64,000 nucleotides of DNA from Thermosediminibacter litoriperuensis (GCF_008124715.1 NZ_VNHO01000010.1:26578-90577), one strand, 5' to 3'; numbered from the stretch's first letter, positions 1 through 64,000 are shown. Numbers and translations: made by a program. Notes: generated from the sequence alone by a model not told the origin.

Positions 1-3
1 TTC

Positions 4-98
4 GTTTTTAGCCCACCTATAAGGGATTGAAATTGAATATACGCTTCACCTTTTCACCTCCCCTTAATGTTTTTAGCCTACCTATAAGGGATTGAAAT
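4..98 (+). CRISPR. 3'-terminal part of a CRISPR array (two repeats, one spacer)
   Basis: Two 30-nt repeats lie at 4-33 and 69-98, separated by a 35-nt spacer (34-68). They differ at one position (AGCCCACC versus AGCCTACC) and share the core CCTATAAGGGATTGAAAT. The 3' end ATTGAAAT resembles the ATTGAAA-type crRNA tag of clostridial type I-B/III-B repeats, so transcription is probably rightward and the leader and cas genes lie left of the window. No further intact repeat follows. A terminator at 132-155 suggests this is the trailer end. The array type cannot be fixed without cas genes. Confidence 0.85.
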
Positions 99-131
99 TT
101 CCGTCCTTGTTGACCCCTGCTTTGATAGAAA

Positions 132-155
132 GCACCTACTGCGTGGGTGTTTTTT
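132..155 (+). terminator. Intrinsic terminator after the CRISPR array
   Basis: A six-pair stem (CACCTA 133-138 with TGGGTG 144-149, loop CTGCG) is followed by a run of six T. It would end a rightward CRISPR transcript before the hydrogenase promoter. Confidence 0.65.
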
Positions 156-254
156 AGCTTTTATAGGCTGATTGGATAAAAAGAAATAACTAAATCCAAA
201 AGTTATACCCAAATTATTATAATGTGAAATCCAAAAACCTTAATAGTTAAGTAA

Positions 255-284
255 TTGACTTACATTGCGTGAATAATGTATAAT
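255..284 (+). promoter_or_regulatory. SigmaA-type promoter of the hydrogenase operon
   Basis: TTGACT (255-260), an 18-nt spacer and a perfect TATAAT (279-284) lie upstream of the [2Fe-2S] gene at 442. Transcription would start near 291, giving an untranslated leader of about 150 nt. Confidence 0.65.
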
Positions 285-290
285 GAAATA

Positions 291-441
291 AGAATTGTTA
301 ATTATTTAACAAAATTTCTGTAACCCGTAGCTCACCGGTAAGGTGAGGGAAGCCGGCGGCAGAGATAAAAGCAGGGTAATAGACAACACCGCGGAAAAGA
401 TAGGGAGACTGATTAACCAGCTTTTGTAAGAGGGGTGCCCT
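291..441 (+). other. Long, possibly structured 5' leader of the hydrogenase operon
   Basis: The stretch between the promoter and the first gene holds a hairpin CTCACC-ggtaa-GGTGAG (331-347), directly followed by a short GCC-ggc-GGC element. It then carries a short open frame ending at 429 that has no convincing start. I compared it by memory with cobalamin, TPP, Moco, c-di-GMP, THF and fluoride riboswitch consensus motifs and saw no match. It may be a regulatory leader or debris of an older gene. Confidence 0.3.
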
Positions 442-696
442 ATGATCGAGATAACGGTATGTGTGGGGAGTTCATGCCATTTGAAGGGGGCCTATGAGGT
501 GATCAAGGAGTTTGAAAGGCAAATTCCCCTTTACGGCCTGGAGAATGTGGTGGAACTCAAGGCGGGATTCTGCCTGGGCAGGTGTGCCGAAGCGGTAACG
601 GTGAAGATTGGAGGTAAATATTTCACCTCCGTAGCTTCGAAAGATGTGGCAGGGCTTCTGGAAGTCGTAAAGAACGGCGGCGTAAAGGAGGATTGA
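442..696 (+). CDS. Thioredoxin-like [2Fe-2S] ferredoxin (NuoE/HydC-like)
   Basis: The 84-residue protein has the four-cysteine pattern of thioredoxin-fold [2Fe-2S] proteins: C7-x4-C12 near the N terminus and C44-x3-C48 in GFCLGRC. It lacks the helical N-terminal part of a full NuoE, so it is a stand-alone small carrier. It starts at ATG 442 behind AGAGGGG. Its stop overlaps the region of the hydrogenase start, so the two are translationally linked. By analogy with other [FeFe] hydrogenase operons it probably passes electrons to or from the next protein; this is inference. Confidence 0.85.
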   Translation: MIEITVCVGSSCHLKGAYEVIKEFERQIPLYGLENVVELKAGFCLGRCAEAVTVKIGGKYFTSVASKDVAGLLEVVKNGGVKED

Positions 697-698
697 TT

Positions 699-2426
699 TT
701 GGACGTAATCAGCGTATCCCGGGCAAACTGCAAAAATTGCTACCGGTGCGTCAGGCACTGTCCGGTCAAGGCCATAAAAATAACGGGCGGACAGGCCGAG
801 GTGGTGGATAGGCTGTGCCTTTACTGCGGAAGTTGCGTCACCGAGTGTCCCCAGAACGCCAAAAAAGTAAGGAACGACCTGGACGCCGTAAAGCAATTCA
901 TACAGGCCGGGGAAAAGGTTCTGGCCTCCATCGCCCCTTCATACCCCGCCGCCTTCGGCGTGGATTCCCCCGGCGAGATGTTTTACCTATTGAAGAACCT
1001 GGGGTTCTGCGGAGCCGAGGAAACGGCGGTGGGGGCCGAGCTGGTGTCCGTGGAATACCGCCGGCTGATCGAGGAGGGGCAGACCGGCCCCATCATAACC
1101 ACGGCCTGTCCGGTTGTTAAGAATCTGGCGGAGAAATACCACCCGGGACTTATAGGCAATTTGGCTCCGGTGGTTTCCCCCATGGTGGCCCACGCCAGAT
1201 TGTTGAAGCAAAGATACGGGCGGGACGTCAAGGTGGTGTTTATAGGCCCCTGCATTGCAAAAAAGGCCGAAGCTCGAGACCGGAGCGTTGCGGGCGATGT
1301 GGATGCGGTGCTCACCTTCCGGGAATTGATGGATTGGTTGGAGGAAAAAGCTCCTGCTGCGGCCCGGGTCGAGTCCGAAAACCTGGAAGGCGCCCGGCAG
1401 CCCTTTATTGCCAGGAGCTACCCTTTGCCCGGGGGGCTTTTGAAGACATCTTCGATCACCGGTGACCTCTTGTCCCGGGAGGTGGTTGTAGTAGACGGCA
1501 TGGAGGACTGCATGGAACTTTTAGACGCCCTGGAACGGAAAAGTGTAAACGGCCGGCTTTTTGAAATGATGGCGTGCAGGGGCGGTTGTATCGGCGGGCC
1601 TTTAATGCCGACCGGCAGGTCCCTTTATGAGCGAAGGCAGAGGCTGCTTTCATTTATAGAAAATAACCGTTGGCAGGCGGATTATAGAAATATTGAGGTA
1701 GACGGGGCGGGTATTGACCTCAGAAGATCTTTCGAGCCGAAGGCCTTTAAAGCGCCCCGGCCGACCGAACCAGAGATAAGAGAAATACTGGCATCAATAG
1801 GCAAAGCAACCCCCGAAAAGGAACTGAACTGCGGGGCGTGCGGATATCCTTCCTGCCGCAAAAAGGCCGAGGCCGTCTACCAGGGAATGGCGGAGCCGGA
1901 CATGTGCATTCCTTACATGAGGTCCAGGGCCGAATCCCTGGCCAACCTGATCATAGACCACGCCCCGAACGGCATCATTCTGGTAGATGGGAACATGAAT
2001 ATAAAAGAAATAAATAAAGCGGCGGAGAAAATGTTTAATGCGGACAGGGAACAGGTAATAGGGAAGCCCCTTTCTACAATCATCGACGACAGGGATTTCG
2101 CCTGGGTGCTGGCCAATAAAACCGGCCTGCAGGATAAAAAGGTAAACTATCCCCTGAATTCTTTGATCACCCTTCAGACCATATGCTATATCGGAGGAGA
2201 GGACCTGGTGCTGGCCATTATTCAGGATATCACCGAGCAGGAAAAGCATAGGATGGAACTGGAAAGGGTGAGGGAGGAGACCCTGGAGAAAGCCCAGGAA
2301 GTGATAAACAGGCAGATGCGTGTGGCCCAGGAAATAGCGGGCCTGCTGGGAGAGACGACGGCGGAGAGCAAGGTGCTGCTCCTTAAGCTCATGGAACTGG
2401 TGAAAAGCAGGGGAGAAGAAAAGTGA
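699..2426 (+). CDS. Group C (sensory) [FeFe] hydrogenase with PAS domain
   Basis: Domains in order: two [4Fe-4S] ferredoxin motifs (CKNCYRCVRHCP and CLYCGSCVTECP, residues about 10-50), an H-cluster domain (about 70-340), a further Fe-S motif CGACGYPSC (about residue 380) and a PAS domain (about 410-520) ending in a helix-rich tail. The H-cluster motifs are divergent: TTACPVV for L1, GPCIAKKAE for L2 and MACRGGCIGG for L3. That pattern plus the PAS domain is typical of group C sensory enzymes. The ribosome site AAAGGAGG (684-691) favours TTG 699 over TTG 693. It sits between a [2Fe-2S] protein and a PP2C phosphatase, so H2 or redox sensing is more likely than bulk H2 turnover. Confidence 0.88.
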   Translation: MDVISVSRANCKNCYRCVRHCPVKAIKITGGQAEVVDRLCLYCGSCVTECPQNAKKVRNDLDAVKQFIQAGEKVLASIAPSYPAAFGVDSPGEMFYLLKNLGFCGAEETAVGAELVSVEYRRLIEEGQTGPIITTACPVVKNLAEKYHPGLIGNLAPVVSPMVAHARLLKQRYGRDVKVVFIGPCIAKKAEARDRSVAGDVDAVLTFRELMDWLEEKAPAAARVESENLEGARQPFIARSYPLPGGLLKTSSITGDLLSREVVVVDGMEDCMELLDALERKSVNGRLFEMMACRGGCIGGPLMPTGRSLYERRQRLLSFIENNRWQADYRNIEVDGAGIDLRRSFEPKAFKAPRPTEPEIREILASIGKATPEKELNCGACGYPSCRKKAEAVYQGMAEPDMCIPYMRSRAESLANLIIDHAPNGIILVDGNMNIKEINKAAEKMFNADREQVIGKPLSTIIDDRDFAWVLANKTGLQDKKVNYPLNSLITLQTICYIGGEDLVLAIIQDITEQEKHRMELERVREETLEKAQEVINRQMRVAQEIAGLLGETTAESKVLLLKLMELVKSRGEEK

Positions 2427-3602
2427 AGGTCTTTGCCGAGGTGTTCACCAAAAGCCTCACAAAAAAAGGGGAAGAGCTGTGCGGGGACAGCGTTGAGGTG
2501 GTCCAGTCCGAAGACGGGATAATCGCCGTAATGGCCGACGGCCTGGGGAGCGGCGTAAAGGCCAGTATACTCTCCACCCTCACGGTCAGGATCGCTTCCA
2601 CCATGATAAAAAACAGAGCGTCTATAGAAGAAGTGGTTAAGACCATAATAAATACTCTCCCCGTGTGCAGGGTGAGGCAGCTGGCTTATTCCACCTTTTC
2701 CATACTGGAGATAGATGACGACGGCAAAGGAAGGCTTTTTGAATTCGACAATCCCGCCGTGATATACCTTCGTGATGGGAGGGTCATGGGCCTGCCCTGC
2801 CGGGAATTGAAGGTGGAGAACAGGAGGATTCTGGAATATCGGTTCGAAGCCCTTCCGGGGGATAAAGTGTTCCTGGTGAGTGACGGCGTCATCCATGCGG
2901 GGGTAGGGGGTATCCTGAATCTGGGATGGCAGTGGTCCAATGTGGCCGAATACCTGCAGAGGCTCGACAAAAGGGGATGCTTCGCGGCTGAGATGGTGGA
3001 CCAGCTGATCAGAACGTGCAGCCACCTTTATTTCGACAGCCCGGGGGACGATACTACGGTGGTGGGAGTGGGTATAAGGAAGCCGGAGCCGCTCACGGTA
3101 CTGGTTGGCCCCCCCCGAGGACAGGGCAAAGGATGCAGAAGTCGTGAAAAAACTCACCGGCAGCGAAGGGAAAAAGGTAGTCTGCGGAGGAACCACCGCA
3201 AATATCGTTTCCAGGGAAACGGGAAGGAAGATTATCACAAACATGGATTATGCAGACCCGGCGGTACCTCCCGCCGGCAGTATAGAAGGAATAGACCTCG
3301 TAACCGAAGGTTTGATAACTTTAACCAGGTGTGTCGAGGTCTTGAGAAATTTTGTAAGCAGGTATTCCTTTTCCCCCCACTTCCTGGACGAGATAAGGAA
3401 AAAAAGGGACGGCGTTTCCATGCTGGCGGACCTGCTCGTCAACCGTTCCACCCACATCCGGTTTCTGGTGGGGCGGGCGGTCAATCCCGCCCACAGGAAT
3501 CCATACCTTCCGGAGGGTGCCGGCGACAAGCTCAAGATAGTGGAGGAACTGGCCCAAATCCTGAAAAAGTGCGGCAAGAGGGTGTTTATAGAGCTTTATT
3601 AG
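2423..3602 (+). pseudogene. SpoIIE/PP2C-type serine phosphatase, frameshifted at a C8 run
   Basis: The first about 230 residues carry PP2C/SpoIIE landmarks: MADGLGSGVKAS, FLVSDGVIHAG and GDDTTVVGVG. At 3109-3116 there are eight C residues. With seven, the reading frame would continue smoothly (PPEDRAKDAEVVKKL...) to a stop at 3600-3602, giving about 392 residues. With eight, the frame runs into unrelated sequence and stops at 3664. It starts at GTG 2423, overlapping the hydrogenase stop. Group C hydrogenases are commonly linked to such phosphatases, so the pair would form a signalling route. The lesion could be a mutation, a slippery phase-variable tract or a base-calling error. Confidence 0.8.
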
Positions 3603-3630
3603 ATGAAAAAGAGGCGGTGGCTCTTATTTA

Positions 3631-3640
3631 CAAAATGTCT
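3631..3640 (+). promoter_or_regulatory. Candidate activator site, copy 1 (CAAAATGTCT)
   Basis: This ten-mer, followed by GAAAATTG, lies just upstream of the sigma-54 activator gene. It is repeated exactly upstream of the sigma-54 promoter at 5251. Autoregulation by the activator would explain its position. The assignment is inference. Confidence 0.35.
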
Positions 3641-3691
3641 GAAAATTGCTATCATATTTATTGAAAATGATATGGCATGGAGGGGGGTACA

Positions 3692-5125
3692 ATGGTCCGG
3701 GTTGACTATAAATTTCTCTTTGAATCCATGCTCGCCCACTTGAAGCAGGGTATTCTGGTGGTGGACACAAAAGCGAACGTCATATTCTACAATGAGCCCG
3801 TGACCCAGATAGCAGGAATAAACCCCCAGGAAGCTATAGGTAAAAATATTTTGGAGATATTTCCCGACCTCACGCCGGAAACCAGTACTTTTTACTACGT
3901 CCTGAGGACCGGCAAGCCCCTGGTTGACTACATTCAGACCTATATCAATTTCAAAGGCGAAAAGGTTACAACCTTGACATCCACCATGCCGCTGATAAAG
4001 TGTGGGAAAATAGTGGGGGCCTTCGAACTTTACAGGGAATTATCCACCGTAAGGGAGCTATCGGAAAAGATCGTTTCACTGCAGAGGGAGCTTTACAAGA
4101 AAGCTTCCTGTGAAAAAAATCACATTGATTGCAGGGCAGTGTACACCTTTGACGACATAATAGGAAAAAGCCCTGCCATCAGGGAATTGATAGAAAGGGC
4201 AAAGAAGGTTGCGGACAGTCCTTCACCGATCCTTGTGTACGGAGAGACGGGAACAGGAAAGGAATTGCTCGTTCAAGCTATACACAACGCCAGCCTTTTA
4301 AGAAGAGATAAGCCGTTTATTGCCCAGAACTGTGCAGCTCTGCCGAAAACCCTGTTGGAAGGGATTCTCTTTGGCACCACCGCCGGCAGCTTTACCGGAG
4401 CCAGAGACAGGCCGGGGCTTTTCGAACTGGCCAATGGAGGTACACTCTTTTTAGACGAAATTAATTCCATGGATATAGAACTTCAGGCCAAACTCCTGAG
4501 GGTCCTCCAGGACGGCGTCATAAGGAGGGTGGGAGGAGTAAGGACTACCGTTGTCGACGTGAGGGTCATTGCTTCCACCAACGAACCTCCCCGAAAGGCC
4601 ATCGAGAGAAAGCTTCTCAGAGAGGATTTGTACTACAGATTAAATGTAATATCTCTGAAAATCCCCCCGCTGAGGGAGAGGAAAGAAGATATCCCGCTGC
4701 TCGTAGAACACTTTATTAAGCTTTACAATAAACAGCTGGGGAAGAATGTAAAGGGCGTTTCTCCGGGAGTCATGGAACTTTTCATGAACTACCGGTGGCC
4801 CGGAAATGTGAGGGAACTGAAGTCTATCATAGAGAATGCAATGAATTTTATAGAAGGGGAAATAATAGAAGTAAAAAATTTGTCCCAAAACTATGATTAT
4901 TTTCTGAACCAGGAAGAAATTAGGCCTATGCGATATAATTCTAATTCCGATTTGCCGTCACTAAATGAGGCAGTTGGGAATTTTGAGAAAAACTTAATCC
5001 TGAAAGCAATATGCGCAGCTAATGGAAATTATGCCAAGGCGGCACGGCTACTGAAAGTACCACGGCAGACGCTACACAATAAAGTAAAAAAATATGGACT
5101 TATGAAAAAAAATATTATAAAATGA
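3692..5125 (+). CDS. PAS-AAA+ sigma-54-dependent transcriptional activator
   Basis: The protein has an N-terminal PAS domain (about 1-115), a sigma-54 AAA+ domain with Walker A GETGTGKELL and Walker B LFLDEI, and a C-terminal Fis-type helix-turn-helix (NYAKAARLLKVPRQTLHNKV). The sigma-54 contact loop reads GSFTGA rather than the usual GAFTGA. The start at ATG 3692 is preferred to ATG 3677 because GGAGGGGGG (3679-3687) is correctly spaced for it. The next operon begins with a near-perfect sigma-54 promoter at 5251, so that operon is the likely target. The ligand is unknown; the adjacent hydrogenase makes redox input possible, the downstream genes make an amino acid possible. Confidence 0.9.
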   Translation: MVRVDYKFLFESMLAHLKQGILVVDTKANVIFYNEPVTQIAGINPQEAIGKNILEIFPDLTPETSTFYYVLRTGKPLVDYIQTYINFKGEKVTTLTSTMPLIKCGKIVGAFELYRELSTVRELSEKIVSLQRELYKKASCEKNHIDCRAVYTFDDIIGKSPAIRELIERAKKVADSPSPILVYGETGTGKELLVQAIHNASLLRRDKPFIAQNCAALPKTLLEGILFGTTAGSFTGARDRPGLFELANGGTLFLDEINSMDIELQAKLLRVLQDGVIRRVGGVRTTVVDVRVIASTNEPPRKAIERKLLREDLYYRLNVISLKIPPLRERKEDIPLLVEHFIKLYNKQLGKNVKGVSPGVMELFMNYRWPGNVRELKSIIENAMNFIEGEIIEVKNLSQNYDYFLNQEEIRPMRYNSNSDLPSLNEAVGNFEKNLILKAICAANGNYAKAARLLKVPRQTLHNKVKKYGLMKKNIIK

Positions 5126-5130
5126 TCGTC

Positions 5131-5140
5131 CAAAATGTCT
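5131..5140 (+). promoter_or_regulatory. Candidate upstream activator site, copy 2 (CAAAATGTCT)
   Basis: An exact copy of the ten-mer at 3631-3640, here followed by CAAAAATG. It lies about 110-120 nt upstream of the -24 element at 5251, the usual distance for enhancer-like sites of sigma-54 activators. No second half-site is obvious. Confidence 0.4.
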
Positions 5141-5154
5141 CAAAAATGGTTTTT

Positions 5155-5187
5155 AGCGTCCCGATAACGGGACGTTATTTTTATTTG
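5155..5187 (+). terminator. Intrinsic terminator of the activator gene
   Basis: GCGTCCCG (5156-5163) pairs with CGGGACGT (5168-5175) around an ATAA loop and is followed by TATTTTTATTT. It separates the activator transcript from the next operon. Confidence 0.8.
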
Positions 5188-5250
5188 AATTTTGACCAAG
5201 ATTTAGATTTTCTTAAGTTCTGCGGCATATTATTTCAATTTGATTATTAT

Positions 5251-5266
5251 TGGCACATTATTTGCA
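5251..5266 (+). promoter_or_regulatory. Sigma-54 (-24/-12) promoter of the symporter-dehydratase operon
   Basis: TGGCAC (5251-5256), five bases, then TTTGCA places the invariant GG (5252-5253) and GC (5264-5265) exactly 12 nt apart. This matches the consensus TGGCACG-N4-TTGC. The cognate activator is probably the gene just upstream. Confidence 0.85.
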
Positions 5267-5376
5267 AAACAAATATATTGGAATATTAAGAATAAAAAGA
5301 TGGGAGGTGAAATTACTATCCGGTCAATTAAATTTAAAGTTAATAAATTATTTAAAATTAAGAAAGGAGTCAGAGG

Positions 5377-6852
5377 ATGAACAATAAAAGGGAGCAATGG
5401 GGTAGTCGTATAGGATTTATATTGGCTTCATAGGGTATGGCTGTAGGCACGGGGAATATATGGAGATTTCCTAGAATGGCAGGCCTTTACGATGGTGGAT
5501 CTTTCCTGATCGCTTATCTCGTAGCAAATCTAATGTGGGCTATACCACTTATGTTAACCGAAATTGGTATCGGTAAGAGGATGAGAATGGGGACAATTGG
5601 TTCTTTCAGAGATTTTGTTGGTAAGAAATATGCATGGTTGGGTGCATGGTGTGCTTTTGTTTGCGCTGCAATTACCTTTTATTATGCGGTAGTATTTTCG
5701 TGGGCTTTAAGATATTTCTTTATGGCCGTTATTGGCACTATCAAGCCGGGATTAAACAGCCAAGCTTTATGGGACGGTATTATAAATGATCCTTTACAGG
5801 GAATTTTATGGAACTTTATCGCTGCTGCAATTGCCGGAATAATCATCTATAAAGGTGTTCAGGGCGGATTGGAGAAAACTAATAAAATCATGATACCTGC
5901 ACTTTTCATTTCGCTTATCGCAACGGCTATATGGGGCCTTTCCAAACCCGGTGCTACTTTGGGGCTGAAATACTTATTTGTACCCAACTGGGCGGCTCTG
6001 GCATCTCCTGCAGTATGGCTTAATGCTTTTGCGCAGGCATCGTGGTCTACAGGAGCTGGCTGGGGTGAAACGCTAACATGCGCTGTATATACAAAGGAAA
6101 ATGAAGACGTTGTGGCAAATACGCACATGATTGTGTTTGGCGATATGCTCGGGGCGATGTGTGGAGCGCTGGCTGTTTTGCCTTTAGTGTTTGCTTTTTC
6201 TCCCAGTGAAGCTGCGGCTATAGAAACACTTAAATCGGGCAACTATGGACTGACCTTTATATATTTGACCAAGTTCTTTGCAGAGGCGCCCGGAGGTGCT
6301 CTGATTGCATCCTTGTTCTTCCTGGCTCTTTCGTTTGCTGCTTTATCATCGCTATTGCCTCAAACGGAGGTTATCGTACGCAACTATATAGATGCTGGTT
6401 ACGACCGAAAGAAAGCGACTCTTCTTGTATCGATTGCCGTATTTATTTTAGGCATGCCCTCAGCAGCTAGCATAAAATTCTTAAACAACCAGGACTGGGT
6501 ATGGGGTGTAGCGCTCCTCGTCAGCGGTGTCATGTTTGCCTTTGCAGTTTGTAAATATGGTGTTGACAGAGTGAGAACCGAATTGATTAATCCGGACAGC
6601 GATATTATGATAGGAAAATCTTATAATATTCGCATTATGCTATTCCCGGTGCTCTTTACGGTGCTCTTCGGCTGGTGGATATGGCAGTCGAAAACATGGC
6701 ATCCGACCGATTGGTGGAATCCCTTCCTGGAGGATAGCGTTGGAACGATAATATTCCAGTTTGCTATTGTCGGGCTTGCGTTATACCTCATGAATGATAA
6801 GTTAGCAAAGTGGGTTAAGTCAGGGTCTGTTCCCGGCGAAACCATAAGATAG
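5377..6852 (+). pseudogene. NSS-family sodium:amino-acid symporter with an in-frame amber codon
   Basis: Reading from ATG 5377 behind AAAGGAG gives MNNKREQWGSRIGFILAS, then TAG at 5431-5433, then GMAVGTGNIWRFP and about 470 more residues of a typical multi-pass NSS/LeuT-type transporter. Aligned to LeuT from memory, the stop takes the place of residue Ala19, within TM1 beside the sodium-binding residues. Reinitiation at ATG 5437 would lose TM1a and has no good ribosome site. The rest of the frame is intact. A small partner gene follows, then a HypD-like dehydratase, so the substrate may be hydroxyproline or a related amino acid; this is inferred from context. Confidence 0.8.
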
Positions 6853-6863
6853 GGGGTAAATAA

Positions 6864-6968
6864 ATGGTTGAGACAATAATTTGGATGATTATTATGATTT
6901 CCATTTTTCTAGGGGGCTTTATATATTATGCAATCATCGCAGCAATGGGTGAGCAGAGAAAGAGATAA
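6864..6968 (+). CDS. Small single-span partner of the NSS symporter (MetS-like)
   Basis: This 34-residue ORF starts at ATG 6864 behind AGGGGG and stops at 6966-6968. It has a single hydrophobic segment (about residues 5-26) and a charged tail GEQRKR. Short MetS-type subunits are known directly downstream of MetP-like NSS transporters in Gram-positive bacteria. The order, the 11-nt spacing and the topology match. Its preservation argues that the transporter locus was under selection recently. Confidence 0.65.
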   Translation: MVETIIWMIIMISIFLGGFIYYAIIAAMGEQRKR

Positions 6969-7004
6969 TGTAATGATAATTTCTATTTTCAGGAGGCGAA
7001 AACT

Positions 7005-9437
7005 ATGACTTTTTCCTGTGAAGCTGTTGAAAGGGAAATCCAAAAACGGAGGGCTGCCGTAAGGCCGGTAAATGAAAGGATTGCAAGGCTGAGAGAAGAG
7101 AGTGTGAAGGCCGAAGTCAAAATATCCGAAGAAAGAGCTAGATTAATAACCGAATTTTACAAAAGCGGGGCCGCCGAAGGAAAATCCGCCCCGGTTCAGC
7201 GGGCGCTGGCGTTCAAGTATTTAATGGAACGCGTGAGCCTGCCTGTCGAAGACGGTCAGCTGATCGTAGGGTTGAGGGGTACCGGGCCCCAGGAGGTCCC
7301 TACCTATCCTGAGATCTGCACTCACAGCATGCAAGACCTGGAAATATTGAACTCCAGAGAGAATATGCCCTACAAAGTTGACGTCAGTACCAGGAAGTTA
7401 TACGAGGATGAGATAATTCCGTACTGGAAGGGCAGGACGGTAAGGGAAGCCGTCTTTGAAAGCATGCCCCGGGAATGGTTGGATGCTTACGATGCGGGCT
7501 TATGGACCGAATTTATGGAACAGAGGGCACCGGGCCACACGGCCGGCGGAGAGAGGATATTCAGAATGGGGATTCTGGATATAAAAGAGGAAATTAAAAG
7601 GAAAATCGAGGAACTCAACCCGGATGATCCCAAATACGACGAAAAGATGGAAGAACTTAAAGCGATGGATATTGCTGCAGACGCTATCATGATCTACGCC
7701 GGGCGCTACGCCGAAAAACTCGATAAAATGGCCGGGGAAGAAGAAAACCCCGAGAGGAAGGAAGAACTTAAAGAAATGGCCCGGATATGCAGGAAGGTTC
7801 CGGCCCGTGCTCCGGAGACTTTCTGGGAGGCTCTGCAGCACTACTGGTTCGTTCATGTGGGTGTGGTTTATGAGACCAATCCCTGGGACTCCTTTAACCC
7901 GGGTCGCATGGACCAGCATTTGTATCCGTTCTACAAAAAGGATGTGGCGGAAGGAAGGCTCACGAGAGACAAAGCCAAAGAACTTCTTCAGGCTTTCTGG
8001 GTCAAGATCAACAACCAGCCTGCGGTGCCGAAAGTCGGGGTAACGGCCGAAGAGAGCTTCACGTACAACGACTTTACGAAGATCAATATAGGAGGGTTGA
8101 GGGAGGATGGCTCCGACGGTGTCAATGAGATCTCATACCTGATCCTGGAAGTCCTGGATGAAATGAGAACTTTGCAGCCGAATACTGCTGTGTTGGTGAG
8201 CGATAAAAATCCCGAGCGCTTTTTAATAAAGGCCTTGAAAGTTGTAGCCCCCGGCTTTGGAGAACCGCCGTTTTTCAACTTCGACGGGGTCGTAGTAAAG
8301 ATGCTGAGGCAGGGCAAAAGCCTGGAAGACGCCCGCACTTCAGGGGTTAGCGGCTGCGTGGAGTCAGGGGCTTTCGGGAAGGAAGCCTATATACTGACTG
8401 GGTACTTCAACCTGCCCAAAATTCTCGAAATCACCCTTAATAACGGTATAGACCCGCAAAGCGGAAAGAAGCTGGGCATTGAAACGGGAGATCCGGCTGG
8501 TTTCAAGAACTTCGACGAGCTCTGGGAGGCTTTTATCAAGCAGGTAAAGCACTTCATGGATATTAAGATGAGGGGAAATGACATTATTGAAGAGATTTAT
8601 GCGAAACAATTCCCGGTTCCCTTCATGTCACTGTGGATAGAAGACTGCGTTAAAAATGCTAGGGATTACAACGCCGGCGGAGCAAGGTATAACACCCAGT
8701 ATATCCAGCTGGTGGGATTGGGCACCGTGGCGTTCAGTTTGAGCGCAATCAGGTACCATGTTTTCGATGGTAATACAGTGACGATGGGTGAGCTTCTGGA
8801 AGCCTTGAGGCACAACTTCGAAGGAAAGTACGAAATATTGAGGCAGATGATTTTAAATAAAACGCCCAGGTACGGAGAAGACGATGATTATGCTGATGAA
8901 ATAGCGAAAAATATCGTGGATTTGACGGTGGGGATGATCGAAAGTTACCCGCCCTCACCGGTAAGGAAGGCATCAAGGAGGGCTTACTTTCTGCCTACCA
9001 CGGTACATGTGTATTTCGGCAAAGTTACTGGAGCAACGCCGGATGGAAGAAAGGCGGGAATGCCGGTTTCGGAAGGCGTTTCACCGGTGCAGGGGAGCGA
9101 CAGGAGGGGAATAGCTGCGGTATTCAGGTCGGTAGCCAAGTGCGACTGGGATAAGACAGGCGGGGCTCTGCTCAATCAGAAGCTTACTCCGGATTTGCTG
9201 GAGGGCGATGAAAACGTCAAAAAGCTGGCGCGGCTTATAAGGACCTTTTTCAATATGGGAGGGCATCACGTCCAGTTCAACGTCGTCAGCGCCGAGCTAC
9301 TCCGCGAGGCGCAGCAGCGCCCTGCCGATTTTCAGGACCTGATGGTAAGGGTTGCAGGATACAGCGATTACTTCGTAAACCTTCCGAAAGGATTGCAGGA
9401 GGAGATAATCACCAGAACCGAACACAAAGAGATTTAG
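7005..9437 (+). CDS. HypD-like glycyl radical dehydratase (trans-4-hydroxyproline dehydratase family)
   Basis: At 810 residues it has the full glycyl radical enzyme layout: the thiyl site in TSGVSGCVESG with the catalytic Cys and Glu (GCVE), and the glycyl loop VRVAGYSDYF near the C terminus. From memory of the Clostridioides HypD sequence, the substrate-pocket positions are kept: TEFMEQRAPGHT, NPWDSFNPGR, LPTT and FGKEAYILTGY next to the GCVE loop. Hydroxyproline dehydratase is therefore the best call, though related enzymes with other substrates exist. ATG 7005 follows AGGAGGCG. The activase is 34 nt downstream. No proC (P5C reductase) lies nearby. Confidence 0.75.
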   Translation: MTFSCEAVEREIQKRRAAVRPVNERIARLREESVKAEVKISEERARLITEFYKSGAAEGKSAPVQRALAFKYLMERVSLPVEDGQLIVGLRGTGPQEVPTYPEICTHSMQDLEILNSRENMPYKVDVSTRKLYEDEIIPYWKGRTVREAVFESMPREWLDAYDAGLWTEFMEQRAPGHTAGGERIFRMGILDIKEEIKRKIEELNPDDPKYDEKMEELKAMDIAADAIMIYAGRYAEKLDKMAGEEENPERKEELKEMARICRKVPARAPETFWEALQHYWFVHVGVVYETNPWDSFNPGRMDQHLYPFYKKDVAEGRLTRDKAKELLQAFWVKINNQPAVPKVGVTAEESFTYNDFTKINIGGLREDGSDGVNEISYLILEVLDEMRTLQPNTAVLVSDKNPERFLIKALKVVAPGFGEPPFFNFDGVVVKMLRQGKSLEDARTSGVSGCVESGAFGKEAYILTGYFNLPKILEITLNNGIDPQSGKKLGIETGDPAGFKNFDELWEAFIKQVKHFMDIKMRGNDIIEEIYAKQFPVPFMSLWIEDCVKNARDYNAGGARYNTQYIQLVGLGTVAFSLSAIRYHVFDGNTVTMGELLEALRHNFEGKYEILRQMILNKTPRYGEDDDYADEIAKNIVDLTVGMIESYPPSPVRKASRRAYFLPTTVHVYFGKVTGATPDGRKAGMPVSEGVSPVQGSDRRGIAAVFRSVAKCDWDKTGGALLNQKLTPDLLEGDENVKKLARLIRTFFNMGGHHVQFNVVSAELLREAQQRPADFQDLMVRVAGYSDYFVNLPKGLQEEIITRTEHKEI

Positions 9438-9470
9438 CTCCGGTCGATTAAAAGAGATGGAGGCGTTTAA

Positions 9471-10376
9471 ATGGTCGACAAAGGATTGATATTCGACATA
9501 AAGCGGTTTGCTATCCACGATGGCCCGGGTATAAGGACGACGGTATTCCTGAAAGGATGTCCCCTCAGGTGCTGGTGGTGTCACAATCCCGAAGGCATTT
9601 CCCCCATGAACGAGCTCATGTTTTTTGAATATAAATGCATGGGGTGTCAAATGTGCGCCGGTGTTTGCCCGGCCGGTGCGGTTACTTATGAAAACAATAC
9701 CCATAATATAAACGGGCAAAAGTGCATCGGTTGTGGAATTTGTTCCGAAGCATGTCCAACAGGAGCTTTGAAACTGGTTGGCAGGGTGATCACCATTGAA
9801 GAACTCATGGAGGAGATCGAAAGGGATATCCTGCTTTACGATAACTCCGACGGTGGCGTAACCTTTTCGGGCGGAGAGCCCCTTTCGCAGCACCGGTTTT
9901 TAAAAGAAGTCTTGAAAGAGTGCAAAAAGAGGGGGGTTCATACCGCACTGGATACGTCGGGTTACGCCCCCGCTGACGTGTTCGCATCGGTTATGGATTA
10001 TGTGGACGTTTTTCTCTTTGACCTGAAGCTGGCCGATGACGAAGAGCACAGGAAATACACGGGAGTTTCAAACGAGCCGATCAAGGAGAACCTGCGGATG
10101 CTGGCGGATACGGGGAGGGGCGGGGACGTGATTTTGCGCCTCCCCGTAATCCCGGGGATTACCGATACGGAAAAAAATATCGAAGGCCTTCTGGAGTTTG
10201 TCGCATCATTGAAAGATATAAGGCGGATTGACCTGTTGTCCTTCCACGACGTGAGCGAAAAATATTGCAGGCTGGGCAGGGAGTATAAAATGCCAGCCTG
10301 CAGTGCTCCGCCCCCGGAAAGACTGAGATTAATTAAGGACAGGTTTGAGAGAATCGGCCTTATCGTAAAAATGTGA
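9471..10376 (+). CDS. Glycyl radical enzyme activase (radical SAM, HypE-like)
   Basis: The 301-residue protein has the radical SAM motif CPLRCWWC (C30, C34, C37) that binds the SAM-cleaving [4Fe-4S] cluster. A ferredoxin-like insert with two [4Fe-4S] motifs follows (CMGCQMCAGVCP and CIGCGICSEACP, about residues 60-105), then the YDNSDGGVTFSGGEPL block typical of PFL-activase-like enzymes. It generates the glycyl radical on the dehydratase encoded just upstream. Its last 17 nt overlap the convergent IscU-like gene. Confidence 0.92.
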   Translation: MVDKGLIFDIKRFAIHDGPGIRTTVFLKGCPLRCWWCHNPEGISPMNELMFFEYKCMGCQMCAGVCPAGAVTYENNTHNINGQKCIGCGICSEACPTGALKLVGRVITIEELMEEIERDILLYDNSDGGVTFSGGEPLSQHRFLKEVLKECKKRGVHTALDTSGYAPADVFASVMDYVDVFLFDLKLADDEEHRKYTGVSNEPIKENLRMLADTGRGGDVILRLPVIPGITDTEKNIEGLLEFVASLKDIRRIDLLSFHDVSEKYCRLGREYKMPACSAPPPERLRLIKDRFERIGLIVKM

Positions 10377-10743
10377 ATTTTATTTTACTTCTATAATCCG
10401 CAATAGCAGCGTGCAGAGCATCAGCTGCAATGTTTGAACAATTTATCTTGTGAGGCGGCAGGCCGCCCAGTGCCTCGGCCACCTGTTCGTTTGTTATCTT
10501 TAAGGCTTCCTCAATGGCTTTGCCTTTTGCCAGTACTGTGAGCATACTGCTTGCCGCAATGGCCGCACCGCAACCGAAGGTTTTGAATTTGATGTCATCT
10601 ATAATGCCTTCTTTTACTTTTATATATATAGTTATTGAATCCCCGTCCACCGGATTGCCCGCATGGCCTATTCCATCAGCATCGGGGATTTCCCCGGCGT
10701 TTCTCGGATTGGATAAGTGGTCGAGCACCTTTTCATTGTACAA
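10360..10743 (-). CDS. IscU/NifU-type Fe-S scaffold homologue with altered ligands
   Basis: The 127-residue protein has the IscU/NifU-N fold signature (NPRNAGEI, IKFKTFGCGAAIAASSM, ALGGLPPHKINCS). Compared with normal IscU, the first ligand cysteine of NPxCGD is Asp (NPVDGD), and the His before the last cysteine is Asn (INCS instead of MHCS). The conserved Asp and two cysteines remain. It may be a non-canonical scaffold or carrier. It starts at TTG 10743 and is the last gene of the minus-strand run, 47 nt after the alpha-mannosidase. It is convergent with the activase. No IscS or SufS is adjacent. Confidence 0.8.
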   Translation of the reverse strand: MYNEKVLDHLSNPRNAGEIPDADGIGHAGNPVDGDSITIYIKVKEGIIDDIKFKTFGCGAAIAASSMLTVLAKGKAIEEALKITNEQVAEALGGLPPHKINCSNIAADALHAAIADYRSKIKFTFLR

Positions 10744-10790
10744 TTCTACACGCCCCCTTTCTCGTTATGGTATCGGAATCCACCGCTTCG

Positions 10791-13421
10791 CTATCTCCCA
10801 AGGCCCAGGGTGATTATCTCGTTCCCATTCAAAAGGTGAATATTTATTTTATTCTCCACAAAGCTTACCTTATTTTTATTTTTTATCTTTTTTTCTTTTA
10901 GGTCAAGTATGTCTGCCGCATTGAATCTGTCATCCAGTTCCATAACTATATTTCTCCGGGGCGAGTCCATCCCGTTATATATCCTCAGGACAACTGCGGG
11001 GCCGTGTTCGCTCTTTTTTATGCTGCTTTCAATTATGCCCTTGCTTTCAGTTTTTATAAAGTACAGTTCGTCCTTTAATTCGCCCGGAGTTTCATTCAAG
11101 GGCATATAGCTCAGGAGCGGCGTTATATAGTTATGGGCGCTTTCTATGATGTCACCTGCTGCATAATCTCCTTTGTGAGGAACTATGGAGTATTCCACCT
11201 CATGCACGCCCATCATCTCCGAATCGGGCACTGCGATGTGGAGTCCCGAGCGCCTGCCGGGCCTGTACCGGAGGTCATTCTTACCCATGTAATCGGTGCC
11301 GCTCAAAAGGGTGAGTGCTATGATGGGCTTATCCTTATTCAATATCTCATACTGCGGAAGTCCCTTATTCAAAACAGCCAGGCCGTACTTCCCATCCGAC
11401 ACATCTACAAAAGACCTCTGGGGATAAATGGGATAATACCTTTCTTCCCAGCCTTCTTTATCCCAGCATTCCTGCTCCTTTAAAAAATTTTCCCGTTTCA
11501 ATACGCCAAACTGCTGCTCGGCTACATGGGTGTGAGCTTCTACATTTCCATCAAAGAGCACCCTTATCCTGTGGTTTTTCGCCCTGTTGTCAATCACAGT
11601 CTTTATATCCACCCTCTTTATACCGCTGTAAAGCGTGACGAAACTATCCACCTGGCAGGGACAGGTTTTTTCCGTCCTTTTCATACTATCGGTATCCATG
11701 GGAACGTTTAGTATATGAGAAATCCTGATTTTTGCAAATAGGGGGCCGTTTTCTACAAGCTCAATCTCTGGCTTCGAGCCCCGGGCTGTGATTACCACAT
11801 CCTCTATTGGCGGTGAAAAGTCGTACTCGTCACCGGCGTTTCCGCTTTCTTCGAATACATTGAGACCTCTGTATGTTTTCGCCGTCTCTTTATCAGTTAT
11901 GCACAGAGAACCGTCATCTTCCACCGATACCCTGTAAAATTCATTTTCCAAGATCTTGCCGGCGCCAATAAAGCCCGCGTTCCAATCGCTCTTGACGTGT
12001 TCCTTAACATAGTATGTCCTGTAGCCAGACCCATCCAGTTCTGCAATAAATACTAGCTTTATCTCTTTCACCCAGCGGTCGGGATTTTTCACGCCTATCT
12101 CTATCTCCCTCTCGGCAAGGTTTACATCCTTTACGGACATTACCTGATACGGTATCTCTCTTCCTTCGTTATCTGTCAGTATAAATTCCTCGGTATCAAG
12201 ATAAATTGTAGCGTCTACCGGTTCCTTTCTATAACGCATTAGTGTATTAAAAACAATGATGGGTTTGCCCATTCCCTCTTTGAATCCAATGTCTCCCGAT
12301 ATTTCGCTTATCTTCTCGTTTAACAGGGTGTGTCCTATCTGTTTTGCAAATTCGAACCTCATTTTCATTTCCCTGTGGGTGGCATCGGTACATACGGTGC
12401 ATATGGAGTCATGGGCGTGGTTCTGTAATATATACTTCCAGCCCCTGTTTATTACGTCATTGTCATATTTGTGACCCAGGATGTAGGCCATAGTGGATAT
12501 CGGCTCTAAATACCTTTCATATAGAAGCTGAGTATTGAAGTTGTCCCTTTTTATATCCAGTCTCGTGCCGCTGATGCTCACGTGCACCCTCATGGACTTG
12601 CCCTTTCTGAATTCACCCTTCAGTACCTTGAGAGGGGTGTCTTCACTTCTAACTTTTTCGATATAATCCTCAATGCTGCCCTGGATCAGCCTTATATCTT
12701 TTCCGTTATCTTTATAATACGAATTCAGTTCTTTGATGATACCGGGTATATCATGGTTCGCAAATCTCTGGTCAAAGCCGCACATAAGAAGGATGTTGTT
12801 CGATGTGCTTTTGGATTTTAATCTTTTCAAATTCTCCTCTATAGTCTTTATGCTCATAGCCATATTTTTTGAAAGGGACATGCCGTTGCCGTAACCGAGC
12901 GGAAGGTGTACTGCAAATACTCTGCTGCCGTCCGGCGACTCCCATAAAAACTCGGTTTTGTCCAGGTCCTCATCGGTTACCCCCCTCCAGAAAACAGCGT
13001 TGTCTATGCCGAATCCCTTCAGTAACTGCGGTATGCAGGCGGCCTGACCGAAAGAGTCGGGGAGGTAGCCCACCTTCATAACCCTTCCGAAATCCTCGCC
13101 TATCTCATGCCCTATAAGCAGATTCCTTATTAATGACTCGCCGCTTACCAGAAACTCATCGGGCTGGACGTACCAGGGGCCTATTACGAGTCTCCCGGCC
13201 CTCACCAGCCTTCTTATCCTTTCTCTCATATACGGCTTTACGTCTAGATAGTCTTCCAGTACCACCGTCTGTCCGTCTAAGACAAAAGATGTATAGTTTT
13301 CATTCCTTTCCAGGAGATCTATGAGATCGTCCATAAATTCCACCAGTTTTACTCTGTATTCCTGAAAGGTCTTATGCCACTCCCTGTCCCAGTGGGTATG
13401 ACATACCACATACAGATTCAT
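10791..13421 (-). CDS. GH38 alpha-mannosidase (MngB-like)
   Basis: At 876 residues the length matches bacterial MngB-type GH38 enzymes. Zinc and active-site motifs are visible: CHTHWDREWH at the N terminus, YLPDSFGQ with the expected nucleophile Asp, GFDQRFANHD and QNHAHDSICT. It should hydrolyse an alpha-mannoside, perhaps phosphorylated mannosylglycerate, in the cytoplasm after uptake by the PTS encoded upstream. The start at ATG 13421 follows GGGAGGGG. A strong hairpin separates it from the IIC gene. Confidence 0.88.
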   Translation of the reverse strand: MNLYVVCHTHWDREWHKTFQEYRVKLVEFMDDLIDLLERNENYTSFVLDGQTVVLEDYLDVKPYMRERIRRLVRAGRLVIGPWYVQPDEFLVSGESLIRNLLIGHEIGEDFGRVMKVGYLPDSFGQAACIPQLLKGFGIDNAVFWRGVTDEDLDKTEFLWESPDGSRVFAVHLPLGYGNGMSLSKNMAMSIKTIEENLKRLKSKSTSNNILLMCGFDQRFANHDIPGIIKELNSYYKDNGKDIRLIQGSIEDYIEKVRSEDTPLKVLKGEFRKGKSMRVHVSISGTRLDIKRDNFNTQLLYERYLEPISTMAYILGHKYDNDVINRGWKYILQNHAHDSICTVCTDATHREMKMRFEFAKQIGHTLLNEKISEISGDIGFKEGMGKPIIVFNTLMRYRKEPVDATIYLDTEEFILTDNEGREIPYQVMSVKDVNLAEREIEIGVKNPDRWVKEIKLVFIAELDGSGYRTYYVKEHVKSDWNAGFIGAGKILENEFYRVSVEDDGSLCITDKETAKTYRGLNVFEESGNAGDEYDFSPPIEDVVITARGSKPEIELVENGPLFAKIRISHILNVPMDTDSMKRTEKTCPCQVDSFVTLYSGIKRVDIKTVIDNRAKNHRIRVLFDGNVEAHTHVAEQQFGVLKRENFLKEQECWDKEGWEERYYPIYPQRSFVDVSDGKYGLAVLNKGLPQYEILNKDKPIIALTLLSGTDYMGKNDLRYRPGRRSGLHIAVPDSEMMGVHEVEYSIVPHKGDYAAGDIIESAHNYITPLLSYMPLNETPGELKDELYFIKTESKGIIESSIKKSEHGPAVVLRIYNGMDSPRRNIVMELDDRFNAADILDLKEKKIKNKNKVSFVENKINIHLLNGNEIITLGLGR

Positions 13422-13438
13422 TTAAAACCCCTCCCAAA

Positions 13439-13469
13439 ATGTAAAAAGGGCATTGAGCCCTTTTTACAT
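13439..13469 (-). terminator. Intra-operon hairpin/attenuator between IIC and mannosidase genes
   Basis: A perfect 13-bp stem, ATGTAAAAAGGGC (13439-13451) with GCCCTTTTTACAT (13457-13469), has the loop ATTGA. On the minus strand it is followed by TTTT and then directly by the mannosidase ribosome site. It could cause partial termination or stabilise the upstream PTS message. Confidence 0.65.
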
Positions 13470-13473
13470 ATTT

Positions 13474-14505
13474 TTATTCAAGATTCAATCCTTCAAAATT
13501 ATTTTCTTCCTCCGTAATCTCTTTCTTTAATGCTACGGTTATAACCGCCGTTACTATAATAGCAGCAGCGAACCCAATTACGAACATCAAAGGCTTTATA
13601 AAGAAGGGTATTACGAATACCCCGCCGCTCGGAACGGGTGCCTGGGCGCCCAGCAGCAGTGCCACCGCACCTCCGAAGCCGGAGCCGATCACCAGGGATG
13701 GTATGACCCTTAATGGGTCGGCTGCCGCATAAGGTATGGCTCCTTCCGTAATACCTGTAGCTCCCATTATGGCCGCCGGTATGGCGTTTTTCTTTTCCAT
13801 CTCGGTGAACTTTTTGGGAGCAAGATATGTTGCCAGGGCTAGGCCTATGGGCGGTGCCATTATCCCTACCCAGCATGCCGCCATAGGCGCGTAAACCCCC
13901 TGGCTGAGCATACCTGCGGAAAATGCGAATGCAATCTTATTAACCGGGCCTCCCATGTCAAACGCCATCATAGCAGCTATTATGAAGCCAAGCAGGGCTG
14001 CATTGGCGCCGGTCATGGAATTCAGCCATGCCTCCATAGTCTTGGACAGCGCACTTATTGGCTGGCCTATAATGAGCATGAGGCCTGAAACTATAGCTAC
14101 ACCGAAGAATGGGATAATTATTATCGGCTTTAAAGCTGCAATATACGGATGCATCGGAATCTTTTTCAGCTGATTTACGATCCATCCCGCAATAAAACCT
14201 GCCACGATACCGCCCAAGAAGCCTGCGCCAATCTTATTGGCTATGAGGCCGCCGACGATACCCGGTGCGATACCAGGCCTGTCCGCCATCGAGTAAGCCA
14301 TGTATCCCGCCATGATCGGGACCATCATTTGAAAGGCGGTAACTCCCATGTCCACCAGCGTCTTGGACATCCCCGGGATTACCTTACCACCACCTATTAG
14401 TATTCCTATGGTGAGTAAGAGACCACCCGAAACCACGAAGGGGATCATGTAGGAAACCCCGGTCATGAGATGTCTTCTTGCATTTTCCCATATTTTGTTG
14501 TTCAT
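13474..14505 (-). CDS. PTS fructose/mannosylglycerate-type EIIC permease
   Basis: The 343-residue, multi-span protein starts HLMTGVSYMIPFVVSGGLL, a hallmark of fructose-family EIIC domains, and contains the conserved GAPIxxG/MGGPVNK-type loops. It is the membrane channel of the split IIA-IIB-IIC transporter. GAGGTC precedes the start at 14505. Co-location with a GH38 enzyme suggests an alpha-mannoside such as 2-O-alpha-mannosylglycerate as substrate; the exact sugar is inferred. Confidence 0.88.
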   Translation of the reverse strand: MNNKIWENARRHLMTGVSYMIPFVVSGGLLLTIGILIGGGKVIPGMSKTLVDMGVTAFQMMVPIMAGYMAYSMADRPGIAPGIVGGLIANKIGAGFLGGIVAGFIAGWIVNQLKKIPMHPYIAALKPIIIIPFFGVAIVSGLMLIIGQPISALSKTMEAWLNSMTGANAALLGFIIAAMMAFDMGGPVNKIAFAFSAGMLSQGVYAPMAACWVGIMAPPIGLALATYLAPKKFTEMEKKNAIPAAIMGATGITEGAIPYAAADPLRVIPSLVIGSGFGGAVALLLGAQAPVPSGGVFVIPFFIKPLMFVIGFAAAIIVTAVITVALKKEITEEENNFEGLNLE

Positions 14506-14526
14506 TTTTTTGACCTCCTCATTTTA

Positions 14527-14838
14527 TTATTTATTTATTAAACTTATCGCTTTTTTAACAATGGCATCGGCGTCCTTTATGGCTTCCGACACCGGCACCT
14601 GAATTACCGGTTTGTTTTTAAACCTCTCGGGTTTGGCTATAGCCGTTTCTATAGCCAGAATCACGGCATCCGCCTCTCTTGCCTCTTTTTCAGTTATTTC
14701 ATTTTCTATGCCCAGGGCGCCCTGCGTCTCTATCTTAATCTCTGCGCCGTTGGCTTTAGCCGCTTTTTTCAGAGCCGTAGCCGCCATGTACGTGTGCGCC
14801 ACACCTGAAGGGCATGCCGTAACTGCAACAATTTTCAT
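14527..14838 (-). CDS. PTS fructose-type EIIB
   Basis: The 103-residue protein carries the phospho-acceptor loop CPSGVAHTYMA with Cys9, which accepts phosphate from EIIA and passes it to the sugar. It overlaps the IIA gene by 4 nt and precedes IIC by 21 nt, so the three subunits are co-translated. Confidence 0.92.
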   Translation of the reverse strand: MKIVAVTACPSGVAHTYMAATALKKAAKANGAEIKIETQGALGIENEITEKEAREADAVILAIETAIAKPERFKNKPVIQVPVSEAIKDADAIVKKAISLINK

Positions 14839-15305
14839 TTTAAATCATCCTCCTTTGTAAAGCCCATTATATTGAGCACTTCTTCTTTATCCCTGGCATT
14901 AAAGAGCTTTTCTCTGAAATCCTCCTCCATCAGCATTGAAGCTATTCCGGACAGCAGCTTTAAATGTATATTTTCACCCCCATCTTTGGGCACTGCCAGC
15001 AAAAACACCAGGCTAACCGGCTTGCCGTCCAGAGAGTCCCAGTCTACCGGCTCTTTTAGCTTTGCTATGGCTATGGAGGTATTTATTACGCTGCCGGACC
15101 TACCGTGAGGTATAGCTATTCCCATCCCTACACCGGTTGTACCGATTCTTTCCCTTTCGAACACGTCATTTACGAAGGCCTCTTTTGATGTTATGGCACC
15201 GCTCTTAAACAGCATGCCAGCCATTTCGTTTATAACTTCTTCTTTTGTCTTTGCCACCATATTAAGCTCAATAAGTTCTCTGTTTAGAACGTTATTAAAT
15301 ATCAT
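14835..15305 (-). CDS. PTS fructose-type EIIA
   Basis: The 156-residue protein has the active-site His in GIAIPHGRS, characteristic of fructose/mannitol-type EIIA domains (PTS_EIIA_2). It takes phosphate from HPr and passes it to the IIB protein next to it. It overlaps the regulator gene by 4 nt. Confidence 0.92.
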   Translation of the reverse strand: MIFNNVLNRELIELNMVAKTKEEVINEMAGMLFKSGAITSKEAFVNDVFERERIGTTGVGMGIAIPHGRSGSVINTSIAIAKLKEPVDWDSLDGKPVSLVFLLAVPKDGGENIHLKLLSGIASMLMEEDFREKLFNARDKEEVLNIMGFTKEDDLK

Positions 15306-17263
15306 AATGTATCTCTCCCTTTAAGTATCCTGACAAACTCGTTAAAATCCCTTGCTTTAATCATCTTTGCTACCAAAGATGGGTCGTCCACGATATCATA
15401 TAACGCTTCGAATATATGCTGGAATTCTCTGTCGCTCAATTTTTCCAGTGCTATCATAAAGATGAGCTGGGCCTGGTTGTTCCCCCATTTTATGGGCTTT
15501 TCCAAAATTCCTACAGCAATATGCGAACCTACGGCGTGTCCCAACATAGCATGGGGGATAGCTACAAGGTTTCCAATGCCGGTTGAAGATATTTTTTCTC
15601 TTTGCTTGGCAGACTCTTTAAACCCTTCGGTGACATATCCCTTTCGGTACAGGCCGTCACTCATCTTATCAATAACCTCGAAACAATCCCTCGCACTTAT
15701 GCCCTTGAAGAACAGGTCCTCTTTCATGAGCTTTAAAAGTATGCTTCTGTCAACCTCTTCATCTTCGGGTGAGATGATCGCCTTCAGTCTTTTCAGCTCA
15801 TTTTTATTGAGCAGCGGGCTGATTTTTATTACAGGTATATCCATATTTTCTAAAGGTACGGTGCTGAGTATAAGGTCCGGTTTTTGTTTTACAGCCTCTG
15901 CGCTTTTGAAGGAAGGGTATACCCCCGTTATGGTTATATTCGGAAATGTTTTCCTTATCCTTGTGGCAAGTAGCTGTGCCGTTCCCATTCCCGAAGCGCA
16001 TACCACCGCTACCCTTTTTATCTCCTCGCGTTCCCTGTAATTTCCTCTCTCTATGGCTGCACCGAAATATACGGCAATATAGCCCATCTCGTTTTCATCA
16101 ACCTTTATTTTATATACATCCTCCAACACCCTGGAAGCTACCACAGCCAGCTCGAAGGCCTGCGGATACTCTTCCTTTATCTCTTTTAAATATGGATTTT
16201 TAAGATTCATCCCGTATTTTATTCTTGTGATGGTAGGCTTCAGGTGCAGGGCCAGGCCGTATATAAGCTCGTCGTCCGTAGTGAAATCAATTCCGTATAC
16301 CCTTCTTACCTCTTCAATCATTCGCGTTGCAACCCGGTAGATTTCCTCACCTACGGCGTTTTTTATTTTTTCTCTGGATAGTGAGCCGTCCCCGAGGACC
16401 TTGGTGCCCAGAAGGTGCATTGTTATATAACCTATCTCAGCTTCGGGTATGGATATGTTAAATTTACTTTCAAGGCTTTTGACCATGTCGTATGCTACAG
16501 AGTATTCCAGCTTATCTTTGAGATTACTTATTTCTCCGGGTGGCAGTTCGATGCTCTTGGATTCCCTTATCCTCTTTATAGCAATCGCAATGTGAATTAT
16601 TAGATTGGTGTAGGCTACATCGGATAGCTTAAACGGGATCCTTTCCAGTACCTCATCTATGACATCCTTTATTGCCTGTATATCCACATCCTTTACAATA
16701 TCGCCGATGTCCGGCAAACCGACCGCAAAGATCTTTTCATCCTTTAAACTCTTCAGGTGGTCGGACATGGCAAAGCGCAAATCCATTTCGCTTCCCTGGA
16801 GCTTCATGCCGTAATTAGGTTTTTTGAAAATCTTGATATTATGGCTTGAAAACCATTCCTCCACTTTCTCCATATCTTTTTCTACTGTGGACTTGCTCAC
16901 ATACAGTTCATCCGCGAGAGACTCCAGCGTAATAAAGTCATCGGCGGCAAGTAGTTTCCCCCTGATGTACCTTACCCTCTCTTCGGGAAGGGTGGGCACT
17001 ATATACCCCTGACTTTCCTTCATTATCTCTCTCAATATCCCGGAAAGTTTTTCCTCGTCATCATATTCGAGGGAATATCCGACTCCCGGCGAAGAAATGA
17101 TCTTTATACCATTTTCTTTTAATTGTTCATTAATAATTTTAATGTCGCTCCTTATGGTCCTCGAGGATACACCCAGTACTCCTGCAAGGTACTCTCCGGT
17201 GACCGGTCCCTTCGATATCAAAAGTTCTTCTATGATCCTCTTTTTGCGCGCATCAAGATCCAA
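15302..17263 (-). CDS. PRD-containing transcriptional activator (MtlR/BglG type) with EIIB and EIIA domains
   Basis: The 653-residue protein begins with two helix-turn-helix regions (GPVTGEYLAGVLGVSSRTIR and a second Mga-like one). Two PTS regulation domains with conserved histidines, an EIIB-like domain (CASGMGTAQLLATRI) and a C-terminal EIIA domain (LVAIPHAMLGH) follow. Such regulators switch on their PTS operon when substrate drains phosphate. It is the first gene of the PTS-mannosidase run, so autoregulation is likely. The start is TTG 17263 behind AGAGGTG. A TATAAT-like box lies about 30 nt further upstream. Confidence 0.9.
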   Translation of the reverse strand: MDLDARKKRIIEELLISKGPVTGEYLAGVLGVSSRTIRSDIKIINEQLKENGIKIISSPGVGYSLEYDDEEKLSGILREIMKESQGYIVPTLPEERVRYIRGKLLAADDFITLESLADELYVSKSTVEKDMEKVEEWFSSHNIKIFKKPNYGMKLQGSEMDLRFAMSDHLKSLKDEKIFAVGLPDIGDIVKDVDIQAIKDVIDEVLERIPFKLSDVAYTNLIIHIAIAIKRIRESKSIELPPGEISNLKDKLEYSVAYDMVKSLESKFNISIPEAEIGYITMHLLGTKVLGDGSLSREKIKNAVGEEIYRVATRMIEEVRRVYGIDFTTDDELIYGLALHLKPTITRIKYGMNLKNPYLKEIKEEYPQAFELAVVASRVLEDVYKIKVDENEMGYIAVYFGAAIERGNYREREEIKRVAVVCASGMGTAQLLATRIRKTFPNITITGVYPSFKSAEAVKQKPDLILSTVPLENMDIPVIKISPLLNKNELKRLKAIISPEDEEVDRSILLKLMKEDLFFKGISARDCFEVIDKMSDGLYRKGYVTEGFKESAKQREKISSTGIGNLVAIPHAMLGHAVGSHIAVGILEKPIKWGNNQAQLIFMIALEKLSDREFQHIFEALYDIVDDPSLVAKMIKARDFNEFVRILKGRDTL

Positions 17264-17311
17264 ACTTGTTTCACCTCTTTCACTGTTGATTATAATGCAT
17301 AATTTAGTATA

Positions 17312-17734
17312 TTAAAATTTATCTATTTTCCTCATCGGATGCGGAAATAGTAAACAACCGGCAGCCCCAAAAAACATATCCTGCCGCATGGACCTTTTCG
17401 CGGCAGGATATGTTTTAAAGATCAATTCCCTTTTGACTATTTCCGATACAAAACTTATTTTCTTTGCCAATTCCTCAAATTCTTCAGGGGTGTATCCCAA
17501 TATATCAGCACCTATATCGTAATTCCAGCACTTATAAAGTAACTCCAGCCTTTCAAAGAAGTTCATTCTTCTGAAGTCTTCGGAGACTATTGCTAGGTCA
17601 ACATCGCTGGATTTAAGGGCTTCGTCTCTTGCGTACGATCCAAATAAGATTACCCTGTTGATTTTGATATACTTCCTGAGTTTGCCTATATAGTCACTGA
17701 CAATCTTCATTATTTCATCTTTTGTCTTAACCAT
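17312..17734 (-). CDS. MNT-type nucleotidyltransferase, possible orphan antitoxin
   Basis: The protein has the minimal nucleotidyltransferase signature VILFGSYARDEALKSSDVDLAIV (GS-x9-DxD). In type VII toxin-antitoxin pairs such MNT proteins AMPylate a HEPN toxin. The start at 17734 overlaps the end of a HEPN remnant, as in intact HEPN-MNT pairs. The last about 30 residues are encoded by a perfect 17-bp inverted repeat and neighbouring sequence, so the natural C terminus seems replaced. Confidence 0.75.
   Translation of the reverse strand: MVKTKDEIMKIVSDYIGKLRKYIKINRVILFGSYARDEALKSSDVDLAIVSEDFRRMNFFERLELLYKCWNYDIGADILGYTPEEFEELAKKISFVSEIVKRELIFKTYPAAKRSMRQDMFFGAAGCLLFPHPMRKIDKF
17371..17416. 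repeat. Hairpin repeat, copy 1 (17-bp perfect arms)
   Basis: AAAACATATCCTGCCGC (17371-17387) and GCGGCAGGATATGTTTT (17400-17416) form a perfect 17-bp stem with a 12-nt loop containing GGACCTTTT. A related hairpin with the same loop core lies at 21825-21862. Copy 1 is inside the 3' end of the MNT gene. The element could act as a bidirectional terminator or be a dispersed REP-like repeat. Confidence 0.85.
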
Positions 17735-17860
17735 TGCAATACCCTCTCGGTTTCTTTTAAAAACTCCCGGGCGATTTGATCGTTGTACATTTTATGACTG
17801 GGTCCTCCGGCGCATCCGGGTATCTTGAAACCATGTAATGCGGGTTTAACTTTAATTAAT
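17710..17860 (-). pseudogene. C-terminal remnant of a HEPN-domain protein
   Basis: The minus-strand frame ending at TAA 17710-17712 reads HGFKIPGCAGGPSHKMYND, then QIAREFLKETERVLQWLRQ. It resembles the C terminus of HEPN-domain partners of MNT nucleotidyltransferases. There is no start or N-terminal part; AT-rich sequence takes over upstream. It overlaps the MNT start by about 25 nt, the arrangement of intact pairs. A toxin-antitoxin pair that lost its toxin is the simplest reading. Confidence 0.6.
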
Positions 17861-17948
17861 CGTAATCTATTTTTATTATATCATAAAATTGTAAAAAAAA
17901 ATTAATGGCGAGTTAAATCTGAGTTTCCAAGTCATCTATGAAAAGAAA

Positions 17949-18020
17949 CGGGTGCCACAGCAATTTTCCAATACTTCCCATTTATCCTTCGAAATCAGCC
18001 CCAGCCTCCAAAAGGCGAAA
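17949..18020 (-). pseudogene. Gene debris related to the remnant at 21899-22040
   Basis: About 70 nt, beginning CGGGTGCCACAGCA, is clearly similar to 21899-21970. On the minus strand it includes WRLGLISKDK, matching WMLGLISKDK in the longer copy. No complete reading frame is present. Both copies lie beside a copy of the hairpin repeat, and together they flank the TetR-ABC cluster. Confidence 0.6.
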
Positions 18021-18027
18021 TATATAA

Positions 18028-18056
18028 TTGACAGCAATCAGAAAAAGAGTTAAAAT
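18028..18056 (+). promoter_or_regulatory. SigmaA promoter of the tetR-ABC operon
   Basis: A perfect TTGACA (18028-18033) is followed by a 17-nt spacer and TAAAAT (18051-18056). The -10 element runs into the first palindromic operator. Confidence 0.8.
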
Positions 18057-18074
18057 GTGACTGAGAGGTCACAT
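18055..18074. promoter_or_regulatory. TetR-type operator 1
   Basis: Inverted repeat ATGTGAC-N6-GTCACAT overlaps the -10 element. It shares the TGAC/GTCA core with operator 2. Binding here would block RNA polymerase. Confidence 0.65.
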
Positions 18075-18094
18075 CTATTATTTTTTTAACCATC

Positions 18095-18114
18095 ATATGA
18101 CCACCTGGTCATAT
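18095..18114. promoter_or_regulatory. TetR-type operator 2
   Basis: ATATGACCA-CC-TGGTCATAT is a perfect 9-bp inverted repeat just before the regulator's ribosome site. Its size and position are typical of TetR-family autoregulation. Confidence 0.75.
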
Positions 18115-18132
18115 TACTGAAAGGAGGATAAA

Positions 18133-18777
18133 ATGCCCAAGAGCACTTTTTTCAATTTACCGGCAGACAAAAGAGAAAAAATATTACAGGTTGCTATTGA
18201 AGAATTTGCCCGGCATTCCTACCGGGAAGCCAGCGTAAACCGAATTGTGGAAAGATCGGGTATAGCAAAAGGAAGTTTTTACCAGTATTTTGAAGACAAG
18301 AAGGATCTGTTCAAGTTTATTATTGAAAAAAGCGGAGAAAAGAAACTGGAATATCTGGGGCAGGTTTTGAACAATCTGGAACAGCTGGATTTTTTTGAGC
18401 TGGTGCGGGAGCTTTATGCGGCAGGTATAAAATTCGCAAAGGAGAATCCGGAGCTTTTTGCCATCGGCCAGCGGCTTTTGAAAGACGACGACCGGAACCT
18501 TTTTGAAGAGATAATGGAAGATCCAAAGAATAAAGGCCAGCAGTTTTTCGTGGAACTGCTCAAAAAAGGAATTCAAAGAGGGGAAATAGATCCCGGTATA
18601 AGTGTGGAACTGGTGGCCATGCTTCTGGTATGGATGAATTTTGCGATCTCGGAGTATTTTTTAAATGAAAAGAAAAAGAATGACCTCATGGGGTTAATGG
18701 AAATCGTCGATGAATTGATTTACGTGATAAAAAACGGCATAAAGGCCAAAGGGAGGACGGAAAATGCTGACCGTTAA
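18133..18777 (+). CDS. TetR-family repressor
   Basis: The 214-residue protein has the N-terminal TetR helix-turn-helix (ASVNRIVERSGIAKGSFYQYFEDKKDLF) and a helical ligand domain. ATG 18133 follows AAGGAGG. Two palindromes in its promoter region fit autoregulation. The stop overlaps the ABC ATPase start by 14 nt, so it probably controls the exporter it is co-transcribed with. Confidence 0.92.
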   Translation: MPKSTFFNLPADKREKILQVAIEEFARHSYREASVNRIVERSGIAKGSFYQYFEDKKDLFKFIIEKSGEKKLEYLGQVLNNLEQLDFFELVRELYAAGIKFAKENPELFAIGQRLLKDDDRNLFEEIMEDPKNKGQQFFVELLKKGIQRGEIDPGISVELVAMLLVWMNFAISEYFLNEKKKNDLMGLMEIVDELIYVIKNGIKAKGRTENADR

Positions 18778-19618
18778 AAACCTGTATCACTCTTACACAG
18801 GGGATGAAAATTACGCCGTAAAGGACGTGTCTTTCGAGATACAGCAGGGGGAGATTTTCGGATTTCTTGGCCCCAGCGGGGCGGGAAAGTCCACCACCCA
18901 GAAGATTTTAACCGGCCTGCTTCCCCTTCAAAGAGGCGAGGTTAAAATTGGAGGCATAGATATTAAAAGACCCACAGAGCGGTTGTTCAACATGATCGGT
19001 GTGTCTTTCGAACATCCCAACGTATATAAAAAGCTGACAGGGCTTGAGAATCTGGAATTTTACCGCAGGCTTTTCAGCGTTCCCACCGAAGACCCTATGA
19101 AGCTATTGAAGATGGTGGGGTTGGAACATGCGGCGCACCAGCGGGCGGGGGGATATTCTAAAGGAATGTTGCAGCGGCTGGTCTTTGCCAGATCCATGAT
19201 CAATTCACCCAAAATGTGGTTTCTGGATGAGCCCACTGCTGGCCTGGATCCGGCTACGGCGAGCCGCATCAAAGAGATAATATGGCAGAAGAAAAAAGGG
19301 GGGACGACGATTTTCCTCACTAGCCACAATATGCATATTGCCGACGAGCTCTGCGATAGGGTGGCTTTTATCAACAGCGGCGAGATAGTGCTCATAGATT
19401 CACCGAGAAATTTGAAATTGAAATATGGAAGCAAAATGATAAAGGTGGAATACAGAGAAGGAGAAATTTTAAGAAAAGAATACCTTTCCATGGTAGAGGA
19501 ACGAGACAGGGAACGTTTGAACCGGCTACTAAAAGAAGGAAATATCGAGACCATCCATTCCCAGGAAGCGACCCTTGAAGAGATCTTTATCAGAGTAACG
19601 GGGAGGAAGCTGGAATAG
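18764..19618 (+). CDS. ABC-2 transporter ATP-binding protein
   Basis: The 284-residue ATPase shows Walker A GPSGAGKST, signature GYSKGMLQRL and Walker B MWFLDEPTAGLDP. It powers the two permeases that follow, giving a DrrAB-like or multidrug/lantibiotic-type exporter. The next gene starts directly after its stop. Confidence 0.92.
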   Translation: MLTVKNLYHSYTGDENYAVKDVSFEIQQGEIFGFLGPSGAGKSTTQKILTGLLPLQRGEVKIGGIDIKRPTERLFNMIGVSFEHPNVYKKLTGLENLEFYRRLFSVPTEDPMKLLKMVGLEHAAHQRAGGYSKGMLQRLVFARSMINSPKMWFLDEPTAGLDPATASRIKEIIWQKKKGGTTIFLTSHNMHIADELCDRVAFINSGEIVLIDSPRNLKLKYGSKMIKVEYREGEILRKEYLSMVEERDRERLNRLLKEGNIETIHSQEATLEEIFIRVTGRKLE

Positions 19619-20683
19619 ATGCTTAAAAGATATATTTCTCTATTGAAAAAAGACATAAAAATCGCTTTCAGAAACCAATTTTTTGCGATCGTCATAGGTG
19701 TAGCCCTGCTCTTTGTGGGTTTGATTAATTTTCTAATACCGGGAGAACTTTCTCTTAAACCTTCGGTGTATTACTTTATAGGATATGAAGGCCGAATTAA
19801 ACCCGCCCTGGAACAGGTGCTCGAAGAGGCCGGAAGGGAACACGGCAATGTTCACAGAAAGGGTTCCGTTGAGGAAATCGAGGCTGAGATGAGGAAAGAT
19901 TATAACAGCCTGGGCATGGTGATAGGAGATCTCGAAGGAAAACCTCATATTGAATTTATTATGCAGGGGCACGAGAACGAAAAAGTAATTAACGCCCTGG
20001 TATTATCTATAAAGGATAATATAAGGAGCAGGATGCATGCGGATAAAGAGATAAAGACCGTATTTTTAAATCAGGATCAGGACGCGAAAAAAATACCCTT
20101 TAATCATACCTGGATACCCGTTTTTGTGGTTATGGAGTCGGTTCTTCTGGGATTTTTCATGATCGCGGTATTAATTTTTCTGGAAAAAGACGAAAGAACC
20201 TTAACGGCCTATATGGTATCGCCGGGAAGGATTCCCGAATACCTGGCGTCCAAAATTACACTGATGGCGATATTGGGATGCATATCCTCGCTGACACTGG
20301 TGTTCCTTACTCTTGGACTCAGGGCTGAATATCTTTCTCTGTTTGTTTTTGTAGTTCTAGGCAGCATAGCGGCGGCGATTTCCGGGTTGATTCTGGCCAG
20401 CTTTTTTAACAACGTATCTCAGGCCAGCGTATGGATAATCGCTTTCAGCCTCATACTCGCGTTGCCTTTTATGTCGTACTACTTCCCAAGCTTTGCGCCG
20501 TTGATCGTTAAGGCTGTTCCTACCTACTACCTGCTCTTTGCTGCAAGAGAAATATTATTTTTCGGGGGAAATCGGGGAGTTTTGTATTCTGCACTCAAGG
20601 GATTGGCCCTTTTCGACATCGCCGGATATCTGGCTGCGGTGGCTGTTTACCGGCTTCGACTTACAAAAAGCCAGGAGGTGTAA
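19619..20683 (+). CDS. ABC-2 type permease, first subunit
   Basis: The 354-residue protein has an N-terminal span, a large hydrophilic segment (about residues 50-165) and a C-terminal block of five or six spans. This is the layout of ABC-2 exporter permeases (YhgE/CcmB-like). It forms the membrane part with the next gene. The exported compound is not evident. Confidence 0.85.
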   Translation: MLKRYISLLKKDIKIAFRNQFFAIVIGVALLFVGLINFLIPGELSLKPSVYYFIGYEGRIKPALEQVLEEAGREHGNVHRKGSVEEIEAEMRKDYNSLGMVIGDLEGKPHIEFIMQGHENEKVINALVLSIKDNIRSRMHADKEIKTVFLNQDQDAKKIPFNHTWIPVFVVMESVLLGFFMIAVLIFLEKDERTLTAYMVSPGRIPEYLASKITLMAILGCISSLTLVFLTLGLRAEYLSLFVFVVLGSIAAAISGLILASFFNNVSQASVWIIAFSLILALPFMSYYFPSFAPLIVKAVPTYYLLFAAREILFFGGNRGVLYSALKGLALFDIAGYLAAVAVYRLRLTKSQEV

Positions 20684-20686
20684 AAA

Positions 20687-21685
20687 ATGCGGAGGATCTG
20701 GGCTATATTTTGCCGCGATTTATCCAGCAGCATGAGGGAGTTTCTTTTGCTTTACATGATATTTGCACCGATATTTCTGGCCCTCCTGTTCAGGATATTT
20801 ATATCCAGCGCAGGTTCTGCTGCACTTATGTTTGCTGTGGATGAAAGGGTTGGAGAAGATGTGATCGGGACCTTTAAAAAATACGGCAGCGTTGAGGTTT
20901 ATAAAAATGTGGAAGAAATCAAGAGGAGAGTTGCAGGAGCGGACGATGTGGCCGGTATTACAATAAATGAATCGGGAGATTACATCGTGATCCTTGATGG
21001 GGGTGAAACCCACGATACCAGGGAGATTCCTAAAATGATAATTCGAGATATGGTGGACCCCCGGCAGTTGGAAATAAGTTTTTCGGTCCGCGATCTTGGA
21101 GTCACCCGATCTCCCGTAGCCCGAGTGGGGGCGGCGTCGCTGATTTTAACCGTATTTGCCCTGGCGGGGGCGGTGATCGGTTTTAATATCATTGAGGAAA
21201 AGGAGGGGAAAACCCTCAGTGCCATCAATGTGACTCCCGTCAGGCGGTTTGAATTTATCGCCGGAAAAAGCATCACGGGTTTGGCGGTGTCGATCATGAT
21301 TGTGTACCCGGTTTTATGGATCCTGGATATGTGGTCGGTGGACAAAGCCAAAATTTTCGCCATGACCCTGTCCAGTTCCGCCATAACCATCCTTGCCGGA
21401 TTTTTGATAGGAGCGATGAGCGGCAACCAGGTCGAAGGGATAGCCAATTTGAAGGTGTCAATGCTTCCCCTGTCGGCTTCTGTGGTTGGTGCTTTGATGC
21501 TGCCTCCGGATAAACACTTTTTCGTGTCCTGGATTCCCACCTACTGGTCCTTCAAGGGCTTTGATGAAATAATTAAAAACTCGGCCAGCTGGGGGCAGAT
21601 AGGAATATATTCTGCATGGATTCTTGGGTTGGTCCTTGCTGCATTCCTGGTGTTGAGTAAGAGGATAAAAAGAGGAATAGCGTGA
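20687..21685 (+). CDS. ABC-2 type permease, second subunit
   Basis: The 332-residue protein repeats the topology of the preceding permease: one N-terminal span, an extracytoplasmic loop (about 40-150) and about six C-terminal spans. ATG 20687 follows GGAGGTG. The two unequal permeases suggest a heterodimer. Confidence 0.85.
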   Translation: MRRIWAIFCRDLSSSMREFLLLYMIFAPIFLALLFRIFISSAGSAALMFAVDERVGEDVIGTFKKYGSVEVYKNVEEIKRRVAGADDVAGITINESGDYIVILDGGETHDTREIPKMIIRDMVDPRQLEISFSVRDLGVTRSPVARVGAASLILTVFALAGAVIGFNIIEEKEGKTLSAINVTPVRRFEFIAGKSITGLAVSIMIVYPVLWILDMWSVDKAKIFAMTLSSSAITILAGFLIGAMSGNQVEGIANLKVSMLPLSASVVGALMLPPDKHFFVSWIPTYWSFKGFDEIIKNSASWGQIGIYSAWILGLVLAAFLVLSKRIKRGIA

Positions 21686-21699
21686 AGGGAGGTGTAATT

Positions 21700-21801
21700 T
21701 TGGAATTAAAATGGTGGATTATATTGATAGTCGCCGCATTGATAGCCGCACCTATTAAACTGAGGATATTAAAAAAATGGATGAGACGGGATAAAGAATA
21801 A
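21700..21801 (+). CDS. 33-residue single-span membrane peptide
   Basis: A TTG start (21700) behind GGGAGGTG opens a 33-codon frame ending at TAA 21799-21801. The product has one hydrophobic span (residues about 5-20) and a basic tail KLRILKKWMRRDKE. It directly follows the exporter permeases, so it may be a small accessory subunit. No family was recognised. Confidence 0.5.
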   Translation: MELKWWIILIVAALIAAPIKLRILKKWMRRDKE

Positions 21802-21824
21802 CCGGGCAATTCATTAAATAAAGT

Positions 21825-21862
21825 AATATCCTGCCGCAAGGACCTTTTAGCGGCATGATATT
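21825..21862. repeat. Hairpin repeat, copy 2
   Basis: AATATCCTGCCGC (21825-21837) pairs with GCGGCATGATATT (21850-21862) with one mismatch. The 12-nt loop contains GGACCTTTT, identical to the core of the loop at 17388-17399. It follows the ABC operon and may serve as its terminator. Confidence 0.8.
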
Positions 21863-21926
21863 TTGCTTACATGATGTTAATTCCCGTTTTGTGTATTTAC
21901 GGGTGCCACAGCATTCTCAATACTTC

Positions 21927-22040
21927 TCATTTATCCTTTGAAATCAGTCCCAGCATCCAGAGGGCGATGCCCGCCAACCGGTGTCGCTTTGCAATACCTA
22001 TTTTTGTCAGCATGCTTTCCACCGTCTCGCGGGGCACGTC
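21927..22040 (-). pseudogene. C-terminal remnant of a helix-turn-helix (LuxR-like) gene
   Basis: A minus-strand frame without a start reads DVPRETVESMLTKIGIAKRH and then RLAGIALWMLGLISKDK before TGA 21927-21929. The first part looks like a DNA-recognition helix region. About 70 nt at its 3' side match the debris at 17949-18020. The rest of 21802-22176 holds the hairpin repeat and AT-rich sequence with no gene seen. Confidence 0.5.
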
Positions 22041-22176
22041 AAATATATGCTTTATTTACCCGGGTAATGTCCTGTCTGCCAAACTTCATAAAAATTCTAT
22101 CAAAATTATAACATTTTATAACACCTTGAAAGATCTTTTTTTATTTCGCGCAAGTTGATTACGGATTTATCGCCTC

Positions 22177-22192
22177 TGGCACAATATTTGCA
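22177..22192 (+). promoter_or_regulatory. Sigma-54 (-24/-12) promoter of the TRAP/LarA-like operon
   Basis: TGGCAC (22177-22182), five bases and TTTGCA place GG (22178-22179) and GC (22190-22191) 12 nt apart. It is nearly identical to the promoter at 5251 and sits 52 nt before the DctP start. The sigma-54 activator at the end of this gene run is the likely partner. Confidence 0.85.
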
Positions 22193-22243
22193 ATAAATTT
22201 TTAGCGCAAAGTTTTTCTAAAAACTATAAATAGGGGGTTGCTT

Positions 22244-23284
22244 ATGTTCAAAAAAATCCTATCAATTTGCTTAATCCTGCTTTTGTCTCTAACCATAGTT
22301 GCAGGATGCGGAGGAAAGCAGGCGGAGGGGCCAGCACAAACTGGTCAAAATAATCAGACCGGTAATGAAAGCAAAGACCAGATAAACATCAGAGTCGGCC
22401 ACGTTCTCGCACCAACTCATCCGTACCAGCTCGGCCTGGAGAAATTTGCGGAATTGGTAAGTCAAAAAACCAACGGGAAGGTAAAAGTGGAAGTTTTCCA
22501 CAGTTCTCAGCTGGGCAACGAAAGGGATATGGTTGAAGGATTGCAGTTGGGCACTCTCGAGATGACGCTTGTTTCCACGGCTCCCCTTTCGAGTTTTACG
22601 AAAAAGTTTATGGTATTTGATTTACCGTTTATTTTCAAAGATACTGCCTCTGCCAGAGCAGTGGTTGATGGCCCTATAGGAACTCAACTGCTTGATAGTT
22701 TAAGTGACCAGGGCATTATAGGACTTGCATACTTTGAAAATGGCTTCAGGCATGTTACCAATAACAGTAAACCAATTGAAAAACCTGAAGATCTCAAGGG
22801 AATGAAGATTAGAACAATGGAAAATCCCGTACACATGGCAACGTTTAAAGTAATGGGTGCGGATCCTACGCCAATGGCTTTTGGTGAGCTATTTACGGCC
22901 CTCCAGCAGGGGACGATAGATGGCCAGGAAAATCCCTTACCGATAGTTGAGACATCGAAATTTTATGAAGTACAAAAATATTTATCATTAACCGGACACT
23001 TCTATGCACCGGCACCACTTCTCATAAGCAAGAGCTTTTTTGAGAGTTTAAGTCCCGATGTGCAAAATGCTATAAAAGAGGCCGCTGCAGAAGCCAGGGA
23101 TTACGAAAGAAAATTGTTGGACGAAATGAACGCAAAACTGGTGGACGAGCTTCAGAAAAAAGGCATGCAGATTAACGAGGTTGATAAGGAAGCCTTCATC
23201 AAGGCTGTTCAGCCGGTGTACACGCAATTCGAAAGCCACATAACGCCGGAGCTGATTAACCAAGTTATAGAGGCCCAGAAGTGA
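22244..23284 (+). CDS. TRAP transporter substrate-binding lipoprotein (DctP family)
   Basis: The 346-residue protein has a signal peptide ending in the lipobox IVAGC, so it is membrane-anchored outside the cell. The DctP fold signature follows (VGHVLAPTHPYQLGL, GMKIRTMENPVHMATFKVMG, ALQQGTIDGQENP). The Arg of GMKIRTM normally binds a substrate carboxylate, which suggests an organic acid. ATG 22244 is preferred over TTG 22238 because AGGGGG is correctly spaced. Confidence 0.92.
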   Translation: MFKKILSICLILLLSLTIVAGCGGKQAEGPAQTGQNNQTGNESKDQINIRVGHVLAPTHPYQLGLEKFAELVSQKTNGKVKVEVFHSSQLGNERDMVEGLQLGTLEMTLVSTAPLSSFTKKFMVFDLPFIFKDTASARAVVDGPIGTQLLDSLSDQGIIGLAYFENGFRHVTNNSKPIEKPEDLKGMKIRTMENPVHMATFKVMGADPTPMAFGELFTALQQGTIDGQENPLPIVETSKFYEVQKYLSLTGHFYAPAPLLISKSFFESLSPDVQNAIKEAAAEARDYERKLLDEMNAKLVDELQKKGMQINEVDKEAFIKAVQPVYTQFESHITPELINQVIEAQK

Positions 23285-23312
23285 TGGAAGGCAGGTGAAT
23301 GCCTGCCTTCCA
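23285..23312 (+). promoter_or_regulatory. Intra-operon hairpin after the binding-protein gene
   Basis: TGGAAGGCAGG and CCTGCCTTCCA form an 11-bp stem with a 6-nt loop and no T-run. Such hairpins commonly protect the upstream binding-protein message and set its excess over the membrane subunits. Confidence 0.6.
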
Positions 23313-23337
23313 GTTAATATGATGGAGGTTTTATAAT

Positions 23338-23823
23338 ATGAAAAGAGTGAGCAAAATTTTCAATAACATAGAAGAGTATCTGGTGGTTATCCTGCTCTTT
23401 GTAATGACCGTTGTGGTCTTCTGGCAGGTAATATGCAGGTTTGTGTTGAAGGCTTCCCTTCCATGGTCGGAAGAGATCTCCCGGTATATCCTGGTTTGGG
23501 CATCCTTTCTGGGGGCCAGCATAGGAGTGAAAAGAGGAGCGCATATAGGAGTCGAAGCGTTCACCATGATTTTGCCGGCAAAATTGAAAAAGTTTGTTCA
23601 GCATTTTGCAATCATCTTAAGTGTACTTTTCTGCCTCATAGTTTTTAAGGAAAGTTTAAGTATTATACAAAAACAGATAATCAACAACCAGGTCTCGCCG
23701 GCCATGCGGATACCTATGTGGTGGGCCTATGCGGCGATCCCGACCGGGATGATATTAATGGCTATTAGATTTCTACAGACAATGGTAAAAATTTCGAGAC
23801 ATTCGACAAAGGAGGCAAACTAG
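23338..23823 (+). CDS. TRAP transporter small membrane subunit (DctQ family)
   Basis: The 161-residue protein has four hydrophobic spans and the DctQ motifs FWQVICRFVLKASLPWSEEI and RGAHIGVEAF. It links the binding protein to the large permease. The start follows a GGAGG site, and the next gene begins 3 nt after its stop. Confidence 0.92.
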   Translation: MKRVSKIFNNIEEYLVVILLFVMTVVVFWQVICRFVLKASLPWSEEISRYILVWASFLGASIGVKRGAHIGVEAFTMILPAKLKKFVQHFAIILSVLFCLIVFKESLSIIQKQIINNQVSPAMRIPMWWAYAAIPTGMILMAIRFLQTMVKISRHSTKEAN

Positions 23824-23826
23824 GAG

Positions 23827-25113
23827 ATGACGGGGATACTTTTTGGGAGTTTTGCGGTTCTTGCTATTTTAGGACTCCCTATAGCTGTGGTGCTGGGACT
23901 TTCTTCGATTGTGGCACTGGCGACATACACCGAGATCCCCCTGATGGTTGTTGCCCAGAGAATGTTTACTGCAACGGATTCATTTCCTCTGATGGCAATA
24001 CCGTTTTTTATGATGGCTGGCGCCCTTATGGAAACCGGGGGTATTTCTCGAAGGCTTATAAATCTCGCAAATAAAATCGTAGGGGGTTTACCTGGGGGGC
24101 TAGCACTCGTCGGTATAGTTACCTGCATGTTTTTTGCTGCAATTTCGGGTTCGGGTCCGGCCACCGTGGCGGCGATTGGTTCAATTCTAATTCCGGCAAT
24201 GGTAGATGCAGGATATGACCTCGGGTTTGCCGCTGCCGTAATGGCTGCTGCGGGTGCAATAGGCGTTATCATTCCTCCGAGCATCCCAATGGTAACATAC
24301 GGCGTCGTTGGAGGAGTTTCCATTGGTTCAATTTTTCTTGGCGGTTTCGGTTCCGGGATAGTAGTTGGTCTTTCACTCATAATTGTAGCGTACGTTATAT
24401 CTAAAAAAAGAGGATACCGGGGCAGTGAGAAACGTTCTTCATTTATTGATTTACTTAAAGCCATAAAGGATGCCTTTTGGGCGCTTCTGATGCCGGTCAT
24501 CATTCTAGGCGGTATATACGGCGGCATATTTACCCCGACCGAGGCGGCTGCGGTAGCAGTGGTGTACGGATTTATAGTGGGCTTTTTTATATACAGGGAG
24601 CTTAAAATAAAAGACCTGCCGAGAATCTTTATAAACACGGCCGTAAGCACATCGGTAGTAATGTTCATAATAGCGACCGCCCAGGTGTTCGGCTGGATAA
24701 TGACAAGCCAGCGCATTCCGGAAGCAATAGCTCAAGGCTTTATCAATTTTTCCAGCAATCCGTATGTGATACTTTTGCTTGTAAATATTCTGCTCCTGAT
24801 CGTGGGATGTTTTATGGAAACGAATGCCGCTATTATAATCCTTGCGCCGATATTTATTCCTCTAATGATCAAAATCGGAGTGGACCCCATATTATTCGGC
24901 ATAATAATGGTGGTAAACCTCGCAATCGGTATGGTTACTCCCCCTTTGGGCGTAAATTTATTCGTGGCGTGCGGAATCGGCAAATTGACCCTAGAGCGCA
25001 TATCAAAAGCAGTAGTGCCATTTATTCTGGCTATGGTTGTGGCGCTGGTGCTGATAACGTATATTCCTGACATATCAATGTTTCTGCCCCGAATGTTGAT
25101 GGGCAATAAATAG
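23827..25113 (+). CDS. TRAP transporter large permease (DctM family)
   Basis: The 428-residue, roughly 12-span protein has typical DctM loops: AISGSGPATVAAIGSI, GVIIPPSIPMVTYG and TPTEAAAVAVVYG. It is the sodium-coupled channel subunit. With DctP and DctQ it forms a complete transporter feeding the linked enzymes. Confidence 0.93.
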   Translation: MTGILFGSFAVLAILGLPIAVVLGLSSIVALATYTEIPLMVVAQRMFTATDSFPLMAIPFFMMAGALMETGGISRRLINLANKIVGGLPGGLALVGIVTCMFFAAISGSGPATVAAIGSILIPAMVDAGYDLGFAAAVMAAAGAIGVIIPPSIPMVTYGVVGGVSIGSIFLGGFGSGIVVGLSLIIVAYVISKKRGYRGSEKRSSFIDLLKAIKDAFWALLMPVIILGGIYGGIFTPTEAAAVAVVYGFIVGFFIYRELKIKDLPRIFINTAVSTSVVMFIIATAQVFGWIMTSQRIPEAIAQGFINFSSNPYVILLLVNILLLIVGCFMETNAAIIILAPIFIPLMIKIGVDPILFGIIMVVNLAIGMVTPPLGVNLFVACGIGKLTLERISKAVVPFILAMVVALVLITYIPDISMFLPRMLMGNK

Positions 25114-25127
25114 AGAAGGTGATATTC

Positions 25128-26375
25128 TTGAACTTTCCTAAAGTATGTAAAATAAGGCAGAAGTTCAATACCGATAAAATAGAAAACATTGAGGAAGAAA
25201 TACACAGGCAGTTTACGGAAATTCGGGCACAGGACATGGTAAAACCCGGCATGAGAATAGCGGTGACGGCAGGCAGCAGAGGGATTGCCAATATACAGAA
25301 AATACTCCGGACTGTCTGCGAATATCTCAGATCATTGGGTGCTCACCCATTTATAGTGCCTTCCATGGGAAGCCATGGGGGTGCGACGGCAGTGGGCCAG
25401 GTGAAGGTCCTCGAAAAACTTGGGATTACGGAAGAGTTCATAGGTGTACCCATTCTCTCCAGCATGGATGTGGTGGAGCTCGGCGAAACATCAAAGGGCG
25501 TTAAGGTTTATATGGATAAAATAGCGTACAACTCCGATGGAATAGTTGTCGTGAACAGGGTAAAGCCGCATACGGACTTCAGCGGTGAAATAGAAAGCGG
25601 CCTTTTAAAAATGATAGCTGTTGGCCTGGGCAAGGACAAGGGTTGCTCGGCAATGCATGCCGGCGGCCTTGCGGATACCATACCCGAGGCGGCGAACTTG
25701 GCTTTGAAAAAAGCTCCGATTCTCTTCGGGCTCGCCATTTTGGAAAACTCTAAAGACGAGACTTATAAGTTAAAAGCCCTGCTTCCCGTGGATTTTGAGA
25801 GAGAAGAAAAACTGCTTTTAAAGGAAGCAAAAAGCCTCGTACCGAAACTTCCGGTCGACGGGTTGGACGTTCTCATAGTTCAAAATATGGGCAAAATTTA
25901 CAGCGGCACGGGGATGGATACAAAAGTGATCGGGCGAATAAGGGTTTTTGGAGAAAGGGAACCGGAGGTTCCGAAGATTAATAAAATTGTCGTGCTTGAC
26001 CTGGATGAAAAATCGTACGGAAACGCCCTGGGCATAGGTTTGGCTGATATAACTACCCGCCGGCTCTATGAAAAGATAGATTTTAATGTGACTTATGCAA
26101 ATACGATTCCTACAACCTATTTGGAGAGGGGCAAAATTCCGGTTGTTATTTCGGATGATCGGGAAGCAATTTTGACGGCGTTGAAGACTATTGGGAATGT
26201 TTCTGTGGAAGAAGTTAAACTTGCTATAGTTAAAAATACGTTACATCTCGATGAGCTTTACATGACAAAACCGGCTGTTAATGCAATACGAGACAAATCT
26301 GCTGTTGAAATACTGGAAGAGGATGTAGAGCTTACTTTTGATGAAGAAAACTGCTTAAAATTATCTTGGGCATAA
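25128..26375 (+). CDS. LarA-like protein (DUF2088, lactate-racemase superfamily)
   Basis: The 415-residue protein contains NRVKPHTDFSGEIESGLLKM, then GLGKDKGCSAMHAGG, characteristic of LarA superfamily proteins. LarA itself is a nickel-pincer enzyme that epimerises 2-hydroxy acids. Histidines in KPHTDF and MHAGG and a Lys in GLLKM could serve as metal or cofactor residues, but exact correspondence is uncertain. TTG 25128 is favoured by GAGAAGGTG upstream. Following a TRAP transporter, it is the best candidate for the first enzyme acting on the imported acid. No LarB, LarC or LarE cofactor genes are in the window. Confidence 0.75.
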   Translation: MNFPKVCKIRQKFNTDKIENIEEEIHRQFTEIRAQDMVKPGMRIAVTAGSRGIANIQKILRTVCEYLRSLGAHPFIVPSMGSHGGATAVGQVKVLEKLGITEEFIGVPILSSMDVVELGETSKGVKVYMDKIAYNSDGIVVVNRVKPHTDFSGEIESGLLKMIAVGLGKDKGCSAMHAGGLADTIPEAANLALKKAPILFGLAILENSKDETYKLKALLPVDFEREEKLLLKEAKSLVPKLPVDGLDVLIVQNMGKIYSGTGMDTKVIGRIRVFGEREPEVPKINKIVVLDLDEKSYGNALGIGLADITTRRLYEKIDFNVTYANTIPTTYLERGKIPVVISDDREAILTALKTIGNVSVEEVKLAIVKNTLHLDELYMTKPAVNAIRDKSAVEILEEDVELTFDEENCLKLSWA

Positions 26376-26390
26376 TGGGAGGCGATAATC

Positions 26391-26771
26391 TTGAGGTTGA
26401 TGCATACCAGTTTACCCGAGTTCAAACTCAAAATGCAGTCGGCGGTTGTGAGACAATCGCCCAGTAAGGGATTGGAGATAAAAGGTATCGAAAACTTAAA
26501 ATCGGCGAAAATGCAATCTTTGAGAACCGGCAGGATTGAATTGGCTGTGCAGGAAGTCGCCCGGGACAGGGATATAGACAAAGTTGAAGTAGTAATAATG
26601 CCAAGAGTTCCGGAAACCATGCATACGGTGATCATTAAGGGTATTGACAAAAATGGGAATGCCAAGAAGGCCATCCTGGAAGTTATAAATATCATTCATC
26701 CAACCGAGGAAGTAGAACTTGCCGGTATTAATGATATTGATGACAGAAGGCCGCCGATAGGTAAACATTAA
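26391..26771 (+). CDS. Unrecognised protein A of the TRAP/LarA-like operon
   Basis: The 126-residue soluble protein starts at TTG 26391 behind GGGAGG. It shows VEVVIMPRVPETMHTVIIKG followed by DKNGNAKKAILEVINIIHPTEE, a compact alpha/beta pattern, and has no membrane span, cysteine pair or obvious catalytic motif. I do not recognise the family. It sits 15 nt after the LarA-like gene and 16 nt before the next gene, so it is part of the same operon. Confidence 0.7.
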   Translation: MRLMHTSLPEFKLKMQSAVVRQSPSKGLEIKGIENLKSAKMQSLRTGRIELAVQEVARDRDIDKVEVVIMPRVPETMHTVIIKGIDKNGNAKKAILEVINIIHPTEEVELAGINDIDDRRPPIGKH

Positions 26772-26787
26772 TCCTGGAGGTGTTAAT

Positions 26788-27810
26788 ATGGGAGAGCTGT
26801 TAGTGAGATATATAGAGCAGGGGAAGGGGCCTAAATACGGTGTTCCTATAAACATAGCTTTTTTAGATAAAAAAGACATAGAAGCTGCCGGCAAAACTAT
26901 AGAAGAAGCTGTGATTGCCGTAGCAAAGGCGGTAGGGGGCCCTGTTGGGATAAACGTATTCGATATGGAAGCTGTAACCACTACCAGTGATGGTGTAATG
27001 GTTGAGGGAGCTATTGTAGCTATGGCCGCAGGGGATATAGGGACCGTTCATAAAGAGTTCGGCCTGCTTTATATGGAAGAAATGCCGGTTACTCCGGATT
27101 TAATAAAGGAAGAACCGCACCTTTTACAATGGGAAACATATTACAAAGGCAGGAAGTTCTTTCGAGGTCCGAACCCCGCTAAAAAGTTAATACCTGTACA
27201 CAATGTCGTGATGACGGGAAGGGCTGTAAACAATAATTCTGCTACCGAGATGATGAACGCGGTTACCATGGAGGAAATATTACTGCCTATACTAGGCCAG
27301 CTGCAGATTATGAGGGATGAGGCTGTAGTTTTTGGCCTGACCGGTGAAGTCATATCTGTAGGCATAGGAATGACTGTGGCGGAAAAGTTTGGTAGGGTTT
27401 TCCCGAGCCGGCAGTTTAAAGCAGGAGATACCGCTCATGGTTCGGGAGAGTATGCGAAAACACTAAAAGCAAATATTCCGTGTATTGTCGCTCCGAAAAA
27501 GGTGCTTGCAAAGTATATCTTGCAGGCCCTGAAAGCGGGGATGATACCTGGATTGCATCTGGGATGTTCCCCCGCGGTCCTGGCTGTGGCAAAAGCTTAC
27601 GGTTCTCCCGTTGCGGTTGATAATATTACCGAAAAGGCCAGAGTGGAGCTGAAAAGCGTCGGAATTGATATTGGGCGATTTAAGGTCGCTGATGAGCCGA
27701 TGAGTGAAGAAGAAATTATGGAGAGAGCAGACGATATAATTCCCGGGGTAGAAGATCCGGTTTTGGTTGATTCTGAAGAGATAGTGACCAAGTTAAAATT
27801 ATATGTTTAG
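26788..27810 (+). CDS. Unrecognised 340-residue protein B of the TRAP/LarA-like operon
   Basis: The soluble protein has an N-terminal segment VRYIEQGKGPKYGVPINIAF, a Gly-rich stretch KAVGGPVGINVFDMEAVTTT, KAGDTAHGSGEYAKTL and LHLGCSPAVLAVAKAYGSPV. The repeated Gly/Ser-rich turns suggest an enzyme with a nucleotide- or phosphate-binding fold, but I cannot name a family. ATG 26788 follows GGAGGTG. Tight spacing on both sides places it in the operon. It is probably the second catalytic component. Confidence 0.7.
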   Translation: MGELLVRYIEQGKGPKYGVPINIAFLDKKDIEAAGKTIEEAVIAVAKAVGGPVGINVFDMEAVTTTSDGVMVEGAIVAMAAGDIGTVHKEFGLLYMEEMPVTPDLIKEEPHLLQWETYYKGRKFFRGPNPAKKLIPVHNVVMTGRAVNNNSATEMMNAVTMEEILLPILGQLQIMRDEAVVFGLTGEVISVGIGMTVAEKFGRVFPSRQFKAGDTAHGSGEYAKTLKANIPCIVAPKKVLAKYILQALKAGMIPGLHLGCSPAVLAVAKAYGSPVAVDNITEKARVELKSVGIDIGRFKVADEPMSEEEIMERADDIIPGVEDPVLVDSEEIVTKLKLYV

Positions 27811-27832
27811 ATCAAACAGAGGTGAAAGGTTT

Positions 27833-28225
27833 TTGGGAAACAGTCACGTGATCGTCTACGTAGATAAAACGATGGTAAAAATAACCGGGGTTAAGGTGAA
27901 AGGTTTGAAGCCCTTCGAGCTTGAACTAACCCTGAAGAATTTGATCGGTAGGCCGGTTAGGGTGATAGGTGTTACCGCGGATTCCGTCGAAATGGATGTA
28001 TATGGTCTAGCTCCAGAAGCAATATACAAAAATGAAGAGGGAATTGTCAAAGCTGTTTCAACGGTATCCGGCATAACGGCAAGCGATGTCATGAGAATTG
28101 CTTCGGCGGAAAAAGCTGTTGAGGTCTCCATAGAGGAAATTCCCAGAGGCGAGTATAACGGCTGCGCAAGAGAGAGGTGGCTGAAGCTTGATAAACAAAG
28201 CCATAATAATCCCGACGGGGGATGA
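27833..28225 (+). CDS. Unrecognised small protein C of the TRAP/LarA-like operon
   Basis: From TTG 27833 (supported by AGAGGTGAAAGG) the protein is 130 residues; an ATG at 27803 lacks a ribosome site. It has alternating beta-like stretches (MVKITGVKVKGLKPFELEL, RPVRVIGVTADSVEMDVYG) and ends CARERWLKLDKQSHN. There is no membrane span and no known motif. It overlaps the next gene by 38 nt. Confidence 0.65.
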   Translation: MGNSHVIVYVDKTMVKITGVKVKGLKPFELELTLKNLIGRPVRVIGVTADSVEMDVYGLAPEAIYKNEEGIVKAVSTVSGITASDVMRIASAEKAVEVSIEEIPRGEYNGCARERWLKLDKQSHNNPDGG

Positions 28226-28715
28226 GATATTAAACGGCACGGTTGTTGATACTAACAGTCCCGCAATAATGAGCATCATAATTGAGAAATTCCCGGGCTG
28301 TGAAGTGAAGCGTGAAAAGCCTGTAATAGATGCTGAAGAATATATTATCAAAAGTGTAGAAAGAGCGTTGCTGGAAAAGCCTGATTTAATTATTTTAATT
28401 GGCGGCACCGGCGGAGGTCACAGATATGTCTCCACTTTAGCGAGGGATTTTACCCACAGTGCCCTAATGAGGACATTGCCAAAAGTTGTGTACAGAGAAT
28501 TGATCGGTTCCAACGGACATTTATGGTCCAAATTGGTATGCGGAGAAAAAGGTGGATGCATTATAGCTAATGTTCCGGGCCCTTACGAGGAAGCGATCGA
28601 AACGGCTAGAGCTTTGATTGAATGTATTAATGATGGGGTTGAGGATCCGGAAATTCTTGTAAATGAGGCCGCCAGGGCGTTAAAAAAAATATATTTAGCG
28701 GGAGGAGGAAGTTGA
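28188..28715 (+). CDS. MoaB/CinA-like molybdopterin-binding-fold protein
   Basis: The 175-residue protein begins with IIPTGDEILNGTVVDTNSP and has LIILIGGTGGG further on. These are the two diagnostic loops of the MPT-binding fold shared by MogA, MoaB, MoeA and CinA. It lacks other MoeA or CinA domains, so it is a free-standing domain. A third segment KGGCIIANVPGPYEEAIETA is also visible. TTG 28188 follows AGAGAGGTGG. Its role in this operon is unknown; binding a phosphorylated or nucleotide-like cofactor is possible. Confidence 0.7.
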   Translation: MINKAIIIPTGDEILNGTVVDTNSPAIMSIIIEKFPGCEVKREKPVIDAEEYIIKSVERALLEKPDLIILIGGTGGGHRYVSTLARDFTHSALMRTLPKVVYRELIGSNGHLWSKLVCGEKGGCIIANVPGPYEEAIETARALIECINDGVEDPEILVNEAARALKKIYLAGGGS

Positions 28716-29293
28716 AACTTTCAAGTTTTATATTCAAATCCAGGACTTTGGAAGGATTCCCTGTCATAGTTGCGGGTATCTGCCCGCAAAGCTTTGAGCC
28801 GATGGCTAAGAAAACGATGAATGATATAATTAAAGGGTTTCAAGCAGAAGGCGTAAAGGATGGGTTTGAACTCGACTATAAACTGGCGCAATATGTGTGT
28901 TCTAAAACCCCCGAATATATTTTGGCTTTGGGGGTGTCTATTTTTGTTCCGGGTGTAAAGGAGCCTGCGGGGGGAATAATAGGAAATCCAAGAAAAAGCA
29001 TTTCTTCGGCATGTGGTTTAATCGAGAGTATCGGAAACAACCTGAGCCTTGTGGCATATCCCGGAGGTCCTGGTGTTGTAATTGAAAGTCCTCCTGGAAA
29101 AGCTGCAAATATCTTAAATATTGCTAAAGCTAAAGGGAGAAATGATATAGAAACGGTAATTCAAATAGCGATAAAAATACTGACGCATTCTATAGCCAAT
29201 GCTATAATTATTTCAGATGGCAGCGGTGTGCAGGGGGTAGGATGTGGTGCCGCCATTAGAGGCAATAGGGTAGAATTATGTATCTTAAATTAG
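28712..29293 (+). CDS. Unrecognised protein D of the TRAP/LarA-like operon
   Basis: The 193-residue protein shows AGICPQSFEPMAKKTMNDII, YLAQYVCSKTP-like and GVKEPAGGIIGNPR segments, and a Gly-rich C terminus (SDGSGVQGVGCGAAIRGN). It is soluble and has no motif I can assign. It starts at TTG 28712, overlapping the previous stop. Its own end overlaps the raw frame of the activator, so it is the last structural gene. Confidence 0.65.
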   Translation: MKLSSFIFKSRTLEGFPVIVAGICPQSFEPMAKKTMNDIIKGFQAEGVKDGFELDYKLAQYVCSKTPEYILALGVSIFVPGVKEPAGGIIGNPRKSISSACGLIESIGNNLSLVAYPGGPGVVIESPPGKAANILNIAKAKGRNDIETVIQIAIKILTHSIANAIIISDGSGVQGVGCGAAIRGNRVELCILN

Positions 29294-29307
29294 GGAGGTT
29301 AAGAGGG

Positions 29308-30747
29308 GTGATAAGAACCAAGTTCAGCAAAGAGGAAGAGCTAATTATGCTTTATACAATACTTGAAAATTTGCGCGAAGGTGTTAATGTCGTTGATGAA
29401 AAAGGAATATTGCTTTTTGTTAATAAGGCTTCTGCCTACTATGCACGTTCTACCGTGGAACGTATGTTAGGGGAGCACATAAGTAAATTTTACCCGAGAG
29501 CTGCTCTATTTGAAGTGCTAAAAACTAAACAGCCTCTTTTAGATATAAGAATAGAACATGATGATGGTAGGAAATATATTGTCAATGCTGTGCCGTTGAT
29601 AATTAATGATAAATTTAGAGGCGGTGTGGCTACCTTTCGAGATGTCACCGAAATAGAAGAGTTAAGCCAAAAACTTGAATCGCTGGAAATGGAGCTCTGT
29701 TTGAGTAAAGTGGACGACGCATTTGATGCAATTATAGGTAAAGAAGGGAGTTTGAAGGAGGCCGTTTTGAAAGCCCAGCGGGCTATAGGGTCACCGGGAG
29801 GGCCGAGGCATTCCATAATAGTAGGTGAATCGGGCACAGGTAAAACAATGTTTGCGAAAGCCATGTATTATTTTGCAAAAAAGATAGGAGTTTTAAGCCA
29901 GGAGGCGCCTTTCATAGAGGTCAATTGCGCCCAGTTTACAAATCCCGATATTGCTGCAATAGAAATTTTCGGTTCAGAAAAAGGAGCTTTTACAGGAGCT
30001 GTAGAGAAGAAAGGATTGCTTGAGTTAGCAAATGGCGGAATGTTCTTCTTGGATGAAGCACACGCGCTGGAACATTACCAGACAATGTTGCTGAAAGTAT
30101 TGGAAACCGGAAAGGTCAGGAGAATAGGCGGGCGGAAAGAGATAGATATAGATGTAATTATCGTAGCCGCTTCGACAAAGAATTTAAAAAATGTATTGTT
30201 ACCTGAGCTTTATCAGAGATTAGCACAGTATGAAATTAAATTGTCCCCATTGAGGGAAAGGCCATTATTAGAAAAAGAACAGTTATTAAAATATTTTAAG
30301 GAAAATTACGAAAAGAAAGCCCAGGATAGGTATAAGATAAAACTGAAGGTTAATTTTTCGAACGCGGCAAAAGATGTTTTGTTGAACGCTTATTACCCGA
30401 GAAACATAAGGCAATTTAGAGATATAGTAAACGCCAGTATTGATGCCGCTTTGCCTATTATAAGTGAAATAGAAAAAAATTCGGAAATACATTCATTGAT
30501 TGATATAGACAATATACCGTTTGATTTCTTGGAATCTGAAGACACGTGTAAATGCGAGGAAAAGGGACTGGCTGATATAATTTCGGACAATGTCGAAAAC
30601 CAAGAAGAACTGATTAATAAAATAATCTTGCGCTTAAGGGAAAAAGGATTAGGACCAAGAAAAATTTCTAATATTTTAAAAGGAAAAGGCTTTTGTATTG
30701 AATACTATCAAGTCGCTTATATTTTGAAAAAATTACTTTCTCAATAG
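29308..30747 (+). CDS. PAS-AAA+ sigma-54-dependent activator with a non-Fis C terminus
   Basis: The protein has a PAS domain (about 10-125) and a sigma-54 AAA+ domain with Walker A GESGTGKT, an intact GAFTGA loop and Walker B FFLDEA. The C-terminal part does not look like the usual Fis helix-turn-helix. It ends with INKIILRLREKGLGPRKISN and a further helix pair that may form a different DNA-binding fold. GTG 29308 with AGGGAGG is the better start than 29278. As last gene of the TRAP/LarA-like operon it probably activates the -24/-12 promoter at 22177. Confidence 0.88.
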   Translation: MIRTKFSKEEELIMLYTILENLREGVNVVDEKGILLFVNKASAYYARSTVERMLGEHISKFYPRAALFEVLKTKQPLLDIRIEHDDGRKYIVNAVPLIINDKFRGGVATFRDVTEIEELSQKLESLEMELCLSKVDDAFDAIIGKEGSLKEAVLKAQRAIGSPGGPRHSIIVGESGTGKTMFAKAMYYFAKKIGVLSQEAPFIEVNCAQFTNPDIAAIEIFGSEKGAFTGAVEKKGLLELANGGMFFLDEAHALEHYQTMLLKVLETGKVRRIGGRKEIDIDVIIVAASTKNLKNVLLPELYQRLAQYEIKLSPLRERPLLEKEQLLKYFKENYEKKAQDRYKIKLKVNFSNAAKDVLLNAYYPRNIRQFRDIVNASIDAALPIISEIEKNSEIHSLIDIDNIPFDFLESEDTCKCEEKGLADIISDNVENQEELINKIILRLREKGLGPRKISNILKGKGFCIEYYQVAYILKKLLSQ

Positions 30748-30825
30748 GTCCGTGCTTTCTATGCTGACGAAAAGAAGAACTGCGCCTCCTAAACTGCGTC
30801 TCCTATGTGTCGAATATTTAGCATT

Positions 30826-30868
30826 AGACCTCACACTTCTTTGTTTTTTGGTGGTGAGGTCTTTTTTT
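30826..30868 (+). terminator. Terminator of the TRAP/LarA-like operon
   Basis: AGACCTCAC (30826-30834) pairs with GTGAGGTCT (30854-30862) across a T-rich 19-nt loop and is followed by seven T. It lies 79 nt after the activator stop. The AT-rich gap to 31039 shows no further gene. Confidence 0.8.
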
Positions 30869-31039
30869 GTGTTTGAATGTCTTTTTGTTTCTATACTGTC
30901 ATTTTCAGCCTCATTAGTGGGCCGTAGAAAAGCCGATGTTGCTCTCATAAAAAAGTCAAGCAGGAATTTTAAAAAAATTATAGAATAAGTACCTAAATTT
31001 AAAATTTATAATATATACCAAGTAAAAGAGGTGTACACC

Positions 31040-32269
31040 TTGACCAGATACAGGCTCAAGGACGTTATCGATAAGGCAAAACTCGAGGAAATATTAAAAA
31101 AATTTTCGGAAGCTACTGGTCTTGCTGCAATTATTGCAGACAAAAGTGGTGTAAATATCACAGAACCGAGTAAATTTACAAACCACTGCAATCTGGTAAG
31201 AAGCACCGAAAAAGGAAGAAAATACTGTTACAACTCCGATGCGAAACTCGGCAGGTTGTCTTTAAAAAAAGGGGGCCCGGCCACATCCCTGTGTCATTGT
31301 GAAATTGTAGACCTGGCAGCGCCTCTGGTCGTAGAAGGCCATTGCCTCGGCTATATACTGTGCGGCCAGGTGTTTTTAAAGCCGCCCGACGAAGAAAAAA
31401 TAGAAAGGGCAAAGAAGAGAGCTATAGACTTCGGCCTAGACCCGAACCTTTATGTGAAGACCTTTCTCGAAATAGAGACGGTTCCTAAAAAACATATTTA
31501 TACCACCGGAGAGATGCTCCACATAATTTCAAACTATATCATCGAGCTTGGGGTAAATTCACTTTATCAAAAGCGACTTCTGGAAGAAACAAAGAGGCGT
31601 TCGGAATACGAAAATGCCATTAAAACGTTGGAATTAAAGGCCCTTCAGTCCCAGGTAAATCCTCATTTTCTTTTTAACACTTTAAATACAGCGGCAAGGC
31701 TTGCCTATTTTGAAAACGCCGAAAAGACCGCAGAGATAATTTATTCTCTGGCTAATCTTTTACGGTATTCACTTAAAAATTTAGACCAATTGGTACCTTT
31801 AAAAGAAGAAATCTCGTGTATAGGATATTACCTTTATATTCAGCAGTTCAGATATAAGGACCATATCAGGGCTGAAATTGAATTTCCGAAAAAGTTGGAA
31901 AAATATCTTATTCCGGTGTTAAGCCTGCAACCCCTCGTAGAAAACGCAATTGTACACGGATTGGAAAAAAAGAAAGAAGGGGGGCAGGTAAAGGTGGTTG
32001 GATATGAAAAGGATTCATGCGTTTTTATCGATATCATAGATGATGGTGTAGGTATTCAAGAGGAAGTTTTAAATAATATTAATAACATTAATAAGCAGAA
32101 GATCGCGCTGGAAGGCCACACTACGGGACTGGGGATTCATAATGTGGATTTGAGGATAAAAAAATATTTTGGGGAGAATTACGGCTTAAAAATAGAAAGC
32201 AAAGTTGGAATCGGGACGAAGGTAACGTTAAAAATCCCGAGAATGGTCAACAGGGGGATCCAGTTATGA
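31040..32269 (+). CDS. PocR-domain LytS-type sensor histidine kinase
   Basis: The N-terminal half (about 1-170) matches the PocR ligand-binding domain: CNLVRSTEKGRKYCYNSD, CHCEIVDLAAPLVVEGHCLG and GYILCGQVFL. The C-terminal half is a LytS/His_kinase domain with QVNPHFLFNTLN (phospho-His), followed by an ATPase region with GVGIQEE and TGLGIHNV. PocR domains sense propanediol-type compounds in pdu regulation, and a pdu operon lies downstream. TTG 31040 is preferred to GTG 31031 for ribosome-site spacing. It is coupled by a 4-nt overlap to the response regulator. Confidence 0.88.
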   Translation: MTRYRLKDVIDKAKLEEILKKFSEATGLAAIIADKSGVNITEPSKFTNHCNLVRSTEKGRKYCYNSDAKLGRLSLKKGGPATSLCHCEIVDLAAPLVVEGHCLGYILCGQVFLKPPDEEKIERAKKRAIDFGLDPNLYVKTFLEIETVPKKHIYTTGEMLHIISNYIIELGVNSLYQKRLLEETKRRSEYENAIKTLELKALQSQVNPHFLFNTLNTAARLAYFENAEKTAEIIYSLANLLRYSLKNLDQLVPLKEEISCIGYYLYIQQFRYKDHIRAEIEFPKKLEKYLIPVLSLQPLVENAIVHGLEKKKEGGQVKVVGYEKDSCVFIDIIDDGVGIQEEVLNNINNINKQKIALEGHTTGLGIHNVDLRIKKYFGENYGLKIESKVGIGTKVTLKIPRMVNRGIQL

Positions 32270-33863
32270 GTTATAAGGTTTTAGTATGCGACGATGAAGC
32301 GCTGGAAAGAGAAGTGATCTCCCTGATAATTCAAAAGTCGGGGCTCCCCTTCCACGCTGTGGGAGAAGCCAGAAATGGGTATGAAGCGGTGGAAAAGGCA
32401 AGAGAATTAAAACCCGATGTAATTTTTATGGATATAAAAATGCCGGGGAAAGATGGATTGGCGGCCACCGCGGAGATAAAGGATGTATTGCCTCATGTTA
32501 AGGTGATAATAACGACAGCCTACGACGATTTTGAATTCGCCAAAGAGGCGTTGAGGCTTGGAAGCATAGACTATTTATTAAAACCGATAAGGCCCGAAGA
32601 ATTCATAGCAGTTTTAAATAAGTTGTTGAATCTATTCGAAAAAGAAATGATGAGCAAAAAACAGGAGGAAGAGCTGAAGAAGGCCATCAAAAAAGCGGAA
32701 AAAATGATAAAAGCCGGCATCCTTGCCAGTCTTGTCATGGGAGAAGCTGAGAAAAATGAGGAAAGGGATATATTGCTGAAGCAGGCCCAATTATTGGATA
32801 TCACATTCCTCCCCAATGCCCTTTTGATAGTTGAGCCCAATATCGATGAATTGCATACCGGCGCGGTATATGAAAGGTATAAAGTATTTAAAATTACGGA
32901 AGAACTGATCGGCGATATGAACGAAGTATTTTTACTGAATTTGGGGGAAAGTCTGGTAATCGGCATACAGAAAGAGAAAATAGACCCGCAGGTGTTGGCT
33001 TCGACAATACAAAAAAAGGTTGAAGAAAATACCGACGTTTGCGTCACGATAAGCATCGGTGAAGCTCCAGATATTATCAACAAAACTATTTATGAAGAGA
33101 CAAAAGCCAATGCCCGCCTGGGGAGGTTCTTCTTCGGAGGGAAAATAGTTAATAAGCAGGAAATGGATGATTTAATGAAGTCTACGGAAAAGGCGGACGA
33201 TGAAATGGAAAACCAGTTGCTGGACTATGTCATGATGGCTAATTACCAGGAGGCTTCAAAATTATTCCAGAAAATAATAAAAAATCTGGTCATAAAAAGC
33301 AGAGGTTCGCTGCTTTTCTGTCAGACCCGGATTGCAGAAATAATGCTACTGATTTGGAGGAGTGTAAGACAACTGGGATGGGTCGATAATAACAATTCTC
33401 ACCTTTATTTCAATTATTTAAAAAAATTATCAAAAGCTCAATCCTTATACGCTCTTACCGAATGCTGCAGGAATTATTTGAGCGACGTGTTTGTTCTGAA
33501 TAATAATTTAAAGAAAAAAATGGCATTGTCAATCTGGTGGTCAAGTATGTCAATGAAAACTATGACAAAGATTTAAAGCTAAAAGATATAACAAAGATGG
33601 TATATTTAAATTCGGAATATTTCAGTCGCTTATTTAAGAAAGAAGTGGGGTGTACTTATGCGGAATACCTCACACGGGTCAGAATCGAAGCTGCCAGGAA
33701 ATACCTGTCAAATCCTGCTCTCACGATAGCCGATGTGGCCAAAAAGATCGGCTATCAGGACCCGAATTATTTCAGCAAAGTATTTAAAAAAGTGGTAGGG
33801 GTTAGCCCCACTGAATATAGGTTGAGCTTAGGGATGACACAAAACGAACAGCCCAGCATATAA
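32266..33863 (+). pseudogene. CheY-AraC type response regulator, frameshifted at an A7 run
   Basis: The first frame (to 33576) contains a receiver domain (VCDDEALEREV, phospho-acceptor Asp in VIFMDIKMPG, Lys in LLKPIRPEE) and a long middle region. The AraC helix-turn-helix is in another frame (to 33863): DITKMVYLNSEYFSRLFKKE and IADVAKKIGYQDPNYFSKVF. Adding one A to the seven at 33514-33520 would join them into one protein of about 532 residues (...KKKNGIVNLVVKYVNENYD). It pairs with the PocR kinase and would control the pdu operon. The break may be real, phase-variable or a sequencing error. Confidence 0.8.
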
Positions 33864-33881
33864 CAGGGCTGTTCGTTTTTT
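33841..33881 (+). terminator. Terminator of the two-component system
   Basis: AAAACGAACAGCCC (33841-33854) pairs with GGGCTGTTCGTTTT (33866-33879), loop 11 nt, followed by more T. It overlaps the response-regulator stop codon. The symmetric A/T flanks would also serve the minus-strand debris. Confidence 0.85.
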
Positions 33882-33902
33882 CTTATTTGGGATGTTTACT
33901 GC

Positions 33903-34030
33903 TTAAACCATTGCGAAGAGGAAAAATCCTCCGAGCACCCCGCCCAGTAGACCGCTAAGGACCGGCTCCCAGTCTATCTTCTTACCTTCCATCAGATCCG
34001 CTAGGGTAAACCTCCGCTCATCTGGGGTTC
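33903..34030 (-). pseudogene. 3' fragment of a small membrane-protein gene
   Basis: A frame ending at TAA 33903-33905 reads RTPDERRFTLADLMEGKKID, then WEPVLSGLLGGVLGGFFLFAMV. It has one clear hydrophobic span. ATG 33992 would give only 29 residues. It seems to be the tail of a longer protein that has lost its frame. Confidence 0.45.
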
Positions 34031-34207
34031 TTACATCAGCCCGATGCCGTGGTTCAAAAGCCATATGGTACCAACTATGAAAAAGCCGGCCAGGACTCCT
34101 CCGAAGCTCTTGTATTCATCGGCCAATTTGCCCCATACCAGGCCGATAACCAGCGGGAAAATAATATCCCCGAAAATAGTGGTCAGCACGTGCTGCCATG
34201 TCCACAT
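34031..34207 (-). CDS. 58-residue small membrane protein, possibly a surviving fragment
   Basis: An open frame from ATG 34207 to TAA 34031 encodes two hydrophobic spans (about 12-26 and 36-54) around VWGKLADEYKSFGG. A weak GAGAGG lies upstream. It is the only unbroken frame in the 33903-34602 block. I cannot assign a family. It may be a fragment of a decayed membrane complex. Confidence 0.4.
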   Translation of the reverse strand: MWTWQHVLTTIFGDIIFPLVIGLVWGKLADEYKSFGGVLAGFFIVGTIWLLNHGIGLM

Positions 34208-34602
34208 TACACATCATTCCTCTCGCAGCGTATAGGAGATAACCGGCCAGCGTCGCTCCGGCGAGCTGCAGGAATATGGTCATCAGTGCACCGCCAAGTT
34301 AGCACCGTGGAAGATACCGTAAGCTATCCTGACGAGGCCCTTTACCGGGTCGAGCACCACGGTCCCGCCGAGCAGGGCCGAAAGCCATACCGATAGGGCC
34401 ATATCCACCCAGGCGCCGCCGCCCTTGTTGGGTATACTGCCGGCATAGTGATTTACCAGCCAGCCCGTCGTTATTATGATTCCAGCCGCGAGCCAGCCGC
34501 CAGCCAGTTCCACCGGGCCAGGCATGAGGGCCATATGGTAAATACTCCGAAGCCTACAAAGGCACCGGTACACATACCCGCGAGAATTCGCCTTAAACTC
34601 AT
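34208..34602 (-). pseudogene. Frameshifted small membrane-protein gene
   Basis: A good start (ATG 34602 with GGAGG at 34610-34614) opens MSLRRILAGMCTGAFVGFGV, then the frame breaks near 34545. The sequence resumes in another frame with VELAGGWLAAGIIITTGWLV and GGGAWVDMALSVWLSALLGG. It breaks again near 34285 and continues with TIFLQLAGATLAGYLLYAA. At least two indels are needed to restore one protein of about 125 residues with four spans. The family is unrecognised. Confidence 0.55.
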
Positions 34603-34903
34603 TTTCTTACCTCCCCGAAAATACAAAGTTTGTGTTCTAGAATGTTTGTACCACCTCCCGTAGAATTATTCATCAATCGGTAGGGCAGATTCAATTCAAA
34701 TATTCTTTATTTTTGGGATTCGGGTTTAAATTCCTCTGAAAAAATATGACTTGGGTGTCTGGATTTTTTTGTACTGAGTTTTTTAAAAGGATTACCGGCT
34801 CTCAAAAAAATGCAGTATCCAGGTCGATTTAATCCAGAGGGATAATGACGGAATTGCAGAAAAGATGTTCTATAGAAATTTAAATTTCGGAGGTGTTTAT
34901 TCA
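34603..34903 (+). other. Intergenic region before the pdu operon
   Basis: About 300 nt hold no gene. GGATT occurs several times with flanking T or A runs (around 34717, 34761 and 34789), which could be binding sites for the AraC-type regulator, but spacing is irregular. I saw no sigma-54 promoter and no cobalamin riboswitch (no B12-box). Confidence 0.3.
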
Positions 34904-35182
34904 ATGAACGGAGAAGCGCTAGGCATGGTAGAGACCAGAGGTTTGATCCCCGCCATAGAGGCGGCAGATGCTATGGTGAAGGCTGCAAATGTCAAGCTTG
35001 TGGGGTATGAAAAAATAGGATCCGGTCTGGTAACCGTCATGGTCCGGGGCGATGTGGGTGCGACCAAGGCGGCTACCGATGCGGGTGCAGCCGCGGCCAG
35101 AAAAGTGGGAGAGGTTGTTTCGGTCCATGTCATTCCGCGGCCTCACAGCGATGTGGAAAAAATCCTTCCGAAATCAGAGTAA
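34904..35182 (+). CDS. pduA: BMC-H shell protein (PduA-like)
   Basis: The 92-residue single BMC domain ([50 protein letters not shown]) forms hexameric facets of the microcompartment. ATG 34904 with CGGAGGTG is preferred over ATG 34865. It is the first gene of the operon, as in known pdu loci. It is the only short BMC-H here, so it probably is the main facet protein; a separate pduJ is absent. Confidence 0.92.
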
Positions 35183-35214
35183 TAAAATAGTGCCGCGTAA
35201 GGAGGTGGCATAAA

Positions 35215-35994
35215 GTGGATGAATTGACGATAAAAAAGCTGGTGAAAGAGATAATCGGTAAGGTGGACTCGGAAGAGAAAAAGCCGGTATGCCCCGCCGT
35301 AACAAATCCGGGCGTTACGGAATTTGTGGGCACGGCTATCGGCGACACCATAGGCCTTGTTATTGCAAACATCGATTCCAAGCTGCTGGAGAAAACGGGG
35401 TTAGATAAGAGGTTCCGCTCTATAGGCATTTTGGGAGGCAGGACGGGAGCGGGGCCGCAAATAATGGCCGCTGATGAAGCTGTAAAGGCCACGAATACCG
35501 AGATAGTGGCTGTTGAACTGGCCAGAGACACTAAAGGCGGGGCCGGACACGGTTCGCTGATTATTTTCGGCGCCGAAGAGGTGTCCGACGCTCGTAGAGC
35601 AGTGGAAGTGGCTTTAAAAGAATTGCCCAGAACCTTCGGCGACGTTTATGTGAATGATGCAGGGCACCTGGAATTTCAATATACCGCCAGAGCAAGTTAT
35701 GCCATTGAAAAGGCTTTCGGAGCTCCCCTGGGCAAGGCCTTCGGCCTTATAGTCGGAGCGCCGGCGGCCATTGGTGTGGTGTGCTGCGATACGGCCGTAA
35801 AGGCAGCGGAAGTTGATATAGTCGGATATGCTAGCCCGGCCAAGGGCACCAGTTTTACCAATGAGGCCATTCTATTTCTCTCCGGCGAGTCAGGGGCTGT
35901 AAGGCAGGCTTTGATAGCAGCCCGCGAAATCGGCAAAAAACTGCTGGCCACGTTGGGCGAAGAGCCGAAGTCGCTGGGTACGCCGTACATCTAA
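35215..35994 (+). CDS. pduB: Tandem-BMC shell protein PduB
   Basis: At 259 residues with two BMC folds (LVIANIDSKLLEKTGL and the second about 150-245) this matches PduB trimers. The N-terminal helix DELTIKKLVKEIIGKV precedes the shell domains and may tie cargo to the shell, as described for PduB. GTG 35215 follows AAGGAGG. Confidence 0.9.
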   Translation: MDELTIKKLVKEIIGKVDSEEKKPVCPAVTNPGVTEFVGTAIGDTIGLVIANIDSKLLEKTGLDKRFRSIGILGGRTGAGPQIMAADEAVKATNTEIVAVELARDTKGGAGHGSLIIFGAEEVSDARRAVEVALKELPRTFGDVYVNDAGHLEFQYTARASYAIEKAFGAPLGKAFGLIVGAPAAIGVVCCDTAVKAAEVDIVGYASPAKGTSFTNEAILFLSGESGAVRQALIAAREIGKKLLATLGEEPKSLGTPYI

Positions 35995-36018
35995 TCCGGG
36001 AGAGGGGGGAAACGGAAA

Positions 36019-37683
36019 ATGAAGTCTAAGCGCTTCCAGGTGTTGGCCGAGAGGCCGGTAAATAAAGACGGTTTTGTCGCCGAATGGCCGGAAGTTGGAC
36101 TGGTAGCTGTTGAAAGTCCCAATGACCCAAAGCCCAGCATTAAGATAGAAAACGGCAAAATCGTCGAGATGGATGGCAAAAAGAGAGAAGATTTCGACAT
36201 GATAGAACAGTTTATAGCGGACTACGCCATAGATGTCGAAATGGCTGAAAAGGCAATGAAAATGGATAGTGTGGAAATAGCCAGGATGCTGGTGGATATA
36301 AATGTTCCCAGAGAAGAAGTAATAAAAATAACCAGCGGCCTAACGCCAGCCAAGATCGTGGAAGTTGTTAACATGCTCAACGTGGTAGAGATAATGATGG
36401 CAATTCAAAAGATGCGAGCTAGGAAAAGGCCGGGCAACCAGTGCCATGTGACAAACCTGAGAGACAACCCTGTATTGTTAGCGGCTGATGCCGCGGAAGC
36501 GGCGCTGAGAGGTTTTGATGAGGAAGAGACCACTGTGGGCATCACCAGGTATGCGCCTTTCAACGCGCTGGCACTTCTCGTAGGCTCTCAAACCGGGCGG
36601 GGTGGCGTGCTGACCCAGTGCGCTCTCGAAGAGGCCTTCGAACTCACCATCGGCATGAGGGGATTTACGTCCTATGCCGAGACCATTTCCGTATATGGCA
36701 CGGAACAGGTTTTTGTAGACGGAGACGACACGCCGTGGTCTAAGGCTTTTCTAGCTTCCGCCTATGCCTCGAGAGGTTTGAAGATGAGGTTTACGTCGGG
36801 TTCGGGGTCCGAAGTTCAGATGGGTTACGCAGAAGGCAAATCGATGCTGTATCTGGAAACTCGCTGCGTCATGATTTCGAAGGGAGCCGGGGTGCAGGGC
36901 TTGCAGAACGGCTCTATAAGCTGTATAGGTGTCCCGGGAGCTGTGCCTTCAGGCATAAGAATAGTGGCAGGCGAAAACCTGATAACTACGATGCTCGATC
37001 TGGAAGTAGCTTCGGGCAGCGATCAGACCTTCTCGCATTCTGATATAAGACGCACGGCCAGGACTCTGCTCCTGATGTTACCGGGTACAGACCTTATTTT
37101 CTCCGGTTACAGCTCCGTTCCCAACTATGACAATATGTTTGCTGGTTCCAATTTTGATATCGAGGATGTGGACGATTATCTTGCCCTCCAGAGGGATTTG
37201 ATGGTGGATGGCGGTCTGAAGCCGGTCACCGAAGAGGAAGTCATCGCGGTTAGGAATAAAGCGGCCAGGGCTTTGCAGGCTGTGTTCAAGAAACTGGGGC
37301 TGCCGCCCATAACCGACGAGGAAGTTGAAGCTGCAACGTATGCTCACGGATCAAAAGATATGCCTTTAAGGGACGTAAACGAAGATTTAAAGGCTGCAAC
37401 AGAAATTATGAACAGAGGAATTCACGGCCTGGACATTGTAAAAGCTCTTGCCGAAAGCGGTTTTAAAGACGTGGCTGAAAATATATTTAACATGCTGAAA
37501 CAGAGGATAGCCGGCGATTACTTGCATACTTCCGCAGTGCTTGACAAAGATTTCAACATCGATTCCGCCGTCAATAACCCCAATGACTATATGGGTCCCG
37601 GTACAGGTTATAGGCTGTCGGCGGAAAGATTGGAAGAAATAAAGAATATTCCGCAGGCGTTAAAACCGGAAGACTTCAAATAA
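36019..37683 (+). CDS. pduC: Coenzyme B12-dependent diol/glycerol dehydratase large subunit
   Basis: The 554-residue protein is a full-length PduC/DhaB1. Recognisable blocks are NQCHVTNLRDNPVLLAADAA, FDEEETTVGITRYAPFNA with the catalytic-site Glu, GAVPSGIRIVAGEN and SDQTFSHSDIRRTARTL. It converts 1,2-propanediol to propionaldehyde (or glycerol to 3-hydroxypropionaldehyde) inside the microcompartment. The diol/glycerol preference cannot be read from sequence. The pdu-type neighbours favour propanediol. Confidence 0.95.
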   Translation: MKSKRFQVLAERPVNKDGFVAEWPEVGLVAVESPNDPKPSIKIENGKIVEMDGKKREDFDMIEQFIADYAIDVEMAEKAMKMDSVEIARMLVDINVPREEVIKITSGLTPAKIVEVVNMLNVVEIMMAIQKMRARKRPGNQCHVTNLRDNPVLLAADAAEAALRGFDEEETTVGITRYAPFNALALLVGSQTGRGGVLTQCALEEAFELTIGMRGFTSYAETISVYGTEQVFVDGDDTPWSKAFLASAYASRGLKMRFTSGSGSEVQMGYAEGKSMLYLETRCVMISKGAGVQGLQNGSISCIGVPGAVPSGIRIVAGENLITTMLDLEVASGSDQTFSHSDIRRTARTLLLMLPGTDLIFSGYSSVPNYDNMFAGSNFDIEDVDDYLALQRDLMVDGGLKPVTEEEVIAVRNKAARALQAVFKKLGLPPITDEEVEAATYAHGSKDMPLRDVNEDLKAATEIMNRGIHGLDIVKALAESGFKDVAENIFNMLKQRIAGDYLHTSAVLDKDFNIDSAVNNPNDYMGPGTGYRLSAERLEEIKNIPQALKPEDFK

Positions 37684-37712
37684 ATAAGACCGGGAAAGGA
37701 GGGTGTAAATTT

Positions 37713-38387
37713 ATGATAAATACGGAAATGGTCGTCGAGGAAGTAGTGAAAGAAGTTTTGAAAAGGTTGGCCGGAGAAAAGGAAACGGTTGCGAAGGACC
37801 ATGCGGTTAATAAGCCCGCGGGCCGGGAACTCCTTTTGGAAGAAATAGGAGAAGCAAAGCCGGGGACCAGGGAAGAAGAAGTAGTAATCGGCATTTCTCC
37901 AGCCTTTGGAGTTAAATTTTATGAAAATATCACCGGAATTCCTCTGGGGGACATATTGAGAGAAATAATGGCGGGTATTGCCGAAGAGGGGCTGAATGCG
38001 AGGGTGATCCGCGTCAGACACACCGCCGATGTGGCCTTCATCGGCCATACTGCAGCAAAACTTTCCGGTTCGGGTGTAGGCATAGGGTTGCAGTCGAGGG
38101 GAACCGCCGTAATACATCACAAGGACTTGCAGCCTTTAAATAACCTGGAGCTGTTCCCGCAGTGCCCTGTTTTAACCCTTGAAACATACAGGACAATAGG
38201 GAAAAATGCAGCCCTGTACGCCAAAGGCGAGTCCCCTACGCCGGTCCCGGTGATGAACGACCAGATGGCCAGGCCTAAGTTTCAGGCCAAAGCGGCTGTT
38301 ATGCATAATTTTGAGACGCAGTATGTAAAGCCCGGTTTGAAGCCCGTAGAGATGAAAGTTTCCTTTAGCAAAGGAGGTGCCAATTGA
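37713..38387 (+). CDS. pduD: Diol dehydratase medium subunit
   Basis: The 224-residue protein starts with an amphipathic helix (MVVEEVVKEVLKRLAG), the kind of encapsulation peptide that targets PduCDE to the shell interior. The catalytic core follows (IGISPAFGVKFYENITGIP, GIAEEGLNARVIRVRHTADV, GIGLQSRGTAVIHHKDL) and contacts the B12 base-on cofactor. Confidence 0.94.
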   Translation: MINTEMVVEEVVKEVLKRLAGEKETVAKDHAVNKPAGRELLLEEIGEAKPGTREEEVVIGISPAFGVKFYENITGIPLGDILREIMAGIAEEGLNARVIRVRHTADVAFIGHTAAKLSGSGVGIGLQSRGTAVIHHKDLQPLNNLELFPQCPVLTLETYRTIGKNAALYAKGESPTPVPVMNDQMARPKFQAKAAVMHNFETQYVKPGLKPVEMKVSFSKGGAN

Positions 38388-38902
38388 TGATAGACGAAAA
38401 AGCGCTAGAGGAAATTGTCCGGCAGGTTCTGGAAGAGCTGGGCGGCCATAAAAAGCAAGCGAAGGCGGAAACAAAAAGGGATGAAGGCCTGGATCCCAAA
38501 CGCGACTTTCCGCTGTCTAAAAAGAGGCCGGAACTATTGAAATCGGCCACGGGGAAAAATTTCAGCAGCATAACGTTGGAGGAAGCTCTTAAAGGGAATA
38601 TTAAGGCGGAGGATTTTAGAATATCATCCGAGACCCTGCTGATGCAGGCTGAGATTGCGGAAAAGGTCGGGAGAAAACAGTTCGCCAATAATTTGAGGAG
38701 GGCTGCGGAACTTTCCAGGGTGCCCGATGAAAGGATACTGGAGATATACAATGCCCTGAGACCTTACAGGTCGACGAAAGAAGAGCTTCTGGCTATCGCC
38801 GATGATTTGCAGAATAAATATAATGCACCCACGTGCGCAGCTTTTGTGAGGGAAGCGGCTGAAGTATACGAGCGCAGGAGAAGATTAAAGGGAATGGAAT
38901 AA
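38387..38902 (+). CDS. pduE: Diol dehydratase small subunit
   Basis: The 171-residue protein has an N-terminal amphipathic helix (IDEKALEEIVRQVLEELGG), probably a second encapsulation signal, then the PduE core (PLSKKRPELLKSATGKNF, LLMQAEIAEKVGR, ALRPYRSTKEELLAIADDL). ATG 38387 overlaps the pduD stop, and AAGGAGGTG fits it; TTG 38384 is possible. Confidence 0.93.
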   Translation: MIDEKALEEIVRQVLEELGGHKKQAKAETKRDEGLDPKRDFPLSKKRPELLKSATGKNFSSITLEEALKGNIKAEDFRISSETLLMQAEIAEKVGRKQFANNLRRAAELSRVPDERILEIYNALRPYRSTKEELLAIADDLQNKYNAPTCAAFVREAAEVYERRRRLKGME

Positions 38903-38935
38903 TATCGCAATAAGATAAGTAATGGAGGCAGTGCC

Positions 38936-40753
38936 ATGATTATCGCAGGTGTCGACATTGGCAACAGCACTACGGAAATAGCCCTAGCGAGGATAGTAAA
39001 CAACAGGCCGGAATTTATAGCAAGCGGCATTGCAAAGACTACCGGGATTAAAGGCACGGAAGACAACGTACTGGGAATCAGACTTGCCCTGGAGAGAGCC
39101 GTTGAAAGGGCCAGAATAGATATGAAAGAAGTAAAACTACTGCGGTTGAATGAAGCTACACCAGTGATATCCGATGTCGCTATGGAAGCCATCACGGAAA
39201 CTGTAATTACCGAATCCACGATGATTGGGCATAATCCGTCGACACCGGGGGGAATTGGGGTGGGGGTAGGTATTACTACCCCCATATTCGATATCAACTC
39301 CAGAAAACCCGGTGAAAAGGTGATCCTGGTAATCCCGAAAAATGTTGATTTCGAGGATGCTGCGAAAAAGATAAACGAAGCCCTTTCAAGAGGGGTCGAT
39401 GTTAAGGGTGCTATTGTTCAAAAGGACGATGGAGTATTAATATCCAATAGGTTAATAAAGAAAATTCCCATCGTCGATGAGGTGTCGCTCATCGAAAAGG
39501 TGCCTTTGAATATGCCGGCCTGCATTGAGGTAGCCGAACCCGGGTTTACTATCAAAACCCTCTCGAACCCTTACGGAATAGCCTCAGTGTTTAACTTAAC
39601 ACCTGAAGAGACGAAAAATATAATCCCTATCGCCAGAGCTCTGATAGGGAACCGCTCGGCCGTAGTCATAAAAACGCCTCGGGGCGACGTAAAGGAGAGG
39701 AAAATCCCTGCGGGCCAGATTAAGCTGAAGGGGAAAAACGGCACCCAAGTGGTCGACCTGGAAGAAGGTGCCGATAAAGTTATGCAGGCTTTGGAGCAGG
39801 TCTGGCCTTTGATCGATGTGGAAGGTACCCCATCCACCAATGTAGGAGGGCTTATTGCCAGAGTTAAAGAAGTGATGGGGCAGGTCACCTACCAGGATAT
39901 AAGGGAAATCAAAATTCAGGACATACTGGCCGTGGATATTCTGGTGCCTCAAAGGGTGACAGGCGGAATAGCCGATGAGTTTTTCACCGAGGATGCGGTG
40001 GCCGTAGCAGCTATGGTAAAAAGCTCAAAACTGCCCATGGAGAAAATCGCCGAAAAGGTGGAGAGAGAATTAAATATTCCGGTAGAAATAGCAGGTGTCG
40101 AGGCCAATATGGCCATATTGGGGGCCTTGACTACACCCGGAACCGATGTCCCCGTAGCCGTTCTGGATCTAGGCGGTGGGTCTACCGATGCAGCTTTCAT
40201 GAACAGGAAAAGGGAAGTGGTCAGTATCCATATGGCAGGAGCCGGGGAAATGGTGAATATGATAATAGCCGCGGAATTGGGCATTTCCGATAAACAATTG
40301 GCTGAGGACATCAAGCGCTACCCGGTGGCGAAGGTGGAGAGCTTATTTTCCATAAGGATGGAAGACGGCACCGTTAGATTTTTCGAAAAGCCCCTGGACC
40401 CGGAGACTTTTGCGAGGGTATGCCTGTTGAAGGAAGGAAAACTGGTCCCGCTTCCGCCGGATCTGCAGCTGGAGAAAGTAAGGGAAGTGAGGAGAAAAGC
40501 AAAACAAAAGGTATTTGTGTCGAATGCGGTGCGGGCTCTTTCAAAAGTGGCACCTTCGGGTAACCTCAGGTTGATAGATTTTGTAATAATGGTAGGAGGT
40601 TCCGCACTGGACTTCGAGATCCCTGAGATGATTTCGGAAGCCCTGGCCGGTTACGGGATTGTTGCCGGCAGAGGCGAGATCAGAGGCAGTGAGGGACCGC
40701 GCAATGCGGTGGCGACCGGATTGGTGCTTTCGGGGTGGGAAGGGACGCCATGA
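38936..40753 (+). CDS. pduG: Diol dehydratase reactivase large subunit
   Basis: The 605-residue protein is an actin-fold ATPase with VDIGNSTTEIALA near the N terminus and AVLDLGGGSTDAAFM as the second phosphate loop. Together with PduH it exchanges damaged cobalamin for intact coenzyme in the dehydratase. It ends in an ATGA overlap with pduH. Confidence 0.94.
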   Translation: MIIAGVDIGNSTTEIALARIVNNRPEFIASGIAKTTGIKGTEDNVLGIRLALERAVERARIDMKEVKLLRLNEATPVISDVAMEAITETVITESTMIGHNPSTPGGIGVGVGITTPIFDINSRKPGEKVILVIPKNVDFEDAAKKINEALSRGVDVKGAIVQKDDGVLISNRLIKKIPIVDEVSLIEKVPLNMPACIEVAEPGFTIKTLSNPYGIASVFNLTPEETKNIIPIARALIGNRSAVVIKTPRGDVKERKIPAGQIKLKGKNGTQVVDLEEGADKVMQALEQVWPLIDVEGTPSTNVGGLIARVKEVMGQVTYQDIREIKIQDILAVDILVPQRVTGGIADEFFTEDAVAVAAMVKSSKLPMEKIAEKVERELNIPVEIAGVEANMAILGALTTPGTDVPVAVLDLGGGSTDAAFMNRKREVVSIHMAGAGEMVNMIIAAELGISDKQLAEDIKRYPVAKVESLFSIRMEDGTVRFFEKPLDPETFARVCLLKEGKLVPLPPDLQLEKVREVRRKAKQKVFVSNAVRALSKVAPSGNLRLIDFVIMVGGSALDFEIPEMISEALAGYGIVAGRGEIRGSEGPRNAVATGLVLSGWEGTP

Positions 40754-41106
40754 GAGTGTACGAGGAGATAAAGCCTACGGTGGTTATTTACTGCGAAGAC
40801 GAAAACGCCGGCAATGCCTGCTTAAACCGGATATGTGAAGGGCTAGAGGAAGAAGGAGTTCCCTTTGAAGTAACGATAGCAACCGGGGATGAGCCGGAGT
40901 TTATGGCCCAAAAAGCTTCCAGGGAGTCCAGAATAGGAATAGGCATTTTTCTCGGCAAGGACGGAACCTGCCTTCTGCAGCATACCAAAATGCCCTACAA
41001 CATGCCTATAATGAAAATCCACGGGAAATTGGCGGAAGCAGACGACTACAGGCGGTTGGGGGCGAATGCAGCGCGGCTCGCTAAAAATATACCTTTGAGC
41101 TTTTAA
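40750..41106 (+). CDS. pduH: Diol dehydratase reactivase small subunit
   Basis: The 118-residue protein matches the small reactivase subunit ([31 protein letters not shown]). It swaps places with PduD during reactivation in known systems. ATG 40750 overlaps the pduG stop; a GTG at 40735 is less likely because GGAAGGG is spaced for the ATG. Confidence 0.9.
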
Positions 41107-41126
41107 TCGAGGAGGGAGGGGAGAGC

Positions 41127-41597
41127 TTGAAAAAAGACGGAGCTTTGGGCTTGGTGGAAACCGTAGGGCTCGTAGCCGCTATAGAGGCAGCAGATGCAGG
41201 TTCAAAGGCAGCCGATGTGAAACTTATCGGCTACGAACTGGCCAGAGGGGGTGGATTGACTACAGTTAAATTCACCGGGGATGTGGCGGCGGTAAAAGCT
41301 GCTGTGGATGCTGCTAAAGCAGCGGCCGAGAGAGTGGGGCGAGTCTACGCCGTCCACGTCATTCCTAGGCCCGCGGATCAGATCAGGCCATTGTTCGGAG
41401 AAAAAGAAGAAAAGGATTACAAAGGAAAAAAGGAAGAGGATGGGGAGCCGGAAGAGACGGCTGGGTATAAAGAGCAGGAATCCCGGGAGGATATTGCAGA
41501 CTCCAAAGAACCAAGCTGCAATATATGCAAAGATCCCGTTTGCCCCAGAAAGAAAGGAGAACCCCGCAGCTACTGCATTCACTATAAAAAAAGATAA
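41127..41597 (+). CDS. pduK: BMC-H protein with C-terminal cysteine-rich extension (PduK-like)
   Basis: A BMC-H domain (about 1-92, [20 protein letters not shown]) is followed by a highly charged linker and a small cysteine module [20 protein letters not shown]. The four cysteines could hold a metal or Fe-S cluster, as suggested for PduK. TTG 41127 follows a GGAGGGAGGGG run. It may be a minor facet with a redox or tethering role. Confidence 0.88.
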
Positions 41598-41633
41598 AAT
41601 TCCGGCTAAACTCTTGCCGATGAGGTGAATGAT

Positions 41634-42272
41634 GTGCTTGATAATTTGGACCTGCAGGATATAGTGCAAAAAGTTAAGGAAAAATTATACAGCATCAACA
41701 AATTTCCAGAAGTTATTATCAATGTGTCCGCAAGGCACGTGCACCTTTCAAAAGAACATCTGGAAATGCTGTTTGGGAAAAATTATAAATTGACTCCCCT
41801 GAGGGAACTGATGCAACCTGGGGAATTTGCCTCCAAAGAGACGGTCATTTTGGTAGGCCCCAAGGGGATTATCCAAAATGTGAGGGTTTTGGGTCCTATT
41901 AGAAAGAAAACCCAGGTGGAAATTTCAAAAACTGATGGTTTTGTTTTGGGAATAGATCCTGTTGTGAGAGATTCGGGAAATCATGAAGGCTCTTCGGGGT
42001 GTATCCTCGTAGGGCCCGTAGGCGGTATAAGGATTGAAGAGGGAGTTATTGCAGCCATGAGGCATATACATATGCCCACCCGGTTTGCTGAAAAATACGG
42101 GATTAAAGACAGGAGTTTTTTAAAAGTTTTGGTGGAGGGCGAAAGAAAAGTTGTCTTTGACAAAGTGCTGGCAAGAGTTTCCGACCATTTCGTCCTCGAG
42201 ATGCATATAGATACCGACGAAGCCAATGCAGCCGGAGTCAGGAGCGGGGACAAAGGTTTTTTGATTCTATAA
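41634..42272 (+). CDS. pduL: Phosphate propanoyltransferase PduL
   Basis: The protein has two PduL domains with zinc-binding histidines in VSARHVHLS and RHIHMPTR. It converts propionyl-CoA and phosphate to propionyl-phosphate, recycling CoA inside the shell. The N terminus (LDLQDIVQKVKEKLYS) looks like an encapsulation helix. GTG 41634 is favoured by GATGAGG; GTG 41625 is the alternative. Confidence 0.93.
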   Translation: MLDNLDLQDIVQKVKEKLYSINKFPEVIINVSARHVHLSKEHLEMLFGKNYKLTPLRELMQPGEFASKETVILVGPKGIIQNVRVLGPIRKKTQVEISKTDGFVLGIDPVVRDSGNHEGSSGCILVGPVGGIRIEEGVIAAMRHIHMPTRFAEKYGIKDRSFLKVLVEGERKVVFDKVLARVSDHFVLEMHIDTDEANAAGVRSGDKGFLIL

Positions 42273-42314
42273 TGATTCCGCCCGGCGGGTGAGGGGACGG
42301 AAGGAGATATTTTT

Positions 42315-43127
42315 ATGAACCTGACTGGTGAAAAACTCTGCGAAAAATTTGCATCATGCGTGAATTCAAGGCCCCTGAAAAGGGCTGCCAGGTACAGGGT
42401 AGGAGTGGATTTGGGGACCGCCAATGTAGTGGTGGCGGTTGTGGATGAAGATGGTGAGCCGGTGGCGGGAAAATTAAAGAAGGCTCAAGTGGTAAGGGAT
42501 GGCCTCGTAGTGGATTTCGTAGGGGCGAGAGACATACTTACCAAAATGATACAGGAGCTTTGTGATGAATTGGGGGAGGAACTTGTAGATGCAGCATGTG
42601 CGGTTCCTCCGGGAACCGGAATGGCGGACTCGAAAGCAACAATGTACGTCGTCGAAGCCAGCGGTTTGGAAGTCAGAAACATCGTTGACGAACCATCCGC
42701 CGCAGCCAAGGTCCTAGGGATAACCAACGGAGCGGTAGTGGACATAGGTGGCGGTACCACGGGGATATCGGTGTTAAGAGAAGGTAAAGTGGTATATACC
42801 GCTGACGAGCCGACGGGCGGCACTCATTTTACCCTGGTTTTAGCAGGACATTTTAATTTGCCTTTTGATGAGGCCGAAAATATTAAGCTGGATGAAAAAA
42901 ATCAGAAAAGACTGTTCCCCATACTTAAGCCTACAATGGAAAAAGTTACGGATATAACAAAAAGGCATATACAGGGTTTTGATGTAGGGACAATTTATTT
43001 GGTTGGCGGTGCCAGCGCCCTGTACGGCCTCAAGGATGTAATGTCGAATGTTCTCGGCATTGAGGTGGTCGTTCCTCAATATCCGCTTTATGTTACTCCG
43101 CTTGGTATTGCCCTTTCATGTCCGTAA
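42315..43127 (+). CDS. eutJ: EutJ-like actin-fold chaperone
   Basis: The 270-residue protein has VGVDLGTANVVVAVVDEDG and GAVVDIGGGTTGISVL, the two phosphate loops of the Hsp70/actin superfamily, in the arrangement of EutJ. EutJ proteins occur in ethanolamine and some propanediol loci and are thought to help enzyme assembly or reactivation. Here it lies between pduL and the flavoprotein. Confidence 0.88.
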   Translation: MNLTGEKLCEKFASCVNSRPLKRAARYRVGVDLGTANVVVAVVDEDGEPVAGKLKKAQVVRDGLVVDFVGARDILTKMIQELCDELGEELVDAACAVPPGTGMADSKATMYVVEASGLEVRNIVDEPSAAAKVLGITNGAVVDIGGGTTGISVLREGKVVYTADEPTGGTHFTLVLAGHFNLPFDEAENIKLDEKNQKRLFPILKPTMEKVTDITKRHIQGFDVGTIYLVGGASALYGLKDVMSNVLGIEVVVPQYPLYVTPLGIALSCP

Positions 43128-43139
43128 GGAGTGGTGATT

Positions 43140-43922
43140 TTGGAAGACCTGAAGGAAAAAATAAGGGAAATCGTGATGGAAGTTATAAAAAAATATTATT
43201 CTGCGAAAATCCTGGTTGTCGTCACGGGGGGTACGGTAAACTTCGATGTATCGCTGAAGGAATTGGCTGCCCTGAAAAAAGAGCAGGAGATATCTTATAC
43301 CGTGCTCTTTAGCCGGAAAGGGTCAAAGATCCACGATGTAAATGCGATTATAAAGGAGCTTGAGCCGGAGAGGGTAGTAATCGATGGAGAAGAAATAGCT
43401 TGTATCAGGAAGTTTTTAAAACCCTTTAAAGCGGTAGTCGTGGCGGCGTTAAGCAGAAATACAGCATCCAAAATAGCAAACCTTTTTTCAGAAAACCTCA
43501 CGACAGAAGTAATTATCGATTCTTTGATGCTTGGTATCCCGGTGATAGCAGCAAAGGACGCTGCATATCCCTGTTCAGAAGCATGGCGGGACCTCGGGTT
43601 TATCTGGATGGGAACCGGCCTCCGGAAGGCTTACGAAGACGTTTTGAAAAGGGTGGAGGAATACGGCGTCATTTTATGCGATTCAAATGAGTTAAAGCAA
43701 AAGGTTGAAGGGATCTTATGGCAGCCAAAAACTAAAGCCCGCGAAGATATACAGGGCGGAACTTCATCCGGGGCGTATATAGAGAAAAATATAGTTACAG
43801 CGCAGGACTTAATGCCCTACCGTGGAAAAGGCGATGAGATATATATCCCGCAGAATGCAATCCTAACCCCGCTCGCTATGGACTTTATAAGAGAATATGA
43901 TGTTAAAGTCTATAGGAAATGA
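43140..43922 (+). CDS. Microcompartment-associated flavoprotein (Dfp/PpcD-like fold)
   Basis: The central domain has the flavoprotein block AALSRNTASKIANLFSENLT with MLGIPVIAAKDAA, similar to the FMN-binding Dfp/UbiX group. The N terminus EDLKEKIREIVMEVIKKYY resembles an encapsulation helix, and the C terminus has LTPLAMDFIREYDVKVYRK, a pattern also seen in EutT-like proteins. TTG 43140 fits AAGGAG better than GTG 43131. It may be an FMN electron carrier for cobalamin reduction together with PduS; the role is inferred. Confidence 0.72.
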   Translation: MEDLKEKIREIVMEVIKKYYSAKILVVVTGGTVNFDVSLKELAALKKEQEISYTVLFSRKGSKIHDVNAIIKELEPERVVIDGEEIACIRKFLKPFKAVVVAALSRNTASKIANLFSENLTTEVIIDSLMLGIPVIAAKDAAYPCSEAWRDLGFIWMGTGLRKAYEDVLKRVEEYGVILCDSNELKQKVEGILWQPKTKAREDIQGGTSSGAYIEKNIVTAQDLMPYRGKGDEIYIPQNAILTPLAMDFIREYDVKVYRK

Positions 43923-43931
43923 GGTGAAAAA

Positions 43932-44216
43932 TTGTTAATAGCCAGGGTTGTAGGTAACGTAGTAGCGACTAAAAAGAATGAAGGCCTTGTTGGAGAAAAA
44001 CTTTTGATTGTAAACCCAGTTAAAAGAAAGGACAGAGACGGCTGGTCGATTACAGAAAAAGAGGAATTGATCGTGGCTGTGGACAGGGTGGGGGCGGGGA
44101 TAGGCGAAACGGTCCTCCTGGTGACGGGAAGCACTGCTTCTAAAGTTATAGAGCACAAAAACGCCCCGGTGGATGCGGCAATAATCGGCATAATCGATGA
44201 AATTGAAATGCATTGA
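43932..44216 (+). CDS. pduN: BMC vertex protein (EutN/CcmL family, PduN)
   Basis: The 94-residue protein matches pentamer-forming vertex proteins (VVGNVVATKKNEGLVGEKLL, VDRVGAGIGETVLLVTGSTA, AAIIGIIDEI). It closes the twelve corners of the shell. TTG 43932 follows GAGGTG. Its end overlaps the raw frame of pduO but not the chosen start. Confidence 0.92.
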   Translation: MLIARVVGNVVATKKNEGLVGEKLLIVNPVKRKDRDGWSITEKEELIVAVDRVGAGIGETVLLVTGSTASKVIEHKNAPVDAAIIGIIDEIEMH

Positions 44217-44235
44217 ACCTGAAAGAGGGAATTTT

Positions 44236-45231
44236 ATGAGAGTTTATACAAAAACGGGAGATGGCGGGAAGACAAGTCTTCTGGGGGGCGGGAGGGTAGA
44301 AAAATATAACATCAGGGTAGAAGCCTACGGCACCGTAGACGAAGCGGTAGCCTTCATCGCCTTTGCGCGATGCAATGCTCGTACTCAGAGGACAAAGGAT
44401 TTGCTTTTCAAAGTCGAAAGAGAACTCTTTAAATTAGCGGCTGAACTGGCCTGTCCTGAACCCGGGAAAATGTTGCAGGAGACCATTTCGGATGATGATA
44501 TAATGTGGCTGGAGAGAACCATCGATTATATATCAAGGGAAATCAGCTTTAATAATGACTTTGTGCTGCCCGGGCCTTACGCATCTTCGTCATCGCTGCA
44601 TATGGCAAGAACTGTGGTAAGAAGGGCAGAAAGGCAGGTTGTTAAGCTTTCGGTAGAAGAAAAAATAAGGCCAGTAATTTTAAGATACCTGAATAGGCTG
44701 TCCGATTTTCTTTATATCCTATCTCTTTACGAAGAAATGGAAGAGGTAATCGAAAGGTCCGTGAAAGAATTAAAAAACAGGCTAGCGGGCGGGGAGTTTT
44801 GCGGTCCCGAGAAGGCGGAGAGTATGAATCTTGAGAATTCACTTAAAATAATCGAAAAAGCCGAAAAGAAGGCAAAAGAAATAGGAAGGCCGGTGTGCAT
44901 AGCAGTTGTGGATGCGGGCGGCGGTTTGATAGCCTTCCACAGGATGGACAATGCCCTGCCCGTAAGCGTGGAGCTTGCTATAAACAAGGCTTTTACGGCC
45001 GTAATGCTCAAAATGGAAACATCCCGGCTCTCGCAACTTGCCCGACCTGATGGAGAATTGTATGGAATTAACACTGCATGCGGCGGGAGGATAGTCACCT
45101 TTGGTGGAGGTATTCCCGTCTTTTTCGGTAAAAGGCTGGCCGGAGGCATCGGCGTAAGCGGCGGGACTGTGGGTGAGGACGAAAATATAGCGAAAGCCGG
45201 CCTCTCGGCGATAACCAACTCTGGGAGGTGA
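44236..45231 (+). CDS. pduO: PduO: cob(I)alamin adenosyltransferase fused to a GlcG/HbpS-like domain
   Basis: Residues about 1-180 are a PduO-type ATP:cob(I)alamin adenosyltransferase (YTKTGDGGKTSLLGGGRVEKY, VEAYGTVDE, ARTVVRRAERQVV). Residues about 195-331 are a DUF336/GlcG domain (RPVCIAVVDAGGGLIAFHRM, GGIPVFF), which binds haem in some homologues. The enzyme makes adenosylcobalamin for the dehydratase. ATG 44236 is preferred to 44197 because AAAGAGGG is in place. Confidence 0.92.
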   Translation: MRVYTKTGDGGKTSLLGGGRVEKYNIRVEAYGTVDEAVAFIAFARCNARTQRTKDLLFKVERELFKLAAELACPEPGKMLQETISDDDIMWLERTIDYISREISFNNDFVLPGPYASSSSLHMARTVVRRAERQVVKLSVEEKIRPVILRYLNRLSDFLYILSLYEEMEEVIERSVKELKNRLAGGEFCGPEKAESMNLENSLKIIEKAEKKAKEIGRPVCIAVVDAGGGLIAFHRMDNALPVSVELAINKAFTAVMLKMETSRLSQLARPDGELYGINTACGGRIVTFGGGIPVFFGKRLAGGIGVSGGTVGEDENIAKAGLSAITNSGR

Positions 45232-45237
45232 CATATA

Positions 45238-46641
45238 ATGGTCGACGAAAAAGTTGTGGCGGCTATAGCAAAAAGAATTATAAATGAATTAAAATTATGC
45301 GAATCCGGATTTTCAAAAGGAGAATCCAAAGAAGAATTCGGAATCTTCGACAACCTGGACGATGCGGTTGAGGCGGCGTCGAAGGCCCAAAAAAGATTTG
45401 CAGCTTTAGATCTGGAAAAGCGAGAGGAAATAATTCAGGCCATAAGGGAAGCGTGCATGAACAATGCCAGGTATCTTGCAGAACTGACGGTAAGTGAGAC
45501 GGGGATAGGGCGTGTCGAGGATAAGATTGTAAAAAATATTTTGGCGGCAAAAAAGACTCCGGGAACGGAAGACCTCAGGCCAACGTGCTGGACGGGGGAT
45601 CACGGGCTCACTCTTGTAGAGATGGCCCCCGTAGGAGTTATAGGCTCGATAACTCCCGTTACGAATCCGGTGGCTACGGTAATCAATAACTCGATCAGCA
45701 TGCTGGCGGCAGGAAACGCTGTGGTATTCAACCCGCACCCCACAGCCAAGCGTAGTTCCAATAAGGCTGTGGAGATAATAAATGAGGCCATTATGAAAGC
45801 GGGAGGCCCAAGACATCTTGTCAATACCGTTGCCGAGCCGACTATCGAGACGGCAAAAGCCCTGATGGCTCACCCCAAGGTCAATCTCATCAGCGTGACC
45901 GGAGGCAAAGCGGTGGTGAACGAGGCTTTAAGGTCCGGCAAAAAGGCCATAGGGGCCGGTGCGGGTAATCCTCCCGTTGTTGTCGATGAGACTGCGGATA
46001 TCATAAAGGCCGCCCATGATATTTTCTGCGGTGCCAGTTTTGACAATAACCTCCCCTGCATAGCCGAAAAGGAACTCATAGCGGTGGAGACCATTGCCGA
46101 TATGCTTCTGGAGAGGCTCGCCAGAGAAGGAGCTTATATACTCAGGGGAAGGGACGTAGAAAAAATAACGGATGTTATTTTCGATGAAAATCACAGAATA
46201 AACAAAAAGCTGGTTGGTAAAGATGCGTCGTTTATCCTGGAGCAAATAGGTATTGAAGTCGGTAAGGATGTGAGGCTGGTAGTGGTACCCGTGGATCCGG
46301 AGCACCCACTGGTTCATCACGAACAGCTAATGCCGGTACTGCCTTTCGTCAGGGTTCCCAATATCCAGGAAGCGATAGAGCTGGCCGTCAGGGCTGAAGG
46401 TGGAAACAGGCATACAGCAATAATGCATTCTAAGAATATAGATAATATGACGAATTTCGCAAGAGCAGTACAGACCACGATCTTCGTGAAAAATGCACCT
46501 TCATATGCGGGGATAGGTTTCGGAGGGGAAGGATATGCGACCTTTACCATTGCCGGGCCTACGGGTGAAGGGTTGACTTCCGCCAGAACCTTCACAAGGC
46601 AGAGAAGGTGTGTGCTGGTCGATGCCTTCCGAATCATATAG
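45238..46641 (+). CDS. pduP: CoA-acylating propionaldehyde dehydrogenase
   Basis: The 467-residue protein has an N-terminal encapsulation helix (VDEKVVAAIAKRIINELKL), the aldehyde dehydrogenase fold and the catalytic Cys in NLPCIAEKE. It oxidises propionaldehyde to propionyl-CoA with NAD+. Since no alcohol dehydrogenase is encoded here, the NADH must be reoxidised by PduS/PduT-linked electron transfer or by enzymes elsewhere. Confidence 0.94.
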   Translation: MVDEKVVAAIAKRIINELKLCESGFSKGESKEEFGIFDNLDDAVEAASKAQKRFAALDLEKREEIIQAIREACMNNARYLAELTVSETGIGRVEDKIVKNILAAKKTPGTEDLRPTCWTGDHGLTLVEMAPVGVIGSITPVTNPVATVINNSISMLAAGNAVVFNPHPTAKRSSNKAVEIINEAIMKAGGPRHLVNTVAEPTIETAKALMAHPKVNLISVTGGKAVVNEALRSGKKAIGAGAGNPPVVVDETADIIKAAHDIFCGASFDNNLPCIAEKELIAVETIADMLLERLAREGAYILRGRDVEKITDVIFDENHRINKKLVGKDASFILEQIGIEVGKDVRLVVVPVDPEHPLVHHEQLMPVLPFVRVPNIQEAIELAVRAEGGNRHTAIMHSKNIDNMTNFARAVQTTIFVKNAPSYAGIGFGGEGYATFTIAGPTGEGLTSARTFTRQRRCVLVDAFRII

Positions 46642-46651
46642 ATGAAGAGGA

Positions 46652-47986
46652 ATGATGGCGATGGATGTATCGAAAGAAATAATTGAAGCGGTAAAGGATG
46701 CAGGAATAGTAGGGGCCGGGGGAGCAGGGTTCCCGGCCCATATAAAATTAAATGCAAAATGCGAAGTCGTCATAGCGAATATGGCCGAGTGTGAACCCCT
46801 GCTGTTTACCAACCAAGCGTTGGTAGAGCATCATCCAGATGAAGTGCTGCAGGGTCTGCAAATAGCAATGCAGGCTACAGGGGCTAAAAAAGGGGTAATT
46901 GCCATGAAAAAGAAATACGAAGCCTGCAAAAAAGCCCTGGAAGGGAAAGTTGGAGGCTATGAAAATATCGTAATTCACGAACTAGGGGATTTTTACCCGG
47001 CCGGCGATGAGCATGTAATGATAAAAGAAGTTCTGAAAAGGACCATGCCCATGAGCGGTATACCAGCCGATGTGGGAGCAGTAGTCCATAATGTAGAAAC
47101 TCTTTACAACATTAAAAAAGCTTATTGTGACAAAAAGCCAGTCACCGAAAAATTCGTGACAGTTGCCGGTGCCGTGAGGCACCCCCTAGTGGTTAAAGTT
47201 CCAATAGGTTTGAGGTTTGCCGAACTTCTCGATCTCGCAGGAGGACCTACTGTAAAAAATTATATTTTAGTCGACGGTGGGCCCATGATGGGAAATGAAG
47301 TAGATGCCGGCGACGCAGTAACGAAGACCACTTCAGCCCTTTTGGTAATTCCGGAGGGCACCATGCCTTATATTTCCAGAAAGACCAGGATAGAGGTGAT
47401 GCTGAATAGAGCCAGAGCCGCCTGCTGCCAGTGCAGAAATTGTACCGATATGTGTCCGCGGTATCTTCTTGGGCACAGCCTGGAGCCTCACAGGATAATG
47501 CGCACGGTCTCATACGGCATACCGGATCCGGAAACGGTCAAAAATTCTTTGTTGTGTTCGGAATGCGGGCTGTGTGAAATTATATGTTCCATGGGTCTCA
47601 GCCCCAGGAGAATAAATTCGAAGTTAAAAAGACTTCTGCAAGAAAAGAAGATAAGGTTTCCCAAGATGAATGTAGAAAGGGAAAGGTTCGAAAGGGAAAG
47701 CAGGAAGTACCCGACAAAAAAGCTAATCGCAAGGCTAGGCCTGTACGATTATTCCCATCCAATAGACTACGCCGATATAAAGATTGACGCCAAGGAAGTG
47801 AAATTAATGCTACGGCAGTACGCCGGCCTCAAGCTACTCCCGCTGGTGAAAGAAAAAGATGAAGTCAAAGCCGGGGAATTAATAGCCAAGGCTCCGGAGG
47901 GAAAACCCGGCGTAAATCTCCACGCCAGTATTGACGGGATTGTCGCAAGTATTGACGAAACATCGGTCGTAATCAGAAGAGAATGA
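46652..47986 (+). CDS. pduS: PduS RnfC-like flavoprotein (cobalamin reductase)
   Basis: The 444-residue protein begins with the FMN/NADH-binding Gly-rich segment GIVGAGGAGFPAHIKL. It has two [4Fe-4S] motifs (CCQCRNCTDMCP and CSECGLCEIICSMG) and a C-terminal barrel-sandwich domain (GVNLHASIDGIVASID). PduS reduces cob(III)- to cob(I)alamin for PduO. Starts at 46652, 46655 and 46661 are all possible; GAGG at 46647-46650 does not decide. Confidence 0.92.
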   Translation: MMAMDVSKEIIEAVKDAGIVGAGGAGFPAHIKLNAKCEVVIANMAECEPLLFTNQALVEHHPDEVLQGLQIAMQATGAKKGVIAMKKKYEACKKALEGKVGGYENIVIHELGDFYPAGDEHVMIKEVLKRTMPMSGIPADVGAVVHNVETLYNIKKAYCDKKPVTEKFVTVAGAVRHPLVVKVPIGLRFAELLDLAGGPTVKNYILVDGGPMMGNEVDAGDAVTKTTSALLVIPEGTMPYISRKTRIEVMLNRARAACCQCRNCTDMCPRYLLGHSLEPHRIMRTVSYGIPDPETVKNSLLCSECGLCEIICSMGLSPRRINSKLKRLLQEKKIRFPKMNVERERFERESRKYPTKKLIARLGLYDYSHPIDYADIKIDAKEVKLMLRQYAGLKLLPLVKEKDEVKAGELIAKAPEGKPGVNLHASIDGIVASIDETSVVIRRE

Positions 47987-47997
47987 GGAGGGTCGAC

Positions 47998-48543
47998 ATG
48001 AAAGCACTGGGACTGTTGGAGTTCTGCGAGATAACCAGAGGACTGGTAGCTTCGGACAGTATGTTGAAATCTGCTCCGGTAGAACTGATTACCGCTACCA
48101 GCGTGTGCCCCGGCAAATTCATCGTTTTAATTACCGGCGAGGTAGGTGCCGTCAAAAGCGCCTTAAAGACAGGAAAGGACGCTTTTAAAGAAGGAGTAAT
48201 CGACGAACTGCTTATACCCAACCCCGATGAATCGTTAATATCTGCCCTGTGGGGCACCGCGGACGTGAATATGGAAAAGCAATCCCTTGGACTCATAGAA
48301 ACTTTCAGTGTAGCCTCGGCAATAAAGGCTGCGGATGCCGCAGCTAAGGGTGCTAATGTGGTAGTCGCGGAAATAAAGTTGGCCAGAGGAATGGGTGGAA
48401 AATGTGTAGTTGTTATTCTGGGCGAAGTTAGTGCTGTAAAAACCGCCGTGGAAAACGGAGTCAGAGCCGTGGAAGAAGGGCTTTTGGTCAGCCATGCGGT
48501 AATAAGCAATGTAAATCAAAAGTTGTTAAGAGAATGGATTTAA
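47998..48543 (+). CDS. pduT: Tandem-BMC shell protein PduT with Fe-S ligand cysteine
   Basis: The 181-residue protein has two BMC domains (LGLLEFCEITRGLVASDSM and SLGLIETFSVASAIKAADAA). The Cys in SVCPGKF (about residue 37) matches the PduT cysteine that holds one [4Fe-4S] cluster at the trimer pore. It can relay electrons across the shell, probably to PduS. ATG 47998 with GAGGAGGG is preferred to 47983. It is the last gene of the operon. Confidence 0.92.
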   Translation: MKALGLLEFCEITRGLVASDSMLKSAPVELITATSVCPGKFIVLITGEVGAVKSALKTGKDAFKEGVIDELLIPNPDESLISALWGTADVNMEKQSLGLIETFSVASAIKAADAAAKGANVVVAEIKLARGMGGKCVVVILGEVSAVKTAVENGVRAVEEGLLVSHAVISNVNQKLLREWI

Positions 48544-48551
48544 AATGTGTT

Positions 48552-48578
48552 AAATACCTGCCTTTTCGGCAGGTATTT
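48552..48578 (+). terminator. Terminator of the pdu operon
   Basis: AAATACCTGCC and GGCAGGTATTT form an 11-bp stem with a TTTTC loop, 8 nt after the pduT stop. The T-run is short, and the palindrome would also work for the convergent XRE gene. Confidence 0.75.
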
Positions 48579-48632
48579 CAATAAGATTAAACTTTATTTT
48601 ATATTCTTTCGTCTGGAGAAAAAAAATTATCC

Positions 48633-48830
48633 TCATTCTTCATAAATAAATACGTCCTCTATTCCAACACCGAATACCCTCGCTATTTTAAAAGCCAGTT
48701 CGAGGGAAGGGTAATATTTGCCCTTTTCCAAAGCTATAACCGTTTGCCTCGTAATTCCAAGCTTTTTCGCCAGTTCCTCCTGTGTCATGTCGTGCATAGC
48801 CCTGAAAACCTTTATTTTATTTTTTATCAT
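48633..48830 (-). CDS. Small XRE-family regulator
   Basis: The 65-residue protein is a single Cro/CI-type helix-turn-helix (MTQEELAKKLGITRQTVIAL) with a short tail. It overlaps the preceding membrane-protein gene by 14 nt, a pair common in Firmicutes where the small regulator controls the membrane protein. Confidence 0.88.
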   Translation of the reverse strand: MIKNKIKVFRAMHDMTQEELAKKLGITRQTVIALEKGKYYPSLELAFKIARVFGVGIEDVFIYEE

Positions 48831-49098
48831 CGCCGTCTTCTCCCGTCAGATTCCTCGTATAGAAGTAGTAGAAGAAGGAATAAAGAACCAGCATATAGCA
48901 AATGGAATAGAGCAGGGTATAACCGGCAATCTCCAACTCCGGATGGACCCTTTTATATCCCAGGAAGATTAAGCCCAAAATCGTCAGCGAGATCCCAAAG
49001 ACGTCCATGGTCTTTTTAGAAGCCTTCCCGGCGTACGTCTGGATCATCTCATCTTCTATTACATCCTTAAAGTGCCGGGGTTTTTTTAAAAATTTCAA
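48817..49098 (-). CDS. Small membrane protein paired with the XRE regulator (DUF2178-like)
   Basis: The frame encodes a soluble N-terminal part and two spans (GISLTILGLIFLGYKR and TLLYSICYMLVLYSFFYYFY). The TTG at 49098 has no ribosome site on this strand, and ATG 49047 is a possible shorter start. Only 12 nt separate it from the divergent FAH-family gene. The family assignment is from gene order and topology. Confidence 0.6.
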   Translation of the reverse strand: MKFLKKPRHFKDVIEDEMIQTYAGKASKKTMDVFGISLTILGLIFLGYKRVHPELEIAGYTLLYSICYMLVLYSFFYYFYTRNLTGEDGDDKK

Positions 49099-49110
49099 GG
49101 AGGGGACAAA

Positions 49111-49887
49111 ATGCGTTTTTGCCGGTTTTTTTACATGGACAAAGTCCGGTGGGGTATGCTGGAAGACGGGCGGATGCAGTCACTGTCCGCTCCACCCTAT
49201 TACCGGGTGGTTAAAGAAGGAGATCCCCTGCCGCTGGAGGAGGTAAATCTTCTCGCCCCTGCCGAACCTTCTAAAATCGTCTGCCTTGGCTTGAATTACG
49301 CCGACCACGCCCGCGAGATGGGCGTAGACCTTCCGAAAGAACCCGTCATTTTTCTGAAACCGCCTTCCAGCGTGGTAGGGCCGGGGGACAGGATAATTCT
49401 GCCTTCCGTATCCCGCCGGGTGGATTACGAAGCGGAGCTGGCGATCATCATTGGAAGGGAGGCCTATGAAATTCCCAAAGAACGGGCTTTTGATTACGTC
49501 TTCGGGTATACCTGCGCCAACGATGTCACGGCCCGGGACCTTCAAAAAAAGGATGGCCAGTGGACCCGCAGTAAATCCTTCAACACCTTCTGCCCGCTCG
49601 GGCCCTGGATCGAAACGGAGCTGGACCCCGCCAACCTCTCGATCCAGCTCAAAAAGAACGGAGAAATAAAGCAAAAATCCACCACAGCAAATCTAATATT
49701 TAAAGTACCTGAGATCGTCGCCTTCATATCTTCGATAATGACCCTGCTTCCCGGGGACGTCATCCTCACGGGTACGCCCGCCGGGGTCGGACCCGTGAAG
49801 CCCGGCGATATCCTGGAGGTTTCCATCGAGGGGATTGGAATTCTGACGAATCCGGTCCAAGGTATGAAAAATGTTCTCGCAAAATAA
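49111..49887 (+). CDS. Fumarylacetoacetate hydrolase family protein
   Basis: The 258-residue protein has the FAH core: KIVCLGLNYADHAREMG, the metal ligands in YEAELAIIIG and NDVTARDLQ, and LTGTPAGVGPVKPGD. Family members hydrolyse or isomerise acylpyruvate-like or homoprotocatechuate-pathway compounds; oxaloacetate decarboxylase/tautomerase activity is also known. No aromatic pathway lies here, so the substrate is open. ATG 49111 follows AAGGAGGGG. Confidence 0.88.
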   Translation: MRFCRFFYMDKVRWGMLEDGRMQSLSAPPYYRVVKEGDPLPLEEVNLLAPAEPSKIVCLGLNYADHAREMGVDLPKEPVIFLKPPSSVVGPGDRIILPSVSRRVDYEAELAIIIGREAYEIPKERAFDYVFGYTCANDVTARDLQKKDGQWTRSKSFNTFCPLGPWIETELDPANLSIQLKKNGEIKQKSTTANLIFKVPEIVAFISSIMTLLPGDVILTGTPAGVGPVKPGDILEVSIEGIGILTNPVQGMKNVLAK

Positions 49888-49909
49888 CGGAAAGGGATGG
49901 TGCTGATCT

Positions 49910-50323
49910 TTGGACATAAAAATGATTGTGTTTGACCTGGACGGTACTCTCAAAGACTAAAAAAATGATATTGTGAACTCCGTAAATCTGATGCTGGGAA
50001 ACTTAAACCTTCCCACCCTGGGCGAGAGGCTGCTTGAATACTTTGACATCAGGCGGTATTTTTCTGCTGTCATTGGCCCTGAAAAAGTGAGCAGGAATAA
50101 GCCGGATCCGGAGATGATGCTCAAGGTCATGAGCGAGCTGGGTGCGGAGCCTGAAAAAACTCTAGTCGTTGGAGACTCACACCTGGACGTACTGGCGGGT
50201 AAGCGGGCCGGTGCTCACACCTGCGGTGTGACTTACGGCATAGGCGACCTGAAGGAACTGGTTCGGGCAGAGCCCGATTTTCTTATATGCAGCTTGAGCG
50301 GGCTAACTTTACTGCTTTGCTGA
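49910..50323 (+). pseudogene. HAD phosphatase (phosphoglycolate-phosphatase-like) pseudogene
   Basis: From TTG 49910 the frame gives MIVFDLDGTLKD and then TAA at 49958-49960, where family members have T. The same frame goes on with NDIVNSVNLMLGNLNLP and jumps to GERLLEYFDIRRYFSAVIGP, skipping the whole cap domain of roughly 100 residues. The C-terminal core (NKPDPEMML, VVGDSHLDVLAGKRAG) is intact. A stop plus an internal deletion make this clearly non-functional. Confidence 0.85.
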
Positions 50324-50350
50324 ATCTAGCTTTTATGGGGGAGATCTCAG

Positions 50351-50869
50351 GTGAACAGGATAATATTAACATTCACCCTTGCCATTGCAGGAGGCTTCAT
50401 AGGCAGAGAACTGAGGCTACCGGCGGGTAGTCTCATCGGAGCCATGGTATTCGTCGGTACGGCGAATCTACTCGGCGCAAATCCCGAAATTCCGGAGTAC
50501 TTCAATACCCTGGCTCAGATAACCGTGGGAGGGTTTCTGGGCCTCTCCATCACAAGGCAGCTGGTGTCGGAACTAAAAAACTATTTAATTCCTTCCCTGA
50601 TGGTAGTTGTTATGCTGGCCGTATTCGGGGTTATAACTGGATTTGTGGTAAGCAGGGTTACCGGCACCGACCTTTATACTTCGCTCTTTGGCAGTGTGCC
50701 CGGGGGTATGCAGGAGATGATAGTGCTTTCGGAGTCCTACGATGTTAACCACCCGGCTGTGGTGGTAATCCAGACGGTGCGGAGGATTTTAATCGTCGTT
50801 ATATACCCGCTGCTCGTACATCTTGTTCACAGACTTACAGGCAATCCGCTCAATTTTTCCGCGAAGTAG
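50351..50869 (+). CDS. AbrB-family membrane protein (half-length)
   Basis: The 172-residue, roughly five-span protein has GRELRLPAGSLIGAMVFVGT and SLFGSVPGGMQEMIVLSESY, conserved in AbrB/DUF-type membrane proteins, which usually contain two such repeats. It has one repeat, so it may act as a dimer. Function in the family is poorly defined. GTG 50351 follows GGGGGAG. Confidence 0.75.
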   Translation: MNRIILTFTLAIAGGFIGRELRLPAGSLIGAMVFVGTANLLGANPEIPEYFNTLAQITVGGFLGLSITRQLVSELKNYLIPSLMVVVMLAVFGVITGFVVSRVTGTDLYTSLFGSVPGGMQEMIVLSESYDVNHPAVVVIQTVRRILIVVIYPLLVHLVHRLTGNPLNFSAK

Positions 50870-50901
50870 CATTGGAAGTTTAGTTCCATGAAAACAACAT
50901 T

Positions 50902-50935
50902 AAGCCGCTGATACATCGCCGGCGGCTTTGTTATG
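50902..50935. terminator. Bidirectional terminator between abrB-like and XRE genes
   Basis: AAGCCGC (50902-50908) pairs with GCGGCTT (50922-50928). T-rich sequence follows on the plus strand. It lies between convergent genes. Confidence 0.6.
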
Positions 50936-51299
50936 TTTTTTCCTTCCGCGCCTCTTCTACAGCTTCTATGAAAAGCTTCAGGCTGGAAGGTGGAATCTTT
51001 TTATCTTTGGCTTTTTTGAAGATCTCTTGATACTCGTAAGAGATTTCCTGGTTTTCATTCACCAAAAAATCATGAGGGATTTCTTGCTCTTCGTCCTCCA
51101 GAAACCAGCTGAGCGGTTTTTCTGCGTAGGCGGAAAGTACCTTAAGTACCTTTTTAGAAGGTTCACGCTTCCCGGTGGCGTACTTCTGCAGGGTCGTATA
51201 ATGAATTTTGTAGCCCGTTTTTTCGTAAATTCTATCGGCTAGTTCCGAATAAGACAGGTTTCCCTTAATTAGGTCTATTTTTTTACTTATCTCAGCCAT
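50931..51299 (-). CDS. XRE-family regulator
   Basis: The 122-residue protein has an N-terminal helix-turn-helix (LSYSELADRIYEKTGYKIHY, TTLQKYATGKREPS) and a charged helical tail. It is transcribed away from an orphan EIIA gene whose promoter contains an 11-bp palindrome. A similar site lies in the region before its own start. Confidence 0.85.
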   Translation of the reverse strand: MAEISKKIDLIKGNLSYSELADRIYEKTGYKIHYTTLQKYATGKREPSKKVLKVLSAYAEKPLSWFLEDEEQEIPHDFLVNENQEISYEYQEIFKKAKDKKIPPSSLKLFIEAVEEARKEKT

Positions 51300-51325
51300 A
51301 TAATCTCCCCATTAATAAAAATAAT

Positions 51326-51336
51326 GACAAAAAGTC
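51326..51336. promoter_or_regulatory. Candidate XRE operator, copy 1
   Basis: GACAAAAAGTC shares the GAC...GTC ends and 11-nt length of the palindrome at 51433. It lies 27 nt upstream of the XRE start, suggesting autoregulation. Confidence 0.35.
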
Positions 51337-51420
51337 TAAAATCGCCGGAAAAAAAAGATAAAAATCGAGGTATTCCGTCTAAATTGCTTTTAATGAGCTA
51401 ATTTTGCCCCGAACGACAAA

Positions 51421-51449
51421 TTGACTAGAAAAGACAACTTGTCTATAAT
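51421..51449 (+). promoter_or_regulatory. SigmaA promoter of the orphan EIIA gene with embedded operator
   Basis: TTGACT (51421-51426), a 17-nt spacer and a perfect TATAAT (51444-51449). The palindrome GACAACTTGTC (51433-51443) fills the spacer up to the -10, an ideal place for repression. Confidence 0.75.
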
Positions 51450-51555
51450 TAAAATATTGTCAAGCCATTTATTACATGCCTCTTCAGAATATGTTACAGG
51501 TTTCTCAGGTACATGTCAAGGTTCTTAAATGATACCGCCACGGGGTTGATCATCG

Positions 51556-51966
51556 ATGGTCGGGATAGTCATGGTATCCCATTGCAATCTTGCTCCAGAA
51601 CTGCATAAGACCCTGGAAACGGTCATGGGGGTTCAGCAGCACATTGAGTCCGTTGGCCTGCACCCTGGCGAAAGCAAAGAAAATTTTAAACTCAGGGTGG
51701 TGGAGGCGGTTTCCAGGGTGGATAGGGGAAGGGGTGTACTCATCCTGGCCGACCTGTTCGGCGGGACGCCCTGCAACGCCTGTTTTGAACTGATTGGGTC
51801 GGAGCTCAGAAATGCTAGGATAGACATCCTCACAGGTTTAAACCTGCCTATGGCGGTGAAAGCCTGCCGGGCAAGGCACGTAAAGAGTCTGAAAGAACTG
51901 GTCAGTGTCGTAAAAAAGGCCGCCACGGAAGGCGTAATGAGCTACGCGGAGATGCTGGTAGAGTAA
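51556..51966 (+). CDS. Orphan mannose-family PTS EIIA protein
   Basis: The 136-residue protein has the EIIA-Man fold: GIVMVSHCNLAPELHKTL with the phospho-His, GVLILADLFGGTPCNA and TGLNLPMAVK. The usual SHG is SHC here. No EIIB, C or D partner is nearby, so it may have a regulatory role or serve a distant transporter. DhaM-type function is less likely, as no DhaK/DhaL is present. Confidence 0.82.
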   Translation: MVGIVMVSHCNLAPELHKTLETVMGVQQHIESVGLHPGESKENFKLRVVEAVSRVDRGRGVLILADLFGGTPCNACFELIGSELRNARIDILTGLNLPMAVKACRARHVKSLKELVSVVKKAATEGVMSYAEMLVE

Positions 51967-51981
51967 AGAAAGGAGCGAAGG

Positions 51982-52013
51982 CACCTGCTGGAAAAAGCGG
52001 GTGTTTTTATTTT
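51982..52013 (+). terminator. Terminator after the orphan EIIA gene
   Basis: CACCTGCT and AGCGGGTG form an 8-bp stem (one G-T pair) around GGAAAA, followed by TTTTTATTTT. Confidence 0.75.
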
Positions 52014-52140
52014 ACCACTTTTTTGTCCGAGCTCGAATGTCCTTTAAAAAGCATTCTGGGATTTTGCCCCGGTTAAAAAGCTGCCATATGATTTTGAAGT
52101 AGAGACTATTATATATTAAAATAAACGTGGGTGATGCTGC

Positions 52141-53037
52141 ATGATAATATCGGCCAGCAGAAGAACCGACATTCCGGCCTTTTACGCCGGCTGGTTTATG
52201 GACAAGGTCCGCAAGGGCAGAGTTGTGGTCTATAATCCGTTCAACGGGGTGGGGTGGGAAGTGTCGCTCAAGCCCGAAGACGTGGATGCTGTAGTATTCT
52301 GGAGCAAAAACTTCGGGCCCCTCATTCCTTGCCTTGATGAGCTGAAAGAAAAATACCGCCTTTACTTTTTATTTACCATCACGGGCCTGCACGGTATACT
52401 GGAGGATAACGTCATTTCCGCCGGTGAAGCTGTAGAACAGTTTATAGAGATTTCCCGCAAGTTTTCGCCCGGCCATGTACAGTGGAGGTTTGATCCGATT
52501 GTCATTACCGATGTCACCGGGGAGGATTTCTACCTGGAGCGGTTTGAATCCCTCGCCCGCAAGCTCAAGGGTTATACCCGGCGCTGCTATATCAGCTTTG
52601 CCACACTGTACGACAAAGTAAGGAGAAACTTCGCCATGCTTGAGCGGAAAAGGGGTATCCGCCTGCTGGAATGGGACGAGGACACGAAGAGGAATTTTGC
52701 CAACCGCCTGGGAAGCATCGCCCGCGATTACGGCATCAGGGTTTACAGCTGCTGCAGCGACTTTCTCGCGGGCGAATACATGGAGCGGGGAAGCTGCGTG
52801 GATGTGAACATGATAAATGAACTGTATTCCGTCGAAATAAAATCCCCTTTGAATCCCACGAGGCCCGGGTGCGGCTGTTACAAGAGCGTGGACATAGGCG
52901 TATACAACACCTGCCCCCACGGCTGCCGCTACTGCTACGCGAATCATGACGCGAAAAAAGCCCTGGAAAATTACAGGTCCCACAACCCCTGTTCGGACTT
53001 TCTGGGAAACCGGGAGTTGAAAGTGGTAAGAAAATAA
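52141..53037 (+). CDS. DUF1848 family protein with C-terminal Fe-S motif
   Basis: The 298-residue protein starts with IISASRRTDIPAFYAGWF and has VDAVVFWSKNFGPL, typical of DUF1848. The radical-SAM-like cysteine motif CPHGCRYCYAN lies near the C terminus rather than the N terminus, after CGCYKSVDIG. The family is thought to be a permuted radical SAM group; no reaction is known to me. It stands alone between two terminator/promoter regions. Confidence 0.85.
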   Translation: MIISASRRTDIPAFYAGWFMDKVRKGRVVVYNPFNGVGWEVSLKPEDVDAVVFWSKNFGPLIPCLDELKEKYRLYFLFTITGLHGILEDNVISAGEAVEQFIEISRKFSPGHVQWRFDPIVITDVTGEDFYLERFESLARKLKGYTRRCYISFATLYDKVRRNFAMLERKRGIRLLEWDEDTKRNFANRLGSIARDYGIRVYSCCSDFLAGEYMERGSCVDVNMINELYSVEIKSPLNPTRPGCGCYKSVDIGVYNTCPHGCRYCYANHDAKKALENYRSHNPCSDFLGNRELKVVRK

Positions 53038-53053
53038 GGTGCTCCAAAGAATT

Positions 53054-53082
53054 TTGACAAAAAATTTAAATATTGGTATGAT
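53054..53082 (+). promoter_or_regulatory. SigmaA promoter of the MNT-HepT pair
   Basis: A perfect TTGACA (53054-53059), a 17-nt AT-rich spacer and TATGAT (53077-53082). It is close to the start at 53101. Confidence 0.75.
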
Positions 53083-53100
53083 TTTTTTGAGGTGGAGGAA

Positions 53101-53480
53101 ATGGCGAAAACAGCCAAAGACATGACCTTTGAAGAACTCCAAATATACAAAAAATTTTTACGACAAAGATCGATGTTAGAGAAAGAAGCTCTTAAAAACA
53201 GGTATGAAGAGGCCTGGAATGCGGCCAAAAAAGCAGCCGAATTATTATACACGAAATTTAGAGCAGAAAGGGTTTTGGTCTTCGGTTCCCTAACCGACCG
53301 ATCAAGGTTTAACAAATGGTCGGACATAGATATAGCCGTTTCGGGTCTTGTCGATGAACTATTTTTTAAAGCCGTTGCCGAAGTTACTTCTCTGGATAGT
53401 AAATTCAAAATAGATCTAATAGATCTGGATAACTGTGCTGCTTCGCTGAAAGAGAGAATTGATCGGGAGGGGGTGCTGTT

Positions 53481-53484
<4 letters not shown>
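53101..53484 (+). CDS. MNT-type nucleotidyltransferase antitoxin
   Basis: The 127-residue protein has a helical N-terminal extension (about 1-50) and the nucleotidyltransferase core VLVFGSLTDRSRFNKWSDID (GS-x10-DxD). In HEPN-MNT systems it neutralises the HEPN RNase by AMPylation. ATG 53101 is chosen within GAGGTGGAGGAAATG. It overlaps the HEPN gene by 4 nt, as expected for this pair. Confidence 0.82.
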
Positions 53485-54961
<1,477 letters not shown>

Positions 54962-54977
54962 AGGGCGGGATATATTT

Positions 54978-55591
54978 ATGTTCGAATCCCTTGACAGGAA
55001 GAAGGCTTTAATAGACAGCAGAAGGCCCTTTCCGCAAAGTGCGTTGAGAAATCTCAAATCCTAGTACGATGTGGAATGGACTTACAATTCCAATGCCATA
55101 GAAGGCAATACCCTTACACTGATAGAAACGAAGTTAGTGCTGGAGGAAGGCATTACCGTCGGTAGGGGGAAATAAACTTAATGATCAGCGGCAGCAAACA
55201 CAGGCCTCCGGAGGGTTTATTTGTTCGGGAACTCATGCGGGACCTTCTCGAATGGTATAAAGAGAATAAAGCAAAACTTCACCCGGTAGAATTGGCGGCG
55301 GTTTTTCACCATAAGTTTACGTATATTCATCCGTTTGTAGACGGCAACGGCAGGGTAGCAAGGCTGCTTATGAATCTTATATTGATGAAAAACGGCTACC
55401 CCCCTGCCGTAATAAAAGTTGAAGACCGTTTGGAATACTTGGAAGCGTTGGAGAAAGCAAGCGTAAAGGGAAACCTGAAAGACTTCATAGACTTTATCGC
55501 AGGACAGGTCGAAAAAAGCCTTGATGAATATATAAAAATCTTGGGATTACAAAGAGAAATTCCGGAGAGGATGAATGGCCTTGAAGCTTAA
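54978..55591 (+). pseudogene. Fic-domain protein pseudogene
   Basis: From ATG 54978 the frame reads MFESLDRKKALIDSRRPFPQ, stops at TAG 55062-55064, then continues in frame with YDVEWTYNSNAIEGNTLTL to another stop near 55170. The Fic core itself (KFTYIHPFVDGNGRVARLLM) lies in a different frame from 55181 to 55591. The segment between the two parts is too short, so sequence has been lost. The AMPylation motif HPFxDGNGRxxR is still present. A stop, a deletion and a frame change make it a pseudogene. Confidence 0.85.
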
Positions 55592-56477
55592 CAGAATCGG
55601 GGATAACGTCTACTGTATCGACGCTGCGGTAAACATGGGGCTGATCACCGGGGACGGCGGCGAAGCACTGCTCGTGGACGCCGGCATAGACGACAGCGTA
55701 TCCCGCAAGGTAAAGAGGATCATAGAAGAGAACGGCTTTAAGCTGAAAGGTATAATAATAACCCACGCCCACGCCGACCACTGCGGCGGCGCACCCCACC
55801 TGGTAAAGACCACGGGGGCAAGGGTGTTTTCAAACGCTTACGAAAAAACGGTGCTGGAATTCCCTATCTGGGAGCCGGTATACCTCTTTTCAGGGGCATA
55901 CCCTCCGGCGCCGCTCAGGAATAAATTCCTGCTGGCACCGGGAGTGAAGGTAGACGGAGTTCTGGAGGCCGGAGTCCAGACCCCGGAAGGCTTTGAGGTG
56001 GAAATTCTGGACCTTTCGGGGCATACTCCGGGGCAGATAGGCGTCGCAGCCGGCGGGGTGCTCTTCTGCGCCGATTCGGTAATAGCACCGGGATACATAG
56101 AAAAACACGGTGTTCCGCTCAACGCCGACATAAAGAAAGCCCTGAAAACGCTGGATCTCCTGGAAGAGAGGAGTGAAGGCTTCTTTGTGCCCTCCCACGG
56201 CGACCCTGTAGAAAATATAAGGCCGGTGGTGTCCGCCAACCGGAAAAGGATTCTCGAAACCGTAGAATACGTAATGGAGTCTCTCAGGGAACCCCGCACG
56301 GCGGAGGAAGTACTGGCAGGAGTGTGCGACAGGTTCGGCATCGTCATGGGCAATATGACCCAGTACTACCTTATGAACCTGACGGTTATGGCGTATATCG
56401 GATACCTGCTGGATGAGGGCGAGATAACGAATTTTTACGAATCCGGCCGGCAGTTTTTCCGCGTTAAAACCGCTTAG
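55575..56477 (+). CDS. Metallo-beta-lactamase-fold hydrolase
   Basis: The 300-residue protein has the dinuclear metal motif THAHADHCGG, further ligands in LSGHTPGQ and CADSV, and VPSHGDP. A helical C-terminal domain (about 220-300) follows, as in some MBL-fold lactonases and hydrolases. The substrate is not evident. The start at ATG 55575 overlaps the Fic debris. Confidence 0.87.
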   Translation: MALKLNRIGDNVYCIDAAVNMGLITGDGGEALLVDAGIDDSVSRKVKRIIEENGFKLKGIIITHAHADHCGGAPHLVKTTGARVFSNAYEKTVLEFPIWEPVYLFSGAYPPAPLRNKFLLAPGVKVDGVLEAGVQTPEGFEVEILDLSGHTPGQIGVAAGGVLFCADSVIAPGYIEKHGVPLNADIKKALKTLDLLEERSEGFFVPSHGDPVENIRPVVSANRKRILETVEYVMESLREPRTAEEVLAGVCDRFGIVMGNMTQYYLMNLTVMAYIGYLLDEGEITNFYESGRQFFRVKTA

Positions 56478-56514
56478 GCGTTTTTTTATTTTGAGCCGGT
56501 GAAAAAATAAGACT

Positions 56515-56925
56515 ATGAAGGCAAAGATACGTCACTTCCTGATATACGGTGCGGTGGGCTGGATAATGGAGATTACCTTCACGGGAATTGGTTCCATCCT
56601 GAGGGGGGATCCGAGGCTGACGGGATGGACGTACCTATGGATGTTTCCAATATACGGTTCTGCGGTCATGTTAGAACCCGTCCACGATATGATAAGGCAT
56701 GTACCCGCCTGGTTGAGGGGGATCTTCTGGACCGGTGTCATAATCGCTGTCGAGTATTTCAGCGGTCTCGCCATCAGGGTGCTGGTGGGTGTATGCCCCT
56801 GGGATTACGGGGAAAGCGCTTTTGCTGTGGACGGCCTCATAAGGTTGGATTACGTGCCTTTTTGGTACGTTGTGGGTTTGCTGTTCGAAAGGCTGCATAA
56901 CCTGCTGGACCGGGTGGAGAGCTGA
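56515..56925 (+). CDS. Putative ABC-transporter-permease-like small membrane protein (CmpB family)
   Basis: The 136-residue protein has four hydrophobic spans and the CmpB-type motifs IYGAVGWIMEITFTG, WMFPIYGSAVMLEP and CPWDYGES. Members are annotated as putative ABC permeases but lack partners; the function is unknown. It directly follows the MBL gene and precedes the folate genes. Confidence 0.75.
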   Translation: MKAKIRHFLIYGAVGWIMEITFTGIGSILRGDPRLTGWTYLWMFPIYGSAVMLEPVHDMIRHVPAWLRGIFWTGVIIAVEYFSGLAIRVLVGVCPWDYGESAFAVDGLIRLDYVPFWYVVGLLFERLHNLLDRVES

Positions 56926-57000
56926 ATCTAATTTAAATTGACAGAAGCGCGGTTCCAGAGTTATGATAAAACAAACACCGGTGCGTATGAGGTGGTAAGT

Positions 57001-57378
57001 TTGTTTCTGATAAAGGAATTCAAATTCGATGCGGCCCATAACCTGGTAAAGTATAAAGGCAAATGCGAGAAACTGCACGGCCATACTTACAGGCTGGTGG
57101 TGGTGCTGGAGGGAACCCCCGACGCTGAGGGCATGATAATGGACTTTCTGGAGCTGAAAAACATAGTGGAGGACAGGGTGCTGAAGCTCCTCGACCACTC
57201 CTACATCAATGATTTCGTGGAACAACCCTCCGCGGAAAACATTGCGGTGTGGGTATGGAAACGGTTGGAGGAAAGGGTAAATAGGGAAAACTGCAGGCTT
57301 TACGAGGTGCAGGTCTGGGAGACCGCCACCAGCGGAGCCGTCTACAGGGGTGAAGGTCTTGAAGGACGTTCAGAGTGA
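57001..57378 (+). CDS. 6-pyruvoyl-tetrahydropterin synthase/QueD-family protein with CExxHGH motif
   Basis: The 125-residue protein has the PTPS fold: FKFDAAHNL with the first zinc His, CEKLHGHTY with two more, MIMDFLELKN and the LDHSYIND block. The active site CEKLHGH contains both the Cys of QueD and a Glu at the next position, a combination described for PTPS-I/III enzymes that can replace FolB in folate synthesis. It overlaps folE2, and no folB is present in the operon. TTG 57001 with GAGGTGG is chosen over 56938. Function in queuosine synthesis cannot be excluded. Confidence 0.85.
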   Translation: MFLIKEFKFDAAHNLVKYKGKCEKLHGHTYRLVVVLEGTPDAEGMIMDFLELKNIVEDRVLKLLDHSYINDFVEQPSAENIAVWVWKRLEERVNRENCRLYEVQVWETATSGAVYRGEGLEGRSE

Positions 57379-58138
57379 GAGGGACGAGAGAAGGGTGCCT
57401 CTGAAAAAGGTCGGTGTAAAAAATATCGAGTGGCCCCTCAAGGTGTTGGACAAAAGTAAGGGTTACCAGCATACCGTCGCCAGGGTGAGCCTTTCGGTAG
57501 ACTTGAAGCATTACATGAGAGGAACCCACATGAGCAGGTTCGTGGAAGTGCTGAACGACCTTGAAATGCTGAGTCCAAAAGCCCTGGAAGACATCCTAGC
57601 AAAGATCAAGGAAAAGTTGCAGGCGGAGAGCAGCCACCTGGAGATGTCTTTTCCGTATTTTATATGGAAGGATTCGCCGGTCTCAGGGCTGGCGTCACCC
57701 CTCAAAATCGAAGCAATAATCAGAGCCGAAAAAAGTGCCGAGTCTGCCATAACGATGGGGGTTAGTGTGCCGGTACATACCCTCTGCCCGTGCTCCAGGG
57801 AGATAAGCGAAAGCGGAGCCCACAACCAGAGGGCGGTAGTGGAAATATACGTGAGGTCCAGGAAGATGATATGGTTTGAGAACCTTGTCGAAATCGCCGA
57901 GAAGAACGCCAGCTGTCCCATATACACCCTGCTCAAGCGGCCGGATGAAAAATTCGTGACGGAACGGGCGTATCAAAACGCCAAATTTGTGGAGGACGTG
58001 ACCAGGGACGTGGCCCTGGAACTGGAAAGGGACGACAGGATAGAATGGTACAGGGTCGAGGTGACCAGTTTCGAGAGCATACACAACCACGACGCATTTG
58101 CATGCGTTGAGAAGGGGTGGCTTGAAGATGCTGATTGA
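57350..58138 (+). CDS. folE2: GTP cyclohydrolase IB (FolE2)
   Basis: The 262-residue protein matches FolE2 (TVARVSLSVDLKHYMRGTHM, SVPVHTLCPCSREIS, GAHNQRAVVEIYVRS, FESIHNHDAFA). It converts GTP to dihydroneopterin triphosphate and works with metals other than zinc. It overlaps queD-like and folP genes. The GTG at 57350 is weakly supported; TTG 57359 is possible. Confidence 0.93.
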   Translation: MKVLKDVQSERDERRVPLKKVGVKNIEWPLKVLDKSKGYQHTVARVSLSVDLKHYMRGTHMSRFVEVLNDLEMLSPKALEDILAKIKEKLQAESSHLEMSFPYFIWKDSPVSGLASPLKIEAIIRAEKSAESAITMGVSVPVHTLCPCSREISESGAHNQRAVVEIYVRSRKMIWFENLVEIAEKNASCPIYTLLKRPDEKFVTERAYQNAKFVEDVTRDVALELERDDRIEWYRVEVTSFESIHNHDAFACVEKGWLEDAD

Positions 58139-59324
58139 GTTAAGCCTTGATTTTTTGCGGGCGGAGATGGAAAGGGTGAAAGCCCATCCCGCATCGTTCC
58201 CCATTTTTGAAAGAAAATCTAGGATTATCCTTTTGAAAATCTACGGCGTCTCTGCACCGGGAGCCAACGTATTGAAGCAGGAGATGCTCTCGCTGGGCGG
58301 GGATGCAGTGGTCCATAAAAACGCGGTGGACTGCAAAGTGAGCGAATCGGATGTGATACTCCTGGGTACTAGAAAGCATTATGAAGCCCTGGTCAAAAAA
58401 ATGGAGGCGGCCGATTATTTCGGTCTGACGCGCGTGAGGAAAGAACTGAAGGATTTCCTGGAAAGGCGGAAGGCGGAATATATTGACAGCCCCTGGGGCA
58501 GGAGAATATCCTTCGAGCGTACCCTGGTCATGGGGATTATCAATGTGACGCCGGACTCGTTTTACACCGGCTCGAGAAAGCAGGACCTGAAGGAGATCCT
58601 GGAAGCCGCTTCTCATATGGTGGAATGCGGCGCCGACATCATTGACGTCGGAGGGCTCTCAACCCGCCCGGGTTCCGAACCGGTCGCCGAAGAAGAGGAA
58701 CTGGCCAGGGTCGTTCCTGCGGTAAAGGCTATACGGGAGAGCTTTCCCCGGATTCCCATATCGGTAGATACGTACAGGGCTGAAGTGGCCCGAAAAGCTC
58801 TACAGGCCGGGGCTGATATAATAAACGACATAAGCGGACTCATGTTCGATGAAAACCTGGTCAGGGTGGCTGCCGAGTTCAGGGCTCCCCTGGTGCTGAT
58901 GCATATTAAGGGCACTCCGAAAGACATGCAGAAGGACCCGCATTACGACGACGTGGTAAGGGAGATAGCCGAATACTTCCTGGAAAGGATGGAGTTTGCG
59001 GAAGCCGCCGGCGTGGACCCGGCCAAGATCATCCTGGACCCGGGGATCGGCTTCGGAAAGCAGTACCGGCACAACCTGGAGATCCTGGCGCGGCTGGAAG
59101 AATTTAAGAGCCTTAAAAAGCCGCTGCTCATAGGGGCGTCCAGGAAGACTTTTATAGGAAAAGCCCTGGGCGATGCACCCCCTGAAGAAAGGCTGGAGGG
59201 CACCCTTGCCGTCACGGCTCTTTGCGTCATGAAAGGCGTTGATATAGTGAGGGTGCACGATGTAAAGGAAAACAGGCGGGTGATAGACGTACTGGAGGCG
59301 GTAAAATGCCAAGGGCGTTCATAG
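58128..59324 (+). CDS. folP: Dihydropteroate synthase with N-terminal extension
   Basis: The DHPS core begins with RTLVMGIINVTPDSF and has IDVGGLSTRPGSEPV, ISVDTYRAEVARKAL and PLLIGASRKTFIG. About 125 residues precede it and form an extra alpha/beta domain of unknown role, seen in some clostridial and archaeal-type enzymes. It condenses the pterin pyrophosphate with p-aminobenzoate. ATG 58128 (10-nt overlap with folE2) is preferred to 58098. Confidence 0.93.
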   Translation: MLIELSLDFLRAEMERVKAHPASFPIFERKSRIILLKIYGVSAPGANVLKQEMLSLGGDAVVHKNAVDCKVSESDVILLGTRKHYEALVKKMEAADYFGLTRVRKELKDFLERRKAEYIDSPWGRRISFERTLVMGIINVTPDSFYTGSRKQDLKEILEAASHMVECGADIIDVGGLSTRPGSEPVAEEEELARVVPAVKAIRESFPRIPISVDTYRAEVARKALQAGADIINDISGLMFDENLVRVAAEFRAPLVLMHIKGTPKDMQKDPHYDDVVREIAEYFLERMEFAEAAGVDPAKIILDPGIGFGKQYRHNLEILARLEEFKSLKKPLLIGASRKTFIGKALGDAPPEERLEGTLAVTALCVMKGVDIVRVHDVKENRRVIDVLEAVKCQGRS

Positions 59325-59761
59325 CCCTGGGCAGCAACCTGGGGAACCGGGAAAAGAACATCATGGAAGCCGTCGAGCGGATGAAGCGGCGGGGGATAAA
59401 AATCCTAAAGATGTCCGGGATCATCGAAACGGAGCCTTACGGGTATACAAAACAGGATAAATTCCTGAACGCCGCCTGCCTCGTCGAAACGGAACTCAAC
59501 CCCCGGGAGCTGCTGGACGCCCTGCTGGAAATCGAGAGGGATATGGGCCGGGAAAGAAAAATCCGCTGGGGGCCGAGGAATATAGACCTGGACCTGATAT
59601 TTTACGAAGACCTGGTGATCAGGGAAGAAGGCCTCATAATACCTCACCCCGATGCCCACAACAGGGCCTTCGTAATGGGGCCGATCGCCGAGATAGACCC
59701 CGATTACCAGCATCCTGTTTTAAAAAAGAGCGCCGGGGAAATATACAGAACGCTGTCATAA
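59306..59761 (+). CDS. folK: 6-hydroxymethyl-dihydropterin pyrophosphokinase
   Basis: The 151-residue protein has ALGSNLGNREKNI, FLNAACLVET and the signature RKIRWGPRNIDLDLIFYEDL. It makes the pyrophosphorylated pterin used by FolP. It overlaps folP by 19 nt and closes the operon. Confidence 0.95.
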   Translation: MPRAFIALGSNLGNREKNIMEAVERMKRRGIKILKMSGIIETEPYGYTKQDKFLNAACLVETELNPRELLDALLEIERDMGRERKIRWGPRNIDLDLIFYEDLVIREEGLIIPHPDAHNRAFVMGPIAEIDPDYQHPVLKKSAGEIYRTLS

Positions 59762-59882
59762 ATAAATTTTAAGTTGCAATAAAATTGTAAAAAGATTATT
59801 AGGGCGATCGTATTTACAAAGCCCTCTGGAATTGATATGATGAATCCAAAGCGAAAGACCTTGTGGAGAGAAGCTGATTTTG

Positions 59883-60806
59883 ATGGGGTTTAAAAGTGAA
59901 AGGGGCTTCGTCGCAATCCTAGTTCTCGTGACGGCAGTGTTCGGGATTGTCTTAGGAGTAACGCTGGCTCTCTTTACGGAGGGCTACCTCCCCTGGGTGA
60001 TGGGAGCGGTATACAGCCCCGGCACCGGAGGCCAGAAGCAGGTTTTTCCCGGCAGTGCCGCTGCCGCCGGTTTCGAGGACTATTATACCGGCGAGCTCAA
60101 CACGCTGTTGGCCAAGAGGCTTCTCGGTATAGAAAGTTCTTATTCCTGGGGATGGGAAAAGAGGAAGATAGCATACCTTACCTTTGACGACGGTCCCAGC
60201 GCCAATACCGGAGCAATACTGGAAGTGCTGGACAGGTACGGGGTAAAGGCTACCTTTTTCGTAAACGGCTGGATGAAGAAGGATTACGCAGAGATGTACA
60301 GGAAGATCTACGAGGCGGGCCACGGGCTGGGTAATCACACCTACAGCCACCGGTACGAGTTGATCTACTCGTCGGTGGAAAATTTCATGGCGGACCTCAA
60401 AAAAGAGGAGGATATGATCTACGAAGCTGTTGGAATAAGGCCGCGGATCATCCGCTTTCCCGGCGGTTCGGACAATAAGGTGAGCGCAAGATTCGGCGGG
60501 CCGGAAATCATGAAGAAAATCGTAGACCAGCTCAAGAAAGAGGGATATATCTACGTCGACTGGAACGCCTCCACCGGCGACGCCCTAAAGCCGCCGCCTT
60601 CGAAGGAACAGATGATGAACTACGTTCGGTGGACGACGAAGGGCAAGGATCCGGTGGTGCTGCTCATGCACGATATGGACTCAAAGAAAAACACCGTCGA
60701 AATCCTGCCCCGGATAATCGAGTACCTGAGGGAAGAGGGTTATGAATTCAGGGTAATAGATGAAAATATTGAAAATATCGATAAGATCAACAGGACCAAA
60801 CTGTGA
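59883..60806 (+). CDS. Membrane-anchored polysaccharide deacetylase
   Basis: After an N-terminal span (about 9-34) and a linker, a NodB/CE4 domain begins with AYLTFDDGPSANTG. The metal motif HTYSHRYE, RFPGGSDN and LLMHDMD follow. It probably deacetylates peptidoglycan or another wall glycan outside the membrane; PdaA/PdaC-like enzymes are the nearest known group. ATG 59883 follows a TTG at 59880. Confidence 0.9.
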   Translation: MGFKSERGFVAILVLVTAVFGIVLGVTLALFTEGYLPWVMGAVYSPGTGGQKQVFPGSAAAAGFEDYYTGELNTLLAKRLLGIESSYSWGWEKRKIAYLTFDDGPSANTGAILEVLDRYGVKATFFVNGWMKKDYAEMYRKIYEAGHGLGNHTYSHRYELIYSSVENFMADLKKEEDMIYEAVGIRPRIIRFPGGSDNKVSARFGGPEIMKKIVDQLKKEGYIYVDWNASTGDALKPPPSKEQMMNYVRWTTKGKDPVVLLMHDMDSKKNTVEILPRIIEYLREEGYEFRVIDENIENIDKINRTKL

Positions 60807-60865
60807 TATAATTAATTAAGATAATAGTAGATTTGATCAAAAATTGAGCAGAAGAAGGTGGTCCG

Positions 60866-62170
60866 GTGAGATCCGGAGTGAGAACTCTCTTCATTTTCGC
60901 AATTACGGTTTTATTTTTATTTTCGCTGTTCACAAACGCTTCGGGGCTTCCGAATGAAAAGGGAGAAGTAGTATTCGTGCCGGTAAAGGGTATGGTGGAC
61001 CCGGGTATGGCCAAATTTGTAAAGAGGGCTGTGGAAGAAGCCCGGGAAGAACAGGCGTCCCTTTTAGTTTTAGAGATAGATACGCCCGGAGGACGGGTGG
61101 ATACCGCCGTTGAGATAAGCCAGACCATTCTGAACTCCCCCGTGCCGACGGCGGCCTATGTCAACAGCCAGGCCACGTCGGCGGGCGTGCTTATCGCCGT
61201 TTCCTGCGAAAAACTATACATGGCCCCCGGCTCCACAATAGGTGCAGCGGAAACCATCCCCAAAGAGGAGAAGGCCATATCCTACTGGAGGTCGAAGCTG
61301 GAAGGCGCTGCGGAGAGAAGGGGAAGGGATCCAAGGATCGTTGCGGCCATGGCCGATGCCGATGTGGAAATAGAGGGTTTAAAGGAAAAGGGAAAAATCC
61401 TTTCCCTCACCGCCCAAAAAGCCCTGGAACTGAAGCTGGCCGATGGGATCGCAGCCGACAGGAAGGAACTCCTGGCCGCCATTGGGGTCGGTGACAGGGA
61501 AATAAAAGAGGTAAAGCCCTATTTTTTGGAGAGGGTTGCCAGCTTCGTGACCGGCCCCTTTGTGGCTCCGATGCTTCTCACCATCGGGTTCATAGGGATT
61601 ATCACCGAGGTGCTGGCCCCGGGCTTCGGCGTGCCCGGTTTTATAGGCATAACCTCCCTGGTGCTGTTTTTCGCCGGCCACATGATAGCTGAACTCGCCG
61701 GCTGGGAATCGGTAATATTATTTTTGGCCGGCGTGATCCTGCTTGCCGTTGAAGCCCTGATGCCGGGGTTCGGCGTTTTCGGGCTGCTGGGCATAACAGG
61801 AATAATCACCGGTATAGTAACGGCTTCGGCTACCGTGAGGCAGGGTCTTATAACAGTTACAATATCCATGGTGTCAAGCATGGTCATCCTCGCCTTCCTT
61901 GTCAGGAGGCTGGCCCGGTCACCGTTTTTCGACCGGCTGGTGCTCTTTTCGCGGCTGGATAAATCTTCGGGATATTCCGCCACTGAGGAAAAGCCTGAAT
62001 TGCTGGGGCGCACGGGTGTGACGCTCACCCCGCTCAGGCCGGCCGGCATTGCCGATTTCGGCGGCACAAAACACGACGTGGTATCCGACGGAGAGTTCAT
62101 CGAATCAGGCCAGAGGGTAAGGGTGGTAAAGGTCGAAGGTGCCAGGATCGTGGTCGAGCGGGTTGATTAA
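60866..62170 (+). CDS. nfeD: NfeD-family membrane serine protease (long form)
   Basis: A signal/anchor segment is followed by a ClpP-class protease domain with LEIDTPGGRVDTAVEI and the nucleophile Ser in NSQATSAGVLIA, four or five membrane spans (about 240-350) and a C-terminal OB-like NfeD domain. Such proteins work with flotillins in membrane organisation. floA follows 20 nt downstream. Confidence 0.92.
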   Translation: MRSGVRTLFIFAITVLFLFSLFTNASGLPNEKGEVVFVPVKGMVDPGMAKFVKRAVEEAREEQASLLVLEIDTPGGRVDTAVEISQTILNSPVPTAAYVNSQATSAGVLIAVSCEKLYMAPGSTIGAAETIPKEEKAISYWRSKLEGAAERRGRDPRIVAAMADADVEIEGLKEKGKILSLTAQKALELKLADGIAADRKELLAAIGVGDREIKEVKPYFLERVASFVTGPFVAPMLLTIGFIGIITEVLAPGFGVPGFIGITSLVLFFAGHMIAELAGWESVILFLAGVILLAVEALMPGFGVFGLLGITGIITGIVTASATVRQGLITVTISMVSSMVILAFLVRRLARSPFFDRLVLFSRLDKSSGYSATEEKPELLGRTGVTLTPLRPAGIADFGGTKHDVVSDGEFIESGQRVRVVKVEGARIVVERVD

Positions 62171-62190
62171 AATAAGAGGAGGGGTTTGTT

Positions 62191-63183
62191 TTGGACGGAC
62201 TCATATTTTTGTTGGTGATACTCGGTTTTATTTTGGTTTTCTTCTCGGTTATTTTAAGTTTCATACCTCTGGGGCTATGGATTTCGGCCCTGGCGGCGGG
62301 GGTTAAAATCGGTATTTTCACCCTCGTCGGCATGAGGTTAAGGCGCGTTCCGCCGGATAAGATAGTGAAACCGCTAATCAAAGCCATCAAAGCGGGGCAG
62401 GATGTGGAAATAAACAAGCTCGAGGCCCATTACCTGGCCGGAGGTAACGTGGACAGGGTCATAGACGCCCTGATAGCGGCCCAGAGGGCGAACATCCCCC
62501 TGGAGTTCGAGAGGGCGGCGGCCATAGACCTGGCGGGGCGGGATGTACTGGAAGCCGTGCAGATGAGCGTAAACCCCAAGGTCATCGAGACTCCGATAGT
62601 AGCCGCTGTAGCCAAGGATGGCATCGAGGTGAAGGTAAAGGCGCGGGTTACCGTAAGGGCTAATATTGACCGGCTGGTGGGCGGCGCCGGTGAGGAGACC
62701 ATAATAGCCCGTGTAGGCGAGGGCATCGTCACCACTGTGGGCTCATCCAACAGCCACAAGGAAGTGCTGGAAAACCCGGACTCCATTTCAAGGACCGTGC
62801 TGAACAAGGGTCTTGACGCCGGAACCGCCTTTGAGATCCTCTCTATAGACATCGCCGACGTTGATGTGGGAAGGAATATCGGTGCGCGGCTCCAGATCGA
62901 CCAGGCCGAAGCCGATAAGCGGATCGCCCAGGCCAAGGCCGAGGAGAGAAGGGCTATGGCCGTGGCGAGGGAACAGGAAATGAAAGCCATGGTCCAGGAA
63001 ATGAGAGCCAAGGTAGTCGAGGCGGAGGCAGAGGTTCCCAAGGCCATGGCCGAGGCTCTGCGCACCGGAAAGATCGGAGTTATGGACTATTACAACATGA
63101 GGAACGTCATAGCCGATACCATGATGAGGGAATCCTTCTCAAAACTGGGACAGGATAGGCAGAAGCAGGAGGAAAAAGAATAA
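62191..63183 (+). CDS. floA: Flotillin-like protein FloA
   Basis: The 330-residue protein has an N-terminal membrane hairpin (about 2-45), a PHB-type domain ([20 protein letters not shown]) and a long Ala/Glu-rich coiled coil ([20 protein letters not shown]). It forms membrane microdomains and is usually encoded with NfeD, as here. TTG 62191 follows GAGGAGGGG. Confidence 0.94.
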
Positions 63184-63198
63184 AGGCGGTGGGCCTTC

Positions 63199-63714
63199 GT
63201 GGATTTTGACAACCTTTTATCCCTGATCATTTTCGTATTTGTCGTAGTCGCCCGGGTGCGGTGGCTGCGCAGGCTGCTGGGCAGAAAGCAAAAGCCCGGC
63301 AGCCCCCGGAAGATTCCGGTAGAAACCACTCAGACCCGGGAAGAGATTAAATCCTATAAAGATGAGTTCCCCAAAAGGTCGGAATATGTTTCTGAACCTT
63401 TCGTAGAAGAAAGTGCGGCGGACGAACTCTATAACGGCCTTGAATCGAATATTGAAACAGAAAAGTACCATAGCTGGGAAGAAACAGAGCCTGGATCTAG
63501 TTTTGAAGATTACAAGATTGAATCCGAACTGTCCGGCGAGTACGAAATGGAAGACCATATCCCCGAGAGACAAGCGGAAGTGGGGCAGGAATCGATAGTG
63601 CTTCCCCAAAAAGAAAAGCAGCCTTTCGTCCGTGAAGAGGAAATTATAAAGGGTTTCTTATTCCATGAGCTATTCGGCAGCCCCCTTTCCAAAAGGGTTC
63701 ATTCCGGCCGTTGA
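63199..63714 (+). CDS. Acidic hypothetical protein in the nfeD-floA operon
   Basis: The 171-residue protein has a short hydrophobic N terminus (LLSLIIFVFVVVARVRWLRR) followed by a basic patch and then a long, strongly acidic, low-complexity region (about 55-140). The C terminus IIKGFLFHELFGSPLSKR looks ordered. It follows floA by 15 nt. I do not recognise a family; a membrane-associated accessory of the FloA/NfeD system is a guess. Confidence 0.65.
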   Translation: MDFDNLLSLIIFVFVVVARVRWLRRLLGRKQKPGSPRKIPVETTQTREEIKSYKDEFPKRSEYVSEPFVEESAADELYNGLESNIETEKYHSWEETEPGSSFEDYKIESELSGEYEMEDHIPERQAEVGQESIVLPQKEKQPFVREEEIIKGFLFHELFGSPLSKRVHSGR

Positions 63715-63784
63715 AAGATGGATTTATTATCTGGCAAGATATCCATCGCGCAGAATAAAATGGTATATTGGAGGGATAACCACC

Positions 63785-64000
63785 GTGAAAAAAATCGGGT
63801 TCATCTGTACAGGTAATTCGGCACGAAGCCAGATGGCGGAAGGCTTCGGCAGGTACTTCGCAGGAAAATTGAACAAGCAGGTGGAGGTTTACTCGGCGGG
63901 GTCCAACCCGGCGGGTTTCGTTCATCCTCTGGCCGTAAAGTGCATGGAGGAAGAAGGAATAGATATTTCCGGCTACAGGTCTAAATCCCTGGACGACATC
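63785..64000 (+). CDS. ArsC/low-molecular-weight tyrosine phosphatase family protein, truncated by the window end
   Basis: From GTG 63785 the frame reads IGFICTGNSARSQMAEGFGR, with the CX5R phosphatase loop (C-TGNSA-R-S) of LMW-PTP and thioredoxin-coupled arsenate reductases. Then VYSAGSNPAG and MEEEGIDISGYRSKSLDDI follow to the edge. The catalytic DP motif lies beyond the window. The phrase GIDISGYRSK is usual for the ArsC-like branch. Confidence 0.88.
   Translation, partial: MKKIGFICTGNSARSQMAEGFGRYFAGKLNKQVEVYSAGSNPAGFVHPLAVKCMEEEGIDISGYRSKSLDDI

Follow-up and report, generated by a model that had tools for sequence, protein, structure and literature searches.

A putative sigma-54-dependent operon of Thermosediminibacter litoriperuensis joining a TRAP transporter and a LarA homologue to five conserved proteins

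What is the function of an operon in which a TRAP transporter and a homologue of the lactate racemase LarA are followed by five genes, four of them from families without known relatives? The question is raised by a locus of T. litoriperuensis at positions 22107-30868 of the window, as we call the whole 64,000-nucleotide stretch of DNA that was analysed. It comprises a sigma-54 promoter, the complete transporter, the LarA homologue, the five genes, a PAS-sigma-54 activator and a terminator, and no description of it was found in the literature searched. Our reading is that of a substrate-inducible operon for the anaerobic breakdown of a polyhydroxy carboxylic acid, perhaps a tetronate with four carbons, by means of a new five-protein core; taken as a whole, we give this statement a probability of about 0.45.

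Layout of the operon and its putative control

All features lie on the plus strand. The transporter genes encode the solute-binding lipoprotein DctP (22244..23284; PF03480, 364 bits; TIGR00787, 326.6 against a cut-off of 175), the small permease DctQ (23338..23823; PF04290, 131 bits) and the large permease DctM (23827..25113; PF06808, 425.7; TIGR00786, 463 against a cut-off of 268), which are found together and each score far above their Pfam cut-offs. The dctP start is taken as the ATG after AGGGGG, the same ORF being also open from a TTG at 22238. The LarA homologue follows at 25119..26375, with TTG 25128 as a possible alternative start, and after it come five genes of 126, 340, 130, 175 and 193 codons: o126 (26391..26771), o340 (26788..27810), o130 (27833..28225), oMPT (28188..28715), which overlaps o130, and o193 (28712..29293). 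The activator gene occupies 29278..30747, and from 23338 to 30747 neighbouring genes overlap or almost touch. An intrinsic terminator closes the locus at 30826..30868, formed by a hairpin (30826-30862) and a T run (z = -3.95 against shuffles). The elements that the earlier note had read from the sequence are thus all present, as judged by Pfam and NCBIfam scores, ORF lengths, the promoter match and the terminator z score, and the operon is real, not an artefact.

The -24/-12 promoter, TGGCACAATATTTGCA, is an exact consensus match at 22177..22192. By itself this pattern is not rare in the window, with three exact matches against a mean of 1.57 in shuffles with at most one mismatch; it is taken as more than chance because the gene block is kept across many genera and because in five genomes, those of the window and of loci L007, L008, L021 and L022, the element stands again at 47-64 bp from the start of dctP, on its upstream side. 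Reading of the upstream regions of these same loci disclosed directly repeated TMTAACA units with a period of 10 bp. In the window the repeat is TATAACA-TTT-TATAACA (22107..22123), placed 70 bp before the promoter. The exact TATAACA-N3-TATAACA pair is found in the window, L008, L021 and L022 and in no other of 115 loci, while L007 has a variant upstream of dctP; it occurs once in the window and once in the entire 2.34-Mb genome of T. litoriperuensis. In four loci that have no activator gene (L006, L025, L026, L027), the region before dctP was examined and showed neither the promoter element nor the repeat, and a search of the upstream regions for inverted-repeat binding sites gave none in common. 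We consider the repeat a candidate site of the operon's own activator, which may bind it directly. The locus has the features by which a sigma-54-dependent operon is recognised, namely a promoter whose position is kept, a cognate activator gene and an upstream site.

The activator carries PAS and sigma-54 activation domains with a GAFTGA motif (PF00158, 128.6 bits), and its best NCBIfam match is the model for PrdR (NF041552). It shares with PrdR-type activators the PAS plus AAA+ architecture, but scores only 228 bits against a cut-off of 795, serves another operon and is associated with another repeat: the PrdR-type upstream site is described in PMC6615313 as TGT and ACA inverted repeats. The table of activator (EBP) groups for the reconstructed Clostridiales sigma-54 regulons in that paper does not include a TRAP/LarA operon. 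These comparisons bear on the idea that the five proteins form a reductase, an electron sink comparable to the D-proline and glycine reductases of Stickland fermentation. The closeness of the activator to PrdR would agree with it, as would the anaerobic life of the carriers seen and a complex of many subunits, several of them small. We regard it as highly unlikely, given the missed PrdR cut-off and the dissimilar repeat; moreover, none of the five proteins matches a glycine or proline reductase family of Pfam, and all ORFs of the operon are ordinary, uninterrupted frames.

A five-gene core that recurs with group 22 LarA

The gene block is kept across many genera, as would be expected of the single system that the earlier note had proposed. 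The o340 gene was found in 13 further loci, and in 11 of these the six genes (LarA and the five) are complete; of the two others, L010 is truncated where its contig stops, and o193 is missing from the G004 locus (L011, on the same contig as L024). Culturable carriers of the operon include Fonticella tunisiensis DSM 24455. The usual order is LarA-o126-o340-o130-oMPT-o193, with other genes interleaved in two genomes and LarA placed last in G380. A scan of 84,980 genomes for o340 only, which reaches close relatives only, gave six loci, and the further loci came from samples of the class and the phylum. When the phylum was searched again with Sporomusa as the centre, on largely the same genomes, no module loci were added, and no plasmid-borne copies were found. 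Among 398 sampled genomes of the phylum, o340 is present in 9 and LarA of group 22 over the cut-off in 84, both being present in all 9; at least 75 sampled genomes have the LarA and no o340.

What surrounds the core varies, and five kinds of loci can be told apart. Those of Type 1 (the window, L007, L008, L021 and L022) have the TRAP transporter and the activator. In Type 2 (L006 of Clostridium aestuarii, L026 and L027) a DeoR regulator, a DUF1537 kinase and a PdxA-type dehydrogenase come before the TRAP genes. Type 3 loci (G004, G072) combine a TRAP transporter with SDR and zinc dehydrogenases and one of two redox gene sets, either an aldehyde:ferredoxin oxidoreductase with an OYE-like protein or a four-gene set with a 2-oxoacid oxidoreductase and an HpaB-family protein (the latter set read by eye). 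Type 4 loci (L009 of Sporomusa and L023) have no transporter adjoining the core and carry a second MoaB/MogA-like gene, for which the family scan was run on the L009 copy, and Type 5 (G380) has an ABC transporter of the oligopeptide type, read by eye. The five-gene core is separable from the transporter and from a particular LarA.

In a tree of 41 group 22 LarA proteins, the 13 that are linked to the module do not form one clade, at least five changes being required. This LarA tree and the tree of o126, o340, o130 and oMPT reject each other (AU p = 0.001 and 0.0004, under a simple model), a conflict that could partly reflect the long branches of L028 and L009. Since module-linked LarA proteins fall in several subclades, the five-gene core looks like the unit, and together with the tree conflict this indicates that the core was apparently combined with different LarA lineages or had its LarA replaced. 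Such recombination or replacement would point to a functional tie of the core to this type of LarA, and to a core whose reaction is not restricted to a single substrate. On the tree by itself, a possible alternative to repeated pairing is that the core was repeatedly lost from LarA loci.

As to the proteins themselves, it had been claimed beforehand that four of them match nothing known, and this held: for o126, o340, o130 and o193 there was no Pfam match near the cut-off in any family member tested, no NCBIfam model matched, and profile searches against PDB sequences gave nothing convincing. Likewise, no match to a characterised pathway was found for them. The members of the o126 family are 45-88% identical in 12 relatives. 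When AlphaFold models of o340 and o193 were compared with PDB folds, no match below E = 0.08 was obtained; the o193 model, of a Gly-rich protein, is confident (pLDDT 88.7), whereas that of o340 is poor at residues 132-161 and 189-226, which makes its negative fold result weak. The best PDB match of o126, to a DsbG-domain protein, reached only E = 0.0076, and that of o130, to the beta subunit of D-lysine 5,6-aminomutase, E = 0.019 over 44 residues; both are taken as chance or as leads. The view that o126 and o340 are the small and large parts of the altronate dehydratase UxaA was rejected, as hhalign gave a probability below 1% against UxaA chains. Kinship among the five proteins, or with LarA, was searched for and not found. 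Across genera o340 keeps many invariant His, Asp and Glu residues and one Cys, for example D59, D68, H88, H111, H138, H217 and C260, which look like an active site and make o340 the probable catalytic subunit. The fifth protein, oMPT, has a MoCF (molybdopterin-binding) domain above the Pfam cut-off (PF00994, 55.3 against 26.6), as in MogA, MoaB and CinA-type proteins; however, it stays below every equivalog cut-off, and the GGTG motif reads GG(S/T)GGGHR.

The LarA homologue and the class of acid

The operon LarA matches NF052515, NPN isomerase group 22, over its full length and above the curated cut-off (525 bits against 400; Lar_N, 41.4 against 23.3). No described activity for this group was found in the literature searched. 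Its active-site His residues and one Arg align with those of canonical LarA, and in module-linked group 22 proteins all three His residues equivalent to the catalytic H108 and H174 and to H200 are aligned. It differs from canonical LarA in that the Asp of the SDITR motif is unaligned. An invariant Lys that may correspond to K184, the residue holding the nickel-pincer cofactor, is displaced by three positions, being 13, not 10, residues after the second His.

The genes larE, larB and larC, which the earlier note proposed to look for, lie adjacent to one another elsewhere in the T. litoriperuensis genome (C31), which also encodes a second LarA. On the other hand, LarB, LarC and LarE over the cut-off are absent from three module genomes (G244, G313 and G380), so that either not all carriers depend on the nickel-pincer cofactor or some obtain it in another way. 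MoCF-fold proteins bind nucleotide-like cofactors, and the five proteins might accordingly serve LarA, making, loading or repairing a variant of the nickel-pincer nucleotide, with oMPT binding its nucleotide part. The three genomes without LarB, LarC and LarE would suit this possibility, as would the presence of group 22 LarA in every phylum genome with o340. However, the many genomes where this LarA does without o340 and the larE-larB-larC set and second LarA of T. litoriperuensis speak against it, and two of the three genomes in question also hold canonical LarA homologues, so that the gap is not specific to the module. We consider this role quite unlikely, and on account of the same two genomes less weight was given to the narrower proposal of a module that stands in for LarB, LarC and LarE.

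The neighbours of group 22 LarA in loci without the module bear on the substrate. Among 26 such loci, from a survey of the 30 best-scoring loci and not a random sample, we found IlvD/EDD dehydratases (5), DHDPS/KDG-type aldolases (5), altronate/galactarate dehydratases (2), KDGal kinases (2), and one each of a mandelate-racemase-family enzyme, a KDPG aldolase and a DUF1537 kinase. This prevalence of sugar-acid genes speaks for sugar acids as the substrates of group 22. Those operons resemble the module loci in the LarA family and, often, in the TRAP transporter; they differ in that the module loci have no known dehydratase or aldolase and contain the five other proteins instead.

Type 2 loci point in the same direction. 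D-Erythronate and D-threonate are C2 epimers, so the LarA encoded here could supply the kinase and the PdxA-type enzyme with D-threonate. Loci for erythronate/threonate are likewise marked by DeoR and DUF1537 genes (PMC10580937), and PMC11770544 reports LarA homologues that epimerise 4-deoxy-threonate/erythronate at C2. The feeding of D-threonate is a lead, the kinase and dehydrogenase of C. aestuarii being under the D-threonate-specific cut-offs (DtnK model, 285 against 450 bits; D-threonate 4-phosphate dehydrogenase, 281 against 583), while the latter enzyme exceeds that of the general PdxA model PRK03743 (542 against 470). This four-carbon acid sugar pathway, made of a DUF1537 kinase and a PdxA-type 4-phosphate dehydrogenase, lies in cis in no more than three module loci, and a sister genome without the module has these families as well. 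In T. litoriperuensis it is found in trans, in a uxaA-kdgT-DUF1537-pdxA operon (DUF1537 and PdxA by match, the other names by eye). As described, however, it needs neither the five conserved proteins nor a LarA homologue.

A simple 2-hydroxy acid akin to lactate, malate or hydroxyglutarate, handled by a new multi-protein pathway, must be weighed here as well. DctP-type TRAP binders carry carboxylates, many LarA homologues racemise simple hydroxy acids according to PMC7583248, and GlcF-like and D-2-hydroxyacid dehydrogenase genes are among the LarA-22 neighbours. Nevertheless, sugar-acid enzymes make up most of these neighbours, and known relatives of the accessory kinase/PdxA pair have four-carbon acid sugars as their substrates, which leaves this explanation doubtful. 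The earlier note suggested an organic (hydroxy) acid; the LarA-22 neighbours and the Type 2 genes point to sugar acids more than to a simple 2-hydroxy acid. A polyhydroxy (sugar) acid as the substrate class is moderately supported.

Proposed role of the five proteins

In the polyhydroxy acid reading that we prefer, the terminal PAS activator would sense the acid or its metabolite, bind the TATAACA repeats and then fire the promoter, and the TRAP system would import the acid. LarA, with the nickel-pincer cofactor, would invert C2 to give the diastereomer accepted by the downstream enzymes. The step after this may fall to the five conserved proteins, acting in a single complex in which catalysis is likely due to o340 and the partners are o126, o130, oMPT and o193. 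That step would most likely be a dehydration or a comparable removal of a hydroxyl, because group 22 LarA without the module often adjoins a known sugar-acid dehydratase and none was recognised in the module loci; as this idea follows from the logic of gene replacement only, dehydration as the core reaction is less likely than the whole statement. The products would leave by routes that vary among genomes: the DUF1537 kinase with the PdxA-type dehydrogenase, other dehydrogenases, or ferredoxin oxidoreductases. More tentatively still, the five proteins may be subunits of one new enzyme class, such as a sugar-acid dehydratase of unknown fold that converts what a nickel-pincer epimerase has produced and is paired with different LarA proteins for different acids.

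LarA of group 22 is common, being present in 84 of the 398 sampled phylum genomes, and it is accompanied by a unit that includes four families for which no relatives are known. With a single transporter, a dedicated regulator and one putative genomic binding site, the operon offers a direct way to the inducing acid. Known pathways rely on Fe-S or enolase-type dehydratases for the dehydration of sugar acids; if the five proteins are an enzyme, they would be a new solution to that step.

Inserted genes in module loci and the o130 protein

The module operon of locus L025, which has no activator gene, is interrupted by inserted genes (L025:10821-14908), which comprise four genes of an apparent 2-oxoacid:ferredoxin oxidoreductase set, recognized by eye, and a gene for a protein of the HpaB/4-hydroxybutyryl-CoA-dehydratase family. 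A second MoaB/MogA-like protein separates oMPT from o193 in the Sporomusa locus L009 (L009:3848-4345) and in L023 (L023:7662-8168), the two loci in which no transporter adjoins the core. Over 44 residues, the o130 protein (window 27833-28225) weakly resembles the D-lysine 5,6-aminomutase beta subunit (E = 0.019); it lacks the B12 motif of that subunit.

Other catabolic loci

Besides the main operon, the window holds a further sigma-54 unit (3677-10376), composed of a PAS activator (3677-5125), a perfect -24/-12 site (5251), a sodium-symporter-like gene assigned by eye (5437-6852), trans-4-hydroxy-L-proline dehydratase (7005-9437; 1146 bits, cut-off 1100) and its activase (9471-10376). Downstream of the main operon lies a propanediol/glycerol dehydratase locus (31031-48543) with a PocR-like sensor kinase (31031), the large subunit, a reactivase and an acylating aldehyde dehydrogenase; microcompartment genes are also suspected there, judging from size.

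Elsewhere in the genome, at L109 (contig C9:72000-84000), small and large uxaA-like genes, a KdgT-like permease, a DUF1537 kinase and a PdxA-type dehydrogenase form a single run, which recurs at L110, L112, L114 and L115 and which a large sigma-54-type activator usually adjoins (all partly by eye).

Nickel-pincer cofactor genes

In T. litoriperuensis, larE, larB and larC are clustered at L068 (contig C31:8000-23173) with no adjoining larA, and the second LarA of this genome, a canonical one, is encoded on contig C6. No LarB, LarC or LarE above the model cut-offs was found in the module-carrying genomes G244, G313 and G380 (completeness 93, 77 and 98%, respectively), which do encode LarA homologues, group 22 among them. 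This pattern may reflect cofactor genes that have diverged or else uptake of the cofactor.
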